A stretch of 64,000 nucleotides of DNA from Rhodococcus sp. W8901 (GTDB lineage Bacteria > Actinomycetota > Actinomycetes > Mycobacteriales > Mycobacteriaceae), in the NCBI RefSeq assembly GCF_013348805.1, contig NZ_CP054690.1, forward strand, positions 1,302,001-1,366,000, in the 5' to 3' direction. Below the pieces are notes generated by a model, which was not told the origin of the DNA, made no database searches, and saw only the letters and a program-made list of their open reading frames with translations. Numbering within the stretch: the stretch's first letter is position 1; each line of letters begins with the position of its first letter. Both the position numbers and the translations under genes were made by a program. Positions 1 to 64,000 of the stretch are shown one piece after another.

Positions 1-13
1 AAGGCACAGATTC

Positions 14-571
14 ATGAAGGCATTCACCCGCGCCCGCACCCTCGCGATCGGCGTGGCGGTCGCCGCCGGCCTCGTTCTCACCGGCTGCAGCAGCGACTCG
101 GACGACTCGAAGTCGAGCGGTACCGACACCGCGGCGATCGCGTTGCAGGACTCGTGGGTCAAGGCGGCCGACACGGGCATGACCGCACTGTTCGGCACCA
201 TCGTCAACAACTCCGACAACGCGGTCAACCTCACCAAGGTCACCACGACGGCATCGCCGCGCGTCGAACTGCACGAGATGGCGCCCGACGGCACCGGCGC
301 GATGAAGATGCGCGAGAAGGACGGCGGCGTGACGGTGGCGGCACACAGCACGTACGAGCTCAAGCCGGGAGCCGACCACATCATGCTGTTCGACCTGCCC
401 GCACCGGTCCAGGCCGGCACCGACGTCCCGTTCACGTTCGAGTTCGCCGACGGTGCCACCGCCCAGTTCACGGCGCAGGTCCGTGACTTCACCGGCGCCC
501 GCGAGGAGTACAGCGGTGGCGACCACGGTGCGGCGCCCGCGGAAACCCAGGGGATGAACCACGGTGGCTGA
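14..571 (+). CDS. PCu(A)C family copper chaperone lipoprotein
   Basis: Secreted lipid-anchored copper-binding protein of the PCu(A)C (DUF461) family, which carries Cu(I) outside the membrane. The 185-residue product has a basic N-terminus, a hydrophobic stretch and a lipobox ending LVLTGC, so Cys25 should be lipidated. The copper motif is visible in the middle: HEM, a Met about ten residues on, and HIM about twenty further. A His-rich tail (GDHGAAPAETQGMNHGG) may bind more metal. ATG start follows AAGG at the window edge. It overlaps the downstream DyP peroxidase by 8 bp, so the two are co-translated. Family known; the substrate is inferred from the motif. Confidence 0.88.
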   Translation: MKAFTRARTLAIGVAVAAGLVLTGCSSDSDDSKSSGTDTAAIALQDSWVKAADTGMTALFGTIVNNSDNAVNLTKVTTTASPRVELHEMAPDGTGAMKMREKDGGVTVAAHSTYELKPGADHIMLFDLPAPVQAGTDVPFTFEFADGATAQFTAQVRDFTGAREEYSGGDHGAAPAETQGMNHGG

Positions 572-1754
572 TATCAGCCGCCGTCGGCTGCTCGGGGCCG
601 GTGCCGTCGCTGTCGGCGGCGTCGGCCTCGGCCTCGGGGCGGGCGCCGTTGTCGCCCGCCCCGCCAGGGCCGAAGCCGTCTCGCCGGTGGTCCCGTTCCA
701 CGGGGAACACCAGGCGGGCATCGAGACGACGCCGCAGGCGCACACCACGTTCGTCGGACTCGACCTGCGTCCCGGCACCGACCGGGCCGCGCTGGTCAGG
801 ATGATGCGGGTGTGGACCGACGACGCGGCCCGGCTCACCGCGGGGCGCGGCGCACTCGCCGACACCGAGCCCGGCCTCGCGACGGCACCGGCCCGGCTCA
901 CCGTCACCGTCGGATTCGGCCCGGGCGCGTTCCTGGCCGCGGGACTCGAGGATCGGCGGCCGTCGTGGTGCAAGCCGTTGCCGCCGTACGAGATCGACCG
1001 ACTCGAGGAGCGGTGGAACGACGGCGACATCCTGCTGCAGGTGGGCTCGGACGATCCGGTCACCGTCGCCCACACGCTGCGGGTGCTGCTCAAGGCTGCC
1101 CGCAACACCGCGACCGTGCGCTGGGTGCAGCGCGGGTTCCGCCGCGCCCGCGGCAGCGAACCGGACGGCACCACGATGCGGAATCTGATGGGGCAGGTGG
1201 ACGGCACCGTCAACCCGCAGGCCGGCAGCGACGACTTCGCGCAGGTGGTGTGGAACGACGGTGCGGAGCAGCCGTGGCTGGCCGGCGGGACGTCGGTGGT
1301 GATCCGGCGCATCCACCTCGACCTCGACGGGTGGGACGAACTCGACGGTCCCGGCCGTGACGTGGTGATGGGCCGACGGATGTCCGACGGCTCGCCGCTC
1401 ACCGGTGAATCCGAGCACGACACACCCGATTTCGAGGCCACCGGACCTGGCGGGCTCACGATCATCTCCGAGTTCTCGCACATCGCTCGGGCCCGTCCCG
1501 TCGACCCGCGGGAGCGGTTCCACCGCCGGGCGTACAACTACGACGAGGCGCCGGATGGTGTCGGAGTCTCCGACTCGGGGCTGATCTTCGTGGCCTACCA
1601 GGCCGACGTCGACGCCCAGTACCTGCCGGTGCAACAGCGCCTCGCCGAGTTGGACATGTTCAACCAGTGGTCGACGCCGATCGGGTCCGCGGTGTTCGCG
1701 ATCCTTCCGGGATGCCGTGAGGGCGAGTACCTGGGGCAGGTTCTGCTGGGCTGA
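564..1754 (+). CDS. Tat-exported DyP-type peroxidase (EfeB-like)
   Basis: Haem peroxidase of the dye-decolourising family. The N-terminus has the twin-arginine pattern SRRRLLGAG followed by a long Gly/Ala-rich hydrophobic segment, so it is exported folded through Tat. The family signature GXXDG is present as GQVDG at residues 210-214 (its Asp is the acid-base residue). Length 396 is normal for the EfeB branch. The GTG start lies inside the 3' end of the copper chaperone gene. Pairing with a PCu(A)C protein suggests extracytoplasmic metal or haem handling. No EfeU/EfeO gene is visible downstream; anything upstream is outside the window. Confidence 0.9.
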   Translation: MADISRRRLLGAGAVAVGGVGLGLGAGAVVARPARAEAVSPVVPFHGEHQAGIETTPQAHTTFVGLDLRPGTDRAALVRMMRVWTDDAARLTAGRGALADTEPGLATAPARLTVTVGFGPGAFLAAGLEDRRPSWCKPLPPYEIDRLEERWNDGDILLQVGSDDPVTVAHTLRVLLKAARNTATVRWVQRGFRRARGSEPDGTTMRNLMGQVDGTVNPQAGSDDFAQVVWNDGAEQPWLAGGTSVVIRRIHLDLDGWDELDGPGRDVVMGRRMSDGSPLTGESEHDTPDFEATGPGGLTIISEFSHIARARPVDPRERFHRRAYNYDEAPDGVGVSDSGLIFVAYQADVDAQYLPVQQRLAELDMFNQWSTPIGSAVFAILPGCREGEYLGQVLLG

Positions 1755-1773
1755 CGCCCAGTCGGTGGCCGGC

Positions 1774-3411
<1,638 letters not shown>

Positions 3412-3532
3412 GTGGGAATTATCCCCGGTGGCGGGGTGCCATCGCGGGCCGGTACCGACTCGGGCACGCTGTCCGCACCAGTTCCGCGATTTCGCCGCGA
3501 AACAGCTACATAACGTCCTAGCATGAAACGTA

Positions 3533-4150
3533 ATGAGTGAGCGTACGCAGCGGGTGGGTCGACCGCGGGACCCCGGCAAGGATCACGCGGTGCTGGTCGC
3601 TGCCCGTCGTCTGCTCGCGGACGTCGGCTACCAGCAGACGACCATTGCCGCGATCGTGCGCCGGGCGCAGGTCAGTGCGCCCGCGATCTATCGGCGCTGG
3701 CCCACCCGGGAGGCGCTGATCGAGGAGGCCGTGCACGGCCCCGGCCGGTACGACCTGCCCGCGGACACCGGGGATCTGCGTGCGGACCTGGCGACCTGGG
3801 CGCGGGCGTTCCTGGTGCGTGCGGCCAGTCCTGCCGCGCGGGCCGGAGTCCCGGGGTTGCTGTCCGACATGCAGGCGGACGCGGACCGCAGCCGTCTGCT
3901 CGCCCGGCAGGCACCGGTCCGCGATGCGTTCGTCGCGCGACTCGACCGGGCCGCCCAGACCGGTGAAGTCCCCGGACCGGTCGATGCGTCGATCCTCTTC
4001 GAGATCCTCACCGGCGCGACGTCGATCCGCGGCCTCACCCAGGGCTACGCGGACGCCGAGGCGTTCGTGGAGTCCCTCACCGACGCCCTGTACACACTCG
4101 CGTGCCGCGGGGTCGCGGCCGCGTCCGAGACGAAAGCGAGTCACTCGTGA
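3533..4150 (+). CDS. TetR family transcriptional regulator
   Basis: 205-residue TetR repressor with a clear N-terminal helix-turn-helix (RRLLADVGYQQTTIAAIVRRAQVSAPAIYRRW, about residues 24-56) and a helical C-terminal ligand domain. Its last codons overlap the GTG of the LLM oxidoreductase by 4 bp (GTGA), so it is the first gene of the operon 3533-6898 and probably its autoregulator. A short inverted repeat (TTTCG-N3-CGAAA) lies at 3490-3502, upstream of the start. The ligand is not visible from sequence; an acyl-CoA-type or terpenoid effector would fit the operon content. Confidence 0.9.
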   Translation: MSERTQRVGRPRDPGKDHAVLVAARRLLADVGYQQTTIAAIVRRAQVSAPAIYRRWPTREALIEEAVHGPGRYDLPADTGDLRADLATWARAFLVRAASPAARAGVPGLLSDMQADADRSRLLARQAPVRDAFVARLDRAAQTGEVPGPVDASILFEILTGATSIRGLTQGYADAEAFVESLTDALYTLACRGVAAASETKASHS

Positions 4151-5163
4151 AGATCGACGTGCAACTGGACGGGCGGCCCGAACATGCCGCCCAGCGAGCG
4201 CGGGAACTGGTCGACCTCGGGGTCGACGGTCTGTTCACGTTCGAGGGCGCGCACGACGTCTTCGTGCCGCTGGTCGCCGCCGCGTCGGTGGTGGAGGCCG
4301 ACCTGATGACGAACGTCGCGATCGCGTTGCCGCGCAGTCCGATGCACCTGGCGAACACCGCCTACGATCTGCAGCTGCTGAGCCGAGGACGGTTCCGGCT
4401 CGGTCTCGGCTCCCAGGTTCGCCCCCACATCGAGAAGCGGTACGGCTCGCAGTGGTCTCGCCCCGCCGCTCGGATGCGCGAGACGGTACTCGCGATCAAG
4501 GCGATCTTCGATGCGTGGGAAGGGAATTCGCGCCTGCGCTTCGAGGGCGAGTTCACGACGCACACGTTGATGCCGCCCACCTTCGATCCCGGGCCCAACC
4601 CGTACGGCCCACCGCCGGTCTGTCTCGGTGCCCTGGGCCCGATCATGACCCGCACCGCCGCAGAGGTGGCCGACGGCCTGCTCGTGATGCCGTTCAACAG
4701 CGTCCGGCACTTTCGGGAACGGACCCTGCCCGCTGTCGAGGAGGGGCTCGCCCGCGGCGGCCGCACCCGCGCGGACCTCGCGATCTATCCGCAGATCATC
4801 GTGGGCGTCGGGCGCACCCCGGACGAACTCGCCGCGGCCTCGCTCGGGGTGCGCGGACTCCTGGCGTTCTACGGTTCCACGCCTGCGTACCGGCCGGTGC
4901 TCGAGGTGGAGGGCTGGGCGGACCTGCAGCCCGAGCTGAACGTGCTGTCCAAGCGGGGAGAGTTCGCCGCGATGCGCGACCTGATCGACGACAAGATGCT
5001 CGCGACCCTCGCGGTGCACGGTACCCCGGAGGAATGCGCGGCCGAGATCGTCGCGCGCTTCGGTGACCACAGCGACCGGGTGTGCTGCTACTTCCCCGGG
5101 TACGACGTCGACGACCGGCACATCGCCGACCTCGTCGCGGCGGTCAAGGCGCTGACGTCGTGA
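4147..5163 (+). CDS. LLM class F420-dependent oxidoreductase
   Basis: 338-residue luciferase-like monooxygenase-fold protein; the actinobacterial subgroup usually uses coenzyme F420. The beta/alpha barrel pattern is visible (VDLGVDGLFTFEGAHDVFVPL near the N-terminus; YDLQLLSRGRFRLGLGSQVRPHIEKRYG in the core, typical of TIGR03617-type proteins). GTG at 4147 overlaps the TetR stop, and the stop overlaps the next start (GTGA), so translation is coupled on both sides. Substrate unknown. The enoyl-CoA hydratase and SDR partners suggest oxidation of a terpenoid, steroid or fatty-acid derivative, which is inference. Confidence 0.87.
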   Translation: MKIDVQLDGRPEHAAQRARELVDLGVDGLFTFEGAHDVFVPLVAAASVVEADLMTNVAIALPRSPMHLANTAYDLQLLSRGRFRLGLGSQVRPHIEKRYGSQWSRPAARMRETVLAIKAIFDAWEGNSRLRFEGEFTTHTLMPPTFDPGPNPYGPPPVCLGALGPIMTRTAAEVADGLLVMPFNSVRHFRERTLPAVEEGLARGGRTRADLAIYPQIIVGVGRTPDELAAASLGVRGLLAFYGSTPAYRPVLEVEGWADLQPELNVLSKRGEFAAMRDLIDDKMLATLAVHGTPEECAAEIVARFGDHSDRVCCYFPGYDVDDRHIADLVAAVKALTS

Positions 5164-5972
5164 GCGACGTCCTGGTCGAGATCGTCGACGGCGTGGCGGT
5201 TCTCACGCTCGACCGGCCGCAGCAGCGCAACGCGTTCACCGGGGCCATGGGACGCACGCTCGGCGATCTCTACCGCGCCCTGGACGCCGACGACGACGTC
5301 CGAGTCCTGGTGCTCACCGGAACCCCGCCGGCGTTCTGTGCCGGGGCCGACCTCACCGCCGGCACGGACACCTTCGCCGCACCCACCCACGACGGGTTCT
5401 CCGCGTCGCCGGTGAACCCGCCGGCCTTCGACCTCCGCAAACCGGTGATCGCCGCGGTGAACGGCCACGCCATCGGTATCGGCCTCACCCTCGCGATGCA
5501 GGCCGACATCCGCATCGTGGCCGACGACGCCAAGTACGCGATCCCGCAGGTGCGGCGGGGGGTGGTCCCGGATGCGATGTCGCACTGGACCGTTCCGCGT
5601 GCGGCCGGGATGGCCGCGGCCGCCGAGATCCTGCTGACCGGGCGCACCTTCGACGGCCCGGAGGCGGTGCGGCTGGGAATCGCGAGCCGATCCCTGCCCG
5701 CCGACGAGGTGCTCCCCGCGGCGCTGGCGATGGCGCGGGACATCGCCACCAACGTCGCACCGATGTCGGCGGCGCTGTCGAAGCGACTGCTGTGGGACAC
5801 CGCGCGGTACGGATTCTCCCCGGAACGGGTGGCCGAGTTCGAGACCGAGCTCCACCACCGCGTGATGGGCAGCGCCGACGCGTCCGAGGGTGTGCGCGCA
5901 TTTCTCGACCGGCGCGACCCGGACTGGTCCGCGCGCGTGTCGACCGACTGGAAGGAACTGCCTTGGGAATGA
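5160..5972 (+). CDS. Enoyl-CoA hydratase/isomerase family protein
   Basis: 270-residue crotonase-fold protein: hydration or isomerisation of an enoyl-CoA in a degradative pathway. Crotonase landmarks are LTLDRPQQRNAFTGAM near the N-terminus, the oxyanion-hole segment FCAGADLTAG, and KPVIAAVNGHAIGIGLTLAMQADIRI. Start GTG at 5160 overlaps the LLM stop; the stop overlaps the SDR start (ATGA). A longer frame exists upstream but would bury the LLM C-terminus and has no crotonase sequence. Third gene of the TetR operon. Exact reaction not assignable. Confidence 0.9.
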   Translation: MSDVLVEIVDGVAVLTLDRPQQRNAFTGAMGRTLGDLYRALDADDDVRVLVLTGTPPAFCAGADLTAGTDTFAAPTHDGFSASPVNPPAFDLRKPVIAAVNGHAIGIGLTLAMQADIRIVADDAKYAIPQVRRGVVPDAMSHWTVPRAAGMAAAAEILLTGRTFDGPEAVRLGIASRSLPADEVLPAALAMARDIATNVAPMSAALSKRLLWDTARYGFSPERVAEFETELHHRVMGSADASEGVRAFLDRRDPDWSARVSTDWKELPWE

Positions 5973-6898
5973 ACGGTTTCGGGCCCGATACCACGACCGA
6001 CGAGGTCCTCGCCGGGATCGACCTGCGCGGGCGAACCGCGGTGGTGACCGGTGCGACCAGCGGGCTCGGCACGGAGACCGCCCGTGCGCTGGCGGCCTCC
6101 GGTGCAGCAGTGATCCTGGCGGCCCGCGACGGTACCGCGGCGGCAGCCGTCGCCGATCGGATCCGAGGCGAGATCCCGGACGCCGAACTGCATGCCGTCG
6201 CCGTCGATCTGGCCGACGTGCGCACTGTCCGAGCGGCGGCCCGGCGCATCGACGAGATCGGGAGGCCCCTGGATCTGCTGCTCAACAACGCCGGGGTGAT
6301 GTACACGCCGTTCGGGCGCACCGCCGACGGGTTCGAGCTGCAGTTCGGCACCAATCACCTGGGCCACTTCCTGCTGACCACCCTGTTGTTGCCACACTTG
6401 CAGGACGGGGCCCGACGCTCGGGGACACCCGCCCGGGTGGTGACGGTGTCGTCCGACGCGCACCGGGCCCACGCCGTCGATCTGGGGGACCCGAACTTCG
6501 TGGAGCGTCCCTACGACAAGTTCGTCGCGTACGCACAGTCCAAGGCCGCCAACGTCCTCATGACCGTCGAACTCCAGCATCGCTACGCAGACAGTGGTAT
6601 CCAGGCGTTCGCGGTGCACCCGGGGGTGTGCGCGACGGGTCTGTCGCGGTACATGTCCCGCGACGACTTCGCGGAGATGAAGCGGATGAGTGCCGGAAAG
6701 CCCGGCCTGCTCGCGAATCTCAAATCGATCCCGGCCGCGGCGGCCACCTCGGTGTGGGCCGCGACGTCCGCCGACCTGGACGGCGCGGGCGGGGCGTACC
6801 TCGCCGACTGCGGCATCGGCCGGGCGTCGGCCCATGCCGCCGACCCGGTCACCGCGGCCGCGCTGTGGGAGCTGTCGGAACGCCTGACGGCCCGCTGA
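5969..6898 (+). CDS. SDR family oxidoreductase (retinol-dehydrogenase-like)
   Basis: 309-residue short-chain dehydrogenase: Rossmann motif TGATSGLG near residue 26, NNAGVMY, catalytic Ser in VSSDAH and YAQSK as the YxxxK pair. The segment FQLQFGTNHLGHF-like (FELQFGTNHLGHFLLTTLLL) is typical of the retinol dehydrogenase/WWOX-like branch. ATG at 5969 overlaps the hydratase stop. Last gene of the operon: a hairpin follows at 6907-6942 and the next gene is convergent. Likely NAD(P)-dependent oxidation of a hydroxyl made by the preceding enzymes; substrate unknown. Confidence 0.9.
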   Translation: MNGFGPDTTTDEVLAGIDLRGRTAVVTGATSGLGTETARALAASGAAVILAARDGTAAAAVADRIRGEIPDAELHAVAVDLADVRTVRAAARRIDEIGRPLDLLLNNAGVMYTPFGRTADGFELQFGTNHLGHFLLTTLLLPHLQDGARRSGTPARVVTVSSDAHRAHAVDLGDPNFVERPYDKFVAYAQSKAANVLMTVELQHRYADSGIQAFAVHPGVCATGLSRYMSRDDFAEMKRMSAGKPGLLANLKSIPAAAATSVWAATSADLDGAGGAYLADCGIGRASAHAADPVTAAALWELSERLTAR

Positions 6899-6906
6899 CC
6901 GAGCGC

Positions 6907-6942
6907 CGATCCGGGGCCGCCCACGAAGTCGACCCCGGATCG
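6907..6942. terminator. Hairpin between convergent operons
   Basis: Perfect 10-bp inverted repeat CGATCCGGGG / CCCCGGATCG with a 16-nt loop, placed exactly between two convergent genes. No U-tract, as is common in GC-rich actinobacteria. Likely serves both strands. Confidence 0.6.
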
Positions 6943-6949
6943 CGTTGTG

Positions 6950-7747
6950 TTACTTGGATTCCGGCGGCAGCATCGCCTTCGATGCGGCCTGGGCGGCGAG
7001 CAGCAGTTCGGCCCGGTTGCCACCACTGCGCTTCTCCACCGCGCCCTCGTTGCCCTTCGCGACCACCACCGGGCCGTTCGACAGGTTTGCGAGAGCCTGC
7101 GCCGCCACGTCCGCGGGCTCGGAGACGTTCAGGCCGGGGATGTCCATGTTCAGCCCGGCGCGGGCCATCGCGGGGGTCCGGGTGACACCGAGGACCATCT
7201 CGAGGACGTCGACGTCGTACTCGCGCATCTCGAGCCACAGGCCCTCGGCGAAGGTGCGGCAGAACGACTTCACACCTGCGTAGATGCTGATCTGGGCGGA
7301 GCCGAGGAATCCCGCCATCGAACCGACCAGCAGGAGACCGCCGCGCCGGCGGTCCTTCATCGGTGCGCCGAAGTGCTGGACGAGCTCGAGCTGGCCGGTG
7401 ATGTTGAGATCGATGACCTGCTGGAAGCGGTCGAGGTCGCCGGTGACGAACTCGTGGCCGTAGGTGTTGGCGCCGGCGTTGTAGACCAGCAGTCCCACCT
7501 CGAGATCGTCGGTGACACTGCGGATCTGGTCGAGCATGTCCGCCGCGGTCAGATCCACGGACAGCGTCCGGACCTCGACGCCCTTGGCTCGGGCCTTCTC
7601 CGCGGTCGCCTCGAGCGGCTCCGGCTTGCGCGCCAGCAGCACCAGGTTCAGACCGGCCTCCGCGAGTTGGACGGCGAACTCCTCGCCGACGCCCTCCGAG
7701 CCGCCCGCGATGACGGCCCACGGCCCGTACTTGGTCTTGTCGATCAT
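6950..7747 (-). CDS. SDR family NAD(P)-dependent oxidoreductase
   Basis: 265-residue short-chain dehydrogenase with cofactor motif AGGSEGVGEEFA near residue 13, NAGAN and a YAGVK catalytic pair; C-terminal segment rich in Ala. Start ATG at 7747 (MIDKTKYGPWAV) with GGAGA-like ribosome site a few bases upstream. The GGSEGVG variant of TGxxxGxG is usual in an actinobacterial SDR branch of unknown substrate. It follows the LLM oxidoreductase at 7942 on the same strand after a gap of 194 bp in which I see no gene. Confidence 0.88.
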   Translation of the reverse strand: MIDKTKYGPWAVIAGGSEGVGEEFAVQLAEAGLNLVLLARKPEPLEATAEKARAKGVEVRTLSVDLTAADMLDQIRSVTDDLEVGLLVYNAGANTYGHEFVTGDLDRFQQVIDLNITGQLELVQHFGAPMKDRRRGGLLLVGSMAGFLGSAQISIYAGVKSFCRTFAEGLWLEMREYDVDVLEMVLGVTRTPAMARAGLNMDIPGLNVSEPADVAAQALANLSNGPVVVAKGNEGAVEKRSGGNRAELLLAAQAASKAMLPPESK

Positions 7748-7941
7748 GTATCGATCTCCTCGTCGTTCGTATCCTGTGCGACAGCATCTTTCGTGGAACT
7801 GTCCGCGACCCGGTGGGCGCCGGCAACGGCGCAAGGCGGGTCGAGCACTGCGAGTATCCGTCGACGTGGCCTGGATCACATCGCCGATTCCACCGGCCGG
7901 GACTTTCCGGACCGATCGGCTCGAGGCTGCTGCGGACGTGA

Positions 7942-8784
7942 CTACGCCGCGATCAGCCGTTCCTGCTCCGGCGTCAGCGGGTTCGCGGCAGCCTCCTCCG
8001 GGCTCGGGAACCGGCCGGGATCGCCCGCCCGCAACCGCGCCATCGACAGCTTCATCGGGGCGGCGAGGTAGCGGGCGCGCTCGTCGTCGTCGGCGGCCAT
8101 CACCGTGACCGTCAGCATCGCGTACGGCTCGTCGAGTACCTCCGACGGCCGGAACGATTCCCGGTACACGCGCAGTGCCGGCATCGTCTGGGCGGGGGAG
8201 AAGTGCCGGGCGAGCGCGAACGGCAGACCGAGGATCCCGGCGACCTGCGCGCTGTACGTGCTCGAGCCGAGCAGCCACACCGCGACCTTCGCGCCCAGCC
8301 CCGGGACGGCGGTGATCGCCGCGTACGGGTGGTCGGCGGGGAAGTCGTCGTCGAAGAACGCGCGCAGGTGCGCGAGCTGCTGCGGGAACTCGTCGGCGCC
8401 CAGCGCGTCGGTTTGGCGGCGCAGCGCGTGCGCGGTCACCTGGTCGGTGCCGGGTGCGCGGCCGATGCCGAGGTCGATCCGCTCCGGGTACAGGGCGTCG
8501 AGCGTGCCGAACTGCTCGGCCACCACCAGCGGTGCGTGGTTGGGCAGCATCACGCCGCCGGAGCCGACGCGAATGGAATCGGTTACTGCCGCGACCTGGC
8601 CGATCATCACCGCGGGTGCCGAACTGGCGATGCCGGGCATGGAGTGGTGTTCGGCGAGCCAGAACCGGTGGTAGCCGAGTTCCTCGGCGCGTCGAGCCAG
8701 CTCGAGCGTGTTGCGGAGGGCCTGGCCGACGGTGGAACCCTCGGCGATGGGGGACAGGTCGAGTACGGAAAGCTTCGGCATCAC
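7942..8784 (-). CDS. LLM class flavin-dependent oxidoreductase, short C-terminus
   Basis: Luciferase-like flavin monooxygenase of the MsnO8-type group ([88 protein letters not shown]). The conserved N-terminal two-thirds are intact. At 280 aa it is about 50 residues shorter than I expect: the protein stops at [11 protein letters not shown], where family members normally continue into a VGxPxxV segment and a final helix. I did not find that segment in any frame downstream. Start is ATG 8784 or the adjacent ATG 8781. It could be a truncated but folded enzyme or a decaying gene. Confidence 0.82.
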
Positions 8785-8842
8785 CCCGACGGCAACCCGT
8801 TTGCATTGCGAATTGTTCCGGTCTCGTTCCGGTCGACGGTGG

Positions 8843-9451
8843 TCAGTCGCGGACGAGTCGGAAGAACCGCGGCTCTGTCTTCGCGAGGATTACCGGCGCG
8901 GCCGTGGTGTCCATGGCGTCGTCCCCGACGACGGTCCACTTGCCGAGCGCCCGCTCGACGTCGGAGCGGGACGCGCCGCGTGGCAGTGGACCGCGGTGGC
9001 CGGGCGAGAACGAGAACATCAGCAACTGCGCGCCGGATTCGGTGACAGCGGTCAGGCCGTTGCCGTACACCCTGCGCTGCGCCTCACCGAGCCCGTGGAA
9101 GCAGCCGACGTCGAGCGCCAGAACGTACCCGCTGTCCACGTACGCGGGCAGATTCGTGACGTCGCCGAGCACGAACGTCACATCCGCGTTCGCGATCGGC
9201 AGCTTCGCGCGGGCCCGCTCGATCGCGAGCGGGACGGTGTCGACGGCGGTGACCGACCACCCGCGGATCGCCAACTCGATGGCATGGTCGCCCGTGCCGC
9301 AGCCGAGGTCGAGGGCCTTCGCGGCGGTCGCGTCGGTCGGGGCAGGTGCTGCGTCGAACAGTTGGCCCAGTTGGTCCCCGAAGACACTGCGCCCGGCGTT
9401 CTCCCACGGTGTGAAGCCGAGCCGATACGCCAGCCGGTACCCGAGGTTCAT
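8843..9451 (-). CDS. Class I SAM-dependent methyltransferase
   Basis: 202-residue small-molecule methyltransferase. Motif I is [16 protein letters not shown] (about residues 48-63); motif II follows with [15 protein letters not shown]; then [12 protein letters not shown]. The N-terminal part [17 protein letters not shown] is common in thiopurine/UbiE-like actinobacterial methyltransferases. Start ATG 9451 has a strong GGAAGGGG ribosome site; the frame is open upstream but without domain sequence. Substrate unknown. Divergent from the aldo/keto reductase at 9586. Confidence 0.86.
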
Positions 9452-9585
9452 TGCCCGCCCCTTCCGGGAGATCAGACCACCTGGATCGAACGTATGCCTG
9501 CCCGTGCGCGCCGCGCAACGACATCGCGGTGTCCACGTTCTGGGACGCCGGGAACATGTCGGCGCGCCGCCGTGGTTGCCCCGAT

Positions 9586-10422
9586 ATGACCTCCACAAGT
9601 TCTGTACCTGCCGTTGCTCTCCATGACGGCAACACGATTCCGCAACTGGGCTTCGGGGTGTTCCAGGTGCCCGACGATCAGGCGTATGACGCCGTCGGTG
9701 AGGCGCTACGGGTGGGGTATCGCAGCATCGACACCGCTCGCATCTACGACAACGAGGCCGGTACCGGACGTGCCCTCGCCGACTCCGGCGTCGCTCGCGA
9801 CGACCTGTTCGTCACCACGAAGCTGTGGAACGACGACCAGGGTTACGACTCGACGCTGCGCGCGTTCGACGACAGCCTCGCGCGAATGGGACTCGAGTAC
9901 CTCGACCTGTACCTCATCCACTGGCCGGCCCCGGCGAAGGGCCGGTATATCGACACGTTCAAGGCGCTCCAGCAGTTGAAGGCCGACGGGCGGGTGCGGT
10001 CGATCGGTGTCTCCAACTTCACCGCGGAGAATCTCGAGCGCCTGGTCGAGGAGGTCGGAGAGGCGCCCGTTCTCAATCAGATCGAACTGCACCCCGGCTT
10101 CGGGCAGGCGCACCTGCGCTCGGTCCACGCGGACATGGGCATCGTCACCGAGGCGTGGAGCCCGCTCGGACAGGGGACCACGATCGGCGACCCCACGATC
10201 GGTGCGATCGCCGAGGCACGCGGTCGCACCCCCGCGCAGGTGATCCTGCGCTGGCACCTGCAGTTGGGCAACGTGGTGATCCCCAAGTCGGTGACGCCCG
10301 AGCGGATCGCGAGCAATTTCGACGTGTTCGACTTCGAACTCACCGCCGACGACATGTTCGCGATCGGTTCCCTGGACTCCCCGGACGGTCGTCTCGGACC
10401 GGACCCGGCGACGTTCGGCTGA
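9586..10422 (+). CDS. Aldo/keto reductase (2,5-diketo-gluconate reductase-like)
   Basis: 278-residue NADPH-dependent aldo/keto reductase, (beta/alpha)8 barrel. Seen: LGFGVFQVPDDQAYDAV, GYRSIDTARIYDNEAGTGRAL with catalytic Asp and Tyr, TKLWNDD with catalytic Lys, DLYLIHWP with catalytic His, and the cofactor segment VIPKSVTPERIASNFDVFDFEL. Start ATG 9586 (MTSTSSVPAVALHDGNTIPQLGFG) matches the usual family N-terminus. Monocistronic, between a divergent methyltransferase and the PadR regulatory region. Confidence 0.93.
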   Translation: MTSTSSVPAVALHDGNTIPQLGFGVFQVPDDQAYDAVGEALRVGYRSIDTARIYDNEAGTGRALADSGVARDDLFVTTKLWNDDQGYDSTLRAFDDSLARMGLEYLDLYLIHWPAPAKGRYIDTFKALQQLKADGRVRSIGVSNFTAENLERLVEEVGEAPVLNQIELHPGFGQAHLRSVHADMGIVTEAWSPLGQGTTIGDPTIGAIAEARGRTPAQVILRWHLQLGNVVIPKSVTPERIASNFDVFDFELTADDMFAIGSLDSPDGRLGPDPATFG

Positions 10423-10491
10423 CGGCGACTCGCGGCAGTGTTCCTGGTCACAGGCCTCGCAGGGCATTGCCGGTGAAGCCTCCACGGCCGT

Positions 10492-10509
10492 ATATTCCAC
10501 GCGGAATAT
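10492..10509. promoter_or_regulatory. Palindrome upstream of padR-efflux operon
   Basis: Perfect inverted repeat ATATTCC-N4-GGAATAT, an unusually AT-rich island, 26 bp before the PadR start. It is positioned to be the operator of the PadR regulator. No homologous site was seen elsewhere. Confidence 0.55.
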
Positions 10510-10535
10510 TTGGCGCGGAAGTGGGGTGACAGGAA

Positions 10536-11165
10536 TTGCTGCCGCGATCAGTCACACCCCTCGGGGTGTCCGTCCTCGCGCTCCTGTTCGAGCGGCCCAT
10601 GCATCCGTACGAGATGTACCAACTCCTCGTCACCCGCCGGAAGGACCGGATCGTCAAGGTCCGGCCGGGCTCGCTGTACCACGCCGTCGACCGTCTCGAG
10701 CGCGACGGATTGGTGGCGGTGGTGGGTACCGATAGGCAGGGCAACCGCCCCGAGCGGACCACCTACGAGATCACCCCGGCCGGACGTGCCGCGGTCCGTG
10801 AGCGCGTGGCCGAGATGGTGGAAGTCCCGGCCTCCGAGTACCCGCAGTTCACCCTCGGCCTGGCCGAGTTGCACAACCTCGGATCGGCTGAGGCCCTCGC
10901 GCTGCTCGAACGCCGGATCGCCGCGCTGGCAACCGAGATCGAGGAGCTCGATGCTTTCGCCGAGGCTGCTCGGGGGCGCGAGGTTCCCGACCTGTTCACC
11001 ATCCCGTTCTCGTACACCCGGGCCATGGCACAGGCCGAACTCGACTGGCTGCGCGCGTTCGCGGCCCGGGTCCACAGCGGTGAGATCCCCTGGGTGACCG
11101 ACGAACACCTCGAAATCTTGAAACGTGCGGACCAGAAACTCGCAGATCAGAAGGGCAACCAATGA
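10536..11165 (+). CDS. PadR family transcriptional regulator
   Basis: 209-residue PadR repressor. The winged helix is clear: LGVSVLALLFERPMHPYEMYQLLVTRRKDRIVKVRPGSLYHAVDRLERDGLV (residues about 9-62), followed by the wing TTYEITPAGRAAV and a helical C-terminal dimerisation domain. TTG at 10536 is the best start: AGGA is very close upstream, and translation coincides with the family N-terminus. The stop overlaps the start of the efflux gene (ATGA). By analogy with other PadR-transporter pairs, it probably represses the pump and itself through the palindrome at 10492-10509, relieved by a toxic ligand. Confidence 0.9.
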   Translation: MLPRSVTPLGVSVLALLFERPMHPYEMYQLLVTRRKDRIVKVRPGSLYHAVDRLERDGLVAVVGTDRQGNRPERTTYEITPAGRAAVRERVAEMVEVPASEYPQFTLGLAELHNLGSAEALALLERRIAALATEIEELDAFAEAARGREVPDLFTIPFSYTRAMAQAELDWLRAFAARVHSGEIPWVTDEHLEILKRADQKLADQKGNQ

Positions 11166-12658
11166 AAACCGAAGTCAAGCCCTGGCCGGCCCTGTGGGCC
11201 CTGTGTCTGGGGTTCTTCATGATCCTGGTCGACAGCACGATCGTCGCGGTCGCCAACCCGGTCATCACCGCCGAACTGGACGCCGACGTCAACGCGGTCA
11301 TCTGGGTGACGAGCGCCTACCTGCTCGCGTACGCGGTGCCGCTGCTGGTGACCGGTCGGCTCGGTGACCGGTTCGGCCCCAAGAACATGTACCTCATCGG
11401 CCTGGTCGTGTTCACCCTCGCGTCCCTGTGGTGCGGCCTGTCCGGCGGCATCGAGATGCTGATCGTCGCCCGCGTCTTCCAGGGCCTCGGCGCGGCGATG
11501 ATGACGCCGCAGACAATGGCCGTCATCACGCGAATCTTCCCGCCGGACAAGCGCGGAGCCGCGATGGGCCTGTGGGGCTCGGTGGCCGGCGTCGCGACTC
11601 TGGTGGGTCCGATCCTCGGTGGAGTCCTCGTCGACAACCTCGGCTGGGAGTGGATCTTCATCGTCAATGTCCCCGTCGGTGTCGTCGCGTTCGTGCTCGC
11701 GTGGCGTCTGGTCCCGGTGTTGCCGACCAGCAACCACAAGTTCGACCTGGTCGGTGTCGCGCTCAGCGCAATCGGCCTGTTCTGCATCGTCTTCGGCCTG
11801 CAGGAGGGCAACTCCTACGACTGGGACGCACGGACCTGGGTGCTGATCGGTGTCGGCGTCGTGGTCATGATCGCGTTCGTGTGGTGGCAGAAGGTCAATC
11901 GCAGCGAACCGCTGGTACCGCTCGCCCTGTTCCGCGATCGGAACTTCTCGGTCGCCAACCTCGGCATCATGACGATGGGCTTCTCCATCACCGCAGTCAT
12001 GTTGCCGTTCATGTACTACGCGCAAAGCGTCACCGGTCTGTCGCCGACACGGTCGGCCCTGCTGATGGCACCGATGGCGATCGTCACCGGCATCCTCGCC
12101 CCGTTCGTCGGACGGCTCGTCGACAAGGCACATCCGCGCTTCATCGCGGGACCGGGCTTCCTGACGTTCGCCCTCGCCACCGCCTGGTTGGCGACGCGAC
12201 TGACCCCGACCACGCCGATCTGGCAGATCCTGGTCCCGATGGCCGTCATCGGTGCGTCCAACGCATTCATCTGGGCTCCGGTCTCCGCGACCGCGACCCG
12301 GAACCTGCCCATGGCGCATGTCGGTGCCGGTTCGGGCGTCTACAACACCACCCGCCAGGTCGGAGCCGTGCTCGGTAGCGCCGCGATGGGCGCGTTGATG
12401 ACGTCGCGGATCACGGCCGAGCTGTCCTCGGTCGGAATCAGCGGCGGTGCCTCGGCAGGGGAGGGCCACTTCATGGGCGGACAGTTGCCCGAGATGGTCC
12501 GCGAACCGTTTGCGACCGCGATGGCGCAGTCGGCGATGCTGCCCGCGGCCGTGCTGATGCTCGGCTTCGCTGTCGTGCTGTTCTTCGTCAATCCGCGCAA
12601 GGGTGAGCCGGTGCGCGAGGTCGTGGCCGACACCGAGTCGGCCGCTACTTCCAGCTGA
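11162..12658 (+). CDS. MFS drug efflux transporter, DHA2 (EmrB/QacA) family
   Basis: 498-residue inner-membrane proton-driven exporter with about 14 hydrophobic segments. DHA2 hallmarks: FFMILVDSTIVAVANPVI in TM1, YLLAYAVPLLVTGRLGDRFGPKNMYLIGL (motif A) between TM2 and TM3, and WIFIVNVPVG in TM5-6. Start ATG overlaps the padR stop by 4 bp, so regulator and pump are translationally coupled. The 3' end overlaps the convergent zapE-like gene by 14 bp. Substrate not predictable. Confidence 0.93.
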   Translation: MKTEVKPWPALWALCLGFFMILVDSTIVAVANPVITAELDADVNAVIWVTSAYLLAYAVPLLVTGRLGDRFGPKNMYLIGLVVFTLASLWCGLSGGIEMLIVARVFQGLGAAMMTPQTMAVITRIFPPDKRGAAMGLWGSVAGVATLVGPILGGVLVDNLGWEWIFIVNVPVGVVAFVLAWRLVPVLPTSNHKFDLVGVALSAIGLFCIVFGLQEGNSYDWDARTWVLIGVGVVVMIAFVWWQKVNRSEPLVPLALFRDRNFSVANLGIMTMGFSITAVMLPFMYYAQSVTGLSPTRSALLMAPMAIVTGILAPFVGRLVDKAHPRFIAGPGFLTFALATAWLATRLTPTTPIWQILVPMAVIGASNAFIWAPVSATATRNLPMAHVGAGSGVYNTTRQVGAVLGSAAMGALMTSRITAELSSVGISGGASAGEGHFMGGQLPEMVREPFATAMAQSAMLPAAVLMLGFAVVLFFVNPRKGEPVREVVADTESAATSS

Positions 12659-13736
12659 CGGATTCGGTCGTCGCTCCGGCCGTCGACGGTGCTTTCGCGC
12701 CGGTGGCGGCCGGAGCCGTCTCTGTGGGCCGCGTCTGCAACTGTCCGAGCCGGCTCAGGATCCGGTCGATGTCGACGGGCAGATGCTCGGCGCCGGCGAG
12801 CGAGTCGACCGTTCGGCCGGCGAGGAACGTCACCACGACGTCGCGGTCGTACAGGACGTCGACGAGATTGGCGAAGCGTTGCGCCGGTTCGCTTCCCGCG
12901 TGCACGAGATCGGGGATGTCGCTGATCACCCAGCGTTCGTGCCGTGCGGTGAGCTCCAGATAGTCCGCCGGCGCGGTGGTGTGGCCGCACAGGTCCGCGA
13001 AGTCGAACCACAGGCAGTGCGCGTCGGCGCGGAGCGCGACGAGCGGGTGCCCACACGGTGACATCGTCCGTCGTTCGGTCGGTTCGGGGCGCTCGAGCCC
13101 GAGTAGAGCGAGTTGCTCAGCGTCTGCAGGGACCACCCAGTGCCCGGCCGCGAATCCGGCGGCGTGGTCCGAGCCGGTGCGATAGTCACGGGGCCCGTCG
13201 ACCGCGACGACGGCCAGAGACCGTTCGATCAACTCGATGGTCGGAACGAAAGCGTCGTGGAACAGCGGATTGGGCATCAGGCGGTGCGGCGGATAGTTCG
13301 ACGTCACCACGAGGGTGACGTCGCGGGCGAGGAGCGCGGGCAGCAGTCGCGCGACGAACGTGGCATCGCCGACGTCGTGGACGTGGAACTCGTCGAAGCA
13401 CAGCACCCGGACGTCACGGAGCAGGTCGTCGAGCGCGGCGTCGAGGTTGTGGCCGCGTCGGCGGATGGCGACGTGGAGGTCACGGAAGAACTCGTGGAAG
13501 TGCACGCGCAGTTTGTGTTCCGTCGGCAGGCCGTCGAAGTACGTGTTCAACAGCCAGCTCTTCCCGCGGCCTACGGGTCCCCACAGGTACACGCTGCGGC
13601 CGTCGGCTGCAAGCAGGTCGGAGATCGCTTGCCGCTGAGCGTGATCGAGTGCGAATCCGCGATCGGCGGCCGCAGTCTCGAACACTGCGGCGGAAACGTG
13701 CAGGGCGGGGAGGGGCGCGCGCCGGAACCATCTCAC
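12645..13736 (-). CDS. zapE: Cell division protein ZapE / AFG1-like ATPase
   Basis: AFG1/ZapE P-loop ATPase of 363 residues. Walker A GPVGRGKS at 53-60 and Walker B VLCFDEFHVHD at 111-121, followed by the sensor segment LVVTSNYPPHRLMPNPLFHD, all typical. In E. coli ZapE acts at the Z-ring; the role in actinobacteria is less clear. I chose GTG 13736 (VRWFRRAPLPALHVSAAVFETAA): the only ATG upstream (13787) would overlap the divergent TetR start. No clear Shine-Dalgarno precedes the GTG and the TetR palindrome lies 8 bp upstream, so a leaderless transcript is possible. The C-terminal 30 residues are Thr/Ala-rich and probably disordered. Confidence 0.85.
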   Translation of the reverse strand: MRWFRRAPLPALHVSAAVFETAAADRGFALDHAQRQAISDLLAADGRSVYLWGPVGRGKSWLLNTYFDGLPTEHKLRVHFHEFFRDLHVAIRRRGHNLDAALDDLLRDVRVLCFDEFHVHDVGDATFVARLLPALLARDVTLVVTSNYPPHRLMPNPLFHDAFVPTIELIERSLAVVAVDGPRDYRTGSDHAAGFAAGHWVVPADAEQLALLGLERPEPTERRTMSPCGHPLVALRADAHCLWFDFADLCGHTTAPADYLELTARHERWVISDIPDLVHAGSEPAQRFANLVDVLYDRDVVVTFLAGRTVDSLAGAEHLPVDIDRILSRLGQLQTRPTETAPAATGAKAPSTAGATTESVSWK

Positions 13737-13743
13737 GGCCGAA

Positions 13744-13761
13744 ACTCTAGCATCGTAGAGT
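13744..13761. promoter_or_regulatory. Palindromic operator between zapE and tetR
   Basis: Perfect inverted repeat ACTCTA-N6-TAGAGT in the 42-bp gap between the divergent zapE-like and tetR starts. Position and symmetry fit the binding site of the adjacent TetR, which would control both genes. Confidence 0.6.
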
Positions 13762-13778
13762 CTGGGAGAATGGGAGAC

Positions 13779-14369
13779 ATGAATCACCGTCCCTCACGCC
13801 GCGAATCGATCTGTGACGCCGCGCTCGAGCTCGCGGCCGAGGGCGGCAACCACGCCGTCACGCACCAGGCGATCGACAGGCGACTCGGGCTCGCGAAGGG
13901 GTCCACGTCGTACTACTTCCGGACCCGTGATGCGCTGGTGGGTGCTGCGGTCCGGCGCCTGTCCGAGCGGTCTCGGCAGGCCTTTGTGGAAGCGCACGCC
14001 GTCGACGTGGACCTGTCGGTCGACAGTGCCGCCGATCTGATTGCCGGCCAGGTCGGTCTCTTGCTGACCGATCGGCGCCGTGACGTCCTGGCGCGCTACG
14101 CGCTCGCCGTCGATGCCGCCGGCGACGAGGAGCTTCGACCTGCACTCGCTGGGTGTCTCTACTCGGTGGAGAAGGCGACGGGGTTGATGGACGCGCTCGG
14201 TGCGAGTGATCCGCGCATGGCGGCGCACGACCTGATCAGCCTGCTGGAGGGGCTGGTGTTCGACGCTCTGTACGGGTCTCGATCGGTGCTCGGCAGCGGA
14301 TCGGCGTTGGGCGCCGATCGACTTCGGTCGACGGTCCGGTTGTGGCTGGCCGCGCTTGCCGAGTCCTGA
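13779..14369 (+). CDS. TetR family transcriptional regulator
   Basis: 196-residue TetR regulator: HTH region SRRESICDAALELAAEGGNHAVTHQAIDRRLGLAKGSTSYYFRTRDALVGAAV at the N-terminus, then an all-helical ligand domain. Two in-frame ATGs (13770 and 13779) each have a GGGAGA-type ribosome site; I use the second. A perfect palindrome lies just upstream (13744-13761), consistent with control of itself and of the divergent zapE-like gene. A hairpin follows at 14379-14417. Ligand unknown. Confidence 0.88.
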   Translation: MNHRPSRRESICDAALELAAEGGNHAVTHQAIDRRLGLAKGSTSYYFRTRDALVGAAVRRLSERSRQAFVEAHAVDVDLSVDSAADLIAGQVGLLLTDRRRDVLARYALAVDAAGDEELRPALAGCLYSVEKATGLMDALGASDPRMAAHDLISLLEGLVFDALYGSRSVLGSGSALGADRLRSTVRLWLAALAES

Positions 14370-14378
14370 AATGCAACC

Positions 14379-14417
14379 CGCTGTAGCCGGCACCCGATTT
14401 GGGCGCCGGTTACAGCG
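14379..14417. terminator. Bidirectional terminator hairpin
   Basis: Inverted repeat CGCTGTAGCCGGC / GCCGGTTACAGCG, 13 bp with one G-T pair, extended by CCC/GGG around a 5-nt loop. It fills the space between the convergent tetR and DUF222 genes. Confidence 0.7.
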
Positions 14418-15737
14418 TCATGCGGCGAGTGGTCCTGCGCGATTGTGCGCCGGGATGGGCTTCTTGTAGGGGTCGACCGAACTCGGTGGGGTGAACCACG
14501 GATGTCGGTCGGGGCCGATCTCGACTTCCCAGTGCGAGTGGTGGAGTAGTCGGTGGTGGTAGCGGCACAGGAGTACGAGGTTGTCGAGGTCGGTGGGTCC
14601 GCCGTCTGCCCAGTGTTCTATATGGTGGCCTTCGCAGTGGGCGGGTGGTTCTCCGCAGCCGGGGAAGGCGCAGCCGTTGTCGCGGGCGGCGAGGGCTCGG
14701 CGTTGTTTCTTCGAGACGGTGCGGGTGGTGCGGCCGAGGTCGAGCGGTACCCCGTCCTTCATGACGATCGGGGTGAGGTCGCAGTCGCAGGCGATGCGGC
14801 GGGCGGTTGCGACGGTGAGCGGCCCCATCCACGGCATCCAGGCGACGTCCTTGTCTCCCACCATGTCCGCGTGATCGGCGGGCGTGCTGCTGCCTGTGTC
14901 GGCGTGGCCGTCAGCGTTCGGCTCGGTGCGTGCGAGGTCGCGTGCGTTCACGTGTAGTGACAGGTGCGGCCGTTCGCCGCCTTCGACAGGAGCTGCGCCG
15001 GAGTTGAGGTAGTGGCGCAGGATGTCGGTGAACGCTTCGGCGCGGCGTTGTCCGGGGGTGCGCATGCCGGCGGGGTCGTCGACCGGGTTCCTCGGCTTGG
15101 TGAGGGCCGATAGCGCGGTGAGGAGCATTTCGCCTGTGACCGAGTCGAAGTCGCCTTTGACGGCGACGCGCCCGTTCAAAGTTTTGGAGGCGTGGAATTC
15201 GTTGCGGTCGGTGTCTTCGCTGGCCGGCAGGTCGTCGGATTCGAAGATGCGCTCGAGTTTGGCGATGGTGCCGCGCAGGGTGTCGGTGGTGGCTGTGGGG
15301 CCGGTGGCGCAGTCGAGCAGCACGTTGCGGCAGGAGTCGAGTGCTTCGGCGGGCATGCCGCGGGGCGGGCGCTCGCAGAACTTCGCAATCAGGCTGGCGT
15401 GGTCGGCGGAGATGCGGCCTCCTTCGAAGGCGTCGGCGATCTCGGGTTGGCGTCGGAGGGCTTTACCGAGGGCGAGGATCCGGGCGGCGGCGGGTACTTC
15501 GAGGAGGGTCGTCGATGCGAGCCAGAGTTTGACGCTGCGGAACCCGAGTGTGTCGAACGAGACTGCGCGCTCGTCGATTTCGGCGACCGCGGCGACGCGG
15601 AGTGTTTCGAGTCGTTCGATCTCGCGGGAGATGTCGACCGCGGCGGCGAGGAGTTCGGATTCGGGGAGTCGGCGCACGTCCTTGACGTGCAGCGGTAAGG
15701 CTGCTGCGCCTGACTCGATGATTCCCCCCGGATTCAT
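14418..15737 (-). CDS. DUF222 / 13E12 repeat family HNH endonuclease-like protein
   Basis: 439-residue protein of the family abundant in mycobacteria and rhodococci (13E12 repeat). The N-terminal DUF222 region is helical (LPESELLAAAVDISREIERLETLRVAAVAEIDERAV). The C-terminal HNH module is complete at about residues 355-395: CAFPGCGEPPAHCEGHHIEHWADGGPTDLDNLVLLCRYHHRLLHH, with two Cys pairs and the His-His catalytic pair. A perfect LexA-box match sits 15 bp upstream of the ATG, so expression should rise on DNA damage. Function is unproven; a nuclease in a mobile or DNA-repair context is likely. The neighbouring IS remnant suggests a plastic site. Confidence 0.9.
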   Translation of the reverse strand: MNPGGIIESGAAALPLHVKDVRRLPESELLAAAVDISREIERLETLRVAAVAEIDERAVSFDTLGFRSVKLWLASTTLLEVPAAARILALGKALRRQPEIADAFEGGRISADHASLIAKFCERPPRGMPAEALDSCRNVLLDCATGPTATTDTLRGTIAKLERIFESDDLPASEDTDRNEFHASKTLNGRVAVKGDFDSVTGEMLLTALSALTKPRNPVDDPAGMRTPGQRRAEAFTDILRHYLNSGAAPVEGGERPHLSLHVNARDLARTEPNADGHADTGSSTPADHADMVGDKDVAWMPWMGPLTVATARRIACDCDLTPIVMKDGVPLDLGRTTRTVSKKQRRALAARDNGCAFPGCGEPPAHCEGHHIEHWADGGPTDLDNLVLLCRYHHRLLHHSHWEVEIGPDRHPWFTPPSSVDPYKKPIPAHNRAGPLAA

Positions 15738-15751
15738 ACTGAAAGTCTAGT

Positions 15752-15767
15752 TCGAACTGATGTTCGA
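15752..15767. promoter_or_regulatory. LexA (SOS) box upstream of DUF222 gene
   Basis: TCGAAC-TGAT-GTTCGA matches the actinobacterial/mycobacterial SOS box TCGAAC-N4-GTTCGA with no mismatch. It lies 14 bp before the DUF222 ATG (15737, minus strand), where LexA would cover the promoter. Several 13E12 genes in M. tuberculosis are known to be LexA-regulated. Confidence 0.82.
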
Positions 15768-15803
15768 GTCAATGGATTTCTCGTGCGTCAGACTTTCTGG
15801 TAG

Positions 15804-16100
15804 GGGCGACAGCGTCTCGGGGAACAGCCATCCGGCTCGGCCGAGCAGCGGAGCACGCTCGAGGAGCGTCGCCTGCGCAGCGAGAACGGGCAGCTGAAGT
15901 TGGCGTTGGCGGAGGCCGACGGTGCAACTGCGGATCTGTCAGCACAGCGCGAAGCTGGTCGATCAGGTCCTTTCCTGGGCCTCGAATCCCTGAGAGAGGC
16001 GTCCGGGCTGTCAGTTTCGAGGTTCGCACCACTCGCGCACATTCCCGAACGCACCTACCGACGCCGCCTCGCCCGCGCATCCCTGGGCCTTAGGATCGCG
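15804..16100 (+). mobile_element. Remnant of an insertion-sequence ORF (HTH/coiled-coil part)
   Basis: This part of the 366-bp gap between DUF222 and the SUKH-like gene reads as a decayed transposase fragment. In one frame it gives a coiled-coil piece (LEERRLRSENGQLKLALAEADG) and then LREASGLSVSRFAPLAHIPERTYRRRLARASLG, which resembles the helix-turn-helix that precedes rve integrase domains in IS3/IS481-like elements. No start with a ribosome site, no DDE domain and no terminal repeats were found. The frame runs on into the next gene, so an automatic caller could fuse the two from TTG 15900. The rest of the gap holds only the LexA box. Confidence 0.5.
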
Positions 16101-16103
16101 TGC

Positions 16104-16523
16104 ATGGCTCTCGGTGCTGAACTGGTCGCACGCATCGAACGCGCGGTGGCCACCTACGGACCCGGGCGGCCCATTCCCTCCGGCGAGCTCCGGAACGGAT
16201 TGAGTGCTCTGGGTCTCGTTCCCGACCCGGACTACGAGGAGTTCGTCGGCCGTTGGGGTGGCTGTTTCGTCGGTGTGCCCGTACACGCGTGGGACAACGC
16301 CTCGATCCTCGGGCGCGAGAGCAGCATCGAGTTGACCACCTGGGCGCGTGAGGCGTACGGAACCGTTGTCGACGGTGTCGTCATCGCCGACGACGGTTCC
16401 GGTAACCCGATCTGGATCGCTGCCGACGGAAGCGTTTGCCTCGTCGATCACGACAACGGTGGCGAAACAGTGGAACTCGCTCCCGATTTTCGAACTCTCC
16501 TCGCCGACAACGTCCACGATTGA
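16104..16523 (+). CDS. SMI1/KNR4 (SUKH)-like domain protein
   Basis: 139-residue protein with SUKH-like features: an N-terminal helix (LVARIERAVATYGPGRPIPSGELRNGLSALG), the motif LVPDPDYEEFVGRWGGCF corresponding to the conserved LPxdYxxFl..GG segment, then beta strands with VVIADDGSGNPIWIAADGSVCLVDHDNGG, and a C-terminal LAPDFRTLLAD helix. SUKH proteins are often immunity proteins against contact-dependent or polymorphic toxins. No toxin gene is adjacent, so it would be an orphan. ATG 16104 is my choice because upstream codons belong to the IS remnant; a fused product from TTG 15900 (207 aa) cannot be excluded. Confidence 0.6.
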   Translation: MALGAELVARIERAVATYGPGRPIPSGELRNGLSALGLVPDPDYEEFVGRWGGCFVGVPVHAWDNASILGRESSIELTTWAREAYGTVVDGVVIADDGSGNPIWIAADGSVCLVDHDNGGETVELAPDFRTLLADNVHD

Positions 16524-16554
16524 CCCGCCGAGGACGAATCGCGGATGCGACCCA

Positions 16555-17034
16555 TCAGTACTGCGATGGCGACGACATCGGGTACTCCTGGCCTTCGAGG
16601 CGGAAGTCTGCGAAATCGAAGCCGGGAACGACGACGCAGCTGACGAGGCCGGCCTCGTCGTCGGCTGGGCGGGCCCGCTGCCATGTGCGTGGCGGCACCA
16701 CGATCTGCGGGCTCTGCCCGGCCGCGATGTCCGGCCCGACGACGTGCGTGGTCACCGCGTCGGGTGTGTCACCGTCGCCGCCCAGCTCGAGGAGGATCGG
16801 GCTACCACGGTGGTACAGCCAGATCTCGCTGCCGCGCACACAGTGCCACGCCGACTGCTGTCCGGGCTCGAGCAGGAACAGGATCGCCGTCCCGGCGGAG
16901 CGTGCGCCGCCGTACATGTTCGGCAGCGCGACGCCCGGTAACTCGATATCGCTGCGCCACGTCTCGCGGTACCAGCCGCCTTCCGGATGGGGAACGAGGT
17001 CGAGCGAGCGTGCCCACGCGGGGAATTCGGTCAC
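16555..17034 (-). CDS. DUF985 cupin domain protein
   Basis: Small cupin of the DUF985 family (YML079w-like): LDLVPHPEGGWYRETWRSDIELP, then AILFLLEPGQQSAWHCVRGSEIWLYHRGSPILLEL and PPRTWQRARPADDEAGLVSCVVVPGFDFADFRL, covering the whole beta barrel. Function of the family is unknown; sugar or small-acid binding has been suggested. Start is uncertain: GTG 17034 gives 159 aa and begins just before the domain. ATG 17103 would give 182 aa but overlaps the divergent DUF1254 start codon within a CATG. Neither has a clear ribosome site. Confidence 0.78.
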   Translation of the reverse strand: MTEFPAWARSLDLVPHPEGGWYRETWRSDIELPGVALPNMYGGARSAGTAILFLLEPGQQSAWHCVRGSEIWLYHRGSPILLELGGDGDTPDAVTTHVVGPDIAAGQSPQIVVPPRTWQRARPADDEAGLVSCVVVPGFDFADFRLEGQEYPMSSPSQY

Positions 17035-17101
17035 CAGACCATGATGAACCCAAAGTTCGCGGATCGCGAGCGAAGGTGCGCCAACGGTGGTGGAATGAGC
17101 C

Positions 17102-18460
17102 ATGACCAATCCGAGCAGCGATTCGGCAGTCAACGTCGAGTCGGCAGTCATGGCGTTCATCTACGGTTTCGCTCCGGTGTTCAACCTGTCCCAAGTGCAA
17201 CGATTCGTGACGACAGGGGTCGGGGCCAACGCGGCGGCCCCGTTCAATTCCTTCAGCCATGCGACGGATCTGGCGGGTCCCGAGGACACCTTCGTCTCGA
17301 TCAACAACGACACCGTCTATTCGATGGCGCAACTCGATCTCGGTGTGGGGCCGCTCCTGCTGGACGTGCCCGACACGGCGGACGCGTACTTCGTCCTCCA
17401 GTTCGTCGATGCGTGGACCAACAACTTCGCGTACATCGGTAAGCGGGCGACCGGAACGCAGGCGGGAACCTACGTACTGGTTCCGCCGGGCTGGCCCGGC
17501 GAACTGCCGGCGGGTGCGACGCCCGTGCACTGCTCGACGCGCATCGTGTCGGTCGTCGGCCGGTGGGCGTGCGACGGACCCGGTGATCTGCCGCGGGTGC
17601 AGAAGCTGCAGGATCAGACTTCACTCAGCGCGATGACGTCCACCGATCCGGAGGGACTGCCGGAGCCGGATCCCGCAGTGCCGGAAGAGCTTCTGTTCTG
17701 GGAGAAGCTGCGGCTGTATCTGCAGGCTTTCCCGCCGGCACCGCGCGACCTGGCGCTGCAGCACGCCTTCGCGTCGCTGGGACTGCTCCAGACGGGACCG
17801 TCGCCCTACGTCGGCGCCGACCCGGCTCTCGCCCAGATCCTGATCGAGGGCGCCGCGCAGGGCCGCGCGAAGGTGGAGGACGCCTTGAAGTCGGGTGCCG
17901 GCGACGCCGTGGTGAACGGCTGGCACCAGACCTTCCACGTCTTCGACTACAACGACGACTTCTTCGAGATCGGGACGATCGACGCGCCGGAATGGCGAAT
18001 CTCGGATCGTGCCAAGGCGATCGGGCTGCGTGCGGCGGCGGCGATGGGTGGGCTGTGGGGTAACCACGGGTACGAGGCTGCCTACAGTCCCATTTACACG
18101 GACTCCGACGGCGACCAGTTGACCGGCGACCACACCTACACGATCACCTTCGCGCCCACCCCGCCGGTGGAGGCGTTCTGGTCGATCACCATGTACAGCA
18201 TGCCGAACTACTACCTGGTGGCGAACCCGTTGGAGCGGTACTCGATCGGTGATCGCACCGACGGCCTCGTCTACGGCGAGGACGGTTCACTCACGGTCAC
18301 CCTGAGCGCGACCGAACCGGCCGACCCGACGGCGCGTGCGAATTGGCTTCCCACACCGACGGGTTCGTTCCGGCCGTTGCTGCGCATGTATATCCCCGAC
18401 GAGGCAGTGCTCGACGGCAGCTACCGGATACCGCCGATCGTGAAGTCCGACCGCGGCTGA
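17102..18460 (+). CDS. DUF1254/DUF1214 domain-containing protein
   Basis: 452-residue protein with N-terminal DUF1254 (AFIYGFAPVFNLSQVQRFVTTG; FNSFSHATDLAGPEDTFVSINNDTVYSMAQLDLGVGPLLLDVPDT) and C-terminal DUF1214 (YTITFAPTPPVEAFWSITMYSMPNYYLVANPLERYSIGDRTDGLVY; LPTPTGSFRPLLRMYIPDEAVLDGSYRIPPI). No signal peptide is evident. The pair of domains is widespread in actinobacteria without an agreed function. ATG 17102 has GGTGG upstream. It ends 1 bp before the convergent flavin monooxygenase gene. Alternative start ATG 17150. Confidence 0.87.
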   Translation: MTNPSSDSAVNVESAVMAFIYGFAPVFNLSQVQRFVTTGVGANAAAPFNSFSHATDLAGPEDTFVSINNDTVYSMAQLDLGVGPLLLDVPDTADAYFVLQFVDAWTNNFAYIGKRATGTQAGTYVLVPPGWPGELPAGATPVHCSTRIVSVVGRWACDGPGDLPRVQKLQDQTSLSAMTSTDPEGLPEPDPAVPEELLFWEKLRLYLQAFPPAPRDLALQHAFASLGLLQTGPSPYVGADPALAQILIEGAAQGRAKVEDALKSGAGDAVVNGWHQTFHVFDYNDDFFEIGTIDAPEWRISDRAKAIGLRAAAAMGGLWGNHGYEAAYSPIYTDSDGDQLTGDHTYTITFAPTPPVEAFWSITMYSMPNYYLVANPLERYSIGDRTDGLVYGEDGSLTVTLSATEPADPTARANWLPTPTGSFRPLLRMYIPDEAVLDGSYRIPPIVKSDRG

Positions 18461-18461
18461 C

Positions 18462-19532
18462 TCACCCCTTCAGGTATTGCGTCAGCTCCCGGGCCGCGGC
18501 GCGCCCCGCGCGATTGGCTCCGATCGTGGAGGCCGACGGCCCGTAGCCGACCAGGTGCACGCGGGGATCGGCTGCCACCTGCGTCGCGAGCCGGCCGGTC
18601 ATCGTGATGCCGCCGCCGGGGCCGCGCAGGCGCAGCGGTGCCAGGTGGTCGAGCGAGGACCGAAAACCGGTGCACCACAGGATGACGTCGGCGCGTTGCT
18701 CGGAGCCGTCGGGCCAGCGCACGCCGGTCTCGGTGATCTCCGCGAACATCGGCAGTCGGTCCAGTACGCCGCGTTCGCGCGCGGCCCGGATCGCGGGTGT
18801 GACGGGCAGTCCGGTCACCGACACCGCCGATCCTGGCGGCAGTCCGCGGCGCACCCGTTCCTCGACGAGCGCTACTGCGGCCCTGCCGATCTCGGGCGTG
18901 AACGGTTCCTCGCGGAACTGTGGCTCCCGGCGGGTGACCCAGGTGGTGGTGGTGACGCAGGAGATCTCGTCGAGCAACTGCACCGCGGAGATGCCGCCGC
19001 CGACCACGATCACGTGCTGCCCCTCGAACTCGCGCGCCGACCGGTAGTCGCGGGTGTGCAACTGGCGTCCGGTGAACCGCTCGGCGCCGGTGACGGCGGG
19101 CACGAACGGACGCTCCCATGTGCCCGTCGCGTTGACGAGCCCGCGGGTCAGATAGGTGCCGTCGGGTGTCTCGACGGCCAGCCGCTCGCCGCGATCGCAC
19201 ACGACGGTGGCGTGCGTGGGGCGGTGGACGGGCAGCTCGAAGCGCTTCTCGTAGAGCCCGTAGTAGTGGGGGACGGCGTCGGCCGCCCGGACCGTGTCGG
19301 TGTCGGGCCCGAGGGTGTCCGCGAACGGCATCCCCGGGAGGTCGTGCACCCCGTTGACGGTCCGCAGCGTCAGCGACGGCCAGCGGAACTGCCACGCCCC
19401 GCCCGGTCCGGGCGCATGGTCGAGCACCACGAACTCCCGTTCGGGGGCGAGCCCGAAACGGCGCAGGTGGTACGCGGTGGACAGGCCCGCCTGCCCCGCC
19501 CCGATCACGACAACCTCGAGGTCGGTGTCCAT
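18462..19532 (-). CDS. FAD-dependent NAD(P)-binding monooxygenase-like protein
   Basis: 356-residue flavoprotein of the pyridine nucleotide-disulphide oxidoreductase/FMO-like group. Two Rossmann motifs are clear: FAD-binding VVVIGAGQAGLSTAYHLRRFG at the N-terminus and NADPH-binding HVIVVGGGISAVQLLDEI in the middle. The C-terminal DVILWCTGFRSSLDHLAPL and HLVGYGPSASTIGANRAGRAAAREL are typical. Start: ATG 19532 (MDTDLEVVV) has GGAG four bases upstream; ATG 19550 adds six residues. Head-to-head with echA6. Substrate unknown; transfer of oxygen to N, S or a ketone is the family chemistry. Confidence 0.86.
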   Translation of the reverse strand: MDTDLEVVVIGAGQAGLSTAYHLRRFGLAPEREFVVLDHAPGPGGAWQFRWPSLTLRTVNGVHDLPGMPFADTLGPDTDTVRAADAVPHYYGLYEKRFELPVHRPTHATVVCDRGERLAVETPDGTYLTRGLVNATGTWERPFVPAVTGAERFTGRQLHTRDYRSAREFEGQHVIVVGGGISAVQLLDEISCVTTTTWVTRREPQFREEPFTPEIGRAAVALVEERVRRGLPPGSAVSVTGLPVTPAIRAARERGVLDRLPMFAEITETGVRWPDGSEQRADVILWCTGFRSSLDHLAPLRLRGPGGGITMTGRLATQVAADPRVHLVGYGPSASTIGANRAGRAAARELTQYLKG

Positions 19533-19707
19533 CACGCTCCGATCTGTCATAGCCTGAATCTGCCGCAACGCCTCCGACGGGTCCGTTGTTCCATCGAACT
19601 CGGTGTGTCTGTGGATGCTGCGTGACAGGTACTGTTCGGAGCGCACCCGCCGGGGCCCGTCCACACGCGGACGGGGTCCCCGCACCCGAGAAAGCGAGTG
19701 GAGCCAC

Positions 19708-20439
19708 ATGATCGGGACCAGCCGTGACGGCCACGTAGTCACGCTCGAGCTACAGCGTCCGGATCGACGCAACGCCCTCAACTCCGAGTTGTGCATCGCG
19801 CTGCGCGAGGGCCTCGAGAAGGCGGTCGCGGAGGAGGCCCGGGTGGTGGTGCTCACCGGTCAGGGCACCGCGTTCTGTGCGGGTGCCGACCTGTCCGGCG
19901 ACGTCTACGCCGAGGGATTCACCGACACGCTGCTCGAGATGCTGCACACCATCGACTCGATCCCGATCCCGGTGATCGCCGCGATCAACGGCCCCGCGAT
20001 CGGGGCCGGTACCCAGCTCGCACTGGCGTCGGACCTGCGCGTGGTCGCGTCCGAGGCGCGCTTCGGGATCCCGGCGGCGAAGCTCGGGATCACGGTGGAC
20101 AAGTGGACGGTGCGCCGGTTGGTGTCGCTCGTCGGCGGCGGACCGGCGCGGACCATGCTGCTCGGCGCCGAGATGCTCTCGGCGGAAGAGGCTTTCGCGC
20201 GCGGACTGGCGAACAAGATCGGTGACCTCGTCGCGGCGCAGGAGTGGGCGCGCACCATCGCGGAGCTCGCTCCGCTGTCGGTTCGGCACCTCAAGCTCGT
20301 TTTCAACGACGACGGGACCCGCGAGCCGCAGACCGAGGAGCAGCTCGCCGCGTTGTTCGCGGCCTGGGGCAGCGACGACGCGCAGGAGGCCCGCGCGGCC
20401 CGCGCGGAGAAGCGCGCACCGGAATTTCGGGGTAGGTAG
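19708..20439 (+). CDS. echA6: Enoyl-CoA hydratase-like protein, EchA6 orthologue
   Basis: 243-residue crotonase-fold protein whose sequence and length follow M. tuberculosis EchA6 (Rv0905): TLELQRPDRRNALNSEL, VVVLTGQGTAFCAGADLSGD, INGPAIGAGTQLALASDLRVVA, and FNDDG near the C-terminus. EchA6 lacks normal hydratase activity and carries long-chain acyl-CoA to FAS-II for mycolate synthesis. Whether this copy does so is inference from similarity and from the neighbours. The next gene resembles Rv0906, and ctpE (Rv0908) follows. ATG 19708 has GGAG upstream; the frame is open for 35 codons more without domain sequence. Confidence 0.85.
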   Translation: MIGTSRDGHVVTLELQRPDRRNALNSELCIALREGLEKAVAEEARVVVLTGQGTAFCAGADLSGDVYAEGFTDTLLEMLHTIDSIPIPVIAAINGPAIGAGTQLALASDLRVVASEARFGIPAAKLGITVDKWTVRRLVSLVGGGPARTMLLGAEMLSAEEAFARGLANKIGDLVAAQEWARTIAELAPLSVRHLKLVFNDDGTREPQTEEQLAALFAAWGSDDAQEARAARAEKRAPEFRGR

Positions 20440-20463
20440 AACCAGCGCAGGCAGGGGAGCGGA

Positions 20464-21567
20464 ATGGTCATGATCGGCAGAGGTGTCCTGGTCGCGGCAG
20501 CGGCAGCGGCCGCGGGATGGGTGGCACGGGCCGCGTGGGGAGCGGTGCCGGCGCTGGGTGCGTCGCGAGCCGCGATCAAGCCGTATGCCGCGGCGTCACC
20601 GCGGTACCGGGACAGCCGGTTCCACAACTCCGATCCCAGTTCATCCCTGCCGGCGGGCTCCCAGTCCGGGCTCGCGAAGGCGTTCCTCACACGCGGAACC
20701 ACGGGACGCCCGCGCCGGGAGATCCCGCTCGCGACGCCTCTCGCGCCGGCCGCCGCGGGCGAACTCGCGGTGACGTGGTTCGGGCACTCGAGTGTGCTCG
20801 TCGAGGTCGACGGTCGTCGTGTATTGGCGGACCCCGTATGGAGCGAACGGGTTTCGCCGTCGTCCGTCGTGGGCCCGGCGCGCATGCATCCGGTGCCGAT
20901 GTCGTTGGCGGACCTGCCCGCGATCGACGCCGTGGTGATATCGCACGACCACTACGACCACCTGGACCAGGCCACCGTCACCGCCCTCGCCCGCACACAG
21001 GAGACCGTGTTCGTGGTTCCGCTCGGGGTCGGGGCGCACCTGCGGCGCTGGAACGTCCCGGACGAACGGATCGTCGAACTCGACTGGGACGAGCTGGCCG
21101 AGGTTGCGGGACTGACCCTCACCTGTACCGAGGCCCGGCACTTCTCCGGACGCGGGATCGCCCGCGACACGACGCTGTGGGCGTCCTGGGTGATCGCCGG
21201 GCCGCAGCGGAAGGTGTTCTTCGGCGGCGACTCGGGCTACACGCCGCGTTTCGCGGATCTGGGCCGCGCGTACGGGCCGTTCGACGTGACGCTGCTGCCG
21301 GTCGGCGCGTACGACGAGCGCTGGCCCGACATCCACATGAACCCGGAGGAGGCCGTGCGGACCCACCTCGACGTGGGCGGCGCGCTGCTGATCCCCATCC
21401 ACTGGGCCACCTTCAATCTCGCCTTCCACCCGTGGGGGGAGCCGATCGCCCGCGTCGCGGATGCGGCCGCGGCGGCCGAAGTCACGATGGCGGTGCCCAT
21501 GGTGGGGCAGCGCATCGACGCGCTCCGGCCGCCGACCCAGAAGACGTGGTGGGACGAACTGGGCTGA
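20464..21567 (+). CDS. MBL-fold metallohydrolase (Rv0906-like)
   Basis: 367-residue metallo-beta-lactamase-fold hydrolase of the UlaG/NAPE-PLD-like group. The N-terminus is a single Ala-rich hydrophobic segment (GVLVAAAAAAAGWVARAAW), an uncleaved anchor or signal. Metal motif HDHYDHLD is complete, with ARHFSGR and GGDSGYTPRF supplying later ligands, and a final HWATFNLAFHPW. ATG 20464 follows GGGGAGCGGA. Located 24 bp after echA6 on the same strand, as with Rv0905-Rv0906 in M. tuberculosis. Possible N-acyl-phospholipid hydrolase; substrate unproven. Confidence 0.88.
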   Translation: MVMIGRGVLVAAAAAAAGWVARAAWGAVPALGASRAAIKPYAAASPRYRDSRFHNSDPSSSLPAGSQSGLAKAFLTRGTTGRPRREIPLATPLAPAAAGELAVTWFGHSSVLVEVDGRRVLADPVWSERVSPSSVVGPARMHPVPMSLADLPAIDAVVISHDHYDHLDQATVTALARTQETVFVVPLGVGAHLRRWNVPDERIVELDWDELAEVAGLTLTCTEARHFSGRGIARDTTLWASWVIAGPQRKVFFGGDSGYTPRFADLGRAYGPFDVTLLPVGAYDERWPDIHMNPEEAVRTHLDVGGALLIPIHWATFNLAFHPWGEPIARVADAAAAAEVTMAVPMVGQRIDALRPPTQKTWWDELG

Positions 21568-21586
21568 CCCCGGCCCGGACGCGGGG

Positions 21587-23959
21587 CTACTTGCGGCGCA
21601 GGGCCGACACCAGCTTCCGGGTACCGCGCAGCAGTCCACCGTTGCAGATGTCGACGAAGGCCCGCGTCGCCTCGGGCGTGACGGCGCCCTGCGAGAGCAT
21701 CGTCATCATCCGCGGCGGCAGCTCCTGCAGCGACCGTGCGAACAGCAGCGACAGCGGATCGTCCTCGTCGGTGGCCGGGATCATCGCCGCGACCTTCCGT
21801 CGCATCACCGTCGTCAGCAGTGTCGCCGCGGGGTGGCGGATGTCGGCGAGCGGGGTGTCGACGGTGTAGTGCCCGGGCGCGTCGACGACGTTGTCGGGCA
21901 GCGGGCGACCGTACAGTTCGGCGAACGCGTCGCGGTCGAACGCCGGTGACCCGTGATACCCGGCCGGGCCGGGTGCGAAGCCCGTGCGGTCCGACTCGAG
22001 CGTCACCGTCGCCGACGCCCGGATGTCGCGGGACGACGCTCCGACGCGGATCTCGAAATCGCCGGATTCGATCGACCAGTCGTCGACCGTCGTGTCCCAG
22101 AACGCGAATGCTCGGCGATCCAGTTGCACTGTGACGCGGCGTGATTCGCCCGGGACCAGGTGCACCTTGGTGAACCCGGCGAGTTCCTGATCGGGCCGGA
22201 AGACGGTGGACTCGACGTCCCGCACGTAAACCTGGACCACGTCGCTGCCCGGCCGGTCGCCGGTGTTGGTCACCCGGACGCTGACATCGAAGCGCTGCTC
22301 GGACGCGTCGTCGTTCTCCACTTCGATGATCTCGAGTTCGGTCCAGTCGAACGTCGTGTAGCTCAGTCCGTGGCCGAACGGGTAGCGGACGTCGACGTCG
22401 GCGGCGTCGTAGTAGCGGTACCCGACGTACACGCTCTCCCGATACTCCACCTGCGCCGGCCCCGCGGGCCACACGTGCACCGGGTTGTCGGTCACTCGCA
22501 GCGGGAACGTCTCGGCCAGTCGGCCGCCGGGCTCGGCGTCGCCGATCAGGACCCGGGCGACCGCGCTACCGGAGGCCTGTCCGCCGAGGTACCCCTCGAG
22601 GATCGCGGCGACGTCGTCGTGCCACGGCATCGTCACCGGGGCGCCGTTCGCGAGCACGACCACCACGCGCGGACAGGCCTCGGCGACCGCGGCGATCAGT
22701 GCGTCGTGACCGGCCGGCAGATCCAGGTTCGCGCGATCGACACCCTCGGTCTCGTAGCTGTCGGGCAGGCCCGCGAACACCACCGCGACGTCCGCCGCCC
22801 CGGCCACCCGGCGAGCCTCGTCGAGCAGCGCGGGTTCGGTGCGGCCCGAGCCGCGCACGTAGCCCGGCGCGTAGGACAGGCGGTCCGCGCCGACCTGCTC
22901 CGTCAGGTCGGTCCATGCGTCGTCGACGCGATGCGGGTTGATCCCGGAGCTACCGGCGCCCTGGTAGCGCGGCTGCTTGGCGAACTCGCCGATCACGGCG
23001 ATGCGTTCGGTGGAGCCGATCGGCAGCACGCCGTCGTTCTTCAGCAGCACCGTGCCCGCCTGCGCCGCACGCCGCGCGAGGGTGTGGTGGGCCGCATGGT
23101 CGTAGCCCTTCTCTGCGGTGCGCGCCGGGACCGTGCGCTCGATCAGCCGCCGCACCGACTCGGCGGCCCGGTCGAGGGCGGCGGCACTCAGTTCGCCGGT
23201 GCGCACCGCCTCGAGCACCGCGTCGTCGCCGCGCCCGCCGTAGCCGGGCATCTCCAGATCCAGGCCCGCCTCGAGGCAGGTGGACCGCCGGGTCACCGCG
23301 CCCCAGTCGGAGACGACCAGACCGTCGAACCCCCAGGCGTCGCGCAGGACGTCGGTCAGCAGGAAGCGGTGCTCGGCGCAGTGGGTGCCGTTCACCCGGT
23401 TGTAGGCCGCCATCACCGTCGCCGGCCGGGCCGCGACGACGGCGTGCTCGAAGCTCGCCAGGTAGATCTCCCGCAGCGCGCGATCGTCGACGAGCGCGTC
23501 GACGCTGTAGCGGCGGAACTCCTGGTTGTTGACGGCGAAGTGCTTGAGGGAGGCGCCGACGCCGGTCGACTGCACGCCCCGGATCCAGGCCGCGGCCATC
23601 CGGGACGACAGGAACGGATCCTCCGAGAAGTACTCGAAGTTCCGCCCGCACAGCGCGCTGCGCTTGATGTTCGCGCCCGGGCCGAGCAGGACGCTGACGT
23701 CCTCGCTGCGGGCCTCGGCGCCGAGCGCGACACCCACCTCCTCGAGCAGTTCGACGTCCCACGTCGCCGCGAGGGCAGATGCGGTGGGAAAGCAGGTCGC
23801 CGGAACGGATTCCATGGCGTACCCGGCATCGGTGCGCTGCTTGCGGAGGCCGTGCGGCCCGTCGGTGAGCATGATGGCGGGAAGTCCCGTCCCAGCGGGA
23901 GCCTGGGTGTTCCAGAAGTCGGCACCCGATGTGAGGGATACCTGCTCGTGTGTCGTCAT
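21587..23959 (-). CDS. Glycoside hydrolase family 3 beta-glucosidase
   Basis: 790-residue GH3 enzyme. The N-terminal barrel includes [30 protein letters not shown] (KH and NxQ substrate-binding signature) and the nucleophile in [10 protein letters not shown] (Asp218). The middle GH3-C domain has [18 protein letters not shown]; a fibronectin III-like domain contains [14 protein letters not shown] and [17 protein letters not shown] further C-terminal segment of about 110 aa is found in actinobacterial members. No signal peptide from the chosen ATG 23959 ([14 protein letters not shown]), so it should be cytoplasmic and act on imported glucosides. It sits where M. tuberculosis has Rv0907, on the opposite strand to its neighbours. 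Confidence 0.93.
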
Positions 23960-24036
23960 GTGACCAGCATGCCCGTGGCGCCTCACACAGCGGACTGTCT
24001 GTGGCAAACGGGACGGCTTGGAATAGCCTTCGTGTC

Positions 24037-26508
24037 ATGGCAACGGACGACCCCACCGAAGGCGGCGCTGTCGGCACCCTCGAGACCGACCCCCGGCACA
24101 TCGAGAACGGTCTCACGGCCGTCGAGGTGGCGACGCGGGTCGCGAACGGGCAGACCAACGACGTTCCCGACCGAGCGAGTCGCTCGGTCAAGGACATCAT
24201 CCGCTCGAACGTGTTCACCCGGATCAACGCGATCCTCGGTGTCCTGTTGATCATCGTGCTGTCGACGGGCTCGATCGTGGACGGAATGTTCGGTCTGCTG
24301 ATCGTCGCCAACAGCGGGATCGGCATCATCCAGGAGATTCGCGCCAAACGAACCCTCGATCAGCTGGCGATCGTGAGCCAGGCCAAGCCGATCGTGCGCC
24401 GCGACGGCACGGCCGCCGCTCTCGCCCCGCGCGATGTGGTGCTCGACGACATCGTCGAGCTCGGGCCCGGCGACCAGATCGTGGTCGACGGCGTCGTGGT
24501 CGAGGCGTCGGCGCTCGAGGTGGACGAGTCCATGCTCACCGGCGAGGCCGACCCGGTGCACAAGCCGAACGGTTCGCTTGTGCTGTCGGGCAGCTTCGTC
24601 GTCGCCGGCAGCGGCGCCTACCGCGCGACCAAGGTGGGCCGGGACGCGTACGCCGCGAAGCTCGCCGAGGAAGCCAGCAAGTTCACGCTGGTGCACTCCG
24701 AACTGCGTTCGGGTATCGACAAGATCCTCAAGTTCATCACCTACCTGATGATTCCGGCGGGTCTGCTCATCATCTACAACCAGCTGTTCTCGAGCGGTCA
24801 GGACATCGGTCCCGCCCTCAACGGCATGGTCGCGGCGCTCGTGCCGATGGTCCCCGAGGGACTCGTGCTGATGACCTCGATCGCGTTCGCGGTCGGTGTC
24901 GTCAGGCTGGGTCAGCGCCAGTGCCTCGTCCAGGAGTTACCGGCCATCGAGGGCCTGGCCCGGGTCGACGTCGTGTGCGCGGACAAGACCGGCACGCTCA
25001 CCGAGAACGGTATGCGGCTGTCCGAGGTGCGCACCGCCCGATCCGACGACACCCAGGCGTCGCGCGCACTCGCGGCGATGGCGGCCGACGATCCGCGCCC
25101 CAACGCGAGCATGCTCGCGATCAAGGAGGCGCTCTCCGACGATCCGGGCTGGGAGCCCACCGCGGTGGCACCGTTCTCGTCGGCGAAGAAGTGGAGCGGG
25201 CAGTCCTACGGCAACAACGGCAACTGGCTGCTCGGCGCCCCCGACGTCCTGCTCGACCCCGACAGCGACATGGCCCGGCAGGCCGAGGAGATCGGCGCCC
25301 AGGGCCTGCGCGTGCTGCTGCTCGGCAGCAGTGACCGGGCCGTCGACGCTGCGGACGCGCCCGGCGTCGTCACCCCGCGCGCCCTCGTGGTTCTCGACCA
25401 GAAGGTGCGCCCCGACGCCCGCGAGACCCTCGAGTACTTCGCGAGCCAGAAGGTGGATGTCAAGGTCATCTCGGGCGACAACGCCGTGTCGGTCGGTGCC
25501 GTCGCGAGCTCGCTGGGACTGGCCGGCGGCGAGCAGGCAATCGATGCCCGGCAGCTGCCCGAGGACCAGGACGAGCTGGCCGACGTGCTCGACGAGTCCA
25601 CCACCTTCGGTCGCGTGCGACCCGATCAGAAGCGCGCCATGGTCGGCGCGCTGCAGTCGCGCGGGCACACGGTCGCGATGACCGGCGACGGCGTCAACGA
25701 CGTGCTCGCACTCAAGGACGCCGACATCGGAGTCGCGATGGGCTCGGGCAGTCCCGCGACCCGTGCCGTTGCGCAGATCGTGCTGTTGGACAACAAGTTC
25801 GCGACCCTGCCGTACGTCGTCGGTGAGGGCCGGCGGGTGATCGGCAACATCGAGCGCGTCTCGAATCTATTCCTGACCAAGACCGTGTACTCGGTGCTGC
25901 TGGCGTTCCTCATCGGCATCTCCGGCGTGGTGGCACAGATCTTCGGTTTCGATCCGCTGCCGTACCCGTTCCTGCCGCGGCACGTGACGATCGCGGCCTG
26001 GTTCACGATCGGTATCCCGGCATTCATCCTGTCGCTCGCACCCAACAACGAGCGCGCCCGCAGCGGGTTCGTCGGGCGGGTCATGCGGTTGGCGATCCCG
26101 TCCGGCGTCATCATCGGCGTCGCGACGTACGTGTCGTACCTGCTCGCCTACAAGGGCGTGAATGCCACCGAACAGGAGGTGGAGCAGGCCGGCACCACCG
26201 CTCTCATCACCCTCATCATGATCGCGCTGTGGGTGCTGGCCGTGGTCGCCCGCCCGTACACGTGGTGGAAGATCGTGCTGCTCGTGGGCTCGGTGCTCGG
26301 GTACGTCGTCCTGTTCGGATTCGATTTCACCCGCGAGTTCTTCAAGCTGGATCCCTCCAACGTGGCGGCCACGACCGGTGCGCTCGGGATCGGGCTGGTC
26401 GGTGTCGTGTTGGTCGAGATCGCCTGGTGGGTGACCGGCCGGATCCACGGTGAGCACCGGCGCCTGTTCGCGTCGAGCGACGATCTTCCCGGCGTGCACG
26501 CAGCGTGA
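24037..26508 (+). CDS. ctpE: Cation-translocating P-type ATPase, CtpE-like
   Basis: 823-residue P2-like P-type ATPase. Phosphorylation motif [12 protein letters not shown] with Asp316; ion-site region [17 protein letters not shown]; actuator loop [11 protein letters not shown]; hinge [29 protein letters not shown]; about ten membrane segments. No N-terminal metal-binding CXXC domain, which excludes the copper/zinc class. Similar to M. tuberculosis CtpE (Rv0908), a calcium importer needed for cell-surface integrity. ATG 24037. Followed by a very strong terminator hairpin and, after an inserted block, by the Rv0909-like antitoxin. Confidence 0.9.
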
Positions 26509-26521
26509 TCGGAGGGTGACA

Positions 26522-26554
26522 CGACGGTTCCCGAGTGCGTCTCGGGAACCGTCG
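26522..26554 (+). terminator. Terminator hairpin after ctpE
   Basis: Perfect 14-bp stem (CGACGGTTCCCGAG / CTCGGGAACCGTCG) with a 5-nt TGCGT loop, 13 bp after the ctpE stop. No U-tract. It insulates ctpE from the flavohaemoprotein gene. Confidence 0.8.
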
Positions 26555-26655
26555 GACCGGCTGTTCGAACTATGTTGCGCAATCCCGACAAATTCCGTGA
26601 TCTCTGTCGTAAAGTCCACCGCGCAGACACGACGGACCAATGGATTTCGGTCGGG

Positions 26656-27837
26656 ATGAAGGGGACAGCCATTTCAGCGCAACTGTTGTCGGAGAAGCAT
26701 GCCGAAGTGATTCGGGCGACGTTGCCCGTGGTGGGCGAGAACATCGGCGCCATCACTGGGCTGTTCTACACCAAGCTGTTCGATGCGGCTCCGGCGCTCG
26801 AGCGCGACGTGTTCAACAGGAGCAATCAGGCTCGGGGCGAACAGCAGAAGGCGTTGGCCGGTTCCATCGCCAATTTCGCGACGCTTCTGATCTCGGAGAC
26901 CGACGAGGATCCTCGTACGACGATCGGTCGGATCGCGCACAAGCATGCTTCGCTCGGCGTGAGCGAACCCCAGTACGACGTGGTGCACACTTTCCTGTTC
27001 GAGGCCATCGTGGAGGTGCTCGGCGACGCGGTGACTCCCGACGTCGCGGAAGCGTGGGACGCCGTGTACTGGCTCCTGGCCAATGCCCTGATCGACGCCG
27101 AGAAGCAGCTCTACAAGGACGCCGACGTCGACCCCGACACCGTCCTGCGAGAGGTTCAGGTCCTGGAGGTCGTCAGGCGTACCGAGGACGTGGTCTCGCT
27201 CGTCCTCGATGCCAGTGGGTTCCAGGAGCCCGTTCCCGGTCAGTACCTGTCGATCGGCGTGGAACTGCCCGACGGCGCGCGTCAGATCCGCCAGTACTCC
27301 ATCGTCGACTTCGGCAACGGCAGGATCGAGGTGGCGGTCAAGCGGGACAAGAGCGATCCGCGGGGCGAGGTGTCCAACTTCGTCCATGACCATGTCGCCG
27401 GGGGATCCACGGTGATCGCGTCGCCGCCCTTCGGCGATGTCGCCCTCCCCGAGGGCGCCGGCCGAGTCTTCTTGCTGTCCAAGGGCATCGGCAACGCCCC
27501 GTTCGTCGGGATTCTCCACGGTATGGTCGCCCAGGGCCGGAAGAATCCGGTTGTCGTGATCCATGCCGATCCGGACAGCGCATCCCACGCCTTCGCCGAC
27601 ACCACCGCGGACCTGGTCGAGAAGCTGGGTGGGGAACACGTCTTCTGCTACTCGGAGTCCGACGACACATTCGCTCGAGCGATCGAGGACCTCGCCGTCG
27701 AGGACACCGACAGCGCTCTCATCTGTGGCTCGGTGGACTTCGTCGCCGCCACCCACAAGCTGCTCGACGTCGCCGGCGTCGCGGACTCCCGGATCCATTA
27801 CGAGGTCTTCGGGCCGGATTCCTGGCTCCGATCCTGA
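26656..27837 (+). CDS. Flavohaemoprotein (globin-FAD-NADH), NO dioxygenase-like, copy 1
   Basis: 393-residue flavohaemoglobin. Globin part: TLPVVGENIGAITGLFYTKLF (B10 Tyr), FNRSNQARGEQQKAL (E7 Gln), proximal His in IAHKHASLGVSEPQYDVV. Reductase part: FAD motif RQIRQYSIVDF, GEVSNFVHDHV and C-terminal IHYEVFGPDSWL. Canonical Hmp oxidises NO to nitrate using NADH. The NADH-binding motif, normally GxGxTPM, is here SKGIGNAPFVGIL, so cofactor use may differ. ATG 26656 gives the usual family N-terminus (SAQLLSEKHAEVIRATLPVV); a longer frame starts at 26572. Bounded by terminators on both sides. Confidence 0.88.
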   Translation: MKGTAISAQLLSEKHAEVIRATLPVVGENIGAITGLFYTKLFDAAPALERDVFNRSNQARGEQQKALAGSIANFATLLISETDEDPRTTIGRIAHKHASLGVSEPQYDVVHTFLFEAIVEVLGDAVTPDVAEAWDAVYWLLANALIDAEKQLYKDADVDPDTVLREVQVLEVVRRTEDVVSLVLDASGFQEPVPGQYLSIGVELPDGARQIRQYSIVDFGNGRIEVAVKRDKSDPRGEVSNFVHDHVAGGSTVIASPPFGDVALPEGAGRVFLLSKGIGNAPFVGILHGMVAQGRKNPVVVIHADPDSASHAFADTTADLVEKLGGEHVFCYSESDDTFARAIEDLAVEDTDSALICGSVDFVAATHKLLDVAGVADSRIHYEVFGPDSWLRS

Positions 27838-27852
27838 TCACTCCATAGGCGT

Positions 27853-27895
27853 GAATACGTGGTGGGGCCATTCCCGTATGGCCCCACCCGTATTC
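27853..27895 (+). terminator. Long terminator hairpin after flavohaemoprotein 1
   Basis: Two stacked perfect arms: GAATACG/CGTATTC (7 bp) and GGTGGGGCCA/TGGCCCCACC (10 bp) with a single unpaired T on one side and an 8-nt loop. Starts 15 bp after the stop. Confidence 0.8.
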
Positions 27896-27956
27896 TGTTC
27901 AGCCCTTTCCAGCAGGGGTGGAAGCTCTTTGTGGCAGAGAACGAAGGACTAGAAGG

Positions 27957-28364
27957 ATGACCCTGACCCGGTCTGGGGTGGGTGCGGAATTAGATCATCG
28001 AGAATCCCTTCGCTACGAACCGTTCACGAAAACTCGCGAGGTCGCGTCGCTGATGCGGGACGCAGAAATGTGGGGTTCGACGACGTCCGACCTCGATTCG
28101 TACCTGGAATCCCTGGAGCTCCAGTACTACCTGAAGGGGGTTCTGGGTGTCTTCCAGGAATCCGACGCCCTGTACCGCCCCCATGTCGCCTCTCCCGACG
28201 TTTCCGGGCCGGTCACCCGTCTGATCATCGCCCTCCAGGACAAGTTCGGTCCTCGATTCCACGATGGGGTTTCCGACTCGTCCGTGGAGGTCGCCTTTCA
28301 TCAGGGGGTCGGCGATGGATTGTCCGCCGTTTTTCATTGGTCTCGAAAGGTCGTGACTATCTGA
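27957..28364 (+). CDS. Unknown protein coupled to flavohaemoprotein 2
   Basis: 135-residue protein I do not recognise. It is probably real: ATG 27957 follows GAAGG at good spacing, and its stop overlaps the next start (TGATG), coupling it to the second flavohaemoprotein. It looks soluble and mainly helical, with acidic N-terminal half (REVASLMRDAEMWGSTTSDLDSYLESLELQYYLKGVLGVF) and a middle TRLIIALQDKFGPRFHDGV; no signal, membrane segment or Cys. Codon use is less GC3-biased than in the neighbours, which hints at recent acquisition. A sensor, chaperone or modulator of the coupled globin is a guess from context. Confidence 0.65.
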   Translation: MTLTRSGVGAELDHRESLRYEPFTKTREVASLMRDAEMWGSTTSDLDSYLESLELQYYLKGVLGVFQESDALYRPHVASPDVSGPVTRLIIALQDKFGPRFHDGVSDSSVEVAFHQGVGDGLSAVFHWSRKVVTI

Positions 28365-29563
28365 TGTCCGAAGCCGTTGTTGCGCCGAATTCGTCGCTCC
28401 TTTCGCCTGCATCCCTGCCCGTCATCGAGGCGACGCTGCCCGTGGTGGGCGCGAATCTGGGCCGGATCAGCAGTGTCTTCTACAAGAACCTGTTCGACAG
28501 TCTCCCTGCGCTGGAGAAGGACCTCTTCAACCAGACGAACCAGGAGAGCGGGGAGCAGCAGAAGGCACTGGCCGGCGCGATCGCGGCCTTCGCCACCCTG
28601 CTGGTCACCGAGGATGCGCCGCCGGTCGACCACGTCATGTCGCGAATCGCCGCCAAGCACGCCTCGCTGGGCATCGCCCCGGTGCACTACGACATGGTTC
28701 ACCGCGCGCTGTTCAAGGCCATCGTCGAGGTGCTCGGGGACGCGGTGACCGCGGAGGTCGCCGCGGCGTGGGACGAGGTCTACTGGCTCATGGCCAACTC
28801 GCTCATCAGGCAGGAAGCCGCGGTCTACGAGAGGGCCGGGGTGCCCACCGCGCAGATCTGGTCCGCGCTCACCGTCGTCGGTCGCCGCGAGGTCGCCCCG
28901 GGCGTGTGGACGTTCACCCTCGCCGGAGACGAGAACTCCCCGATGCATCAGTTCGAGGCCGGCCAGTACATCTCCGTGTCGGTGATCTACGAGGACGGCA
29001 GTCGCCAGATCCGTCAGTACACCGCGATGAAGGGCCAGGATCCGGGAACCTGGGAGTTCACCGTCGGTGCGGTGCCGGGCGGCCGCGTGTCGAACAAGTT
29101 GATCGCCGAGATCGGCGTCGGGTACCCCCTCGTGGTGTCGATCCCGTCGGGGACGTCGTATCCGATTCCGGCGGACGGTCCGATCGTGCTCGGTTCGTCC
29201 GGTGTGGGTTCCGCGCTGACGGTCGCCGTCCTCCAGAAGATGGTCGAGGATGGGGACACCCGCCCGGTGCACGTCTTCCATGTCGACTCCGGCGAGGCGT
29301 CCTTCGGCCACCGTGGCCAGGTTCGGGAACTGCTGTCTGCGTACGCGGGCAGGACGTCGATCGAGACCTTCTACGCCGGTGCCCTCGAGGAAGGCATCGC
29401 GCAGCTGCGCAAACACGACTGGGATCGCAACGCCGACGTGTACCTGTGCGGATCGCCCCAGTTCATGCGGCAGGTTCGCAAGATCGCGGTGGTCAAGGGG
29501 GTCCGTCCGGAGCGCATCCACTACGAGGTGTTCGCCCCGGATTCGTGGCTCGGCTTCGACTGA
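28364..29563 (+). CDS. Flavohaemoprotein (globin-FAD-NADH), copy 2
   Basis: 399-residue paralogue of the protein at 26656. Globin part: TLPVVGANLGRISSVFYKNLF, FNQTNQESGEQQKAL, proximal His in IAAKHASLGIAPVHYDMV. Reductase: GQYISVSVIYEDGSRQIRQYTAM (FAD site with Thr for Ser), VSNKLIAEI, and C-terminal VYLCGSPQFMRQV and IHYEVFAPDSWLGFD. The NADH motif is again non-standard: GSSGVGSALTVAVLQKM in place of GGVGxTPM. ATG overlaps the stop of the preceding unknown gene. No strong terminator follows. Either a second NO dioxygenase or a functionally diverged copy. Confidence 0.88.
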   Translation: MSEAVVAPNSSLLSPASLPVIEATLPVVGANLGRISSVFYKNLFDSLPALEKDLFNQTNQESGEQQKALAGAIAAFATLLVTEDAPPVDHVMSRIAAKHASLGIAPVHYDMVHRALFKAIVEVLGDAVTAEVAAAWDEVYWLMANSLIRQEAAVYERAGVPTAQIWSALTVVGRREVAPGVWTFTLAGDENSPMHQFEAGQYISVSVIYEDGSRQIRQYTAMKGQDPGTWEFTVGAVPGGRVSNKLIAEIGVGYPLVVSIPSGTSYPIPADGPIVLGSSGVGSALTVAVLQKMVEDGDTRPVHVFHVDSGEASFGHRGQVRELLSAYAGRTSIETFYAGALEEGIAQLRKHDWDRNADVYLCGSPQFMRQVRKIAVVKGVRPERIHYEVFAPDSWLGFD

Positions 29564-29642
29564 CGGGGAGCCGGTCGACGGTGTCGCTCACATCACGTGC
29601 ATGATGCATATCGCGTGTGGTCCGTAGTGGGAGTGAGGCAGA

Positions 29643-30335
29643 GTGACCGATTCGACCGAGCAGCAGAAGCTCCTCTACGTCTTCGACGGGTTGACCGACG
29701 ACGAGATCGCCCGCGAGGCGGATCTCTACGGCCCGTTGACCGACAGCGTCCGTGAACTGATCGAACTGACCCTCGCCACCGAGGTCGAGGCCGCGGACAT
29801 CGCCCGGGCCCGCGAGCACATCGAGGCGGCGAAGGAGTTGCTGGGCAAGCGCACCCGGCCCACCCCGTTCGGCGTGCGGTGGGGTGCGTCGGGGACGAAG
29901 CGGACGTGGGGCAACGCCGCGGTCGGATTGCGCAACGCCGTCGCGCCGCCGCTGACCGTGAACCGCGACCCCGACGGCCGCGTGTGGGCGGACTTCCACC
30001 TCGGGATGCCGTACGAGGGTCCGGCCGGCCTGACCCACGGAGGTGTGTCGGCCCTCGTGCTCGACCAGGTTCTCGGTGAGGCTGCGGAGGCCGGCGGCGC
30101 CCCGGGTATGACCGCGACCCTGACCCTGCGCTACCTCCGGCCGACCCCGCTGGGCAAGCTCCACGCGGAGGCGCGCATCGACCGGGTCGAGGGGGTCAAG
30201 ACCTTCGTCACCGGCCACCTGGCGGGTCCCGACGGCGTGTGCATCGAGGCCGAGGGCATCTTCATCCTGCCGCGCTGGGCGCGTGGCGGCGACGGATCGG
30301 GACCGGTGCCGGTGCCGGTGCCGGGACCGGCCTGA
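29643..30335 (+). CDS. PaaI/4HBT hotdog-fold thioesterase
   Basis: 230-residue hotdog protein. The C-terminal half is a typical PaaI-like domain: MPYEGPAGLTHGGVSALVLDQVLGEAAEAGG, then ATLTLRYLRPTPLGKLHAEARIDRVEGVKTFVTGHLAGPDG. The HGG motif and following acidic helix carry the catalytic region of acyl-CoA thioesterases. The N-terminal 90 residues are helical and charged, an extension seen in actinobacterial members. GTG 29643 start. The C-terminus ends in a Gly-Pro-Val run encoded by three CCGGTG repeats (about 30304-30322), which may vary between strains. Substrate unknown. Confidence 0.86.
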   Translation: MTDSTEQQKLLYVFDGLTDDEIAREADLYGPLTDSVRELIELTLATEVEAADIARAREHIEAAKELLGKRTRPTPFGVRWGASGTKRTWGNAAVGLRNAVAPPLTVNRDPDGRVWADFHLGMPYEGPAGLTHGGVSALVLDQVLGEAAEAGGAPGMTATLTLRYLRPTPLGKLHAEARIDRVEGVKTFVTGHLAGPDGVCIEAEGIFILPRWARGGDGSGPVPVPVPGPA

Positions 30336-30435
30336 GCGGCCGGTGACGGCACCCGCTGTGGAAAACACCGCGACCAGGGTGTGAAACTGGTTGCGCGGCG
30401 CAGTGGCCGTGGACGAACCCGAGGAGGATGTCGGT

Positions 30436-30627
30436 ATGGGATTCATGGATTCGGTCAAGGGACTGGTCGACAAGGGGCAGGAGCTGGCTGCCGAGCACTC
30501 CGACAAGGTGCAGGACGTGATCGACAAGGCGGCCGACATCGCCGACGAGAAGACCGGCGGCAAGTACAGCGACAAGATCGACAAGGCCGCCGAGGCGGCC
30601 AAGAAGGTTGTGCCCCCGAAGGAATGA
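30436..30627 (+). CDS. Rv0909-like antitoxin / small helical protein
   Basis: 63-residue charged amphipathic protein (MGFMDSVKGLVDKGQELAAEHSDKVQDVIDKAADIADEKTGGKYSDKIDKAAEAAKK). It resembles M. tuberculosis Rv0909, the antitoxin paired with Rv0910; the DEKTxGxYSD..I core is shared. ATG 30436 has a strong GAGGAGG ribosome site. In M. tuberculosis it lies directly between ctpE and its toxin; here ctpE is 4 kb upstream and the toxin-like SRPBCC gene (40329) nearly 10 kb downstream. Activity as antitoxin is inferred from similarity. Confidence 0.82.
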   Translation: MGFMDSVKGLVDKGQELAAEHSDKVQDVIDKAADIADEKTGGKYSDKIDKAAEAAKKVVPPKE

Positions 30628-30703
30628 CGGTGTGAGCCGGCCTGCCGGCGCAGGGCGGCGCGGCAGCGAGTGACGGGGGCCCGGTCGGCGGCACAATCGT
30701 CGT

Positions 30704-32133
30704 GTGAACGGAACCCTCGTACTGCTCGTCATCATCGTGTCGATCGCGGTGACGAGCCTGGCCAAGCGGCGGGACCTGCAGGTTCCCCTCATTCTCGTGG
30801 CCGTCGGCTCGGCGGCGTCGTTCATCCCGGGCATGCCCCGGCTGGAGCCGTCGTATCGCCGACCGACGCCGTCAGCGCGGTCACCGTGGGACGCAGGCTC
30901 GGGCTGCCGAAACGCCTGCTCGCCATCCTCACCGGTGAGGGCCTGCTCAACGACGCGACCGCGCTGACCCTGTTCACCGTGGGTGTCGCGGCCGTCGCGG
31001 GGACCCGCGTGGTCGTGGAGCAACCGGTGCTGTTCTTCCTCTACGAGGTGGTCGGCGGTGTCGTCATCGGCCTCGTGACGGCCACCGTCGTGCGCTTCGT
31101 GCGCGCGCGGATGTACGACTCACCGCTCGAAACCGTTCTGGGACTGGTCCTGCCGTTCGCGGCCTACCTTGCCGCCGAGGAGATCCACACCTCCGGGGTG
31201 CTCGCCGTCGTGGTCGCCGGATTCGTCATGGGCCACCACGCGACCAACGTGTCGATCCCGACCCGGCTGCAGGAACGCTCGCTGTGGGCGACGCTCGACA
31301 TGCTGCTCGAGATGTTCGTCTTCGCCTACATGGGCCTGCAACTCGAGTTCGTCATCGACGACGTCGCCGACGAGGGACTGCCCGTCCACCACGTCTTCGC
31401 GTACGGGTTCGCGGTGCTGGTCGTCGTGATCCTGGTCCGCCCTATGTGGGTGTTCCTGAACTGGGGCGGGATACGGATGCGGTTCGATCCACGACACGGC
31501 ACCACCGCACAGACCGGAATGAACTGGCGTCAGAAACTCGTCGTGTCGTGGGCGGGCATGCGCGGTGTCGTCACCCTCGCGGCCGCCGGCGGTGTCCCGG
31601 TGCTGACAGCGTCGGGGGAGCCGTTCCCGGGGCGCGGCGTCATCCAGGCGATCGCGTTCGTCGTCGCGGTGGGCACCCTGCTGATCCAGGGGTCGACGAT
31701 CCCGTTCATGATCCGGCGCCTCGACGTCGCCGACCCCGCCGAACTCGAACGCGGGCGGCAGCAGACACTGCTCGCGCGCACGATCGCCGCCGACGCGGCC
31801 GACCGTGCGCTCGCCGAGGTCGCCGCGAGGCCGCCGGCCGGTGCGGATCCCGACCAGTTCGAGAAGGCGCTCAATCGCGTCCGGGTCTCGGTCCGCGCCC
31901 AGGCCCAGGTCGAGGAGGCCGAAGAGGACGACACCGGCACCGCGTCCAAGATCGAGCGCGCCGGCGCAATGTTCGACGCGGTCCGGCGACGGGCGCTGCA
32001 GGCGCAGCGCAGCGCGCTGATCACGGCCCGCGACGACGGTGTCCTCGACGACGAGGTGCTGCGCGCGGAACTCGAATCGAGGGACATCGAGGAAGCCGCC
32101 GCGGAGCAGAGAGTGCGCCGCAGGCGTGGATGA
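30704..32133 (+). pseudogene. Na+/H+ antiporter (CPA1) broken by internal deletion and frameshift
   Basis: The N-terminus begins at GTG 30704 in one frame (MNGTLVLLVIIVSIAVTSLAKRRDLQVPLILVAVGSAASFIPGMPRLE) and the rest continues in another frame from about 30846 (GAVVSPTDAVSAVTVGRRLGLPKRLLAILTGEGLLNDATALTLFTVG to the stop at 32133). Roughly 70-75 residues normally linking these parts (about TM2-TM4) are missing, and the deletion is not a multiple of three. The ND pair of the ion site, later membrane segments and the cytoplasmic tail survive. The 487-aa open frame from GTG 30670 would start with nonsense sequence. Loss of function is likely unless the junction is an assembly error. Confidence 0.8.
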
Positions 32134-32149
32134 CGGGCACAATCGAGCC

Positions 32150-33346
32150 GTGACCCGAACCCGGATGGCGCTCACCGCGCTCGCGTGCGCGGTGCTGGTG
32201 GCGGGCTGCTCGGCGACCGCCGACTCCCCGGAACGCGTGACCCCGTCGGCGGCCCCGACGACCTCCGCGATCGCGCTGCCCGATCCCGCCGACCGCGGCA
32301 ACGTGACCCGTGACGAACCTTTCGCCGGGACCGGGCTGTCCGGCCACCGCATCCTCTACCGGTCCACCTCCGGCATCGACGACCGCGGCACCGAGGTGTC
32401 GGGGACAGTGTTCGCGCCGCCCGGGCAGGCGCCGCCCGGTGGTTGGCCGATTGTGACGGTGGGGCATCCGACGACGGGCCTGCTCGACGAGTGTGCGCCG
32501 TCCGGGCATCCGAACCTGCTGGGTTCCGACGGGCTGGTCCGGGATCTGCTCGCGCGCGGATTCGTCGTCGCCGTCACCGACTACGAGGGCCTCGGCACCG
32601 ACGGCCCGCACCCTTACCTCGAGCCGGTCACGGCCGCACGCAACCTGATCGACGCGGTCCGTGCCGCGCGGAACCTCGTGCCCGACACCTCGACCCGATG
32701 GACTGCGATCGGGGTCTCGCAGGGCGGTCAGGCGTCGTGGGCCGCCGCGGAACAGGCGGCGCGGTACGGCGACGGACTCGAGTTCCTCGGCGCCGCGAGC
32801 CTGTCCCCGCCCGCGGACCTCACGCCGATCGTCTCCGACGGCCCGGTCACCCTCGACGTGCCGCAACAGTTCTTCCTGCCGATGCTGCTCGACGGTCTGT
32901 CGGTGTCCCACCCCGACCTGGACGCGAGCGCCTACATCCGGGGCACCCTCGCCGACAACCGCGACGTCATCAGGTCCTGCACCGGGGAGTTGGCGTCACG
33001 GAAACTGTCCGTGGCGCTCAATCTGACACCCGCCGACACGCTGCCGCGCAGCACCAGCGACGTCGCGCGGATGCGTCAGTGGCTGGCACACGACGCCCTG
33101 CCCCAGCAGCCGGCCGCGGCACCACTGCTGGTGGTGGTCGCGGGCCGGGACAACCTGATCCGGCCCGACTGGACCGTCGCCGCGGTCGGGCGCGCATGCG
33201 GGCAGGGGGATGCGATCGAACTGCGGTACCGCGCCGACGACGTGCACGCCGATTCCAAGGCTCTGCCCGGTGCCATCGACTGGGTCGCGGACCGCTTCGC
33301 CGGCGCACCGGTCGTGAACACGTGCGCCGGGCAGGCGGCGCCGTGA
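32150..33346 (+). CDS. Secreted lipase-family lipoprotein (alpha/beta hydrolase)
   Basis: 398-residue exported hydrolase similar to secretory lipases (LIP family). Lipobox LVAGC puts the lipidated Cys at residue 20. The nucleophile elbow is AIGVSQGGQASW (Ser190), with VVAGRDNLIRPDW carrying the likely acid and the C-terminal DDVHADSKAL the likely His. The segment IVTVGHPTTGLLDECAPS is usual for mycobacterial/rhodococcal members. GTG 32150 start; the stop overlaps the histidine kinase start by 4 bp, so it heads an operon with the LytS/LytTR system. Substrate probably a lipid or short ester. Confidence 0.88.
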   Translation: MTRTRMALTALACAVLVAGCSATADSPERVTPSAAPTTSAIALPDPADRGNVTRDEPFAGTGLSGHRILYRSTSGIDDRGTEVSGTVFAPPGQAPPGGWPIVTVGHPTTGLLDECAPSGHPNLLGSDGLVRDLLARGFVVAVTDYEGLGTDGPHPYLEPVTAARNLIDAVRAARNLVPDTSTRWTAIGVSQGGQASWAAAEQAARYGDGLEFLGAASLSPPADLTPIVSDGPVTLDVPQQFFLPMLLDGLSVSHPDLDASAYIRGTLADNRDVIRSCTGELASRKLSVALNLTPADTLPRSTSDVARMRQWLAHDALPQQPAAAPLLVVVAGRDNLIRPDWTVAAVGRACGQGDAIELRYRADDVHADSKALPGAIDWVADRFAGAPVVNTCAGQAAP

Positions 33347-34551
33347 CCGCCATCGTGTGGACGGTGACCGTCGTCGCGCTCGCCGTTGCCCTCACGATCG
33401 TCGCGATGCGGACCAGACGCGTGCTCACCACACCGGCCGAACGCGCGGTCCACGACACCCTGCACACGGCGTCGCTGGCCGCACGACCGCTGCGGCGCGG
33501 TCTCGACGAGACGTCCGCGCGGGAGGCGGCGCCGCACCTGCGGCTGCTCACCGGAGCGCAGTCGCTCGCCATCGCCGGCCCGGACGGCCATCTGCTGGCG
33601 TGGAACGGCCCGCACGACGGGCTGGCGGGGCAGTTCGTGGCCGCCGCCGCCCGCGCGATCGACGGCGAACGCCGGGTCCTCGTCGACCGCACCGACCTCG
33701 ACCGGAACGGCGACGACCACGACGTGCGGGCACTGATCGCGCAGCCGCTGTCGGTCGAGGGCACCGGCGTCGTCGGGGTGCTGGGGGTCGTGACCACCAC
33801 CGAACCCGGGCCGGCGATGCTCGGGGCGCTCACCGAAGTCGCGCGGTATGCGTGCAGCCAGATCGAACTGGCCGAACTGGACGCGTCCCGCGCGCGCATC
33901 GACCGCGCCGAGGTCCGCGCGCTGCGCGCCCAGATCAGCCCGCACTTCATCTACAACGCGCTCGGGACCATCGCATCGTTCGTTCGCACCGACCCCGACC
34001 GTGCGCGGGAGCTGGTGCTCGAGTTCGCCGACTTCACGCGCTACTCGTTCCGGTCGGCGGGCGAGTACACCGTTCTGGCCGACGAGCTGCGCAACGTCGA
34101 CCGGTATCTCACCCTCGAGCGCGCGCGGTTCGGCGACAACCTGCAGGTGCGACTGCAGGTGGCGCCGGAAGTGCTCAGCGTCGTGCTCCCGTTCCTCGCG
34201 CTGCAACCGCTCGTAGAGAACGCGGTGCGGCACGGGCTGTCGGGTAAACGGGGTGGGGGAACGGTCACGATCGTCGCCTCCGACGAGGGCACCGACTGCG
34301 TGATCAGCGTCGAGGACGACGGGGTCGGCATGGACCCCGAGTTGCTGCGCTCGGGGGAACTCGACGCCGTCGAGGCCCGTCCCGGCGGGCCCAGTGTGTC
34401 CGAGGCCGCCCACGTGGGCCTCGCCAACGTCGACGACCGGCTGCGGGCGGCGTTCGGCAACGACTACGGGCTGGTGGTGGAGACCGCGCCCGGGGCGGGC
34501 ACCAAGGTCAGCATGCGGGTGCCGAAGTTCCGGCCCGGCATCCGGGCCTGA
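33343..34551 (+). CDS. Sensor histidine kinase, LytS/YpdA (His_kinase PF06580) type
   Basis: 402-residue sensor kinase. One N-terminal membrane segment (AIVWTVTVVALAVALTIVAM), then a GAF-like sensing domain (LTGAQSLAIAGPDGHLLAW to VGVLGVVTTTE), then the PF06580 kinase box ALRAQISPHFIYNALGTIASFV with phosphorylated His201, and an ATPase region LQPLVENAVRHGL and DDGVGM. GTG overlaps the lipase stop. The response regulator follows after 67 bp. LytS-type kinases such as BtsS and YpdA control carboxylate uptake, which fits the transporters just downstream. Confidence 0.92.
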   Translation: MTAIVWTVTVVALAVALTIVAMRTRRVLTTPAERAVHDTLHTASLAARPLRRGLDETSAREAAPHLRLLTGAQSLAIAGPDGHLLAWNGPHDGLAGQFVAAAARAIDGERRVLVDRTDLDRNGDDHDVRALIAQPLSVEGTGVVGVLGVVTTTEPGPAMLGALTEVARYACSQIELAELDASRARIDRAEVRALRAQISPHFIYNALGTIASFVRTDPDRARELVLEFADFTRYSFRSAGEYTVLADELRNVDRYLTLERARFGDNLQVRLQVAPEVLSVVLPFLALQPLVENAVRHGLSGKRGGGTVTIVASDEGTDCVISVEDDGVGMDPELLRSGELDAVEARPGGPSVSEAAHVGLANVDDRLRAAFGNDYGLVVETAPGAGTKVSMRVPKFRPGIRA

Positions 34552-34618
34552 TCACGAACGAGTCGATCGGCCCGCCATGGTCCGACTCGCCGCGGCGACA
34601 TGGCACGATGGATTCGTT

Positions 34619-35419
34619 GTGAAAGAGACCTCTGACGGGCCCTCGGATGGCCTCCTGACCGTGCTGGCAGTCGACGACGAGCGCCCCGCCCTCGACGAGC
34701 TGGCGTACTTGCTGCGCGCCCGTGAGGACATCGGCGAGGTCCTCACCGCCGGGGATGCGACCACCGCGTTGCGGATCCTGCGTGACGGCGCCGTCGACGC
34801 GGCGTTCCTGGACATCAACATGCCGGGCCTCGACGGACTCGAGCTGGCCGGCATCCTGACGCAGTTCGCGAATCCGCCGTCGGTGGTGTTCGTGACCGCG
34901 CACGAGGACCGGGCGGTGGCGGCCTTCGATCTCGGTGCCGTCGACTACCTCCTCAAGCCGCTGCGCGAGGAGCGTCTCGCGGAAGCGGTGCGCCGGATCG
35001 TCGAGCGCCGCCGCCGCAGCGCCCGCGGCGAGGCCGACGACACGTCGGCGGCCGACGAGGTGATCCCGGTGGAACTGGGCGGGGTCACGACGCTGGTGCC
35101 GCGCTCGACCGTCAAGTGGGTGGAGGCCGACGGTGACTACGCCCGCCTGCACACCGCGACCGGATCGCACCTCGTCCGGATCCCGATCTCGTCGCTCGAG
35201 AGCCGCTGGACCGACGCCGGATTCCTGCGGGTGCACCGCTCGTATCTGGTGTCGCTGTCCGAGGTGACGGGTATCCGGAGTGTCGGCTCGGGCCTCGTGG
35301 TGTGTCTGCGTCCGCAGGGCGGCGCTCCCGCCGTCGAACTCCCCGTCAGTCGCCGGCACACGCGCGAACTGAAGGACAAGCTGATTCGCGGCCCGCGGCA
35401 GAACTGGATGTCGAGGTGA
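34619..35419 (+). CDS. LytTR-type response regulator
   Basis: 266-residue regulator. Receiver domain: TVLAVDDERPALDEL, phosphoacceptor Asp65 in AAFLDINMPG, VTAHEDRAVAAFDLGAVDYLLKPL. C-terminal LytTR DNA-binding domain: VKWVEADGDYARLHTATGSHLVRIPISSLESRW, FLRVHRSYLV and LPVSRRHTRELKDKL. GTG 34619 places the start just before the receiver; ATG 34577 is an alternative adding 14 residues. Its stop overlaps the next gene (GTGA). The cognate kinase is upstream. Probable targets are the symporter genes 35800 and 38230-40241, an inference from BtsSR and YpdAB. Confidence 0.92.
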   Translation: MKETSDGPSDGLLTVLAVDDERPALDELAYLLRAREDIGEVLTAGDATTALRILRDGAVDAAFLDINMPGLDGLELAGILTQFANPPSVVFVTAHEDRAVAAFDLGAVDYLLKPLREERLAEAVRRIVERRRRSARGEADDTSAADEVIPVELGGVTTLVPRSTVKWVEADGDYARLHTATGSHLVRIPISSLESRWTDAGFLRVHRSYLVSLSEVTGIRSVGSGLVVCLRPQGGAPAVELPVSRRHTRELKDKLIRGPRQNWMSR

Positions 35420-35787
35420 CATCGCCGGGCGCCGTCCCACCCGCACGCGAGCGGGTGGTGCTCGCGCAGCGGCGCGGGGCCCGGATCGTGCGCACGCGCG
35501 TCGAGGTGCAGGAGCAGACCGAGGTCGGCGACGCGATGATCCGCGGGCTGGTCCGGGCCCAGCTCAGCCTGGCGCTGCGGGTCGCGGTCGCGGTCGGATT
35601 GGCGTTCGGCGCCGTCCCGGTGCTACTGCTCCTGTTTCCCCGCGTCGCCGATGTCGCGGTGTTCGGCATCCGTCTGCCGTGGTTCCTCGCCGCCGCGCCC
35701 CTCCCGATCCTGCTGGCGGCGGGCTGGTTCTACATCCGTGCCGCCGAGCGCAACGAGCAGGACTTCACCGACCTGGTCGACGACTGA
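35416..35787 (+). CDS. Small two-TM membrane protein preceding symporter
   Basis: 123-residue protein with a basic, Arg-rich cytoplasmic N-terminus (ARERVVLAQRRGARIVRTRVEVQEQTEVGDAMIRGLVRAQLSL) and two membrane segments (VAVAVGLAFGAVPVLLLLF and LPWFLAAAPLPILLAAGWFYI), ending in the acidic NEQDFTDLVDD. It starts within the response-regulator stop and ends 12 bp before the symporter. Architecture and place match the DUF485-type small partners of acetate symporters, although the sequence is not obviously DUF485. Likely a subunit or stabiliser of the symporter at 35800. Confidence 0.82.
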   Translation: MTSPGAVPPARERVVLAQRRGARIVRTRVEVQEQTEVGDAMIRGLVRAQLSLALRVAVAVGLAFGAVPVLLLLFPRVADVAVFGIRLPWFLAAAPLPILLAAGWFYIRAAERNEQDFTDLVDD

Positions 35788-35799
35788 GCCGCGGCGCCG

Positions 35800-37554
35800 A
35801 TGACCGGACAGCCCATTCCGCTCCTGACGGTGCTGGCGCTCGTCGCCGCGGCGGTGGCCACCGTCGGCATCGGTATCTACGGGGTTCGCCTGGCGCGCAC
35901 CACATCCGACTTCCTCGTCGCGTCCCGCAGCGTCGGTCCGGGATGGAATGCGGCCGCAATATCGGGTGAATATCTTTCGGCGGCATCGTTTCTCGGAGTC
36001 GCAGGCCTGATCGCGAAGTACGGCGCGGACGCGCTGTGGTATCCGATCGGCTTCACCGCCGGCTATCTGGGGCTGCTGCTGTTCGTCGCGGCCCCGCTGC
36101 GCCGGTCCGGTGCGTACACGGTGCCCGACTTCGCGGAGTTCCGGCTCGGCTCGGTGCGGGTCCGCCGGATCGCGATGGTGGTGGTCGCCCTGGTGTGCGG
36201 GCTGTACATGGTGCCGCAGTTGCAGGGGGCCGGGCTGACGCTGAACATCCTGCTGGGCGTGCCCGGTTGGGTGGGCGTCGTCGTGGTCGGGGTGATCGTG
36301 ATCGCCAACGTCGTGGGTGGCGGCATGCGCTCCATCACGTTCGTGCAGGGATTCCAGTACTGGCTCAAGCTCACGGCCGTCGCGGTCCCGGCGCTGGTGC
36401 TCTCGGTGCATTACTTCGCCGACGCGCGGCCGGTGGGCGCGCCCGCACCACCGACCGTCGCCGCGCAGACGTCGGTGGACATCACCACCGATGTGGTGGT
36501 GCAGGTGGCGACCCCGACCGACGTCACGGTGCACGGACAACTCGACGGCCGAGAGGTGGCGGGCGACGTCCAACTCGGCACCGGCCGGCACGAATTCGGC
36601 ACGGGGACGACGCTGGTGCTGCCCGCCGGATCGCCGGTGCCCGTCGTCGCGGGCGCTCCCGCCGACGGCGCCGGGTGGGCCGATCCGGGCGGCGGTTTCG
36701 GTGGTCCGCACCCGCTGTTCCAGGTGTACTCGCTGATCCTCGCGACCTTCCTCGGCGCGATGGGCCTGCCGCACGTGCTGGTCCGCTTCTACACCAACCC
36801 GGACGGGCGGGCGGCGCGGCTGACGTCGCTCGTGGTGATCGCGCTCGTGGGTGTGTTCTACCTGTTCCCGGTGCTGTTGGGGGTGTTCGCCCGGCTGTAC
36901 GTGCCGCAACTGCTCATCACCGGGACGTCCGACGCCGCGGTGCTGCTGCTGCCGGTGTCGGTGTTCTCTGGATGGGGTGGCCAGTTGCTCGCGGCGCTCG
37001 TCGCGGCCGGCGCGATCGCGGCGTTCCTGTCGACGTCGTCGGGACTGCTGGTGAGCATCGCCGGCGTGCTGAGCACCGACCTGTTGCGCGGCCGGATCCG
37101 TGACTTCCGGGTGGCCGCCGTCCTGGCCGGTGCGGTGCCGCTCGTGCTGGCGTTGGGCGCGACGTCGCTGGACCTGTCGCGTTCGGTGGGCCTGGTCTTC
37201 GCGGTCGCGGCGTCCACGCTGTGCCCACTGCTGATCCTCGGCATCTGGTGGCGCGGGCTGACGGCCGCCGGGGCCGCGGCGGGACTGATGGTCGGTCTCG
37301 TGGTGGGCGGGGGAGCGGCGATGCTCGCGGTGCTCGGGGTGCCGTCGGACGACGTGTGGCACGGGTGGCCGTCCGTGCTGATCGGGTATCCGGCGGCGGT
37401 GAGCGTCCCGCTGTCGTTCGCGGCAATGGTGTTCGTGAGTGTCGCGACCCGACGGCAGGCGTCGGCCGATATCGGCCGGATCTTCACCCGCATGCACGCG
37501 CCCGAGCGGCTGGGGATGGGCCGCGACCGCGAGGACGACCTTCGTTCGTTGTGA
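35800..37554 (+). CDS. Sodium/solute symporter (SSS family, ActP-like)
   Basis: 584-residue sodium:solute symporter with about 13 membrane segments. SSS landmarks: VASRSVGPGWNAAAISGEYLSAASFLGVAGLIAKYG and LATFLGAMGLPHVLVRFYTNPDGRAARLTS. It carries an extra loop of about 95 residues between membrane segments (after VLSVHYFADARPVG), predicted outside, rich in Val/Thr/Asp. This lengthened loop distinguishes it from the ActP copy at 38589. ATG 35800. Part of the operon with the two-component system; probable substrate a short carboxylate such as acetate, propionate or pyruvate. Confidence 0.9.
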   Translation: MTGQPIPLLTVLALVAAAVATVGIGIYGVRLARTTSDFLVASRSVGPGWNAAAISGEYLSAASFLGVAGLIAKYGADALWYPIGFTAGYLGLLLFVAAPLRRSGAYTVPDFAEFRLGSVRVRRIAMVVVALVCGLYMVPQLQGAGLTLNILLGVPGWVGVVVVGVIVIANVVGGGMRSITFVQGFQYWLKLTAVAVPALVLSVHYFADARPVGAPAPPTVAAQTSVDITTDVVVQVATPTDVTVHGQLDGREVAGDVQLGTGRHEFGTGTTLVLPAGSPVPVVAGAPADGAGWADPGGGFGGPHPLFQVYSLILATFLGAMGLPHVLVRFYTNPDGRAARLTSLVVIALVGVFYLFPVLLGVFARLYVPQLLITGTSDAAVLLLPVSVFSGWGGQLLAALVAAGAIAAFLSTSSGLLVSIAGVLSTDLLRGRIRDFRVAAVLAGAVPLVLALGATSLDLSRSVGLVFAVAASTLCPLLILGIWWRGLTAAGAAAGLMVGLVVGGGAAMLAVLGVPSDDVWHGWPSVLIGYPAAVSVPLSFAAMVFVSVATRRQASADIGRIFTRMHAPERLGMGRDREDDLRSL

Positions 37555-37662
37555 CGCCGGTTCCGGTGGATGGGTCCCGCGATTGACGTGCATCGTCGGT
37601 ATCGGCGAGCGTGGCCGAGTCTGCGTGCGCTCGGGTGTGCACGCCCGGAAGAAGGAGACCCT

Positions 37663-38025
37663 GTGTCGGACTGGTACTGCCTCGGATCGGCCGACGACTA
37701 TCGCGACGGCAAGCCGCACGCCGTGCGGGCATTCGACACCGACCTCGTGGCCTTCTCCGACCGCGCCGGCGTCATCCACCTCCTCGATTCGCGCTGCCCG
37801 CACATGGGCGCCGATCTGAGCCGAGGCCGGGTCGTCGGCGACAACATCGACTGCCCGGCCCATCTCTGGCGCTGGAACGGCAAGGGGAAGTGCGTCGGCG
37901 GCTCGCCCAAGCTCCTCCCGATCCGCGCGTGGACGACGGAGGAGCGGGAGGGCCTGCTGTACGTGCAGAAGTCCGACGCTGCGCCGACCGGTCGGCCGGT
38001 CAGGGCTTCCAACGCCTGGTGGTGA
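37663..38025 (+). CDS. Stand-alone Rieske [2Fe-2S] protein
   Basis: 120-residue Rieske domain: first cluster motif SRCPHMGADL (Cys-x-His) and second IDCPAHLWRWNGKG (Cys-x2-His), 16 residues apart as usual. The sequence around them (HMGADLSRGRVVGDNIDCPAHLWRW) resembles the N-terminal part of 3-ketosteroid 9alpha-hydroxylase-type oxygenases, but no catalytic domain follows, so it is either a ferredoxin-like carrier or a truncated oxygenase. GTG 37663 has GAAGGAG upstream. Sits between two symporter units; the 3' end overlaps a likely small minus-strand gene. Confidence 0.85.
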   Translation: MSDWYCLGSADDYRDGKPHAVRAFDTDLVAFSDRAGVIHLLDSRCPHMGADLSRGRVVGDNIDCPAHLWRWNGKGKCVGGSPKLLPIRAWTTEEREGLLYVQKSDAAPTGRPVRASNAWW

Positions 38026-38161
38026 GCGCCGCGGTGACGACACCGAGCGCGGTGCTGATCGCGATGCCGATGGCAATGTGGCGCGCGGCGCCCCGCCGTT
38101 CGTCGCGCCCGGGCGACCGTTCGGCGCACACGCCGACAGCTCGGCGTGTGACTGGCGCCAC
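38000..38161 (-). CDS. Possible small membrane protein
   Basis: 53-codon frame on the opposite strand to its neighbours: GTG 38161 with AGGAG at ideal spacing, a basic middle (RSPGRDERRGAARH), one membrane segment (IAIGIAISTALGVVTAAL) and a basic end (TTRRWKP). It fills an otherwise empty 204-bp gap and overlaps the Rieske 3' end by 26 bp. Support is only the ribosome site and the membrane-segment pattern. Confidence 0.42.
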   Translation of the reverse strand: MAPVTRRAVGVCAERSPGRDERRGAARHIAIGIAISTALGVVTAALTTRRWKP

Positions 38162-38229
38162 ATGCTTCTCCTGTGACCTGGCTCTCACTAGCGTCGCTTC
38201 GCACACCCCGCACGAACTAGGAGCGCGCA

Positions 38230-38592
38230 GTGACCACAACAGATCTCAGCTCGGGAGCGCCGCCGCAACGGCCTGCCCCCGATGCGCAGGCCTTCGTCGA
38301 GATGCAGGCGAGCCCCGAGTTCCAGGATCTGCGACGCCGCCTGCGGCGCTTCGTCTTCCCGATGACCGCGTTCTTCCTCACGTGGTACTTCGTGTACGTC
38401 CTGCTCGCGACGTACGCGTCGGACTTCATGGCCACCAAGGTCTTCGGCAACGTCAACCTCGGCATCGTGCTCGGCCTCGGCCAGTTCGTGACGACGTTCG
38501 TCATCACCGCCCTGTACGTGAAGTTCGCGAACCGGGAACTCGATCCGCGCTCGGCAGCGATCCGCGAGGAACTGGAAGGACCGGCACAGTGA
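38230..38592 (+). CDS. DUF485 domain membrane protein
   Basis: 120-residue DUF485 protein: cytoplasmic N-terminus, SPEFQDLRRRLRRFVFPMTAFFLTWYFVYVLLATYASDFM (first membrane segment with the family signature) and VNLGIVLGLGQFVTTFVITALYVKFANRELDP (second). DUF485 genes nearly always precede cation/acetate symporters and help their assembly or activity. GTG 38230; stop overlaps the actP start (GTGA). Promoter probably within 38162-38229. Confidence 0.92.
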   Translation: MTTTDLSSGAPPQRPAPDAQAFVEMQASPEFQDLRRRLRRFVFPMTAFFLTWYFVYVLLATYASDFMATKVFGNVNLGIVLGLGQFVTTFVITALYVKFANRELDPRSAAIREELEGPAQ

Positions 38593-40241
38593 TCACCACC
38601 CTCGTCCAGGCGGCGCCTGCGGCACCGGCCGCCGATGTCGGCAACCCGCTGTTCAACATCGCGATCTTCGTGACGTTCGTCGTCGGCACCATGACGCTGG
38701 TGATCCGGGCCAGTCGGACCACGAAGAAGGCGTCGGACTTCTATACCGGCGGCGGCCAGTTCTCCGGCCCGCAGAACGGATTCGCGATCGCCGGCGACTA
38801 CCTGTCGGCGGCGTCGTTCCTCGGTATCGCCGGCGCGATCGCCGTGTACGGCTACGACGGCTTCCTGTACTCCATCGGCTTCCTCGTCGCATGGCTGGTC
38901 GCGCTGCTCCTGGTGGCCGAACTGCTGCGCAACACAGGACGTTTCACGATGGCCGACGTGCTCAGTTTCCGGCTGAAGCAGCGACCGGTGCGGATGGCGG
39001 CGGCGCTGTCGACGCTCGTCGTCTCGCTGTTCTACCTGCTCGCCCAGATGGCCGGCGCGGGCGGACTGGTCGCACTCCTGTTGAACATCAAGGACTTCGC
39101 GGGCCAGGCGGTCGTGGTCGCGGTGGTCGGTGTCCTGATGATCGTGTACGTGCTGATCGGCGGCATGAAGGGCACGACGTACGTGCAGATGGTCAAGGCC
39201 GTCCTGCTCATCGCCGGCGCCGGAATCATGTTCGTGCTGGTGCTGTTCGCGGTGAAGGGCAACTTCTCGCAGTTGCTCGCCGACGCGCAGAACATGGTCA
39301 ACGGCTCGGCCAACGAGGCCGTCGCCGGCCGGGACGTGCTCGCGCCCGGTGCCAAGTACGGCATCAGCGACATGTCGCGGCTGGACTTCCTGTCGCTGGG
39401 CATCGCGCTGGTCCTCGGCACCGCGGGTCTGCCGCACGTGTTGATGCGCTTCTACACGGTGCCGACCGCGAAGGAGGCCCGGCGCTCGGTGACGTGGGCG
39501 ATCGGCTTGATCGGCGCGTTCTACCTGTTCACGCTCGTCCTCGGGTACGGCGCCGCGAAGATGGTCGGCCCGGACAAGATCCTCGCCGCCCCGGGCAAGG
39601 AGAACTCGGCGGCGCCGCTGCTCGCCTTCGAACTCGGCGGCACGATCTTCCTCGGCATCATCTCCGCGGTCGCGTTCGCGACGATCCTCGCCGTCGTCGC
39701 CGGACTGGCGATCACCGCGTCCGCATCGTTCGCGCACGACATCTACGCCAGCGTCATCAAGCGCGGCAAGGCGTCGGAGGAGGAGCAGGTCCGGGTCTCG
39801 CGGATCACCGTGGTGGTCATCGGCGTCGTCGCGATCGTCCTCGGCATCCTCGCGATGGGGCAGAACATCGCGTTCCTCGTCGCCCTGGCCTTCGCGGTCG
39901 CCGCTTCCGCGAATCTGCCGACGCTGCTGTACTCGCTGTTCTGGAAGAAGTTCAACACCACCGGCGCGCTGTTCAGCATCTACGGTGGACTCATCAGCTG
40001 CCTGCTGCTCATCGTGTTCTCCCCGGCGGTCTCGGGTGCCAAGTCGTCGATGTTCCCGGACGCCGACTTCGCATGGTTCCCGCTGGCCAACCCCGGCATC
40101 GTGTCGATCCCGCTCGCGTTCGTCCTCGGCATCGTCGGCACCTACGTCGGCCGCAACAAGCTCGAGGACCCGTTCAAGCAGGCCGAGATGGAGGTCCGCT
40201 CGCTCACCGGCGTCGGCGTCGAGAAGGCCGTCTCGCACTAG
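38589..40241 (+). CDS. actP: Cation/acetate symporter ActP-like
   Basis: 550-residue SSS-family symporter: DFYTGGGQFSGPQNGFAIAGDYLSAASFLGIAGAIAVYGYDG, then LGTAGLPHVLMRFYTVPTAKEARRSVTWAIGLIGAFYL, the ActP signature, with about 13 membrane segments. Coupled to DUF485 by a 4-bp overlap. Imports acetate or related monocarboxylates with Na+ or H+. A strong hairpin at 40251-40288 ends the unit. Likely controlled by the LytS/LytTR pair upstream. Confidence 0.93.
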   Translation: MITTLVQAAPAAPAADVGNPLFNIAIFVTFVVGTMTLVIRASRTTKKASDFYTGGGQFSGPQNGFAIAGDYLSAASFLGIAGAIAVYGYDGFLYSIGFLVAWLVALLLVAELLRNTGRFTMADVLSFRLKQRPVRMAAALSTLVVSLFYLLAQMAGAGGLVALLLNIKDFAGQAVVVAVVGVLMIVYVLIGGMKGTTYVQMVKAVLLIAGAGIMFVLVLFAVKGNFSQLLADAQNMVNGSANEAVAGRDVLAPGAKYGISDMSRLDFLSLGIALVLGTAGLPHVLMRFYTVPTAKEARRSVTWAIGLIGAFYLFTLVLGYGAAKMVGPDKILAAPGKENSAAPLLAFELGGTIFLGIISAVAFATILAVVAGLAITASASFAHDIYASVIKRGKASEEEQVRVSRITVVVIGVVAIVLGILAMGQNIAFLVALAFAVAASANLPTLLYSLFWKKFNTTGALFSIYGGLISCLLLIVFSPAVSGAKSSMFPDADFAWFPLANPGIVSIPLAFVLGIVGTYVGRNKLEDPFKQAEMEVRSLTGVGVEKAVSH

Positions 40242-40250
40242 TTCCACCCC

Positions 40251-40288
40251 GCTGTGCCTCGTGTCGCGCTCGCGGCACGAGGCACAGC
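40251..40288 (+). terminator. Terminator hairpin after actP
   Basis: Perfect 13-bp stem GCTGTGCCTCGTG / CACGAGGCACAGC beginning 10 bp after the stop; the 12-nt loop is itself GC-rich and can pair further. Confidence 0.8.
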
Positions 40289-40328
40289 TGTCGTGTACGT
40301 CACCTTTCTGATTGGTTACGATCCGTCA

Positions 40329-40760
40329 ATGGCGAAGCTGAAGGTGTCGATCGACGTCCCCATGAGTCCCGAGGACGCGTGGACCAAGGCGTCTGATCTC
40401 GACGGATTCGAGCAGTGGCTCAGCATCCACGAGGGATGGCGCAGCGAACTGCCCGCCGAGCTGAGCGCCGGCACCACGATCAGTTCGGTCGTCACGGTCA
40501 AGGGACTGCGCAATCGGGTGAAGTGGACGTTGAAGCAGTACAACCCGCCACGCAGCCTGGTCCTGAAGGGGGACGGCAAGGGCGGCGTCAAGCTGGGGCT
40601 GGTCCTGAGTGTCGATCAGGCGGCCGCGGGTGCCAAGGTCGCCCTCGACATCGATCTCGGCGGTGCGCCACTGTTCGGCCCCATCGGCTCCGGCGTGGCG
40701 AAGGCGCTGCGCGGCGACATCGAAAGCTCCCTGCAGAAGTTCGTCACCCTGTACGCCTGA
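40329..40760 (+). CDS. SRPBCC family protein, Rv0910-like toxin homologue
   Basis: 143-residue START/SRPBCC-fold protein. MAKLKVSIDVPMSPEDAWTKASDLDGFEQWLSIHEGWRSELP and GLRNRVKWTLKQYNPPRSLVLKGDGKGGVKLGL and GGAPLFGPIGSGVAKALRGDIESSLQKF closely follow M. tuberculosis Rv0910, which is growth-inhibitory and neutralised by Rv0909. Here it lies nearly 10 kb from the Rv0909-like gene (30436), with its own upstream region. ATG 40329. Toxin activity is inferred; lipid binding is the fold's general property. Confidence 0.85.
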   Translation: MAKLKVSIDVPMSPEDAWTKASDLDGFEQWLSIHEGWRSELPAELSAGTTISSVVTVKGLRNRVKWTLKQYNPPRSLVLKGDGKGGVKLGLVLSVDQAAAGAKVALDIDLGGAPLFGPIGSGVAKALRGDIESSLQKFVTLYA

Positions 40761-40829
40761 TTCGGCGGTACCCGTCCGTTCACCCCGCCCACCAGCGCTC
40801 CCTGTGCTTTCCCTGGAGGTCTCGAAGCC

Positions 40830-42476
40830 ATGGCCGGTCGTCACAGCGCGTCGCGCACGAAATCGAAATCGAAATCGAAATCGACATCGCCCGTCGTCAA
40901 GTACGGCGCGGTCGGTCTCGCCGCGCTGGTCGTCGTGGGCGCCGGCGGCTACTTCGTATTCGACCGACTGGGCGGCGGCGGATGCGACTCGACCACCGAG
41001 TACGTGGTGGCGGCCGACCCGTCGATCGCCCCCGTGCTCACCGCCGTCACCACCGAGGCGTCCGCGGAGGACCTCGGTTGCCGCAGCTTTCGAATCGAAG
41101 CGGCGTCCGGCATGGATCCGCTCGGGGCGCCCGGACAGCAGGGCGGACCGGATCTGTGGATTCCGGATTCGACGCAGTGGGTCGCCAAGGCCAGCAGCGG
41201 AACGGGAACCCTGTTCGACGTCGCGGCCACATCCGTCGCGGCCACTCCGGTGGTCATCGCGGCGCGCGAGTCGGAAATGCCGTTCTTCGCGACGTGGACG
41301 AGCGCGCTGCAACTGCCCGGGCTGCGGATCGGTGATCCGCTGACGAGCAGCGTCTCGGTCGCGCCCATCGTCGGGGCGCTCTCGGAGGCGGCCGCCGGTA
41401 CCGTCGCCGCCGACGCCGTGCCCGGCGCACTCGTCCCGATCGCACAGGCGCAGGCCGCCAACATGCACCAGACCGACGCCTCCGCGCGGTTCGCGGCCGT
41501 CACCGCAGACGGCGGCATCGCGATCGCTACCGAACAGCAGGTGGCGGCGCACAACCAGGACGACGCGCCGACGAAGCTGGCGGTGACGGTCCCGAACACG
41601 GGTGCGGTGTTCCTCGACTACCCGGTGGTGGCGACGGCATCGGGCACCGAGCACGCCGACGCGCGAGCGGCCGGAGTCGCGCTGGCCGAGGTGATGGGGA
41701 CAGAATCGGGACGGGTCGCCTTGTCGCAGAGCGGGTTCCGTGGACCCGATCGGGCTCCGCTCGACGCCGGTCGCGGCGTCGGGGAGGCCACCGTACTGAC
41801 CGTCTCCGATCCCGCCGCCACGGCCCAGGTGCTCCGGCGCTACGCCGTGCTGGCGCTGCCGTCGCGCGCACTGGTGGTCGAGGACGTCTCGGGTTCGATG
41901 GCCGAGACGGCCGGCCCCGACACCCGGATCGCATTGACGGTGCAGGCCAGTGAGACCGGCGCCATGCTGTTCCCGGACAACGCGCAGCTGGGTCTGTGGG
42001 CGTTCTCGATCGGGCTCGGCGGAAACGGGAAGGACTACAAGGAACTGGCGCCGATCCGGCGGATGGACGAGATGGTCGACGGGGTGAGTCACCGGCAGCG
42101 GATGACCGACGCCGTCCGGATGCTGCCGTCTCTGGTCAAGGGCGGGACCGGGCTCTACGACACCACACTCGCGGCGTTCCGGAACGTCAAGGAGGGGTAC
42201 GACCCGAGCGCGATCAACAGCGTCATCCTCCTCACCGACGGCGCCAACGAGGATCCGTCGAGCATCTCGCTCGACGAATTGCTGGCGACGTTGAAGCGGG
42301 AGCAGGATCCTGCGCGTCCGGTCATCATCGTCACGATCGGCATCACCGACGACGCCGATGCGGCGGTCCTGCAGAAGATCTCGGCAGCGACCGGCGGAAC
42401 CAGCCACATCGCGCGTACCCCGGCCGAGATCCCCGGGGTCTTCGTCGACGCGATGCGCAGTCGCGCCACGAGCTGA
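40830..42476 (+). CDS. Membrane-anchored VWA domain protein with substrate-binding domain
   Basis: 548-residue protein: short Lys/Ser-rich cytoplasmic end, one membrane segment (YGAVGLAALVVVGAGGYFVF, residues about 25-44), then an extracytoplasmic periplasmic-binding-protein-like domain (TTEYVVAADPSIAPVLTAVT to MGTESGRVALSQSGFR), then a VWA domain with MIDAS motif VEDVSGSMAETAG and later LLTDGANEDPSSISLDELLATL. The N-terminal KSKSKSKS is encoded by a hexanucleotide repeat (40860-40883). ATG 40830 with GGAGG. Such proteins occur in actinobacterial envelopes, role unknown; metal-dependent adhesion or substrate sensing is possible. Confidence 0.88.
   Translation: MAGRHSASRTKSKSKSKSTSPVVKYGAVGLAALVVVGAGGYFVFDRLGGGGCDSTTEYVVAADPSIAPVLTAVTTEASAEDLGCRSFRIEAASGMDPLGAPGQQGGPDLWIPDSTQWVAKASSGTGTLFDVAATSVAATPVVIAARESEMPFFATWTSALQLPGLRIGDPLTSSVSVAPIVGALSEAAAGTVAADAVPGALVPIAQAQAANMHQTDASARFAAVTADGGIAIATEQQVAAHNQDDAPTKLAVTVPNTGAVFLDYPVVATASGTEHADARAAGVALAEVMGTESGRVALSQSGFRGPDRAPLDAGRGVGEATVLTVSDPAATAQVLRRYAVLALPSRALVVEDVSGSMAETAGPDTRIALTVQASETGAMLFPDNAQLGLWAFSIGLGGNGKDYKELAPIRRMDEMVDGVSHRQRMTDAVRMLPSLVKGGTGLYDTTLAAFRNVKEGYDPSAINSVILLTDGANEDPSSISLDELLATLKREQDPARPVIIVTIGITDDADAAVLQKISAATGGTSHIARTPAEIPGVFVDAMRSRATS
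40860..40883 (+). repeat. Hexanucleotide tandem repeat (AAATCG)x4
   Basis: Four perfect copies of AAATCG, followed by one copy with a single change (ACATCG), inside the VWA gene just before the membrane segment. Each unit encodes Lys-Ser, so slippage would change length without breaking the frame. Confidence 0.85.
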
Positions 42477-42520
42477 ACGCGCGCAGGGTGGGCGGCGAGG
42501 GATCGCCGCCCACCCTGACG

Positions 42521-43168
42521 TCACGCGAGTGGCGCGTCCGTCGCGGCGCGAACCTGCTCCTCGTCGACCCCCGGAGCGCATTCCACGAGAACCAGCCCGG
42601 ACTCGGTCACGTCGATCACCGCGAGGTCGGTGATGATCCGGTTCACCACCGCACGCCCAGTCAGCGGCAACGTGCACCGTTCGACGATCTTCGACGAGCC
42701 TTCCTTGTCCGTGTGCTCCATGAGCACAATGACCCGGCGCGCGCCGTGCACGAGATCCATCGCGCCGCCCATGCCCTTGACCATCTTCCCGGGCACCATC
42801 CAGTTCGCCAGGTCGCCGGTGGCGGAGACCTGCATCCCGCCCAGCACGGCGGTGTCGATGTGACCGCCGCGGATCATGCCGAAGCTGGTAGCGGAGTCGA
42901 AGAACGACGCACCGTCGTTGACGGTGACGGTCTCCTTGCCGGCGTTGATCAGGTCCGCGTCGACGGCGTCCTCGGTGGGGTAGGGGCCGGTGCCCAGGAC
43001 GCCGTTCTCGCTGTGCAGGGTGACCTCGACGCCGTCGGGCAGGTGGTTCGGGATCAGGGTCGGCAGACCGATGCCGAGATTGACGTATTCACCGGTGGTC
43101 AGTTCCTGCGCGGCACGCGCGGCCATCAGCTCGCGGGTCCACCCGACGGTCTCCACGACTGCGGTCAT
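42521..43168 (-). CDS. scoB: 3-oxoacid CoA-transferase subunit B
   Basis: 215-residue beta subunit of a succinyl-CoA:3-oxoacid CoA-transferase: [25 protein letters not shown], catalytic Glu in [14 protein letters not shown], then [40 protein letters not shown] and CTLPLTG. Start overlaps the subunit A stop (ATGA). It activates acetoacetate or another 3-oxoacid with CoA from succinyl-CoA. In this locus the likely substrate is the acetoacetate released by the BKACE enzyme at 49050. Confidence 0.93.
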
Positions 43169-43941
43169 CGTGCGTCCTCCTTCACGGCCGAGACGGTCCG
43201 CTTCTCGATCTTCTTGTCCTGCTGTCCGATATGCACGATGCGGTCGACGTAGATGCCCGGCAGATGTACCTGCTCGGGGTCGAGCTCGCCGGCCTCGACA
43301 ATGACCTCCACCTGCGCGATACACACCCGGCCCGCCATCGCAGCCAGCGGGTTGAAGTTCATCGCGGCCTTGTTGAAGACGAGGTTGCCTTCCGTGTCCG
43401 CGACCATGGCGTGCACCAATGAGAAGTCGGCGACGATGGACTCCTCCAGCACGAACTGCTTGCTGCCGAAGGCGCCACCGAACTCGCGAACCTCCTTCGG
43501 GGGAGAGGCGATCGCGACGGAACCGTCGGCGGCGTACCGCCACGGCAGCCCACCCTCGGAGATCGGCGTGCCTACCCCGGACGGTGTGAAGAAGGCCGGG
43601 ATTCCGGCGCCGCCGGCACGGAGCTTCTCCGCGAGGGTGCCCTGCGGGGTCAGCTCCACCTCGAGTTCACCGGACAGGTACTGCCGTGCGAACTCCTTGT
43701 TCTCCCCGACATAGGACGCTGTGACGCGCCGAATCCTTCTGTCTTCGAGGAGTATCCCGAGTCCGTGCCCGTCGGTTCCACAGTTGTTCGAGAACACCTC
43801 GAAGTCCGTTGCCGTGTGTGCCGCGAGGGCGGCGATCAGCACGTCCGGGATTCCGCACAGTCCGAACCCACCGACGGCTAGGGACGCCCCGGACGGGATG
43901 TCGGCGACAGCGTCGGCCGCCGATGCGTAGATCTTGGTCAT
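43165..43941 (-). CDS. scoA: 3-oxoacid CoA-transferase subunit A
   Basis: 258-residue alpha subunit: [103 protein letters not shown], all typical. ATG 43941 with AAGG upstream. It lies 40 bp after the MFS gene on the same strand and is coupled to subunit B. Together they form the heteromeric enzyme. Confidence 0.94.
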
Positions 43942-43981
43942 GAGTACCTTTCCGTCTCCGACTGTCTCGGTGGTCGCTGGG

Positions 43982-45343
43982 TCAGGCGGACGCAGTGCTC
44001 TGCGATGCGAGCTTGCGCATTCCTGCCGGGTAGAGGCGCTTGCCGACGAGCAGCGCGACGATGGCAGCGATGTAGAAGAGCGGGGCCAGGCTGAGGGACT
44101 CGAGAAGTCCCAGTCGATCGGCGAGGATGCCGATGACGAAGGGGCCCAACGCCAATCCGAGAACATTGTTGGCGATGGTGAGTGTACCGAGTGCCGACGA
44201 GCGGACAGATTCGTGGGTGAGGCTGGCGACCATGGCCGCAGTCGGGCCCGAGCAGCCGGCCGAGAAGAAGGCGCCGATGCCGAGCAGGATCAGCTGGGGT
44301 GCGCCGGTGCCCAACCGGAAGGCGACACCGAGCGCCACGAGTGAGATGACGCAGAACGCGACTGCGGTCATCCACTTGCGTGCCGGGTTGTTACGGCTCA
44401 CCCGGTCGGTGATCATGCCGCACACGACCATTCCCGTGCCGACCAACAGGACGAACAGTGCGGCGACCCCGGCCGCCTTGTCGAGCGCCATACCGTAGTA
44501 CCGGTTGAAGAAGCTGGGCGTCCACGACAGCAGGACGGCCGCGGTGAACATCTGGAATCCGCCGGCGAGGTAAGCACACCACACGGCAGGGTTCGTGAAC
44601 AGCGTGGACACGGGGACCCGGATCACCGGGGCGGACGGCGCGGAGCCGTCGGACGGGGCGACGGGTTCGTCGTGCACGGCGTACTTTGCGAGCCGGGACT
44701 CGGTGACCACGGCCCGGAACAGTGCGACGAGGATGAGTCCCAGCACAGCCATCGCGGTGAACGACCAGCGCCACCCGACGTTGACGGCGATTACACCACC
44801 GAGCGAGACGCCGACCACAGAACCGAAGGATCCGCCGGCCATGAAGGCGCCGCTCAACGACGAGTGCAGACGCGGGGAGAACACGCTCAGGACGACCGCG
44901 ATACCGACGCTGCCGTATGCGGCCTCGCCCACCCCGACGAAGAACCGCGCCGCCAGCATCTGCTCGAAGTTGGACGCGATCGCGCAGCACAGGGTTGCGA
45001 TGCTCCACATCACGGCCATCAGCACCAGGCTTCTGACTCGTCCCCACCGGTCGGCGAGCAGCGACAGCGGGAAGGTCAGGAGCCCGACCATCAGAGCAAC
45101 CACGCTCGTGAGCGAGGCGAGCTGGGAATCGGACAGCGACCAATCGGCCTTCAGCATCGGGAAGACAGCGCTGAGGACCTGTCGGGACATGTAGTCCGAC
45201 AGCAGCAACGCGAAGGCGAGGCCGGCCACGATCCACGGGTACATCCGGCTGCGGCGATTGCTACGTCCGGAGTCGACGGTCTCGGTGTGCGGTGCGTTGG
45301 TGCTTTCGACCGGCTGGTCGGTCAGAGTGGGAGGCAGTCCCAT
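43982..45343 (-). CDS. MFS transporter (aromatic acid/carboxylate importer-like)
   Basis: 453-residue major facilitator with 12 membrane segments in two halves. Motif A appears as SLLADRWGRVRSLVLMA; TM1 has LLSDYMSRQVLSAVFPMLKADWSLSDSQLASL, typical of the ACS/UhpC-NarK-like importers of organic anions. The loop between the halves (RLAKYAVHDEPVAPSDGSAPSAP) is cytoplasmic. Placed between a small peptide gene and the CoA-transferase and transcribed with them, it probably imports the substrate of the locus. Confidence 0.9.
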   Translation of the reverse strand: MGLPPTLTDQPVESTNAPHTETVDSGRSNRRSRMYPWIVAGLAFALLLSDYMSRQVLSAVFPMLKADWSLSDSQLASLTSVVALMVGLLTFPLSLLADRWGRVRSLVLMAVMWSIATLCCAIASNFEQMLAARFFVGVGEAAYGSVGIAVVLSVFSPRLHSSLSGAFMAGGSFGSVVGVSLGGVIAVNVGWRWSFTAMAVLGLILVALFRAVVTESRLAKYAVHDEPVAPSDGSAPSAPVIRVPVSTLFTNPAVWCAYLAGGFQMFTAAVLLSWTPSFFNRYYGMALDKAAGVAALFVLLVGTGMVVCGMITDRVSRNNPARKWMTAVAFCVISLVALGVAFRLGTGAPQLILLGIGAFFSAGCSGPTAAMVASLTHESVRSSALGTLTIANNVLGLALGPFVIGILADRLGLLESLSLAPLFYIAAIVALLVGKRLYPAGMRKLASQSTASA

Positions 45344-45398
45344 GGGTGCTCCTAAAGCGACAGGAGTGGTGGAGGCGGGTGTGCGCGACGACGGACGG

Positions 45399-45509
45399 TT
45401 ACGTCGGCGGGGGCACGGGAGCGGCGGTATCGGCTGCGGACTCGAAAGCCGCCAGCTGCTGCATACGGTCGATCGCCGGAGGGGGTGTCGGCTCGGGGTT
45501 CGTGGTCAT
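45399..45509 (-). CDS. Small Pro-rich peptide upstream of MFS gene
   Basis: 36-codon frame (MTTNPEPTPPPAIDRMQQLAAFESAADTAAPVPPPT) from ATG 45509 to 45399, 55 bp before the MFS start and downstream of the AraC-site motif. Pro-rich ends flank one short helix; no membrane segment. The ribosome site is weak. Reasons to list it are position at the head of the operon and natural composition; it may be a leader peptide or a small transporter partner. Confidence 0.42.
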   Translation of the reverse strand: MTTNPEPTPPPAIDRMQQLAAFESAADTAAPVPPPT

Positions 45510-45615
45510 GGCGGCACTCGTTTCACGGCGGTCGAAATGGATGTGATGCGAGATACGGCTCGCTTGAAAGGTGGCGCAGATCACGTTATCCGGACTTGGC
45601 GGTTCGTGGTTATCC

Positions 45616-45647
45616 CTCGGGGACGCAGTTCTTTGCATTTCGGGACA
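45616..45647 (-). promoter_or_regulatory. Probable AraC-regulator site, MFS-scoAB arm
   Basis: Two-part motif on the minus strand: TGTCCCGAAATG, then 2 nt, AAGAA, 4 nt, then GTCCC, 1 nt, GAG. The half-sites begin with the same GTCCC and are about two helical turns apart, as AraC-type direct repeats are. The same motif with identical spacing precedes the other arm at 46793-46824. It lies 107 bp from the small-peptide start. Confidence 0.72.
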
Positions 45648-45670
45648 GATGTCGGATTTGTCGCGCGCTG

Positions 45671-46708
45671 TCAGCCGTTTGCCGGCGCTTCCGCCGGCGT
45701 GAGGGACTGTCTGCGCCATTCGCGTGGGCTGACGCCGAATTGCTGATGGAACCATCGCGAGAAGCTACTCGGCGTCGAAAACGAGAGCATCTCCGAGATC
45801 TCGGTGAACGAGTACCGCTGACCGCTGACCATGCGATTCGCGAGTTCGGTTCGCGTGGCATCGAGCACGGACGAGAACGTCTGCCCCGACTTCGCGAGGT
45901 GGCGGTGGACCGTCCGGCGGTCGACGCCGAGGCTGCGCGCAACCTGGTCGATGGAACACCGGCCGGTCGGTAGGAGAAGTTCGACGAGTTCGCGCACACG
46001 GTTGGCGATCGTGGGTTCCTCGGGCGTCGTCAGAGTGTCGAGGAACTGTTGCGCGTACGAGCGAAGGTGCGGGTCGGACATCCGGTTGGGTTCGTTCAGA
46101 TCGGCTGTGTAGGTGATGATTCCGCTGAAGTCGTTGTCGAATGTCAGTGGTGCGCCGAACATCTGTCGGTGCGTCGAATCGTCGATCGGCCGGGTGTGGT
46201 CGAAGCAGACCGACACGGGGCGCCAGCGCTCGCCGAGCATGTTGCGGAGCAGTTGGTGGGTGACCGCCACTGCCAGTTCGACTGCCTGTCGGACGATCAT
46301 CGGTTCACCGGGTTCGATCCGGATCCTGATCGCGGTGAGCCCGTCCTTCTCCGACATGCGGATGTGAAGCGATTCGTTGTACATGTGCTGGTAGCGGATC
46401 AGCATGCGAAGTGCGCTGCGTGCGTCGGGTTCCTCCCGGATGCTCACGCTGAGGGGGCCGAGTGTGGAGAACCGGCGGCGCTCGGCGAGTTTGAGGGCGA
46501 AATCCTGGCGCCCGGTCGCCGCTGACGACAATTCCAGGAGGCGAGCGACGGACGATGCCGGAATCCACCGATCCTGGAGGTCGAGGCTGGCCGAATCCAG
46601 GCCGACGGCCCGCAGGAGTTGGACCGGATCGATGCCCAATGTCCGGCTGACCTCGATGTATCCGGTCAACGCGGCATATCGCGCGAGGGGTCTGGCCACG
46701 CTTGTCAC
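45671..46708 (-). CDS. AraC family transcriptional regulator (Arabinose_bd type)
   Basis: 345-residue AraC regulator. N-terminal effector domain of the ArgR/OruR/'Arabinose_bd' type: LARYAALTGYIEVSRTLGIDPVQLLRAVGLDSASLDLQDRWIPASSVARLLELSS. C-terminal pair of helix-turn-helix motifs: CSIDQVARSLGVDRRTVHRHLAKSGQTFSSVLDATRTELANRMV and YSFTEISEMLSFSTPSSFSRWFHQQFGVSPREWRRQ. GTG 46708 is the best start; ATG 46768 would add 20 residues without domain character. It sits between the two arms of the catabolic locus, each of which has a copy of a 32-bp motif, and probably activates both when the substrate is present. Confidence 0.9.
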   Translation of the reverse strand: MTSVARPLARYAALTGYIEVSRTLGIDPVQLLRAVGLDSASLDLQDRWIPASSVARLLELSSAATGRQDFALKLAERRRFSTLGPLSVSIREEPDARSALRMLIRYQHMYNESLHIRMSEKDGLTAIRIRIEPGEPMIVRQAVELAVAVTHQLLRNMLGERWRPVSVCFDHTRPIDDSTHRQMFGAPLTFDNDFSGIITYTADLNEPNRMSDPHLRSYAQQFLDTLTTPEEPTIANRVRELVELLLPTGRCSIDQVARSLGVDRRTVHRHLAKSGQTFSSVLDATRTELANRMVSGQRYSFTEISEMLSFSTPSSFSRWFHQQFGVSPREWRRQSLTPAEAPANG

Positions 46709-46792
46709 CTCGTCTCGACTGTGCCCGACTGCCCCGCAAGGGTAAGTGTGCGGCGGGTCACGTGTCACGGACGGTGTGGTCTGAATCCCGGT

Positions 46793-46824
46793 TGTCCCGA
46801 AATGACAAGAAATATGTCCCTGAG
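46793..46824 (+). promoter_or_regulatory. Probable AraC-regulator site, MDR-dioxygenase-BKACE arm
   Basis: Plus-strand copy of the motif at 45616-45647: TGTCCCGAAATG, 2 nt, AAGAA, 4 nt, GTCCC, 1 nt, GAG. All 25 specified positions agree between the copies and the spacing is the same. It lies 212 bp from the MDR start and 84 bp from the AraC start, so it may also serve autoregulation. Confidence 0.72.
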
Positions 46825-46992
46825 AGGTAAGTGTGATGCCCTCCGAGTCGATACTGTCGTGTCAGCTGAATCACATCGGAACCGAGTTCCGGTTCCAGCG
46901 CCGAGTCGAACCGGGACGGCATGGATCGTCCCCGGGGAGGCGGGGTACATGTTCGAAAAGGTTGCGGTCCAGAAGATCCGGCAGCCGTGTGT

Positions 46993-47020
46993 GCGAGTTC
47001 GTCCACTCGGACGAACTCGC
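46993..47020. promoter_or_regulatory. Perfect 28-bp palindrome before the MDR gene
   Basis: 12-bp arms GCGAGTTCGTCC / GGACGAACTCGC around ACTC, ending 4 bp before the AAGGAG ribosome site. It could be a second operator or an mRNA hairpin that hides or exposes the ribosome site. Confidence 0.62.
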
Positions 47021-47036
47021 GAACAAGGAGATAGCA

Positions 47037-48011
47037 ATGGCAAAGGCGATTCGCTTCTACGAAACCGGTGGTCCGGAAGTCCTGAAGTGGGAGACGGTGG
47101 AGGTCGGCGATCCCGGCCCCGGCGAGGTGCGTATCCGGCACGAGGCCGTGGGCCTGAACTTCGCGGACACCTACTTTCGGACCGGCCTCTACCCGGCCGC
47201 ACTCCCGGCCGGTATGGGTGTCGAGGCCGCCGGCGTCGTCGAGGCCGTGGGCGAGGGCGTCTCCGGCTTCCAGGAGGGTGACCGGGTCACCTACACCGGC
47301 AGCCCGCTGGGTGCGTACAGCACCGAACGCGTGATGCCGGCCGAGCATCTGATCGCACTGCCGGACGGAATCGAGTTCGAGACCGCCGCGGCGATGACGA
47401 TGCGCGGGCTCACGACGTCGTACCTGCTGCGCCGGATCTACCCGTTGAAGGCCGGTGACACGGTCCTGTTGCACGCCGCAGCGGGAGGCGTGGGACTGAT
47501 CTTCTGCCAGTGGGCGAAGCTGCTGGGCATCAATGTGATCGGGACGGTGTCGACCGACGAGAAGGCGGCTGTCGCCAAGGCGCACGGCTGCAGCGAGGTG
47601 ATCGTCTACAAGCGTGAGAACGTGGCCGAGCGGGTGCGTGAGCTCACCGACGGCGCGGGTGTACCGGTCGTCTACGACAGCATCGGTGAATCGACCTACG
47701 AGTCCTCGCTCGACTCGCTGGCACGCCGCGGTCTGCTCGTCGCGTTCGGCACCGCATCGGGACCGATCCCGCCCATCAACGCCATGCAGTTGGCGGTCAA
47801 GGGATCGTTGTTCGTCACCCGCCCGGCACTGGCCGACTACATTGCGGATCCGGCGGAGCGCGCCGAGTTGGCGAACGAGTTGTTCGGCCATGTCGCCGCC
47901 GGCCGTATCTCCATTGAGATCAACCAGCACTATGCGCTCGAAGAGGCCGAGGCGGCCCATCGAGACCTCGAGTCCGGCAAGAGCATCGGTTCTTCGGTGT
48001 TCTCGTTCTGA
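47037..48011 (+). CDS. Quinone oxidoreductase-like MDR protein
   Basis: 324-residue medium-chain dehydrogenase/reductase of the quinone oxidoreductase (QOR, Zn-free) group: MAKAIRFYETGGPEVLKWETVEVGDPGPGEVRIRHEAVGLNFADTYFRTGLYP, then AAAGGVGLIFCQWAKLLG as NADPH motif and GTASGPIPPINAMQL. The Cys/His zinc ligands of alcohol dehydrogenases are absent. ATG 47037 with AAGGAG. First gene of the plus arm of the catabolic locus. It may reduce an enone or quinone intermediate; exact step unknown. Confidence 0.92.
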   Translation: MAKAIRFYETGGPEVLKWETVEVGDPGPGEVRIRHEAVGLNFADTYFRTGLYPAALPAGMGVEAAGVVEAVGEGVSGFQEGDRVTYTGSPLGAYSTERVMPAEHLIALPDGIEFETAAAMTMRGLTTSYLLRRIYPLKAGDTVLLHAAAGGVGLIFCQWAKLLGINVIGTVSTDEKAAVAKAHGCSEVIVYKRENVAERVRELTDGAGVPVVYDSIGESTYESSLDSLARRGLLVAFGTASGPIPPINAMQLAVKGSLFVTRPALADYIADPAERAELANELFGHVAAGRISIEINQHYALEEAEAAHRDLESGKSIGSSVFSF

Positions 48012-48106
48012 CCTGAAAAACCCATTCAGCCAACGTCGTTCGGCGTGCCGACGTAGCACGTGACGGCGCTACGACCTACCACTTCCAGCTTGTACAGGAG
48101 AGTGCC

Positions 48107-49003
48107 ATGACCACTGTCGAACTTGCGCCAGGAGCCCGGACGACCGTCTCGCCCATGGACGCCCGCCCGCTGACCTGCAGCATCGGTGCGGAACTCCACG
48201 GTGTCGACCTTGCCGATGTGTCCCGTGACGCCGACCTCTTCGCCGAACTGCGGTCGCTGCTGCTGAAGCACAAGGTGCTCTTCTTCCGGGATCAGGACAT
48301 GAGCCGGGCCGAGCACGTCGCGTTGGCGGAGCGTTTCGGCTCGCTCGAGGACCATCCGGTGGTCGGCAGCGACCCCGATCATCCCGGTCTCGTGCAGATC
48401 TACAAGGACCTCGACAGCCCGCCGGAGGCGTTCGAGAACTCCTTCCACTGTGACGCGACGTGGCGTGTGAATCCTCCGATGGGGTGCGTCCTCCGCTGTG
48501 TCGAGGGCCCTGCCGTCGGTGGAGACACGATCTGGGTGAACATGGCTCTGGCCTACGAGCGGCTGCCCGAGCGAGTCAAGGAGCGGATCGAGGGGCTGCG
48601 CGCGCGGCACAGCATCGAGGCGTCGTTCGGCGCGCGACTGCCGATGGAGAGGCGCCTCGAGCTCAAGGAACGCTTCCCGGACGCCGAGCATCCGGTGGTC
48701 CGTACCCACCCGGAGACGGGGGAGAAGATCCTCTTCGTCAACAGCTTCACCACGCACCTGACGAACTACCACACCGCCGACAACGTCCGGTGTGGCATCG
48801 ACTACGCCCCGGGCGCCGGTGAGCTGCTGCGGTACCTGCAGAGCCAGGCGACGATCCCGGAGTACCAGGTGCGCTGGCGGTGGACGAAGAACAGCGTCGC
48901 GATCTGGGACAACCGATCGACCCAGCACTACGCGGTCCAGGACTACTGGCCCGCCGTTCGAAAGATGGAACGCGCCGGGATCATCGGCGACCGCACTTTC
49001 TGA
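48107..49003 (+). CDS. TauD/TfdA family Fe(II)/2-oxoglutarate dioxygenase
   Basis: 298-residue 2-oxoglutarate-dependent oxygenase. The facial triad is visible: HxD in NSFHCDATWRVNPP (His114, Asp116) and the distal His in NRSTQHYAVQDYW near residue 270, followed by the Arg of AVRKMERAGI that binds 2-oxoglutarate. N-terminal ELHGVDLADVSRD is typical of TauD/TfdA. Relatives hydroxylate and cleave taurine, alkyl sulphates or aryloxyalkanoates such as 2,4-D. Here it may free a carbon skeleton that later becomes a beta-keto acid. ATG 48107 follows CAGGAGAG. Confidence 0.92.
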   Translation: MTTVELAPGARTTVSPMDARPLTCSIGAELHGVDLADVSRDADLFAELRSLLLKHKVLFFRDQDMSRAEHVALAERFGSLEDHPVVGSDPDHPGLVQIYKDLDSPPEAFENSFHCDATWRVNPPMGCVLRCVEGPAVGGDTIWVNMALAYERLPERVKERIEGLRARHSIEASFGARLPMERRLELKERFPDAEHPVVRTHPETGEKILFVNSFTTHLTNYHTADNVRCGIDYAPGAGELLRYLQSQATIPEYQVRWRWTKNSVAIWDNRSTQHYAVQDYWPAVRKMERAGIIGDRTF

Positions 49004-49049
49004 TATCCGCTTTCCCTACCTCACATCTGTCCAGAAACGGAGTTACACA

Positions 49050-50105
49050 ATGCATTTCCACGATGACGCACTGTTCCCGGAGAACCAGGAGAAGCTGGTT
49101 ATCACTGTCGCGCCGTACGGCCCGGAGTGGGCGGTGGAGGACTTCCCCGAAGACCTGCCGTTGACGATGGACGAGCATGTCCAGCAGGCGGTGGACTGCT
49201 ACGAGGCCGGCGCGACGGTGCTGCACATCCATGTCCGTGAGGAGGACGGTAAGGGCTCCAAGCGGCTGTCGAAGTTCAACGAGCTCCTCGGTCGCCTGCG
49301 TGAGGCGGTGCCGGACATGATCCTGCAGGTCGGTGGTTCGATCTCGTTCGCGCCGGAAGGTGAAGGCGCGGATGCGAAGTGGCTCTCGGATGATGTCCGG
49401 CACATGCTCGCCGAGTTGGATCCGAAGCCGGACCAGGTCACGATCGCGATCAACACCAGCCAGATGAACATCATGGAGTTGATGACGCCGGGTGACATCA
49501 AGGGCACCTCTCTGGAGAACGCCGAGCTCGCCTCGACCTACCGTGAGATGACGGTTCCCGCCGGCCCCGAGTGGGTCGAGGAGCACCTGCGTCGTCTGCA
49601 GGCGGCGGGGATCCAGCCGCATTTCCAGCTTTCGTCGATTCCGCAGCTCGAGACGGTGGAGCGGTTGATCCGTCGGGGCGTGTACACCGGTCCGTTGAAC
49701 CTGACCTGGGTGGCGATCGGTGGTGGCTTCGACGGCCCGAACCCGTACAACATGATGCAGTTCATCAATCGGGTTCCGGACGGCGCGTGCCTGACGCTGG
49801 AGACGCTGATGCGCAGCGTGTTGCCGGTGAACACGATGGCGATCGCGATGGGTCTGCACCCGCGCTGCGGTAACGAGGACAACCTGTGGGCGCCGAGCGG
49901 CGAGGTCAAGATCACCTCGGCCGAGCAGGTCCGTCAGCTGGTGCGGGTTGCCAAGGAGCTCGGCCGTGAGGTTGCCACGGGCAAGGAGGCTCGCGACATC
50001 TACAAGATCGGCACCACCTACGCGAACGCCGACGAGACCCTCGCCGAGCTCGGTTACGCCCCGAACCGTCGCCCCGGCCAGGTCGGCTTCACCCAGCACT
50101 CCTGA
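49050..50105 (+). CDS. Beta-keto acid cleavage enzyme (BKACE, DUF849)
   Basis: 351-residue BKACE family protein (type enzyme Kce, 3-keto-5-aminohexanoate cleavage). These zinc enzymes react a beta-keto acid with acetyl-CoA to give acetoacetate and a new acyl-CoA. Zinc-site pattern: VLHIHVREEDGKGS (His59, His61); later GLHPRCGNEDNLW supplies the conserved Glu/Asn region. LVITVAPYGPEW, QVGGS, IGGGFDGPNPYNMMQF and ARDIYKIGTTY also fit. ATG 49050 with GGAG. Its product acetoacetate is the expected substrate of the CoA-transferase on the other arm. Substrate specificity cannot be read. A 14-bp hairpin follows. Confidence 0.92.
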   Translation: MHFHDDALFPENQEKLVITVAPYGPEWAVEDFPEDLPLTMDEHVQQAVDCYEAGATVLHIHVREEDGKGSKRLSKFNELLGRLREAVPDMILQVGGSISFAPEGEGADAKWLSDDVRHMLAELDPKPDQVTIAINTSQMNIMELMTPGDIKGTSLENAELASTYREMTVPAGPEWVEEHLRRLQAAGIQPHFQLSSIPQLETVERLIRRGVYTGPLNLTWVAIGGGFDGPNPYNMMQFINRVPDGACLTLETLMRSVLPVNTMAIAMGLHPRCGNEDNLWAPSGEVKITSAEQVRQLVRVAKELGREVATGKEARDIYKIGTTYANADETLAELGYAPNRRPGQVGFTQHS

Positions 50106-50140
50106 CCCGCTGTCTCACGTCTGCGACAGCACCTCTCGAT

Positions 50141-50172
50141 GGAGCGGGGACGCCCACAGGCGTCCCCGCTCC
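50141..50172 (+). terminator. Hairpin between BKACE and hydrolase genes
   Basis: Perfect 14-bp stem GGAGCGGGGACGCC / GGCGTCCCCGCTCC with loop CACA, 35 bp after the BKACE stop and 35 bp before the next start. It may terminate part of the transcripts and set lower expression of the last two genes. Confidence 0.75.
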
Positions 50173-50207
50173 GTCTGCCCGCCTCGAGATCTTTTGGAGG
50201 AAATGCC

Positions 50208-50801
50208 TTGAGCAGCTCCGTTTCCCCGACCGTCGTGATCGTTCCCGGACTGCGTGACCACGTCGAGGACCACTGGCAGACCCTGTTGGCCGCCGGCCTG
50301 GACAAGGTCCGTACCGTCCCGCCGCTCGAGCACGACAAGCTCAGCCTCGACGCCCGTGTGGCCGCGCTCGACGCCGTCCTGGCCGACATCGACGGCCCCG
50401 TCGTGCTCGTCGCGCACAGCGCCGGCGTGATGATCACCGTGCACTGGGCCGCCCGGCACGACCGCCCGGTGGCGGGCGCGATCCTGGCCACCCCGTCGGA
50501 CCTCTCCACCCCGCTGCCGGCCGGATACCCGGCGCTGGCGGACCTCGAGGCGAACGGCTGGAACCCGGTGCCGCGCAGCCCGCTGCCGTTCCCGAGCATC
50601 GTCGCCGCCAGCACCAACGACCCGCTGGCCGATTTCGCCGTCGTCGTCGACCTCGCACACGCGTGGGGCGGCCGTCTCGTCGACCTCGGCGAGGTCGGAC
50701 ACCTCAACCCCGCCTCGGGCTACGGCGAATGGCCCCGCGCGACCGAGCTTCTCGACGAACTGTTCACCACGATCGGCGTCCAGACCGCGCCGAGCCACTG
50801 A
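50208..50801 (+). CDS. RBBP9/YdeN-type alpha/beta serine hydrolase
   Basis: 197-residue small alpha/beta hydrolase: SPTVVIVPGLRDHVEDHWQTLL, nucleophile Ser in PVVLVAHSAGVMITVHWA, acid in AASTNDPLADF and catalytic His in DLGEVGHLNPASGYGEW, all characteristic of RBBP9/YdeN. TTG 50208 is supported by GGAGG at 7 bp; the open frame upstream covers only the hairpin. It follows the BKACE hairpin and precedes the acyl-CoA ligase. It may hydrolyse the acyl-CoA or an ester in the pathway; this is inference. Confidence 0.88.
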   Translation: MSSSVSPTVVIVPGLRDHVEDHWQTLLAAGLDKVRTVPPLEHDKLSLDARVAALDAVLADIDGPVVLVAHSAGVMITVHWAARHDRPVAGAILATPSDLSTPLPAGYPALADLEANGWNPVPRSPLPFPSIVAASTNDPLADFAVVVDLAHAWGGRLVDLGEVGHLNPASGYGEWPRATELLDELFTTIGVQTAPSH

Positions 50802-50834
50802 CCTTCACGACCGCTGCCCGAGAGAGACGCCCCG

Positions 50835-52388
50835 ATGCTCAATCTGTCCATGTTCCTGGAAGACTCGGCCCGCAAGTACCCGAGCCGCGACGCGCTGGTG
50901 CTGGGGGACGACCGGTTCACCTACGCGGAGACCGACGGTCTCGCGAACCAGGTCGCCAATCTCCTCGTCGCGTCGGGCATCGTTCCCGGTGACCGCGTCG
51001 CCATCTCCTGCCCCAACCTGCCGTGGTTCCCGATCGTCTACTACGGGATCCTCAAGGCGGGCGCCGTGGTCGTGCCGCTCAACGTCCTGCTGAAGGGACG
51101 GGAGATCGCCTACCACCTGCAGGACTGCGGGGCGGTCGCCTACTTCTGCTTCGAGGGCGGACCGGATCTGCCGATCGGCGAGTACGGACGGGACGGCTTC
51201 GACGAGGCGCCCTCGTGTCGAACGATGTTCGTGATCGGCGGCGACGGCAGCGTCGCAGCCGGCAGCGATGTGGGAATCACCGCGCTCTCGACGGTGCTGC
51301 CCGACCAGCCGTCGACGTTCGAGTCGGTGGCGCGGGAAGCCACGGACACTGCGGTCATCCTCTACACGAGCGGGACGACCGGCCGGCCGAAGGGCGCCGA
51401 GCTGACCCAGTCGAACATGGTCATGAACGCCATCGCCTCGAACCGGTTGTTCGACAGCAGCCCGAGCCTGCACGACACCCACCTGCTGACGCTTCCTCTG
51501 TTCCATTCGTTCGGGCAGACGATCAACATGAACGCCGGTTTCTCGGTGGGCGCGACGCTCGTGCTGCTCCCGCGTTTCGAGGCGAGCGCGGCGCTGGACA
51601 TCATGGAGCGCGAGTCGATCACGATGTTCGCGGGCGTGCCGACGATGTACTGGGGCCTGCTCGGAGCCGTCGACGACTCGGTCGACGTGGGCCGGATCGC
51701 CGCCAACCTCCGCAAGGCGATATCCGGGGGCGCGGCGCTGCCGGTGGAGATCCTCGAGCGCTTCGCGAGGCGATTCGGGGTCCAGATCCTCGAGGGATAC
51801 GGGCTGTCCGAGACCTCACCGGTCGCCCTGTTCAGCGATCCGGAGCAGGCACCGCGAGCGGGATCGATCGGGATCCCGATCTGGGGCGTCGACGTGCGCC
51901 TCGTCGATCGTGACTGGAACACCGTCGACGAAATCGGCGCCGTCGGCGAACTCGCGATCCGCGGACACAACGTGATGAAGGGCTACTACGGTCGGCCGGA
52001 GGCCACCGACGAGGTGATGCGCGACGGTTGGTTCCGCACGGGCGATCTGGCCCGCCGCGACGACGACGGTTTCTACTACATCGTGGACCGAGCCAAGGAC
52101 ATGATCGTGCGCGGTGGGTTCAACGTCTATCCGCGGGAGATCGAGGAAGTCCTCATGACACACGAGGCGGTCTCGTTGGCGGCCGTGATCGGAGTGCCGC
52201 ACGAGAGCCACGGCGAGGAGGTCCGCGCCTACGTCATCCCGCACGAGGGCTCCGGGATCTCGGCCGACGAGTTGATCGCCTGGTCGAAGGACCGGATGGC
52301 GAGCTACAAGTACCCGCGCGAGGTGCGGATCGTGGATCAGCTCCCGATGACCGGCACGGGGAAGATCCTCAAGCGCGAACTGGTGTGA
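50835..52388 (+). CDS. AMP-binding acyl-CoA ligase
   Basis: 517-residue adenylate-forming acid:CoA ligase. AMP-binding motif VILYTSGTTGRPKGAELTQSNMV at about 175-197; later GYGLSETSPVALF, the hinge GWFRTGDLARRDDDGFYYIVDRAKDMIVRGGFNVYPREIEEVL and catalytic Lys in PMTGTGKILKREL. Most like medium/long-chain fatty-acid ligases (FadD-like). ATG 50835, 33 bp after the hydrolase. Last gene of the plus arm; it would activate a carboxylic acid substrate or product of the locus with ATP and CoA. Confidence 0.93.
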   Translation: MLNLSMFLEDSARKYPSRDALVLGDDRFTYAETDGLANQVANLLVASGIVPGDRVAISCPNLPWFPIVYYGILKAGAVVVPLNVLLKGREIAYHLQDCGAVAYFCFEGGPDLPIGEYGRDGFDEAPSCRTMFVIGGDGSVAAGSDVGITALSTVLPDQPSTFESVAREATDTAVILYTSGTTGRPKGAELTQSNMVMNAIASNRLFDSSPSLHDTHLLTLPLFHSFGQTINMNAGFSVGATLVLLPRFEASAALDIMERESITMFAGVPTMYWGLLGAVDDSVDVGRIAANLRKAISGGAALPVEILERFARRFGVQILEGYGLSETSPVALFSDPEQAPRAGSIGIPIWGVDVRLVDRDWNTVDEIGAVGELAIRGHNVMKGYYGRPEATDEVMRDGWFRTGDLARRDDDGFYYIVDRAKDMIVRGGFNVYPREIEEVLMTHEAVSLAAVIGVPHESHGEEVRAYVIPHEGSGISADELIAWSKDRMASYKYPREVRIVDQLPMTGTGKILKRELV

Positions 52389-52506
52389 GCAACCGCAACC
52401 GTCCGAAAACTCTTACCTGAGGGTGAGTTTCACGGTTCAGACTCCTGCACGGAGGGTCTGAGCCTAGGCTCTCGGGCACTTGGACGGTTGTACAGGAAGG
52501 CTCACC

Positions 52507-53967
52507 GTGCGCGCGTTGCTGTTGCTTGCCCTGACGGCTCTGACCCTGCAGGCAGTCCCGGCTGCGGAAGCGGCTCCGCTCGGCGACGGGTGGACGCTTC
52601 CGCAGCTGACGGTCGACGATCGGACGATCAAGGACGTCGAAGGTCGGACGGTGCTCCTGCGCGGCGCGAATGTGAATCAGCTCAACGACTACGCGCAGAA
52701 CGGAACCGACCTCCCGACGGTGGCTCCGCTGGATCGAACGGACTTCGCGCGGATGGCCACGCTCGGGTTCGACGTGGTGCGACTGAACGTGTCGTGGTCG
52801 GCGCTGGAGCCGACCCGGGGCGCGTTCGACCAGGCCTACGTCCAGCGGATCCGCTCCGCCGTGCAGGACGCGAAGGACCACGGCATCTACACCGTGCTCG
52901 ACATGCATCAGGACGCGTGGGGTCCGTTCGTCGGAACCCCCGCCGGGCAGACCTGCCCACCGTTGCTCGAGCCGGGTATCGGGTGGGACGGCGCACCGGA
53001 ATGGGCCACGCTGACCGGCGGATGGACGACGTGCAACATCGGGGGACTGCGCGAGGCGTCACCCGCCGTTGCGCGCGCGTTCCAGGCGTTCTACGACGAC
53101 GAACAGGGGATCCAGGGCCGCCTGGTCGCGACGTGGGCGCGGCTGGCCGCCGAGTTCGCCGACGAGCCCGCGGTCGCCGGCTACGACCTGCTCAACGAGC
53201 CGAACCCGGGACTGCGGGACCCGTTCACGGCCGCCGACCAGATCGGCCGTTTCTACCAGCGCGCGATCGCGGCCATCCGGCAGGCCGAATCCGGCGGCTT
53301 TCCGCACCTGATCTTCTTCGAACCGAGTGCCGTCTGGTCGGCGTTCGGGATCGACGCGCTCCCGCCGCGTCACTACCTCGCCGATCCGCTCGTAGTGTTC
53401 TCGCCGCACCTCTACAGTCAGTCGATCACCGTCAGTAGCGAGTTCCCCTCCCTGGAGACCGGATTCCGGATCGCCGCCGCGGGAGCCGACTGGTACGGCG
53501 CACCGCTGTGGACGGGCGAATGGGGCTGGTTCGGTGAACCCGACGAGCAGTCCTCCGCCGTCGACCGGTTCGTCGACGCCACGAACGAGCATCGGATGGG
53601 CGGCGCGTGGTGGTCGTGGACGCAGGCGTGCGGCGATCCGCACGCCGTGCGCGACGGCAACACCGAGAAGCCGCAGGGCAACCTCAATCGGATCGACTGC
53701 CCGTCGGGCCGGTCGCTGGGGATGGTGGACGGATTCGTGACTCCGCTGGCCCGGGCGTACCCGCGCGCGACGCCCGGATCTCTGACCGACGTCACGTCGG
53801 AGGGCTTCGCCGGCAGCGGTCGCGGACGGGTGGAGGCGTGGTATCCCGGCGCCGAGCAGCCGCAACTGGACACCGTGAATCTCGCGGATGTGGATCTTGC
53901 GCGGGTGGACGGCGGCTGGCGCTTCACGGCACACGCCGACGGTGACTACTCGGTGAGCAGCCGCTGA
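52507..53967 (+). CDS. Secreted GH5 endoglycoceramidase-like glycosidase
   Basis: 486-residue exported GH5 enzyme. Sec signal at the N-terminus (RALLLLALTALTLQAVPAAEA). Catalytic acid/base in YDLLNEPNPG and nucleophile Glu in WTGEWGWFGEP; HQDAWGPF and FSPHLYSQS also fit. The overall pattern LLRGANVNQLNDY, VLDMHQD, LNEP recalls endoglycoceramidases, which Rhodococcus secretes to cut glycosphingolipids. The C-terminal small beta domain (RVEAWYPGAEQPQLD) is also usual. GTG 52507 with AGGAAGG. Monocistronic; a weak hairpin with a bulge (52438-52460) lies upstream. Exact lipid specificity uncertain. Confidence 0.84.
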   Translation: MRALLLLALTALTLQAVPAAEAAPLGDGWTLPQLTVDDRTIKDVEGRTVLLRGANVNQLNDYAQNGTDLPTVAPLDRTDFARMATLGFDVVRLNVSWSALEPTRGAFDQAYVQRIRSAVQDAKDHGIYTVLDMHQDAWGPFVGTPAGQTCPPLLEPGIGWDGAPEWATLTGGWTTCNIGGLREASPAVARAFQAFYDDEQGIQGRLVATWARLAAEFADEPAVAGYDLLNEPNPGLRDPFTAADQIGRFYQRAIAAIRQAESGGFPHLIFFEPSAVWSAFGIDALPPRHYLADPLVVFSPHLYSQSITVSSEFPSLETGFRIAAAGADWYGAPLWTGEWGWFGEPDEQSSAVDRFVDATNEHRMGGAWWSWTQACGDPHAVRDGNTEKPQGNLNRIDCPSGRSLGMVDGFVTPLARAYPRATPGSLTDVTSEGFAGSGRGRVEAWYPGAEQPQLDTVNLADVDLARVDGGWRFTAHADGDYSVSSR

Positions 53968-53988
53968 GTCGACTCGGATGGAGCTCGG

Positions 53989-54006
53989 CCTGAGCGATTG
54001 CTTAGG
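53989..54006. promoter_or_regulatory. TetR-regulon palindrome A
   Basis: CCTGAGCGATTGCTTAGG, a palindrome with one mismatch, shares the core T(A/G)AGCGA-N2-GCTTA with boxes B, C and D. It lies between the GH5 stop and the convergent tetR stop, where no promoter is expected, so it may be a relic or a remote site. Confidence 0.45.
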
Positions 54007-54012
54007 AGGTGG

Positions 54013-54038
54013 GCGGATGTGTGTTGTCACACATCCGC
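54013..54038. terminator. Hairpin between GH5 and tetR genes
   Basis: Perfect 11-bp stem GCGGATGTGTG / CACACATCCGC with loop TTGT. It overlaps the last codons of the convergent tetR gene and could end transcription from either side. Confidence 0.65.
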
Positions 54039-54638
54039 TTTCACCATTCGTTCCGCGAAGGCCGCGAACGACGCGCCCACCGACTCGGGGGTATGCAGCT
54101 CGCGGGACGGGTACCACCGCACCGTGTCGATACACAGCGACAGAACCGCGAGGGTGGTGACGTCGATGTTGTCCACCGCGAACTCCCCGTCACGCGTGCC
54201 GTCCGAGATGATCGAACGGACGGTGGCGACGATGTCCCGGCGTAGTTGCACCACCCGCGCGTGGTTCTCGTCGTCGAGCGCGGCGAGTTCGTACTGCACG
54301 ACCCGGGCGGTCCTGTGGTTCTCGGCGTGCCAGTGAGCGAACGCGTAGACGGCGGCACGCAGGCGTTTCGTCGGAGATCCCGCGGTCTCGGCGCCGGCGC
54401 GCAGGGCCGCGTACGCCGCGATGTGCCCCTCGAGGCTCAGCCTGGCCAGCACGTCCTGCTTGGACCGGAAGTGGATGTACATCGCGGCGGGGCTCATGTT
54501 CGCCCCCGCGGCGATCTCGCGCGTGCTGGTCCCGTGGTAGCCCTTCGCGGCGAACGCGTCGCGCGCGGAGTCGAGTAGCCGCTGCTCGGCCTCCCCGATG
54601 GGGCGGTCCGCGCGCGGTCCTGCTGATTGCGATGACAT
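54027..54638 (-). CDS. TetR family regulator of the adjacent beta-oxidation genes
   Basis: 203-residue TetR regulator. HTH: RLLDSARDAFAAKGYHGTSTREIAAGANMSPAAMYIHFRSKQDVLARL, then a helical C-terminal domain with a TetR_C-like RTARVVQYELAALDDENHARVVQLRRDI. ATG 54638 has GGAG at good spacing; longer frames upstream run through the promoter. It is divergent from the acyl-CoA dehydrogenase, with palindrome B between them. A near-identical palindrome and promoter precede the thiolase operon, so it most likely represses both, released by an acyl-CoA. Confidence 0.9.
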   Translation of the reverse strand: MSSQSAGPRADRPIGEAEQRLLDSARDAFAAKGYHGTSTREIAAGANMSPAAMYIHFRSKQDVLARLSLEGHIAAYAALRAGAETAGSPTKRLRAAVYAFAHWHAENHRTARVVQYELAALDDENHARVVQLRRDIVATVRSIISDGTRDGEFAVDNIDVTTLAVLSLCIDTVRWYPSRELHTPESVGASFAAFAERMVKADV

Positions 54639-54688
54639 CTGTCTCCGACCTCCGGCGCATCCGCCGACCCGATGTCGGCGTTTCCGCA

Positions 54689-54731
54689 TTGACTTTCCCA
54701 CACTCTCGTCGCAAACTAAGCGAGCGCTTAG
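54689..54731 (+). promoter_or_regulatory. Promoter with TetR box B before acyl-CoA dehydrogenase
   Basis: A -35-like TTGACT at 54689-54694 is followed 17 bp later by CAAACT and, overlapping it, the perfect palindrome CTAAGCGAGCGCTTAG (54716-54731). The same three elements with identical spacing occur at 56482-56524. A repressor on the palindrome would block RNA polymerase. Confidence 0.75.
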
Positions 54732-54762
54732 CCGATGGAGGTTGAGTCGGAAAGGGTACGAA

Positions 54763-55908
54763 GTGAAGAGAGCAGTTTTCACCGCCGATCACGAGCAGTT
54801 CCGCGCGGCGGTCCACGACTTCCTGGCGCGGGAAGTGGTCCCTAACGTCGAGTCCCACAGCGAGAACAAGCTGATCGCGCGCGAGGTGTGGCGTGAGGCC
54901 GGCAAGCAGGGCATCCTCGGCCTCGAGATTCCGGAGGTCTACGGCGGCAGCGAGGCCGGTGACTACCGGTTCAACGCGGTCGCGACCGAGGAGTTGGCCG
55001 CCGTCAACATGGCCCTCGCGTCGAGCTTCGGGATCCATTTCGACATCGTGACGCCGTACGTGGTCGACCTCGCGTCGGAGGAGCAGAAGCAGCAGTGGCT
55101 GCCGCGGATGGCGTCCGGTGACGCGGTGGCGGCGATCGGCATGACCGAGCCGTCTGCGGGCTCGGACCTGGCCAATCTGAAGTCGTCCGCCGTTCGCGAC
55201 GGCTCCGACTGGATTCTCAACGGATCCAAGACCTTCATCACGAACGGCTACACCGCCGACGTGGTGGTCGTCGCGGCGCGAACCGACCCGACACAGCGTT
55301 CCAAGGGCATCAGCCTCTTCCTCGTCGATGCGTCGCTCCCGGGCTTCGAGCGGGGACGCAAGCTCGACAAGGTGGGCCAGCCCGAGTCCGACACCGCCGA
55401 ACTGTTCTTCGACAACGTCCGTCTCCCGGCCGACGCGCTGCTGGGCGAGCCCGGCACGGGATTCGTGGCGATGATGGAACGCCTCCCGCAGGAGCGCATC
55501 GGCGCCGCGGTGACCAATGTCGCGCACGCCAAGCAGATCCTGCTGGAGACGATCGAATACGCCAAGGATCGCAAGGCGTTCGGGAACTCGATCGGTTCGT
55601 TCCAGCACAACAAGTTCCTGCTGGCCGAGCTGGTCACGAAGATCGAGGTGGCGCAGGCGTACATCGATGCGGCGGTCGCCCAGCACTCCGATGCCGGGCT
55701 CAGCGCCGTCGACGCGGCCAAGGCCAAGTGGTGGTCGGCGCAGGTGCAGAACGAGGTGCTCGACCACTGCGTGCAGCTGCACGGCGGCTACGGCTACATG
55801 CGCGAGTACCGCGTCGCGCGCGCCTGGATGGACGCGCGCGTCACGAAGATCTGGGCCGGATCCAACGAGATCATGAAGGAAATCATCGGGCGCGATCTCG
55901 CGCTGTGA
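54763..55908 (+). CDS. Acyl-CoA dehydrogenase
   Basis: 381-residue FAD-dependent acyl-CoA dehydrogenase, first step of beta-oxidation. Signature segments: AIGMTEPSAGSDLANLKSSA (FAD/substrate), WILNGSKTFITNGYTADVVVVAART, ERIGAAVTNVAHAKQILLETIEYAKDRKAFG and C-terminal QLHGGYGYMREYRVARAWMDARVTKIWAGSNEIMKEIIGRDL. The catalytic base is expected in the last segment. GTG 54763 with GGAAAGGG; single gene ended by a strong hairpin. Controlled by box B. Chain-length or side-chain specificity not predictable. Confidence 0.94.
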   Translation: MKRAVFTADHEQFRAAVHDFLAREVVPNVESHSENKLIAREVWREAGKQGILGLEIPEVYGGSEAGDYRFNAVATEELAAVNMALASSFGIHFDIVTPYVVDLASEEQKQQWLPRMASGDAVAAIGMTEPSAGSDLANLKSSAVRDGSDWILNGSKTFITNGYTADVVVVAARTDPTQRSKGISLFLVDASLPGFERGRKLDKVGQPESDTAELFFDNVRLPADALLGEPGTGFVAMMERLPQERIGAAVTNVAHAKQILLETIEYAKDRKAFGNSIGSFQHNKFLLAELVTKIEVAQAYIDAAVAQHSDAGLSAVDAAKAKWWSAQVQNEVLDHCVQLHGGYGYMREYRVARAWMDARVTKIWAGSNEIMKEIIGRDLAL

Positions 55909-55915
55909 TCCTCGC

Positions 55916-55957
55916 CCTCCCGATCCGTGGGGCTCGTGCGCCCCGCGGATCGGGAGG
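55916..55957 (+). terminator. Terminator hairpin after acyl-CoA dehydrogenase
   Basis: Stem of 12 bp (CCTCCCGATCCG / CGGATCGGGAGG), one T-G pair, then 5 more bp (GGGGC / GCCCC) around a 6-nt loop. It begins 8 bp after the stop. Confidence 0.85.
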
Positions 55958-56056
55958 CCGGCACCAGTGCGTGTCTCCTGTTCGGCGGCGAGTCCCTCTC
56001 CACCTGTGAAAGAGGCCCCCCGCGACAATCGAGGGCCACTGTCGGCCGTCGTATCC

Positions 56057-56302
56057 CTACATGAAGTTCGCCCCGGCGAAAGTGTGTGAGTCGCCACCGC
56101 TTCGGTACCCGATTCGATCCTTCTCGATGGAGAAGGCGTATGCGAGGTCGGCCAGGGAGAAGAAGGCCGCGTGGACCGCCGCCCACCCGGCACGTCTACG
56201 GCCGCATCGTCGATGACGCGATACTGCCCGTGCGCCGACAATTTCGTCCCCGCACCGGAATTTGCCTTCAGCGCGCCTTGTGACGGCCGGTGGCGCATCC
56301 AC
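56057..56302 (-). pseudogene. Possible remnant of a PaaI-like hotdog thioesterase gene
   Basis: The 81-codon frame contains AAVHAAFFSLADLAYAFSIE, resembling the HGGxxFxLADxAFAFA helix of PaaI thioesterases, and stops after TFAGANFM, where the family normally continues for 60 residues. The N-terminal half does not match and no ribosome site is clear. Box C lies 6 bp upstream. A decayed former member of the regulon is the best reading, but chance similarity is possible. Confidence 0.33.
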
Positions 56303-56307
56303 CGATC

Positions 56308-56325
56308 AATAAGCGATTGCTTATT
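56308..56325. promoter_or_regulatory. TetR-regulon palindrome C
   Basis: AATAAGCGATTGCTTATT, 7-bp arms around GATT. It shares TAAGCGA-N2-GCTTA with boxes A, B and D. It stands before the possible hotdog remnant on the minus strand, 184 bp upstream of box D. Confidence 0.6.
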
Positions 56326-56481
56326 CTGGTGGAGCACATCTAGCTGCTGCAGTGCGGCCCTGGCCGACTGCCCCTCGAGGCGTGACCTCCGTGTTGCACG
56401 CGCAAGATCAACTGTTCGAACTGTTGTCGTGCTCGGCCAGAACCAGATTCGGTCCACCTGCTTCCGTCTCCGCGGCTGGGA

Positions 56482-56524
56482 TTGACTTTCGCGAGCAACC
56501 GCCCCAAACTAAGCGAACGCTTAG
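56482..56524 (+). promoter_or_regulatory. Promoter with TetR box D before thiolase operon
   Basis: TTGACT at 56482-56487, 17 bp, CAAACT at 56505-56510, overlapped by the palindrome CTAAGCGAACGCTTAG (56509-56524). The layout copies 54689-54731 exactly, indicating co-regulation. The leader to the thiolase ATG is about 200 nt. Confidence 0.75.
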
Positions 56525-56724
56525 CGATCCGCCCTATGGGCGGAGGTCGAGGCGGAACGGGGACCGACCGCGCGGGCAAGCGCCGCGTCGCGCGCGTGGA
56601 TGACATGTCTGCCCGCGACGACGCTCCCGGCCGGTTCGACCGAGTTCACGTAGGAAGTCACTCTGGCGCGAGTTGGCGCTGTTACCTGTGCCGGCTGCGG
56701 CCGGCGGAACGGGAGTTACGAATC

Positions 56725-57948
56725 ATGACCGAAGCAGTCATCGTCGCAACCGCACGTTCGCCGATCGGGCGTGCGGGTAAGGGATCGTTGGCAGGGGTCC
56801 GGCCGGACGACCTTGCCGCGCAGATGGTTCGAGCAGCTCTCGACCAGATCCCCTCGCTCGATCCGAACACCGTGGACGACCTGTACCTGGGGGCCTGGGA
56901 GCACACCGGTGAGCAGAGCGAGAACATCGCCCGCCGCGTTGCAGTCCAGTTGGGTATGGATGCAGTTCCCGCCGTGACGGTGAACCGGGCGTGCGCGTCG
57001 AGCGTGCAGACCACGCGGATGGCGTTCAACGCGATCAAGGCCGGTGACGGTGACGTGTTCGTCTCCGCCGGTGTCGAGTGCGTCTCGCGGTACCCGCAGC
57101 AGAACGGCGTCGGGGCCGGCGACGTCCAGTTGCAGAACCCGCTGTTCGCGCCGGCGCAGGAACGGACCAAGCGGCTGGCGGAGACCAACGAGACCTGGAC
57201 CGACCCGCGCACCGCGGGCCTGCTGCCCGATGTCTACATCACCATGGGGCAGACCGCGGAGAACATCGCCACCTACCGCGGGATCAGCCGGGCCGAGCAG
57301 GACGAATTCGCCGCCCGCTCACAGCAGTTGGCGGAGAAGGCGATCGCCGACGGGTTCTTCGAGCGGGAGATCACCCCGGTCATCCTCGCCGACGGAAGTG
57401 CGGTCCGCACCGACGACGGACCCCGAGCGGGCACCACGTTCGAGAAGCTGTCCGGACTGCGAACCGTCTTCCGGGAGGACGGCACCGTCACCGCCGGAAA
57501 TGCGTGTCCACTCAACGACGGTGCCGCCGCGCTGGTCGTGATGAGCGACCACAGGGCCGCCGAACTCGGGCTCACCCCGCTCGCACGCGTGGTGTCGACC
57601 GCCGTGAGCGGCCTGTCGCCGGAGATCATGGGGCTGGGCCCGGTCGAGGCGTCGCGTCGGGCTCTCGCGAAGGCGGGCCTGTCGATCTCCGACATCGACC
57701 TCGCCGAGATCAACGAGGCGTTCGCGGCGCAGGTGATCCCGTCGTACCGGGATCTCGGCATCGACATCGACCGACTCAACGTCAACGGCGGCGGCATCGC
57801 GCTGGGGCATCCGTTCGGTGCGACCGGTGCCCGCATCACGACCACGCTGCTGCACTCGCTGCAGGAGCGTGACCTCCAGTTCGGACTGGAGACCATGTGC
57901 ATCGGTGGCGGCCAGGGAATGGCGATCATCTTCGAGAGGCTGAGCTGA
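56725..57948 (+). CDS. Acetyl-CoA C-acyltransferase (thiolase)
   Basis: 407-residue degradative thiolase. Active sites are complete: nucleophile Cys in VNRACASSVQT, LAEINEAFAAQV, GGGIALGHPFGATGARITTTL with the catalytic His, and CIGGGQGMAIIFE with the second Cys. ATG 56725 with GGGAG. The stop overlaps the next start (TGATG). Last step of beta-oxidation, releasing acetyl-CoA. First gene of a four-gene operon governed by box D. Confidence 0.94.
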   Translation: MTEAVIVATARSPIGRAGKGSLAGVRPDDLAAQMVRAALDQIPSLDPNTVDDLYLGAWEHTGEQSENIARRVAVQLGMDAVPAVTVNRACASSVQTTRMAFNAIKAGDGDVFVSAGVECVSRYPQQNGVGAGDVQLQNPLFAPAQERTKRLAETNETWTDPRTAGLLPDVYITMGQTAENIATYRGISRAEQDEFAARSQQLAEKAIADGFFEREITPVILADGSAVRTDDGPRAGTTFEKLSGLRTVFREDGTVTAGNACPLNDGAAALVVMSDHRAAELGLTPLARVVSTAVSGLSPEIMGLGPVEASRRALAKAGLSISDIDLAEINEAFAAQVIPSYRDLGIDIDRLNVNGGGIALGHPFGATGARITTTLLHSLQERDLQFGLETMCIGGGQGMAIIFERLS

Positions 57949-58712
57949 TGACCGAAACGATTGGGACACAGACAACGTCGAACGTGTCGTTCGACTTCAC
58001 CGGCCAGTCCGTGATCGTGACCGGCGGTGGACGCGGCATCGGGCTCGAGTTGGGGCGCTTCTTCCACGAGACCGGTGCCACCGTGTACCTCGTCGACTTC
58101 GACGGCGATGCGGTGACCGAAGCGGCTGCCGAGGTGGGGTGCCGCTGTGCCGTAGCCGACGTGAGCAACAGCGATTCGGTCCAGTCCGTGGTCGATCGCG
58201 TGATCGCCGAGACCGGTCGGATCGACGTGCTGGTCAACAATGCCGGCATCCTCCGCGACCGAGTCCTCTGGAAGCTCACAGACGACGACTACGAGCAGGT
58301 CATGGCGGTCCATGCGGGCGGGACGTTCCGGTTCAGCCGCGCCTGTGTGCCCCATTTCCGCGAGCGCGGTTACGGCCGCATCGTCAACGTCACCTCCTAC
58401 ACGGGTCTGCGCGGCAATCCGGGCCAGGCGAACTACGCCATGGCCAAGGCCGGGATCATCGGTTTCACCAAGACCGCCGCGAAGGAACTCGCCCGATTCG
58501 GTGTGACGGTCAACGCGATCTCGCCCAACGCCGAGACCAGGATGATCGCCTCCATCCCGGAGGACAAGAAGGCCGAGTTGATCGCACAGGTCCCGATGGG
58601 CCGCTTCGCCGATCCCCGCGAGATGGCGGCGGCGGTCGCGTTCCTCGCATCGACGAACGCCGGATACATCACCGGCACCGTGCTTCCTGTCGACGGCGGG
58701 ATCTCGATATGA
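57948..58712 (+). CDS. SDR family 3-hydroxyacyl-CoA dehydrogenase/reductase (FabG-like)
   Basis: 254-residue classical SDR: TGGGRGIGLELG at residues about 26-37, NNAGILRD, catalytic Ser in NVTSYTG and YAMAK. The ILRD..LWKLTDDDY segment is typical of multifunctional-enzyme-type hydroxyacyl-CoA dehydrogenases, so oxidation of 3-hydroxyacyl-CoA is likely. Coupled to thiolase upstream and to the next SDR downstream (ATGA). Confidence 0.9.
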   Translation: MTETIGTQTTSNVSFDFTGQSVIVTGGGRGIGLELGRFFHETGATVYLVDFDGDAVTEAAAEVGCRCAVADVSNSDSVQSVVDRVIAETGRIDVLVNNAGILRDRVLWKLTDDDYEQVMAVHAGGTFRFSRACVPHFRERGYGRIVNVTSYTGLRGNPGQANYAMAKAGIIGFTKTAAKELARFGVTVNAISPNAETRMIASIPEDKKAELIAQVPMGRFADPREMAAAVAFLASTNAGYITGTVLPVDGGISI

Positions 58713-59461
58713 CGGCTCGCTTCGTCGGCCGCGTCGCCGTCGTCACCGGGGCGAGCCGCGGCATCGGTCTCGCGGTGGCGCAGCGCCTGGTCGACGAGGG
58801 CGCGCGCGTCGTGATCACGGCGCGCAACCAGGACGCGCTCGACGCCGCCGTCGAACAGTTGGGCGGCCCGTCGGTGGCGCTCGCCGTCGCTGGGCGGGCC
58901 GACGACGAGACCCACCAGGCCGAGACGATCGCGCGGGCCGTCGAGGTCTTCGGCCGGTTGGACGTCCTCGTCAACAACACCGGCATCAACCCGGTCTCGG
59001 GGCCGGTGCTCGACACCGACCTGGACGCGGCGCGAAAGATCCTCGGGGTCAACGTGCTCGGCGTGATCGGTTGGGCCAGGCACTTCCGGAAGCAGTTGGA
59101 TGGGGCGGTCGGCGCGGTGGTCAACGTCGCCTCGGTGGCGGGGCTCCGGCCGGCGACCGACATCGGCGTCTACGGAGTCAGCAAGTCCGCGGTGATCGCG
59201 TTGACCGCGCAGCTGGCGGCCGAGAACAGCCCGACGATGCGAGTCAATGCCGTCGCGCCCGCGGTCGTGCGGACACGGTTCGCCGGTCCGCTGTACGAGG
59301 GGCGTGAGGAGCAGGTGGCCGCCGACTACCCGCTGGGACGGCTCGGCGAGCCGGAGGACATCGCTGCCGCCGTGGCGTTCCTCGCGTCCGACGACGCGGC
59401 GTGGATCACGGGGCAGACTCTGGTCGTCGACGGTGGCCTGACCCTGGCGGGAGGAGTGTGA
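58709..59461 (+). CDS. SDR family oxidoreductase
   Basis: 250-residue classical SDR: VVTGASRGIGLAVAQRL, NNTGINPVSGP, VNVASVAGLRP and YGVSK, ending ITGQTLVVDGGLTLAGG. FabG-like. A second SDR in the operon suggests either two oxidation steps or different stereochemistry of the hydroxyacyl intermediates. Starts inside the previous stop; its stop overlaps the MaoC start (TGATG). Confidence 0.9.
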   Translation: MTARFVGRVAVVTGASRGIGLAVAQRLVDEGARVVITARNQDALDAAVEQLGGPSVALAVAGRADDETHQAETIARAVEVFGRLDVLVNNTGINPVSGPVLDTDLDAARKILGVNVLGVIGWARHFRKQLDGAVGAVVNVASVAGLRPATDIGVYGVSKSAVIALTAQLAAENSPTMRVNAVAPAVVRTRFAGPLYEGREEQVAADYPLGRLGEPEDIAAAVAFLASDDAAWITGQTLVVDGGLTLAGGV

Positions 59462-59916
59462 TGGCGGTATTCACCTCTCTCGACGAGTTGCGCTCCGCGG
59501 TCGGCACCGACCTCGGCGCCAGCGACTGGGTGACGGTCTCCCAGAACCGGATCGACACGTTCGCAGACTGTACCGAGGACAGGCAGTGGATTCACATCGA
59601 TCCGGTGCGCGCGGCGGACGGTCCGTTCGGCGGTCCGATCGCCCACGGTTACCTCACGCTGTCGTTGCTGTCACGGTTCTTCGATGATCTGATCCGCGTC
59701 GAGAACGTGACCGCGGCCGTGAACTACGGACTCGACCGGGTGCGGTTCCCCTCTCCGGTCCCGGGTGGTTCGCGCGTGCGCGGCCACGCACGGGTGGCGT
59801 CCGTCGACGACGTTCCCGGCGGCGTGCAGGTCGCACTCGACGTCTCCGTCGAGTGCGACCGGGCCTGCAAGCCGGTTTGTGTGGCGCGGTCCCTCGCCCG
59901 ATACCTGGTGGAATAG
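59461..59916 (+). CDS. MaoC-like enoyl-CoA hydratase
   Basis: 151-residue hotdog-fold hydratase: VTVSQNRIDTFADCTEDRQWIHIDPVRAADGPFGGPIAHGYLTLSLLSRFF contains the hydratase-2 Asp and His (DxxxxxH) motif, and NYGLDRVRFPSPVPGGSRVRG follows. It supplies the hydration step and so completes the beta-oxidation set (dehydrogenase, hydratase, two SDRs, thiolase); no ligase is in the operon. A strong bidirectional hairpin ends it. Confidence 0.92.
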   Translation: MAVFTSLDELRSAVGTDLGASDWVTVSQNRIDTFADCTEDRQWIHIDPVRAADGPFGGPIAHGYLTLSLLSRFFDDLIRVENVTAAVNYGLDRVRFPSPVPGGSRVRGHARVASVDDVPGGVQVALDVSVECDRACKPVCVARSLARYLVE

Positions 59917-59938
59917 CCGGGTGGGGCCACGAGCACGT

Positions 59939-59971
59939 GGGCCTGCCGCGCACGTCGTGCGCGGCAGGCCC
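59939..59971. terminator. Bidirectional terminator hairpin
   Basis: Perfect 15-bp stem GGGCCTGCCGCGCAC / GTGCGCGGCAGGCCC with a 3-nt loop, between the convergent maoC and yeiH genes. Confidence 0.85.
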
Positions 59972-59997
59972 GTGGTTCGTTTCGGGGTGTCCCCGGA

Positions 59998-61050
59998 TCA
60001 GACCATCATGACTCCGACGAGGGCGATGGCCGCGACCCAGACGGTGGACGCCGCGGCGAGGATGAACGGCCGGATTCCGACCTTCTTGATCGTGGCGATG
60101 CGGACGCCTGCACCCAGCGCGAACATTGCTGCGGTCAGCAGCGCAGTCTGCAGTGAGCTTGCAGCCGAAAGAAGTCCGGTCGGGAGGACTTCCGTCGAAC
60201 GGATGACGACCAGTCCGAGAAACGCCAGGACGAAGAGCGGAATCAGTGGTGGGCGTTTGGTCGTGGTGCCCTGGCCGATGGTCCGTCTGCGTTGCATGAT
60301 GCTGAGGGCAGCCATGACCGGGGCGAGCATGAGGACCCGGGCCAGTTTCACGATCGTTGCCACGGTGAGGGCTGCACCGCCGATGATGCCGCCGGCGGCG
60401 ACGACCTGAGCGACCTCGTGGATCGATCCGCCGGCCCACAGCCCGGCTTCGGTGTCGTCGAAACCGATTGCACTCGAGATCAAGGGGATCGTCGGGATCA
60501 TCAGGGTGCCGAAGATCACGACCAGTGCAACGGCGGTGAGGACCTCCTCCTCGTCGGCTTCGACGACGCCGTCCGCTGCGGCAACTGCCGCGGCTCCGCA
60601 GATCGAGAAGCCGCAGGCGATGAGCACCCGCTGGGTCCAGGAGAGGCCCAACAGGCTGCCCACGAACATGGTTCCGACGATTCCGAGGACGACGATCGCC
60701 ACGACCATTGCGATGACGCCCCACCCGAGGCCGAGGATGTCGCCCAGCACGAGCTGCAGTCCGAGCAGGGAAATGCCTACGCGCAGAAGCTTCTTGGACG
60801 AGAAAGTGATTCCGGCGCCGAAGCTCGCCGGCAGAACGACGAGATTGGCAGTGAGGGCGCCCAGCACGATTGCGATCAGCAGCGGGCTCAGCGTGGGGAC
60901 GAAGTGCCTGACGCCCATGGCGACGACGGCAGCGCCGGCGGACAACGCAATGCCCGGCACCAAGGCGCGCGCCGAGTCCAGACGTGATGGGCCGGATGGG
61001 GATGGAGACGCAGCGCTGGAGGCGTCGGATTGGCCCAGTACGGATTTCAT
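59998..61050 (-). CDS. YeiH/PF03601 family putative sulphate exporter
   Basis: 350-residue membrane protein with about 10-11 segments. Family landmarks: LLAIVLG-like (LSPLLIAIVLGALTANL), FSSKKLLRVGISLLGLQLVLGDI, LIACGFSICGAAAVAAADGVVEADEEEVLTAVALVVIFGTL and GLWAGGSIHEVAQVVAAGG. Members are annotated as sulphate/sulphonate-related exporters, with little direct proof. ATG 61050 starts a Ser/Ala-rich cytoplasmic tail. Divergent from a LysR regulator, as is usual for this family (YeiE-YeiH in E. coli). Confidence 0.9.
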   Translation of the reverse strand: MKSVLGQSDASSAASPSPSGPSRLDSARALVPGIALSAGAAVVAMGVRHFVPTLSPLLIAIVLGALTANLVVLPASFGAGITFSSKKLLRVGISLLGLQLVLGDILGLGWGVIAMVVAIVVLGIVGTMFVGSLLGLSWTQRVLIACGFSICGAAAVAAADGVVEADEEEVLTAVALVVIFGTLMIPTIPLISSAIGFDDTEAGLWAGGSIHEVAQVVAAGGIIGGAALTVATIVKLARVLMLAPVMAALSIMQRRRTIGQGTTTKRPPLIPLFVLAFLGLVVIRSTEVLPTGLLSAASSLQTALLTAAMFALGAGVRIATIKKVGIRPFILAAASTVWVAAIALVGVMMV

Positions 61051-61106
61051 ACTACGACAATCCTTCGTCGACCGGCTGTTCGGTAGAGACCGATTGAGCA
61101 ACGGGT

Positions 61107-61123
61107 CATACCGAATTGATATG
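61107..61123. promoter_or_regulatory. Possible LysR-type operator
   Basis: CATA-N9-TATG interrupted dyad with an AATT centre, in the 101-bp gap between the divergent yeiH and lysR starts. It fits the loose T-N11-A LysR pattern; only one copy is visible. Confidence 0.4.
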
Positions 61124-61151
61124 TAAGCGCGGTCGGCCATACAGTTGTCGC

Positions 61152-62075
61152 ATGTCGCGTCGGTCGCTCGATCACACTGCTCTCGAGTTGCTGGTCGGCA
61201 TCGCCGACAGTGGAAGTTTGAGTGCCGCAGGCAGGCTGGTCGGGATGGCGCAACCGAATGCGAGTCGCCATATCACCCAGTTGGAGCGCAAGTTCGGGAT
61301 GACGTTGGTGCGGCGCAGCACTACCGGTTCGGTCTTGACGTCGAATGGCCTGGTGGTTGCGCACTGGGCCCGAAAGATATTGGCCGACATGGACAAGTTG
61401 CTCGAAGCCGTCGACGGCCTGCGGGCGGAGCGATCGCGCGGACTTCGGGTCAGCGCGAGTATGACCGTCGCCGAACATCTGATGCCGCTGTGGCTCGTCC
61501 GCTTTCGGCAATCGCATCCCGATCTGACAATTCATCTGGAAGTGCAGAACTCGTTGCGGGTGTTCGAACAGGTCTCGGACGGATCGTGCGAGTTGGGGTT
61601 CGTGGAGTCGCCCGAGATTCCCAAACAGATCAGGAGTGTTCCGGTTGCCCGGGATCGTCTGGTGGTGGTCGTCCATCCCGAGCATGTGTGGGCCACACGC
61701 GGCCGACCGGTCGGTGCTGCTGAACTGGCCACGACACCGTTGATCGTCCGAGAGCCGGGTTCGGGAACCCGCACCACCCTGGATGTGGCACTCGAAAGGT
61801 ATCCGCGCTGTCCTCCGCTCCTCGAGTTGGGTAGCTCGGGTGCGATTCGCAGTAGCGTCCTGGCTGGAGTGGGGCCGGCGGTGCTGAGCGCGCTCGCTGT
61901 CGCCGACCGCGTCGCGTCGGGCGGCCTCGTGGTGGTCGACGTCGAGGGGCTCGATCTCGAACGGACACTGCGCGCGGTGTGGAGTTCGCAAGGCCCACTG
62001 CACCCCGCTGCGGGCGAGCTGATCGGGCTGGCAAGCGATTTCGGTGGGCGTCGCCGCATCGACAGTCGGCGGTGA
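61152..62075 (+). CDS. LysR family transcriptional regulator
   Basis: 307-residue LysR regulator. N-terminal winged HTH: LDHTALELLVGIADSGSLSAAGRLVGMAQPNASRHITQLERKFGMTLVRRSTTGSVLT; C-terminal effector domain: LRVSASMTVAEHLMPLWLVRFRQSHPDLTIHLEVQNS and PGSGTRTTLDVALER. ATG 61152 gives the standard start; upstream codons are not conserved-looking. Divergent from yeiH, similar to E. coli YeiE, a sulphite-responsive activator, so it likely controls the exporter. Confidence 0.92.
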   Translation: MSRRSLDHTALELLVGIADSGSLSAAGRLVGMAQPNASRHITQLERKFGMTLVRRSTTGSVLTSNGLVVAHWARKILADMDKLLEAVDGLRAERSRGLRVSASMTVAEHLMPLWLVRFRQSHPDLTIHLEVQNSLRVFEQVSDGSCELGFVESPEIPKQIRSVPVARDRLVVVVHPEHVWATRGRPVGAAELATTPLIVREPGSGTRTTLDVALERYPRCPPLLELGSSGAIRSSVLAGVGPAVLSALAVADRVASGGLVVVDVEGLDLERTLRAVWSSQGPLHPAAGELIGLASDFGGRRRIDSRR

Positions 62076-62202
62076 CAAAGCGGATCCGTGCACTCGGGAC
62101 GAGGTCGCGGACGGGGTGGCCCTGGTCGGTGGAGGAAAGAGCAGGACATGGTGCCTGTCGGCGGCGCACAATGTGGGTATTCCGTGACGGGAGGTACCCC
62201 GG

Positions 62203-64000
62203 ATGCCGACGCGCACGATCGACGGTCGACGCTTGACGGTGAGCCGGCTCGACAAGGTGCTGTACCCGGCCACCGGCACCACCAAGGGCGAGGTGATCGA
62301 CTACTACACTGCGATCGCGCCCGCGCTGCTCCCGCACGCGATCGACCGTCCGGTCACCCGGAAGCGTTGGCCCAACGGCGTGGACGAGCCGTCGTTCTTC
62401 GAGAAGAACCTCGCCGAGTCCGCCCCGGAATGGCTCAGCCGAAGGGCGGTGCATCACAAGGATCGGACGGTCCGCTACCCGCTGATCGATTCGACAGCGG
62501 CGCTCGCGTGGATCGGCCAGCAGGCCGCGCTGGAGGTGCACGTGCCGCAGTGGCGGTTCGTCGACGACGAGCCGGGGCCCGCGACCAGGCTGGTGTTCGA
62601 CCTCGACCCCGGTGACGGCGTCGGGCTGGCCGAGTGTGCGCGGGTGGCCTTCGCGGTCCGTGACCTGGTCGCGACCCTCGGGTGGGCGGCGTTCCCGGTC
62701 ACGAGCGGCAGCAAGGGAATCCACGTCTACGTCCCGCTGGACCGGGCGCTGGCGCCGGGTGGTGCGTCGACGGTCGCGAAAAAGGTGGCGACGAGTCTCG
62801 AGCAGATGCACCCCGACCTGGTGACGGCGACGATGGCGAAGTCGGTGCGCGGTGGACGGGTGTTCCTGGACTGGAGTCAGAACAACGCCGCGAAGACCAC
62901 CATCGCGCCGTACTCGATGCGCGGGCGTTCCGCGCCGACGGTGGCGGCGCCGCGCGCATGGGAGGAACTCGAGGATCCGGATCTGCGGCACCTGCGGTTC
63001 GACGAGGTACTCGACCGGTTCCGCCGCGACGGCGACCTGCTCGCCGGCCTGGACCCGCCACTGGATCCGCTCGCCGAGTACCGCCGCAAGCGCGACCCCG
63101 ACCGCACACCCGAGCCGATACCGCGGACGGAAGAAGAAGGCGGCGAAGGAAACTCGTTTGTCATCCAGGAACACCACGCTCGGCGGCTGCACTACGACTT
63201 CCGACTCGAGCACGACGGCGTCATGGTCTCGTGGGCGGTGCCGCGGGGTGTGCCGACGTCGCCGAAGGAGAACCGCCTGGCGGTGCACACCGAGGACCAC
63301 CCGCTCGAGTACGCGAGTTTCTCGGGCAGCATTCCCCGCGGGGAGTACGGCGGTGGCACCGTGAGCATCTGGGACGCCGGAACGTACGAACCGGAGAAGT
63401 GGCGGGACGACGAGGTGATCGTCCGACTCTTCGGCAGCCGAGTGCAGGGCCGGTACGCGCTCATCCGCACCGAGGGTGACCAGTGGCTGATGCATCTGAT
63501 GAAGAGCGACGGCAACGGCGACGGCGCCCGCACCGATTTGCCGCGCGGACTCGCCCCGATGCTCGCCACCGCGGGCACCCTCGATGGTCTCGACCCCGAC
63601 GAGTGGGCGTTCGAGGGGAAGTGGGACGGCATCCGGTTGATCGTCGAATTTGACGGCGACGCAATACGATTGCGGGGGAGGGAGGGAAACGACGTCACCG
63701 ATCGGTACCCGGCACTGCAATCCCTTGCGCGGGCGCTGGACGGGCACCGGGTGGTGCTCGACGGCGAGGTCGTGAGTCTGGACAGCCAGGGGCGGAACAG
63801 CTTTCCCGCGCTGCAGGCTGGGGGAGCGCCGCAGTTCTGGGCGTTCGACGTGCTCTACCTCGACGGGATCTCCCTGGTCCGCAAGCGCTACGACGACCGG
63901 CGTCGCATCCTCGACGCGCTGGCCGCGGCCGTCGACGGGTTGGTGGTGCCGCCCCAGCTGACCGGGTCGGTCGCCGAGGTCCGCGAGCGCAGTCGTGACC
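62203..64000 (+). CDS. ligD: ATP-dependent DNA ligase LigD (5' part, runs off window)
   Basis: Multifunctional non-homologous end-joining enzyme. First 599 codons seen; no stop before the window edge. Order is polymerase, phosphoesterase, ligase, as in mycobacteria. Polymerase: LTVSRLDKVLYPATGTTKGEVIDYY, catalytic pair in FDLDPGDG (Asp133, Asp135), SGSKGIHVYVPL. Phosphoesterase: VIQEHHARRLHYDFRLEHDGVMVSWAVPRG and EGxIPxGEYGGG-like SGSIPRGEYGGGTV. Ligase: nucleotidyl Lys473 in FEGKWDGIR and VLDGEVVSLD. ATG 62203 with GGGAGG. Its usual partner Ku is not in the window. Confidence 0.95.
   Translation, partial: MPTRTIDGRRLTVSRLDKVLYPATGTTKGEVIDYYTAIAPALLPHAIDRPVTRKRWPNGVDEPSFFEKNLAESAPEWLSRRAVHHKDRTVRYPLIDSTAALAWIGQQAALEVHVPQWRFVDDEPGPATRLVFDLDPGDGVGLAECARVAFAVRDLVATLGWAAFPVTSGSKGIHVYVPLDRALAPGGASTVAKKVATSLEQMHPDLVTATMAKSVRGGRVFLDWSQNNAAKTTIAPYSMRGRSAPTVAAPRAWEELEDPDLRHLRFDEVLDRFRRDGDLLAGLDPPLDPLAEYRRKRDPDRTPEPIPRTEEEGGEGNSFVIQEHHARRLHYDFRLEHDGVMVSWAVPRGVPTSPKENRLAVHTEDHPLEYASFSGSIPRGEYGGGTVSIWDAGTYEPEKWRDDEVIVRLFGSRVQGRYALIRTEGDQWLMHLMKSDGNGDGARTDLPRGLAPMLATAGTLDGLDPDEWAFEGKWDGIRLIVEFDGDAIRLRGREGNDVTDRYPALQSLARALDGHRVVLDGEVVSLDSQGRNSFPALQAGGAPQFWAFDVLYLDGISLVRKRYDDRRRILDALAAAVDGLVVPPQLTGSVAEVRERSRD

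What the first reader, a model, noticed from the sequence alone, without database searches (positions are those of the whole stretch)
42521..52388. Uncharacterised BKACE-centred catabolic locus with two divergent arms
Seen: minus arm with small peptide, MFS importer and both 3-oxoacid CoA-transferase subunits; AraC regulator; plus arm with Zn-free MDR, TauD/TfdA dioxygenase, BKACE (DUF849), RBBP9-type hydrolase and acyl-CoA ligase. Known: BKACE converts a beta-keto acid plus acetyl-CoA to acetoacetate plus a new acyl-CoA, and CoA-transferases reactivate acetoacetate. Inferred: import, oxygenative release of a carbon skeleton (TauD), activation or oxidation to a beta-keto acid, BKACE cleavage, acetoacetate recycling and hydrolysis or activation of the acyl part. 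I do not know a described pathway with this combination. The dioxygenase suggests a substrate with a C-S, C-O-aryl or C-O-sulphate bond.
Basis: partly seen in the sequence, partly recalled or inferred. Interest (0 to 1): 0.78.

Follow-up and report, generated by a model that had tools for sequence, protein, structure and literature searches.

The report
Conserved dioxygenase–DUF849 breakdown gene cluster
A set of bacterial genes that keeps company across many species, and looks switched on together, appears to import and oxidatively break down an unidentified compound, probably one carrying sulfur, and its central enzyme lacks catalytic residues of the known family it is named after, so it may do new chemistry.

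Summary
The genes are there and form one unit. In 101 genomes of the host family the TauD oxygenase and this DUF849 ("BKACE") clade occur in the same 29. TauD, QOR, DUF849, hydrolase and MFS keep company mainly in actinobacteria, with single complete sets seen in Caballeronia and Novosphingobium. A 28-bp two-box element has exactly two perfect matches in the 5.7-Mb genome, one before each arm. The "BKACE" label is doubtful: zinc ligands are kept, but the Glu essential in Paracoccus BKACE is Gln, Ala or Val in 91 of 91 sequences and a Tyr implicated in catalysis is absent in 89 of 91. A preprint reports non-BKACE chemistry for a DUF849 enzyme with Phe at that Tyr position. Support for a sulfonate: the genome's only YeiH-family gene, divergent from a LysR gene, lies 11 kb from TauD; such a gene lies within 12 kb of TauD in 11 of 29 genomes (0.17 expected). 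Best reading: an AraC-controlled route, which I did not find described, in which TauD releases sulfite and a non-canonical DUF849 enzyme processes the carbonyl product. The substrate is unknown.

The parts
42521..43186 (-). 3-oxoacid CoA-transferase subunit B (ScoB/PcaJ family)
   Evidence: TIGR02428 332.9 bits, cut-off 243.6
43165..43944 (-). 3-oxoacid CoA-transferase subunit A (ScoA/PcaI family)
   Evidence: TIGR02429 217.1 bits, cut-off 128.5
43982..45343 (-). MFS transporter, probable importer of an organic anion (direction and substrate inferred)
   Evidence: PF07690; in 74 of 77 TauD-type loci
   Evidence: N-terminus and C-terminus of CMD joined, middle missing; intact CMD at this place in L007, L010, L015
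45620..45647 (+). operator-like element before the minus arm, GGGAC-N16-CGGGACA type
   Evidence: one of two perfect matches in the whole genome
45671..46768 (-). AraC-type regulator with Arabinose_bd N-terminal domain (true start uncertain)
   Evidence: PF12625, PF12833
46793..46820 (-). operator-like element before the plus arm
   Evidence: second perfect match in the genome; with up to 3 mismatches, less than 600 bp before QOR in 53 of 75 loci
47034..48011 (+). MDR of the NADPH:quinone reductase type (QOR); zinc ligands not checked here
   Evidence: NF008024 383.9 bits, cut-off 348
48107..49003 (+). TauD/TfdA-family 2-oxoglutarate/Fe(II) oxygenase
   Evidence: PF02668 228 bits; closest solved 5vn6
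49050..50105 (+). DUF849 (PF05853) enzyme of a clade without the canonical Glu and Tyr
50139..50801 (+). RBBP9-type serine hydrolase; S94 and D161 invariant in 10 of 10 aligned rows, the HLN His in the 8 rows that reach it (start uncertain)
   Evidence: PF06821 138 bits; alignment
50835..52388 (+). AMP-forming acyl-CoA ligase
   Evidence: PF00501 302 bits; a ligase hit in 39 of 77 TauD-type loci, some weak
59998..61140 (-). YeiH-like transporter; the only PF03601 gene of the genome (linked; membership inferred)
   Evidence: PF03601 245 bits; TIGR00698 176.7, below its cut-off of 232.6
61116..62075 (+). divergent LysR regulator, YeiE-like (linked; start uncertain)
   Evidence: PF03466, PF00126; YeiE model 146 bits, below its cut-off of 480
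54027..59916 (.). neighbouring TetR / acyl-CoA dehydrogenase / thiolase / two SDR / MaoC group; may complete acyl-CoA breakdown, membership uncertain
   Evidence: no operator-like element there at up to 3 mismatches

Best explanation
One AraC-controlled catabolic regulon. Shown by sequence: a conserved gene set, one operator-like element before each arm, perfect co-occurrence of TauD with this DUF849 clade in the sampled host family, and linkage to a YeiH-like/LysR pair. Inferred: AraC binds the element; the MFS carrier imports an organic anion, most likely a sulfonate; TauD hydroxylates the carbon that bears the sulfonate, which collapses to a carbonyl and sulfite; the YeiH-like protein relieves sulfite stress; the carbonyl product (a beta-keto acid if the sulfonate sits beta to a carboxylate, the most economical case) goes to the zinc DUF849 enzyme. 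Because that enzyme lacks the canonical Glu and Tyr, it probably does not do the textbook BKACE exchange but a variant: acyl transfer with decarboxylation as in BsfD, or hydrolytic C-C cleavage. CMD acts next to it. QOR, the serine hydrolase, the CoA-transferase and the acyl-CoA ligase handle enone, ester/thioester and 3-oxoacid intermediates on the way to acetyl-CoA.
For: Synteny; the full six-gene core in Novosphingobium, Caballeronia, Tsukamurella and Streptomyces records, five of six in Azoarcus. Co-occurrence in the same 29 of 101 genomes. Operator-like element: two perfect matches genome-wide, one per arm; at up to 3 mismatches 6 matches against 0 for the reversed control pattern; 13 of 13 loci with MFS on the opposite strand have a second copy before MFS. 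PF03601: in 25 of 29 TauD-positive against 29 of 72 TauD-negative genomes (p 2e-5), within 12 kb of TauD in 11 of 29 genomes, 9 genera, 0.17 expected; YeiE/YeiH give sulfite resistance in Salmonella (PMC12880088, abstract and passages). DUF849 residues. CMD: four genomes with a second, CMD-bearing DUF849 locus have no CMD match at their other high-identity copy, while five genomes with one DUF849 gene all have a CMD within about 5 kb of it; decay of the old CMD seen in three sequences. DUF849 gene conversion between two loci in three genomes.
Against: No substrate is known and no reaction was measured. The operator-like element is not at the YeiH-like gene, and four of 29 TauD-positive genomes have no PF03601 match. 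Within the fetched loci a YeiH-like gene is near 16 of 77 with TauD (three of them only 28-36% identical) and 0 of 14 without, too few to be decisive. The YeiH-like and LysR proteins miss the curated cut-offs for YeiH and YeiE. A YeiH protein was not detected in Rhodococcus releasing sulfite from dibenzothiophene (PMC8557817, passages). TauD residues matching the sulfonate ligands are also in PlaO1, so they do not discriminate. Twenty-two of 75 loci lack the element before QOR at 3 mismatches; the pattern was derived from the window and five of those loci; one of 100 shuffles of the window also gave two matches at up to 3 mismatches. Cupriavidus metallidurans has only TauD and DUF849 in the 19 kb taken, and Diaphorobacter and Ensifer have DUF849 without TauD. 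SCOT is absent near about half the loci. The DUF849 model has mean pLDDT 62, so another residue might replace the missing base.
Confidence: 0.45

Rival explanations
1. One reading: a canonical BKACE cleaves a beta-keto acid with acetyl-CoA to acetoacetate and a new acyl-CoA; SCOT reactivates acetoacetate, using that acyl-CoA or succinyl-CoA as CoA donor.
For: PF05853 219.9 bits; Zn ligands H59, H61, E276 and R272, D277 in 91 of 91; SCOT near 36 of 77 TauD-type loci; an annotated acetoacetate-CoA ligase at the Streptomyces locus; the CORE-cycle paper proposes CoA-transferase recycling of acetoacetate and reports BKACE making acetoacetate (PMC11961710, passages).
Against: Catalytic Glu replaced by Q/A/V in 91 of 91 and Tyr absent in 89 of 91; far below the cut-offs of the four NCBIfam DUF849 models that matched (139 against 382 for the best); among the 40 plasmid records listed, 23 are 60-88% identical, one 49% and 16 about 28-31%, so the clade stands apart.
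Confidence: 0.25
2. The oxygenase acts on something other than a sulfonate: a sulfate ester, an ether or a plain C-H; the YeiH link is unrelated or serves sulfate.
For: TauD-family members also cleave alkyl sulfates and aryloxy ethers (AtsK, phenoxypropionate and 2,4-D dioxygenases among the solved relatives); the family equivalog cut-off for taurine dioxygenase is not met (232.5 against 313); a YeiH-family gene is near TauD in only 11 of 29 genomes.
Against: Eleven of 29 in 9 genera against 0.17 expected is hard to ascribe to chance, and the LysR next door resembles the sulfite sensor YeiE, though below its cut-off.
Confidence: 0.25
3. A beta-ketoadipate-like lower pathway: CMD as PcaC, the hydrolase as PcaD, the CoA-transferase as PcaIJ, with DUF849 as a second way to cut 3-oxoadipate.
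For: The parts have counterparts; a DUF849 enzyme cutting 3-oxoadipate is modelled in NCBIfam and such a role was proposed for a COG3246 protein near catechol genes (PMC6449761, passages).
Against: CMD scores 19.6 against the PcaC cut-off of 155.7; DUF849 85.6 against 350 for the 3-oxoadipate model; no ring-cleavage gene in the core set.
Confidence: 0.05

Closest known systems
BKACE / Kce (DUF849, PF05853), e.g. Kce of Cloacamonas (2y7d) and BKACE15 of Paracoccus (8rio, 8rip, 9hnf)
   Same: Pfam family, TIM-barrel fold (Foldseek best hit 2y7d, E 3e-13), Zn ligands, Arg and Asp
   Different: Glu143/171 and Tyr145/173 missing, GGSIS in place of the STGG stretch of Kce (alignment there is uncertain), longer loop after strand 3 and longer C-terminus; about 26% identity
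BsfD of the flavophos cluster (DUF849, 9zsc)
   Same: Departs from BKACE at the Tyr position and has an insertion after strand 3 (PMC12871164, section 8)
   Different: BsfD keeps the Glu and belongs to a biosynthetic cluster; here the Glu is Gln and the context looks catabolic
Taurine dioxygenase TauD and alkylsulfatase AtsK
   Same: Fe ligands, 2OG Arg, and the residues aligned with H70 and R270 (roles recalled)
   Different: The taurine amine ligands Y73 and N95 (roles recalled) correspond to V86 and E110; the near relative 5vn6 is a solved entry whose function I did not find
YeiE-YeiH sulfite resistance pair
   Same: PF03601 gene divergent from a LysR gene
   Different: Both below the curated YeiH and YeiE cut-offs; linked to a catabolic locus
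Bacterial carnitine or lysine catabolic BKACE loci (recalled)
   Same: DUF849 in a catabolic context
   Different: TauD and QOR as partners; no carnitine dehydrogenase or lysine aminomutase gene among the core genes

Membership tests
Canonical BKACE | PF05853 domain and DUF849 fold | tested here: met
   219.9 bits against 24.8; best Foldseek hits are DUF849 entries, model mean pLDDT 62
Canonical BKACE | Zn ligands His, His, Glu | tested here: met
   H59, H61, E276 in 91 of 91
Canonical BKACE | catalytic base Glu (E171 of Paracoccus BKACE) | tested here: not met
   Q 86, A 4, V 1 of 91; Glu in the 5 of 5 distinct solved DUF849 proteins whose alignment covers the position
Canonical BKACE | Tyr145/173 | tested here: not met
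   Tyr in 2 of 91; among those 5 solved proteins Tyr in 3, Phe in 9zsc and 3no5
Canonical BKACE | turns beta-keto acid plus acetyl-CoA into acetoacetate | not testable with these tools
   needs enzyme assay
Taurine dioxygenase | TauD domain with Fe ligands | tested here: met
   PF02668; H114, D116, H274 invariant in 10 of 10
Taurine dioxygenase | NCBIfam equivalog cut-off | tested here: not met
   232.5 against 313
Taurine dioxygenase | amine ligands Y73 and N95 (roles recalled) | tested here: not met
   V86 (variable) and E110, mapped by hand on the alignments
YeiH sulfite-resistance protein | PF03601 domain | tested here: met
   245 bits against 24.5
YeiH sulfite-resistance protein | TIGR00698 cut-off | tested here: not met
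   176.7 against 232.6
YeiE regulator | NF040889 cut-off | tested here: not met
   146 against 480
3-oxoacid CoA-transferase | TIGR02428 and TIGR02429 cut-offs | tested here: met
   332.9 and 217.1 bits, both above cut-off; substrate not resolved by these models
4-carboxymuconolactone decarboxylase PcaC | TIGR02425 cut-off | tested here: not met
   19.6 against 155.7 for the L007 protein; no match for the L004 protein
NADPH:quinone reductase (QOR) | NF008024 cut-off | tested here: met
   383.9 against 348

The most novel reading that the evidence does not exclude
An undescribed sulfonate-degradation pathway, apparently passed between distant bacteria, whose key C-C step is catalysed by a new DUF849 subfamily that works without the Glu base and Tyr of known BKACEs, and whose DUF849 gene is kept nearly identical by gene conversion between two different pathways of one cell.
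Probability: 0.33. Interest if true: 0.8.

Novelty: new variant of a known kind. Interest (0 to 1): 0.6.

Why it matters
In the seven annotated plasmid records that I opened the clade is called '3-keto-5-aminohexanoate cleavage protein', which its active site does not support. The module gives enzyme assays with a short candidate list (sulfite release by TauD, fate of a beta-keto acid), a defined regulon with a proposed operator, and a natural comparison (the same DUF849 gene in two pathways). If the sulfonate reading holds, it adds a route to organosulfur turnover in soil actinobacteria.

Tried and rejected
Carnitine, lysine or phloroglucinol catabolism as the pathway: partner genes that I expected from memory are not among the core genes, and the lysine, 3,5-dioxohexanoate and 3-oxoadipate DUF849 models are missed by far. 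Two independent operons: held unlikely because the same element stands before each arm and because MFS and SCOT move into the plus operon in relatives (MFS on the DUF849 strand in 61 of 74, SCOT in 30 of 36). The 'small peptide' as a functional gene: rejected, decayed CMD. Sulfonate-ligand residues in TauD as proof: dropped, since PlaO1 shares them. A known beta-sulfo acid as named substrate: a search on 3-sulfopropionate and 3-sulfobutyrate (listing only) gave nothing that fits. Published descriptions of the cluster: none seen in the listings; two searches were too broad to be useful. Substrate pocket from the AF2 model: not attempted, 205 of 351 residues are below pLDDT 70. One L004 stretch (12140-13010) gave no family, perhaps the wrong frame, and was not used. 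Acetoacetate-CoA ligase as a general stand-in for SCOT: seen in Streptomyces only; a 29% hit in L021 is not counted. No tree was built, so horizontal transfer rests on the scatter of hosts and on plasmids alone.
Full report
What is there. The window lies in a single-contig genome of 5,713,496 bases. The closest DUF849 relatives are in Prescottella and Rhodococcus. The plus arm is tight: QOR, TauD, DUF849, serine hydrolase and acyl-CoA ligase follow each other with gaps of 34-96 bases. The minus arm is MFS, SCOT_A and SCOT_B. One item is reinterpreted: the small ORF between AraC and MFS is the rest of a CMD-family gene. In L007, L010 and L015 an intact CMD gene stands there; in the window the first ~18 residues run into the last few with the middle missing; L006 and L017 show other, different decay (read by eye).

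One conserved unit. The search for related loci kept the best 80 of 240 relatives. With eight plasmid records (of 40 listed and 464 matched), two own-genome loci and the window, 91 loci were examined. TauD and DUF849 stand together in 77 of the 91; in those 77, QOR is found in 75, AraC 74, MFS 74, hydrolase 72, a ligase hit 39 (some only 25-36% identical), SCOT_A 36, CMD 34. The six-gene core AraC, QOR, TauD, DUF849, hydrolase, MFS is complete in Novosphingobium (conjugative plasmid), Caballeronia, Tsukamurella and Streptomyces. Azoarcus has five of the six, without AraC. Against a uniform picture: Cupriavidus metallidurans has only TauD and DUF849 in the 19 kb taken, and the more distant Diaphorobacter and Ensifer copies stand without TauD. 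Among 101 genomes of the family, TauD (E 1e-80 or better) is in 29 and the DUF849 clade in 29, and they are the same 29 (Fisher 6e-26; related genomes are not independent). In 296 genomes drawn from the phylum four carry the clade at that threshold, the window's own included. Of the 40 plasmid records listed, 23 are 60-88% identical, one 49%, and 16 about 28-31%; 424 are unlisted.

One regulon. A BLAST comparison of the two promoter regions found a 38-base inverted match (30 of 38 identical). The pattern GGGACNNNNTTCTNNNCNNNTCGGGACA has exactly two perfect matches in the genome, 45620-45647 and 46793-46820, one before each arm; with up to three mismatches there are four more, and none for the pattern read backwards. 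In the window alone, one of 100 shuffles also gave two matches at up to three mismatches; perfect matches are the stronger evidence. One of the four weaker genome matches lies at the third DUF849 locus, just before its AraC gene. In 53 of 75 loci with TauD, DUF849 and QOR a match (up to three mismatches) stands less than 600 bp before QOR; in 13 of 13 loci with MFS on the opposite strand a second one stands before MFS, and in 4 of the other 17 loci with MFS placed elsewhere. The pattern was built from the window and five of these loci (L006, L007, L010, L011, L015), so those do not count as independent. No match was found in the type-2 loci L004, L013, L014, nor at the YeiH-like gene. That AraC binds the element is inferred.

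The DUF849 enzyme is not a textbook BKACE. Zn ligands H59, H61, E276 and R272, D277 are invariant in 91 of 91, and a model of low confidence (mean pLDDT 62) still finds Kce as best match. But alignments to solved structures place position 193 opposite Glu171 of Paracoccus BKACE, whose change to Leu abolished activity and to Asp left 5% (PMC11961710, section 9 and passages read), and position 195 opposite Tyr173/Tyr145, implicated in BKACE catalysis (PMC12871164, section 8 and passages read). Position 193 is Gln in 86, Ala in 4 (the type-3 loci), Val in 1; position 195 is Ser 73, Ala 9, Thr 5, Gly 2, Tyr 2. BsfD, a DUF849 enzyme with Phe at the Tyr position and an insertion after strand 3, acetylates and decarboxylates instead of cleaving (same preprint). 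The present clade also has a longer loop after strand 3, by comparison with the second DUF849 protein of L090, with R117 and H118 invariant. One caution: 3no5 also has Phe at the Tyr position, so that position is less strict than the preprint says. The four NCBIfam DUF849 models that matched are missed widely. I therefore do not file it as a BKACE, though it may still work on beta-keto acids.

A link to sulfite. The genome has one PF03601 (YeiH family) gene, 11.06 kb from TauD, with a LysR gene in divergent orientation. In the 101 genomes 25 of 29 TauD-positive ones have a PF03601 gene against 29 of 72 others (p 2e-5), and in 11 of 29, from 9 of the 13 TauD-positive genera, it is within 12 kb of TauD, where 0.17 would be expected from uniform placement (kinship not corrected). 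Its place relative to the core differs between lineages, and in Novosphingobium a 'putative sulfate exporter' follows MFS directly. YeiH with its regulator YeiE gives sulfite resistance in Salmonella (PMC12880088, abstract and passages). Against: neither protein passes the curated YeiH or YeiE cut-off; four positive genomes lack a PF03601 match; within the fetched loci the contrast is 16 of 77 with TauD (three weak) against 0 of 14 without; and a YeiH protein was not detected in a sulfite-producing Rhodococcus culture (PMC8557817, passages).

Three loci, one enzyme. The genome has a type-2 locus at 490 kb (AraC, CMD, amidohydrolase, NMT1-type binding protein) and a type-3 locus at 5,655 kb (AraC, MFS, acyl-CoA ligase). 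The type-1 and type-2 DUF849 genes are 99.4% identical in the window genome, 97.0% in P. agglutinans and 97.1% in P. defluvii, but 89-93% between these species; at third codon positions 94-99% against 75-84%; outside the gene identity falls to chance. This is what repeated gene conversion limited to about the gene would leave. In the genus (14 genomes, 9 with the clade), the four with a CMD 93-100% identical to the type-2 one (G000, G075, G101, G102) have no CMD match at their other high-identity DUF849 copy; the five with a single DUF849 gene all have a CMD within about 5 kb of it. G101 has one more partial CMD at a fourth DUF849 copy. TauD was checked in six of these nine genomes. CMD and DUF849 thus look like a shared pair of steps of two pathways; the losses may go back to few events.

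How it may work. Shown: gene set, linkage, conserved element, residue changes, near-identity of two DUF849 genes. Inferred: anion import by MFS; TauD hydroxylation at the carbon with the sulfonate giving a carbonyl and sulfite; sulfite handled by the YeiH-like protein; DUF849 and CMD acting on the carbonyl product; 3-oxoacid activation by SCOT or, in Streptomyces, an annotated acetoacetate-CoA ligase; acyl-CoA steps by the ligase and perhaps the neighbouring TetR-linked acyl-CoA dehydrogenase, thiolase, SDR and MaoC genes. If the sulfonate is beta to a carboxylate, TauD yields a beta-keto acid directly. The role of QOR is open. I saw no account of this cluster in the held literature (listings only; subscription journals largely missing). 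The founding BKACE paper of 2014 is recalled and was not read; PMC3149333 was not held. PMC4922564 and PMC12133276 were seen in passages.

Noticed in passing
window 49050-50105 and L004 9959-11014: Two DUF849 genes in unlike operons are 99.4% identical, with the same within-genome pattern in two more species: gene conversion limited to about the reading frame.
   Followed up: yes
L004 (own genome 480.6-500.6 kb): Type-2 locus with AraC, CMD, DUF849, NMT1-type binding protein and a 578-aa amidohydrolase: a second pathway using the same DUF849 enzyme, substrate unknown.
   Followed up: partly
L005 (own genome 5645-5665 kb): Type-3 locus with AraC, MFS, DUF849 (Leu191/Ala193 in place of His/Gln) and acyl-CoA ligase; a degenerate copy of the operator-like element stands before its AraC gene.
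   Followed up: partly
window 52480-53967: GH5 glycosidase resembling endoglycoceramidase I (112 bits, far below the cut-off of 700), found near the locus in seven loci, the window included.
   Followed up: no
window 54027-59916: TetR-linked acyl-CoA dehydrogenase, thiolase, two SDR and MaoC genes: a beta-oxidation-like group between the locus and the YeiH-like gene.
   Followed up: partly
L093 (Ensifer plasmid) 9037-11985: A 49% identical DUF849 (Val at the Glu position) beside VOC and CMD genes without TauD: an outlying member of the clade.
   Followed up: no
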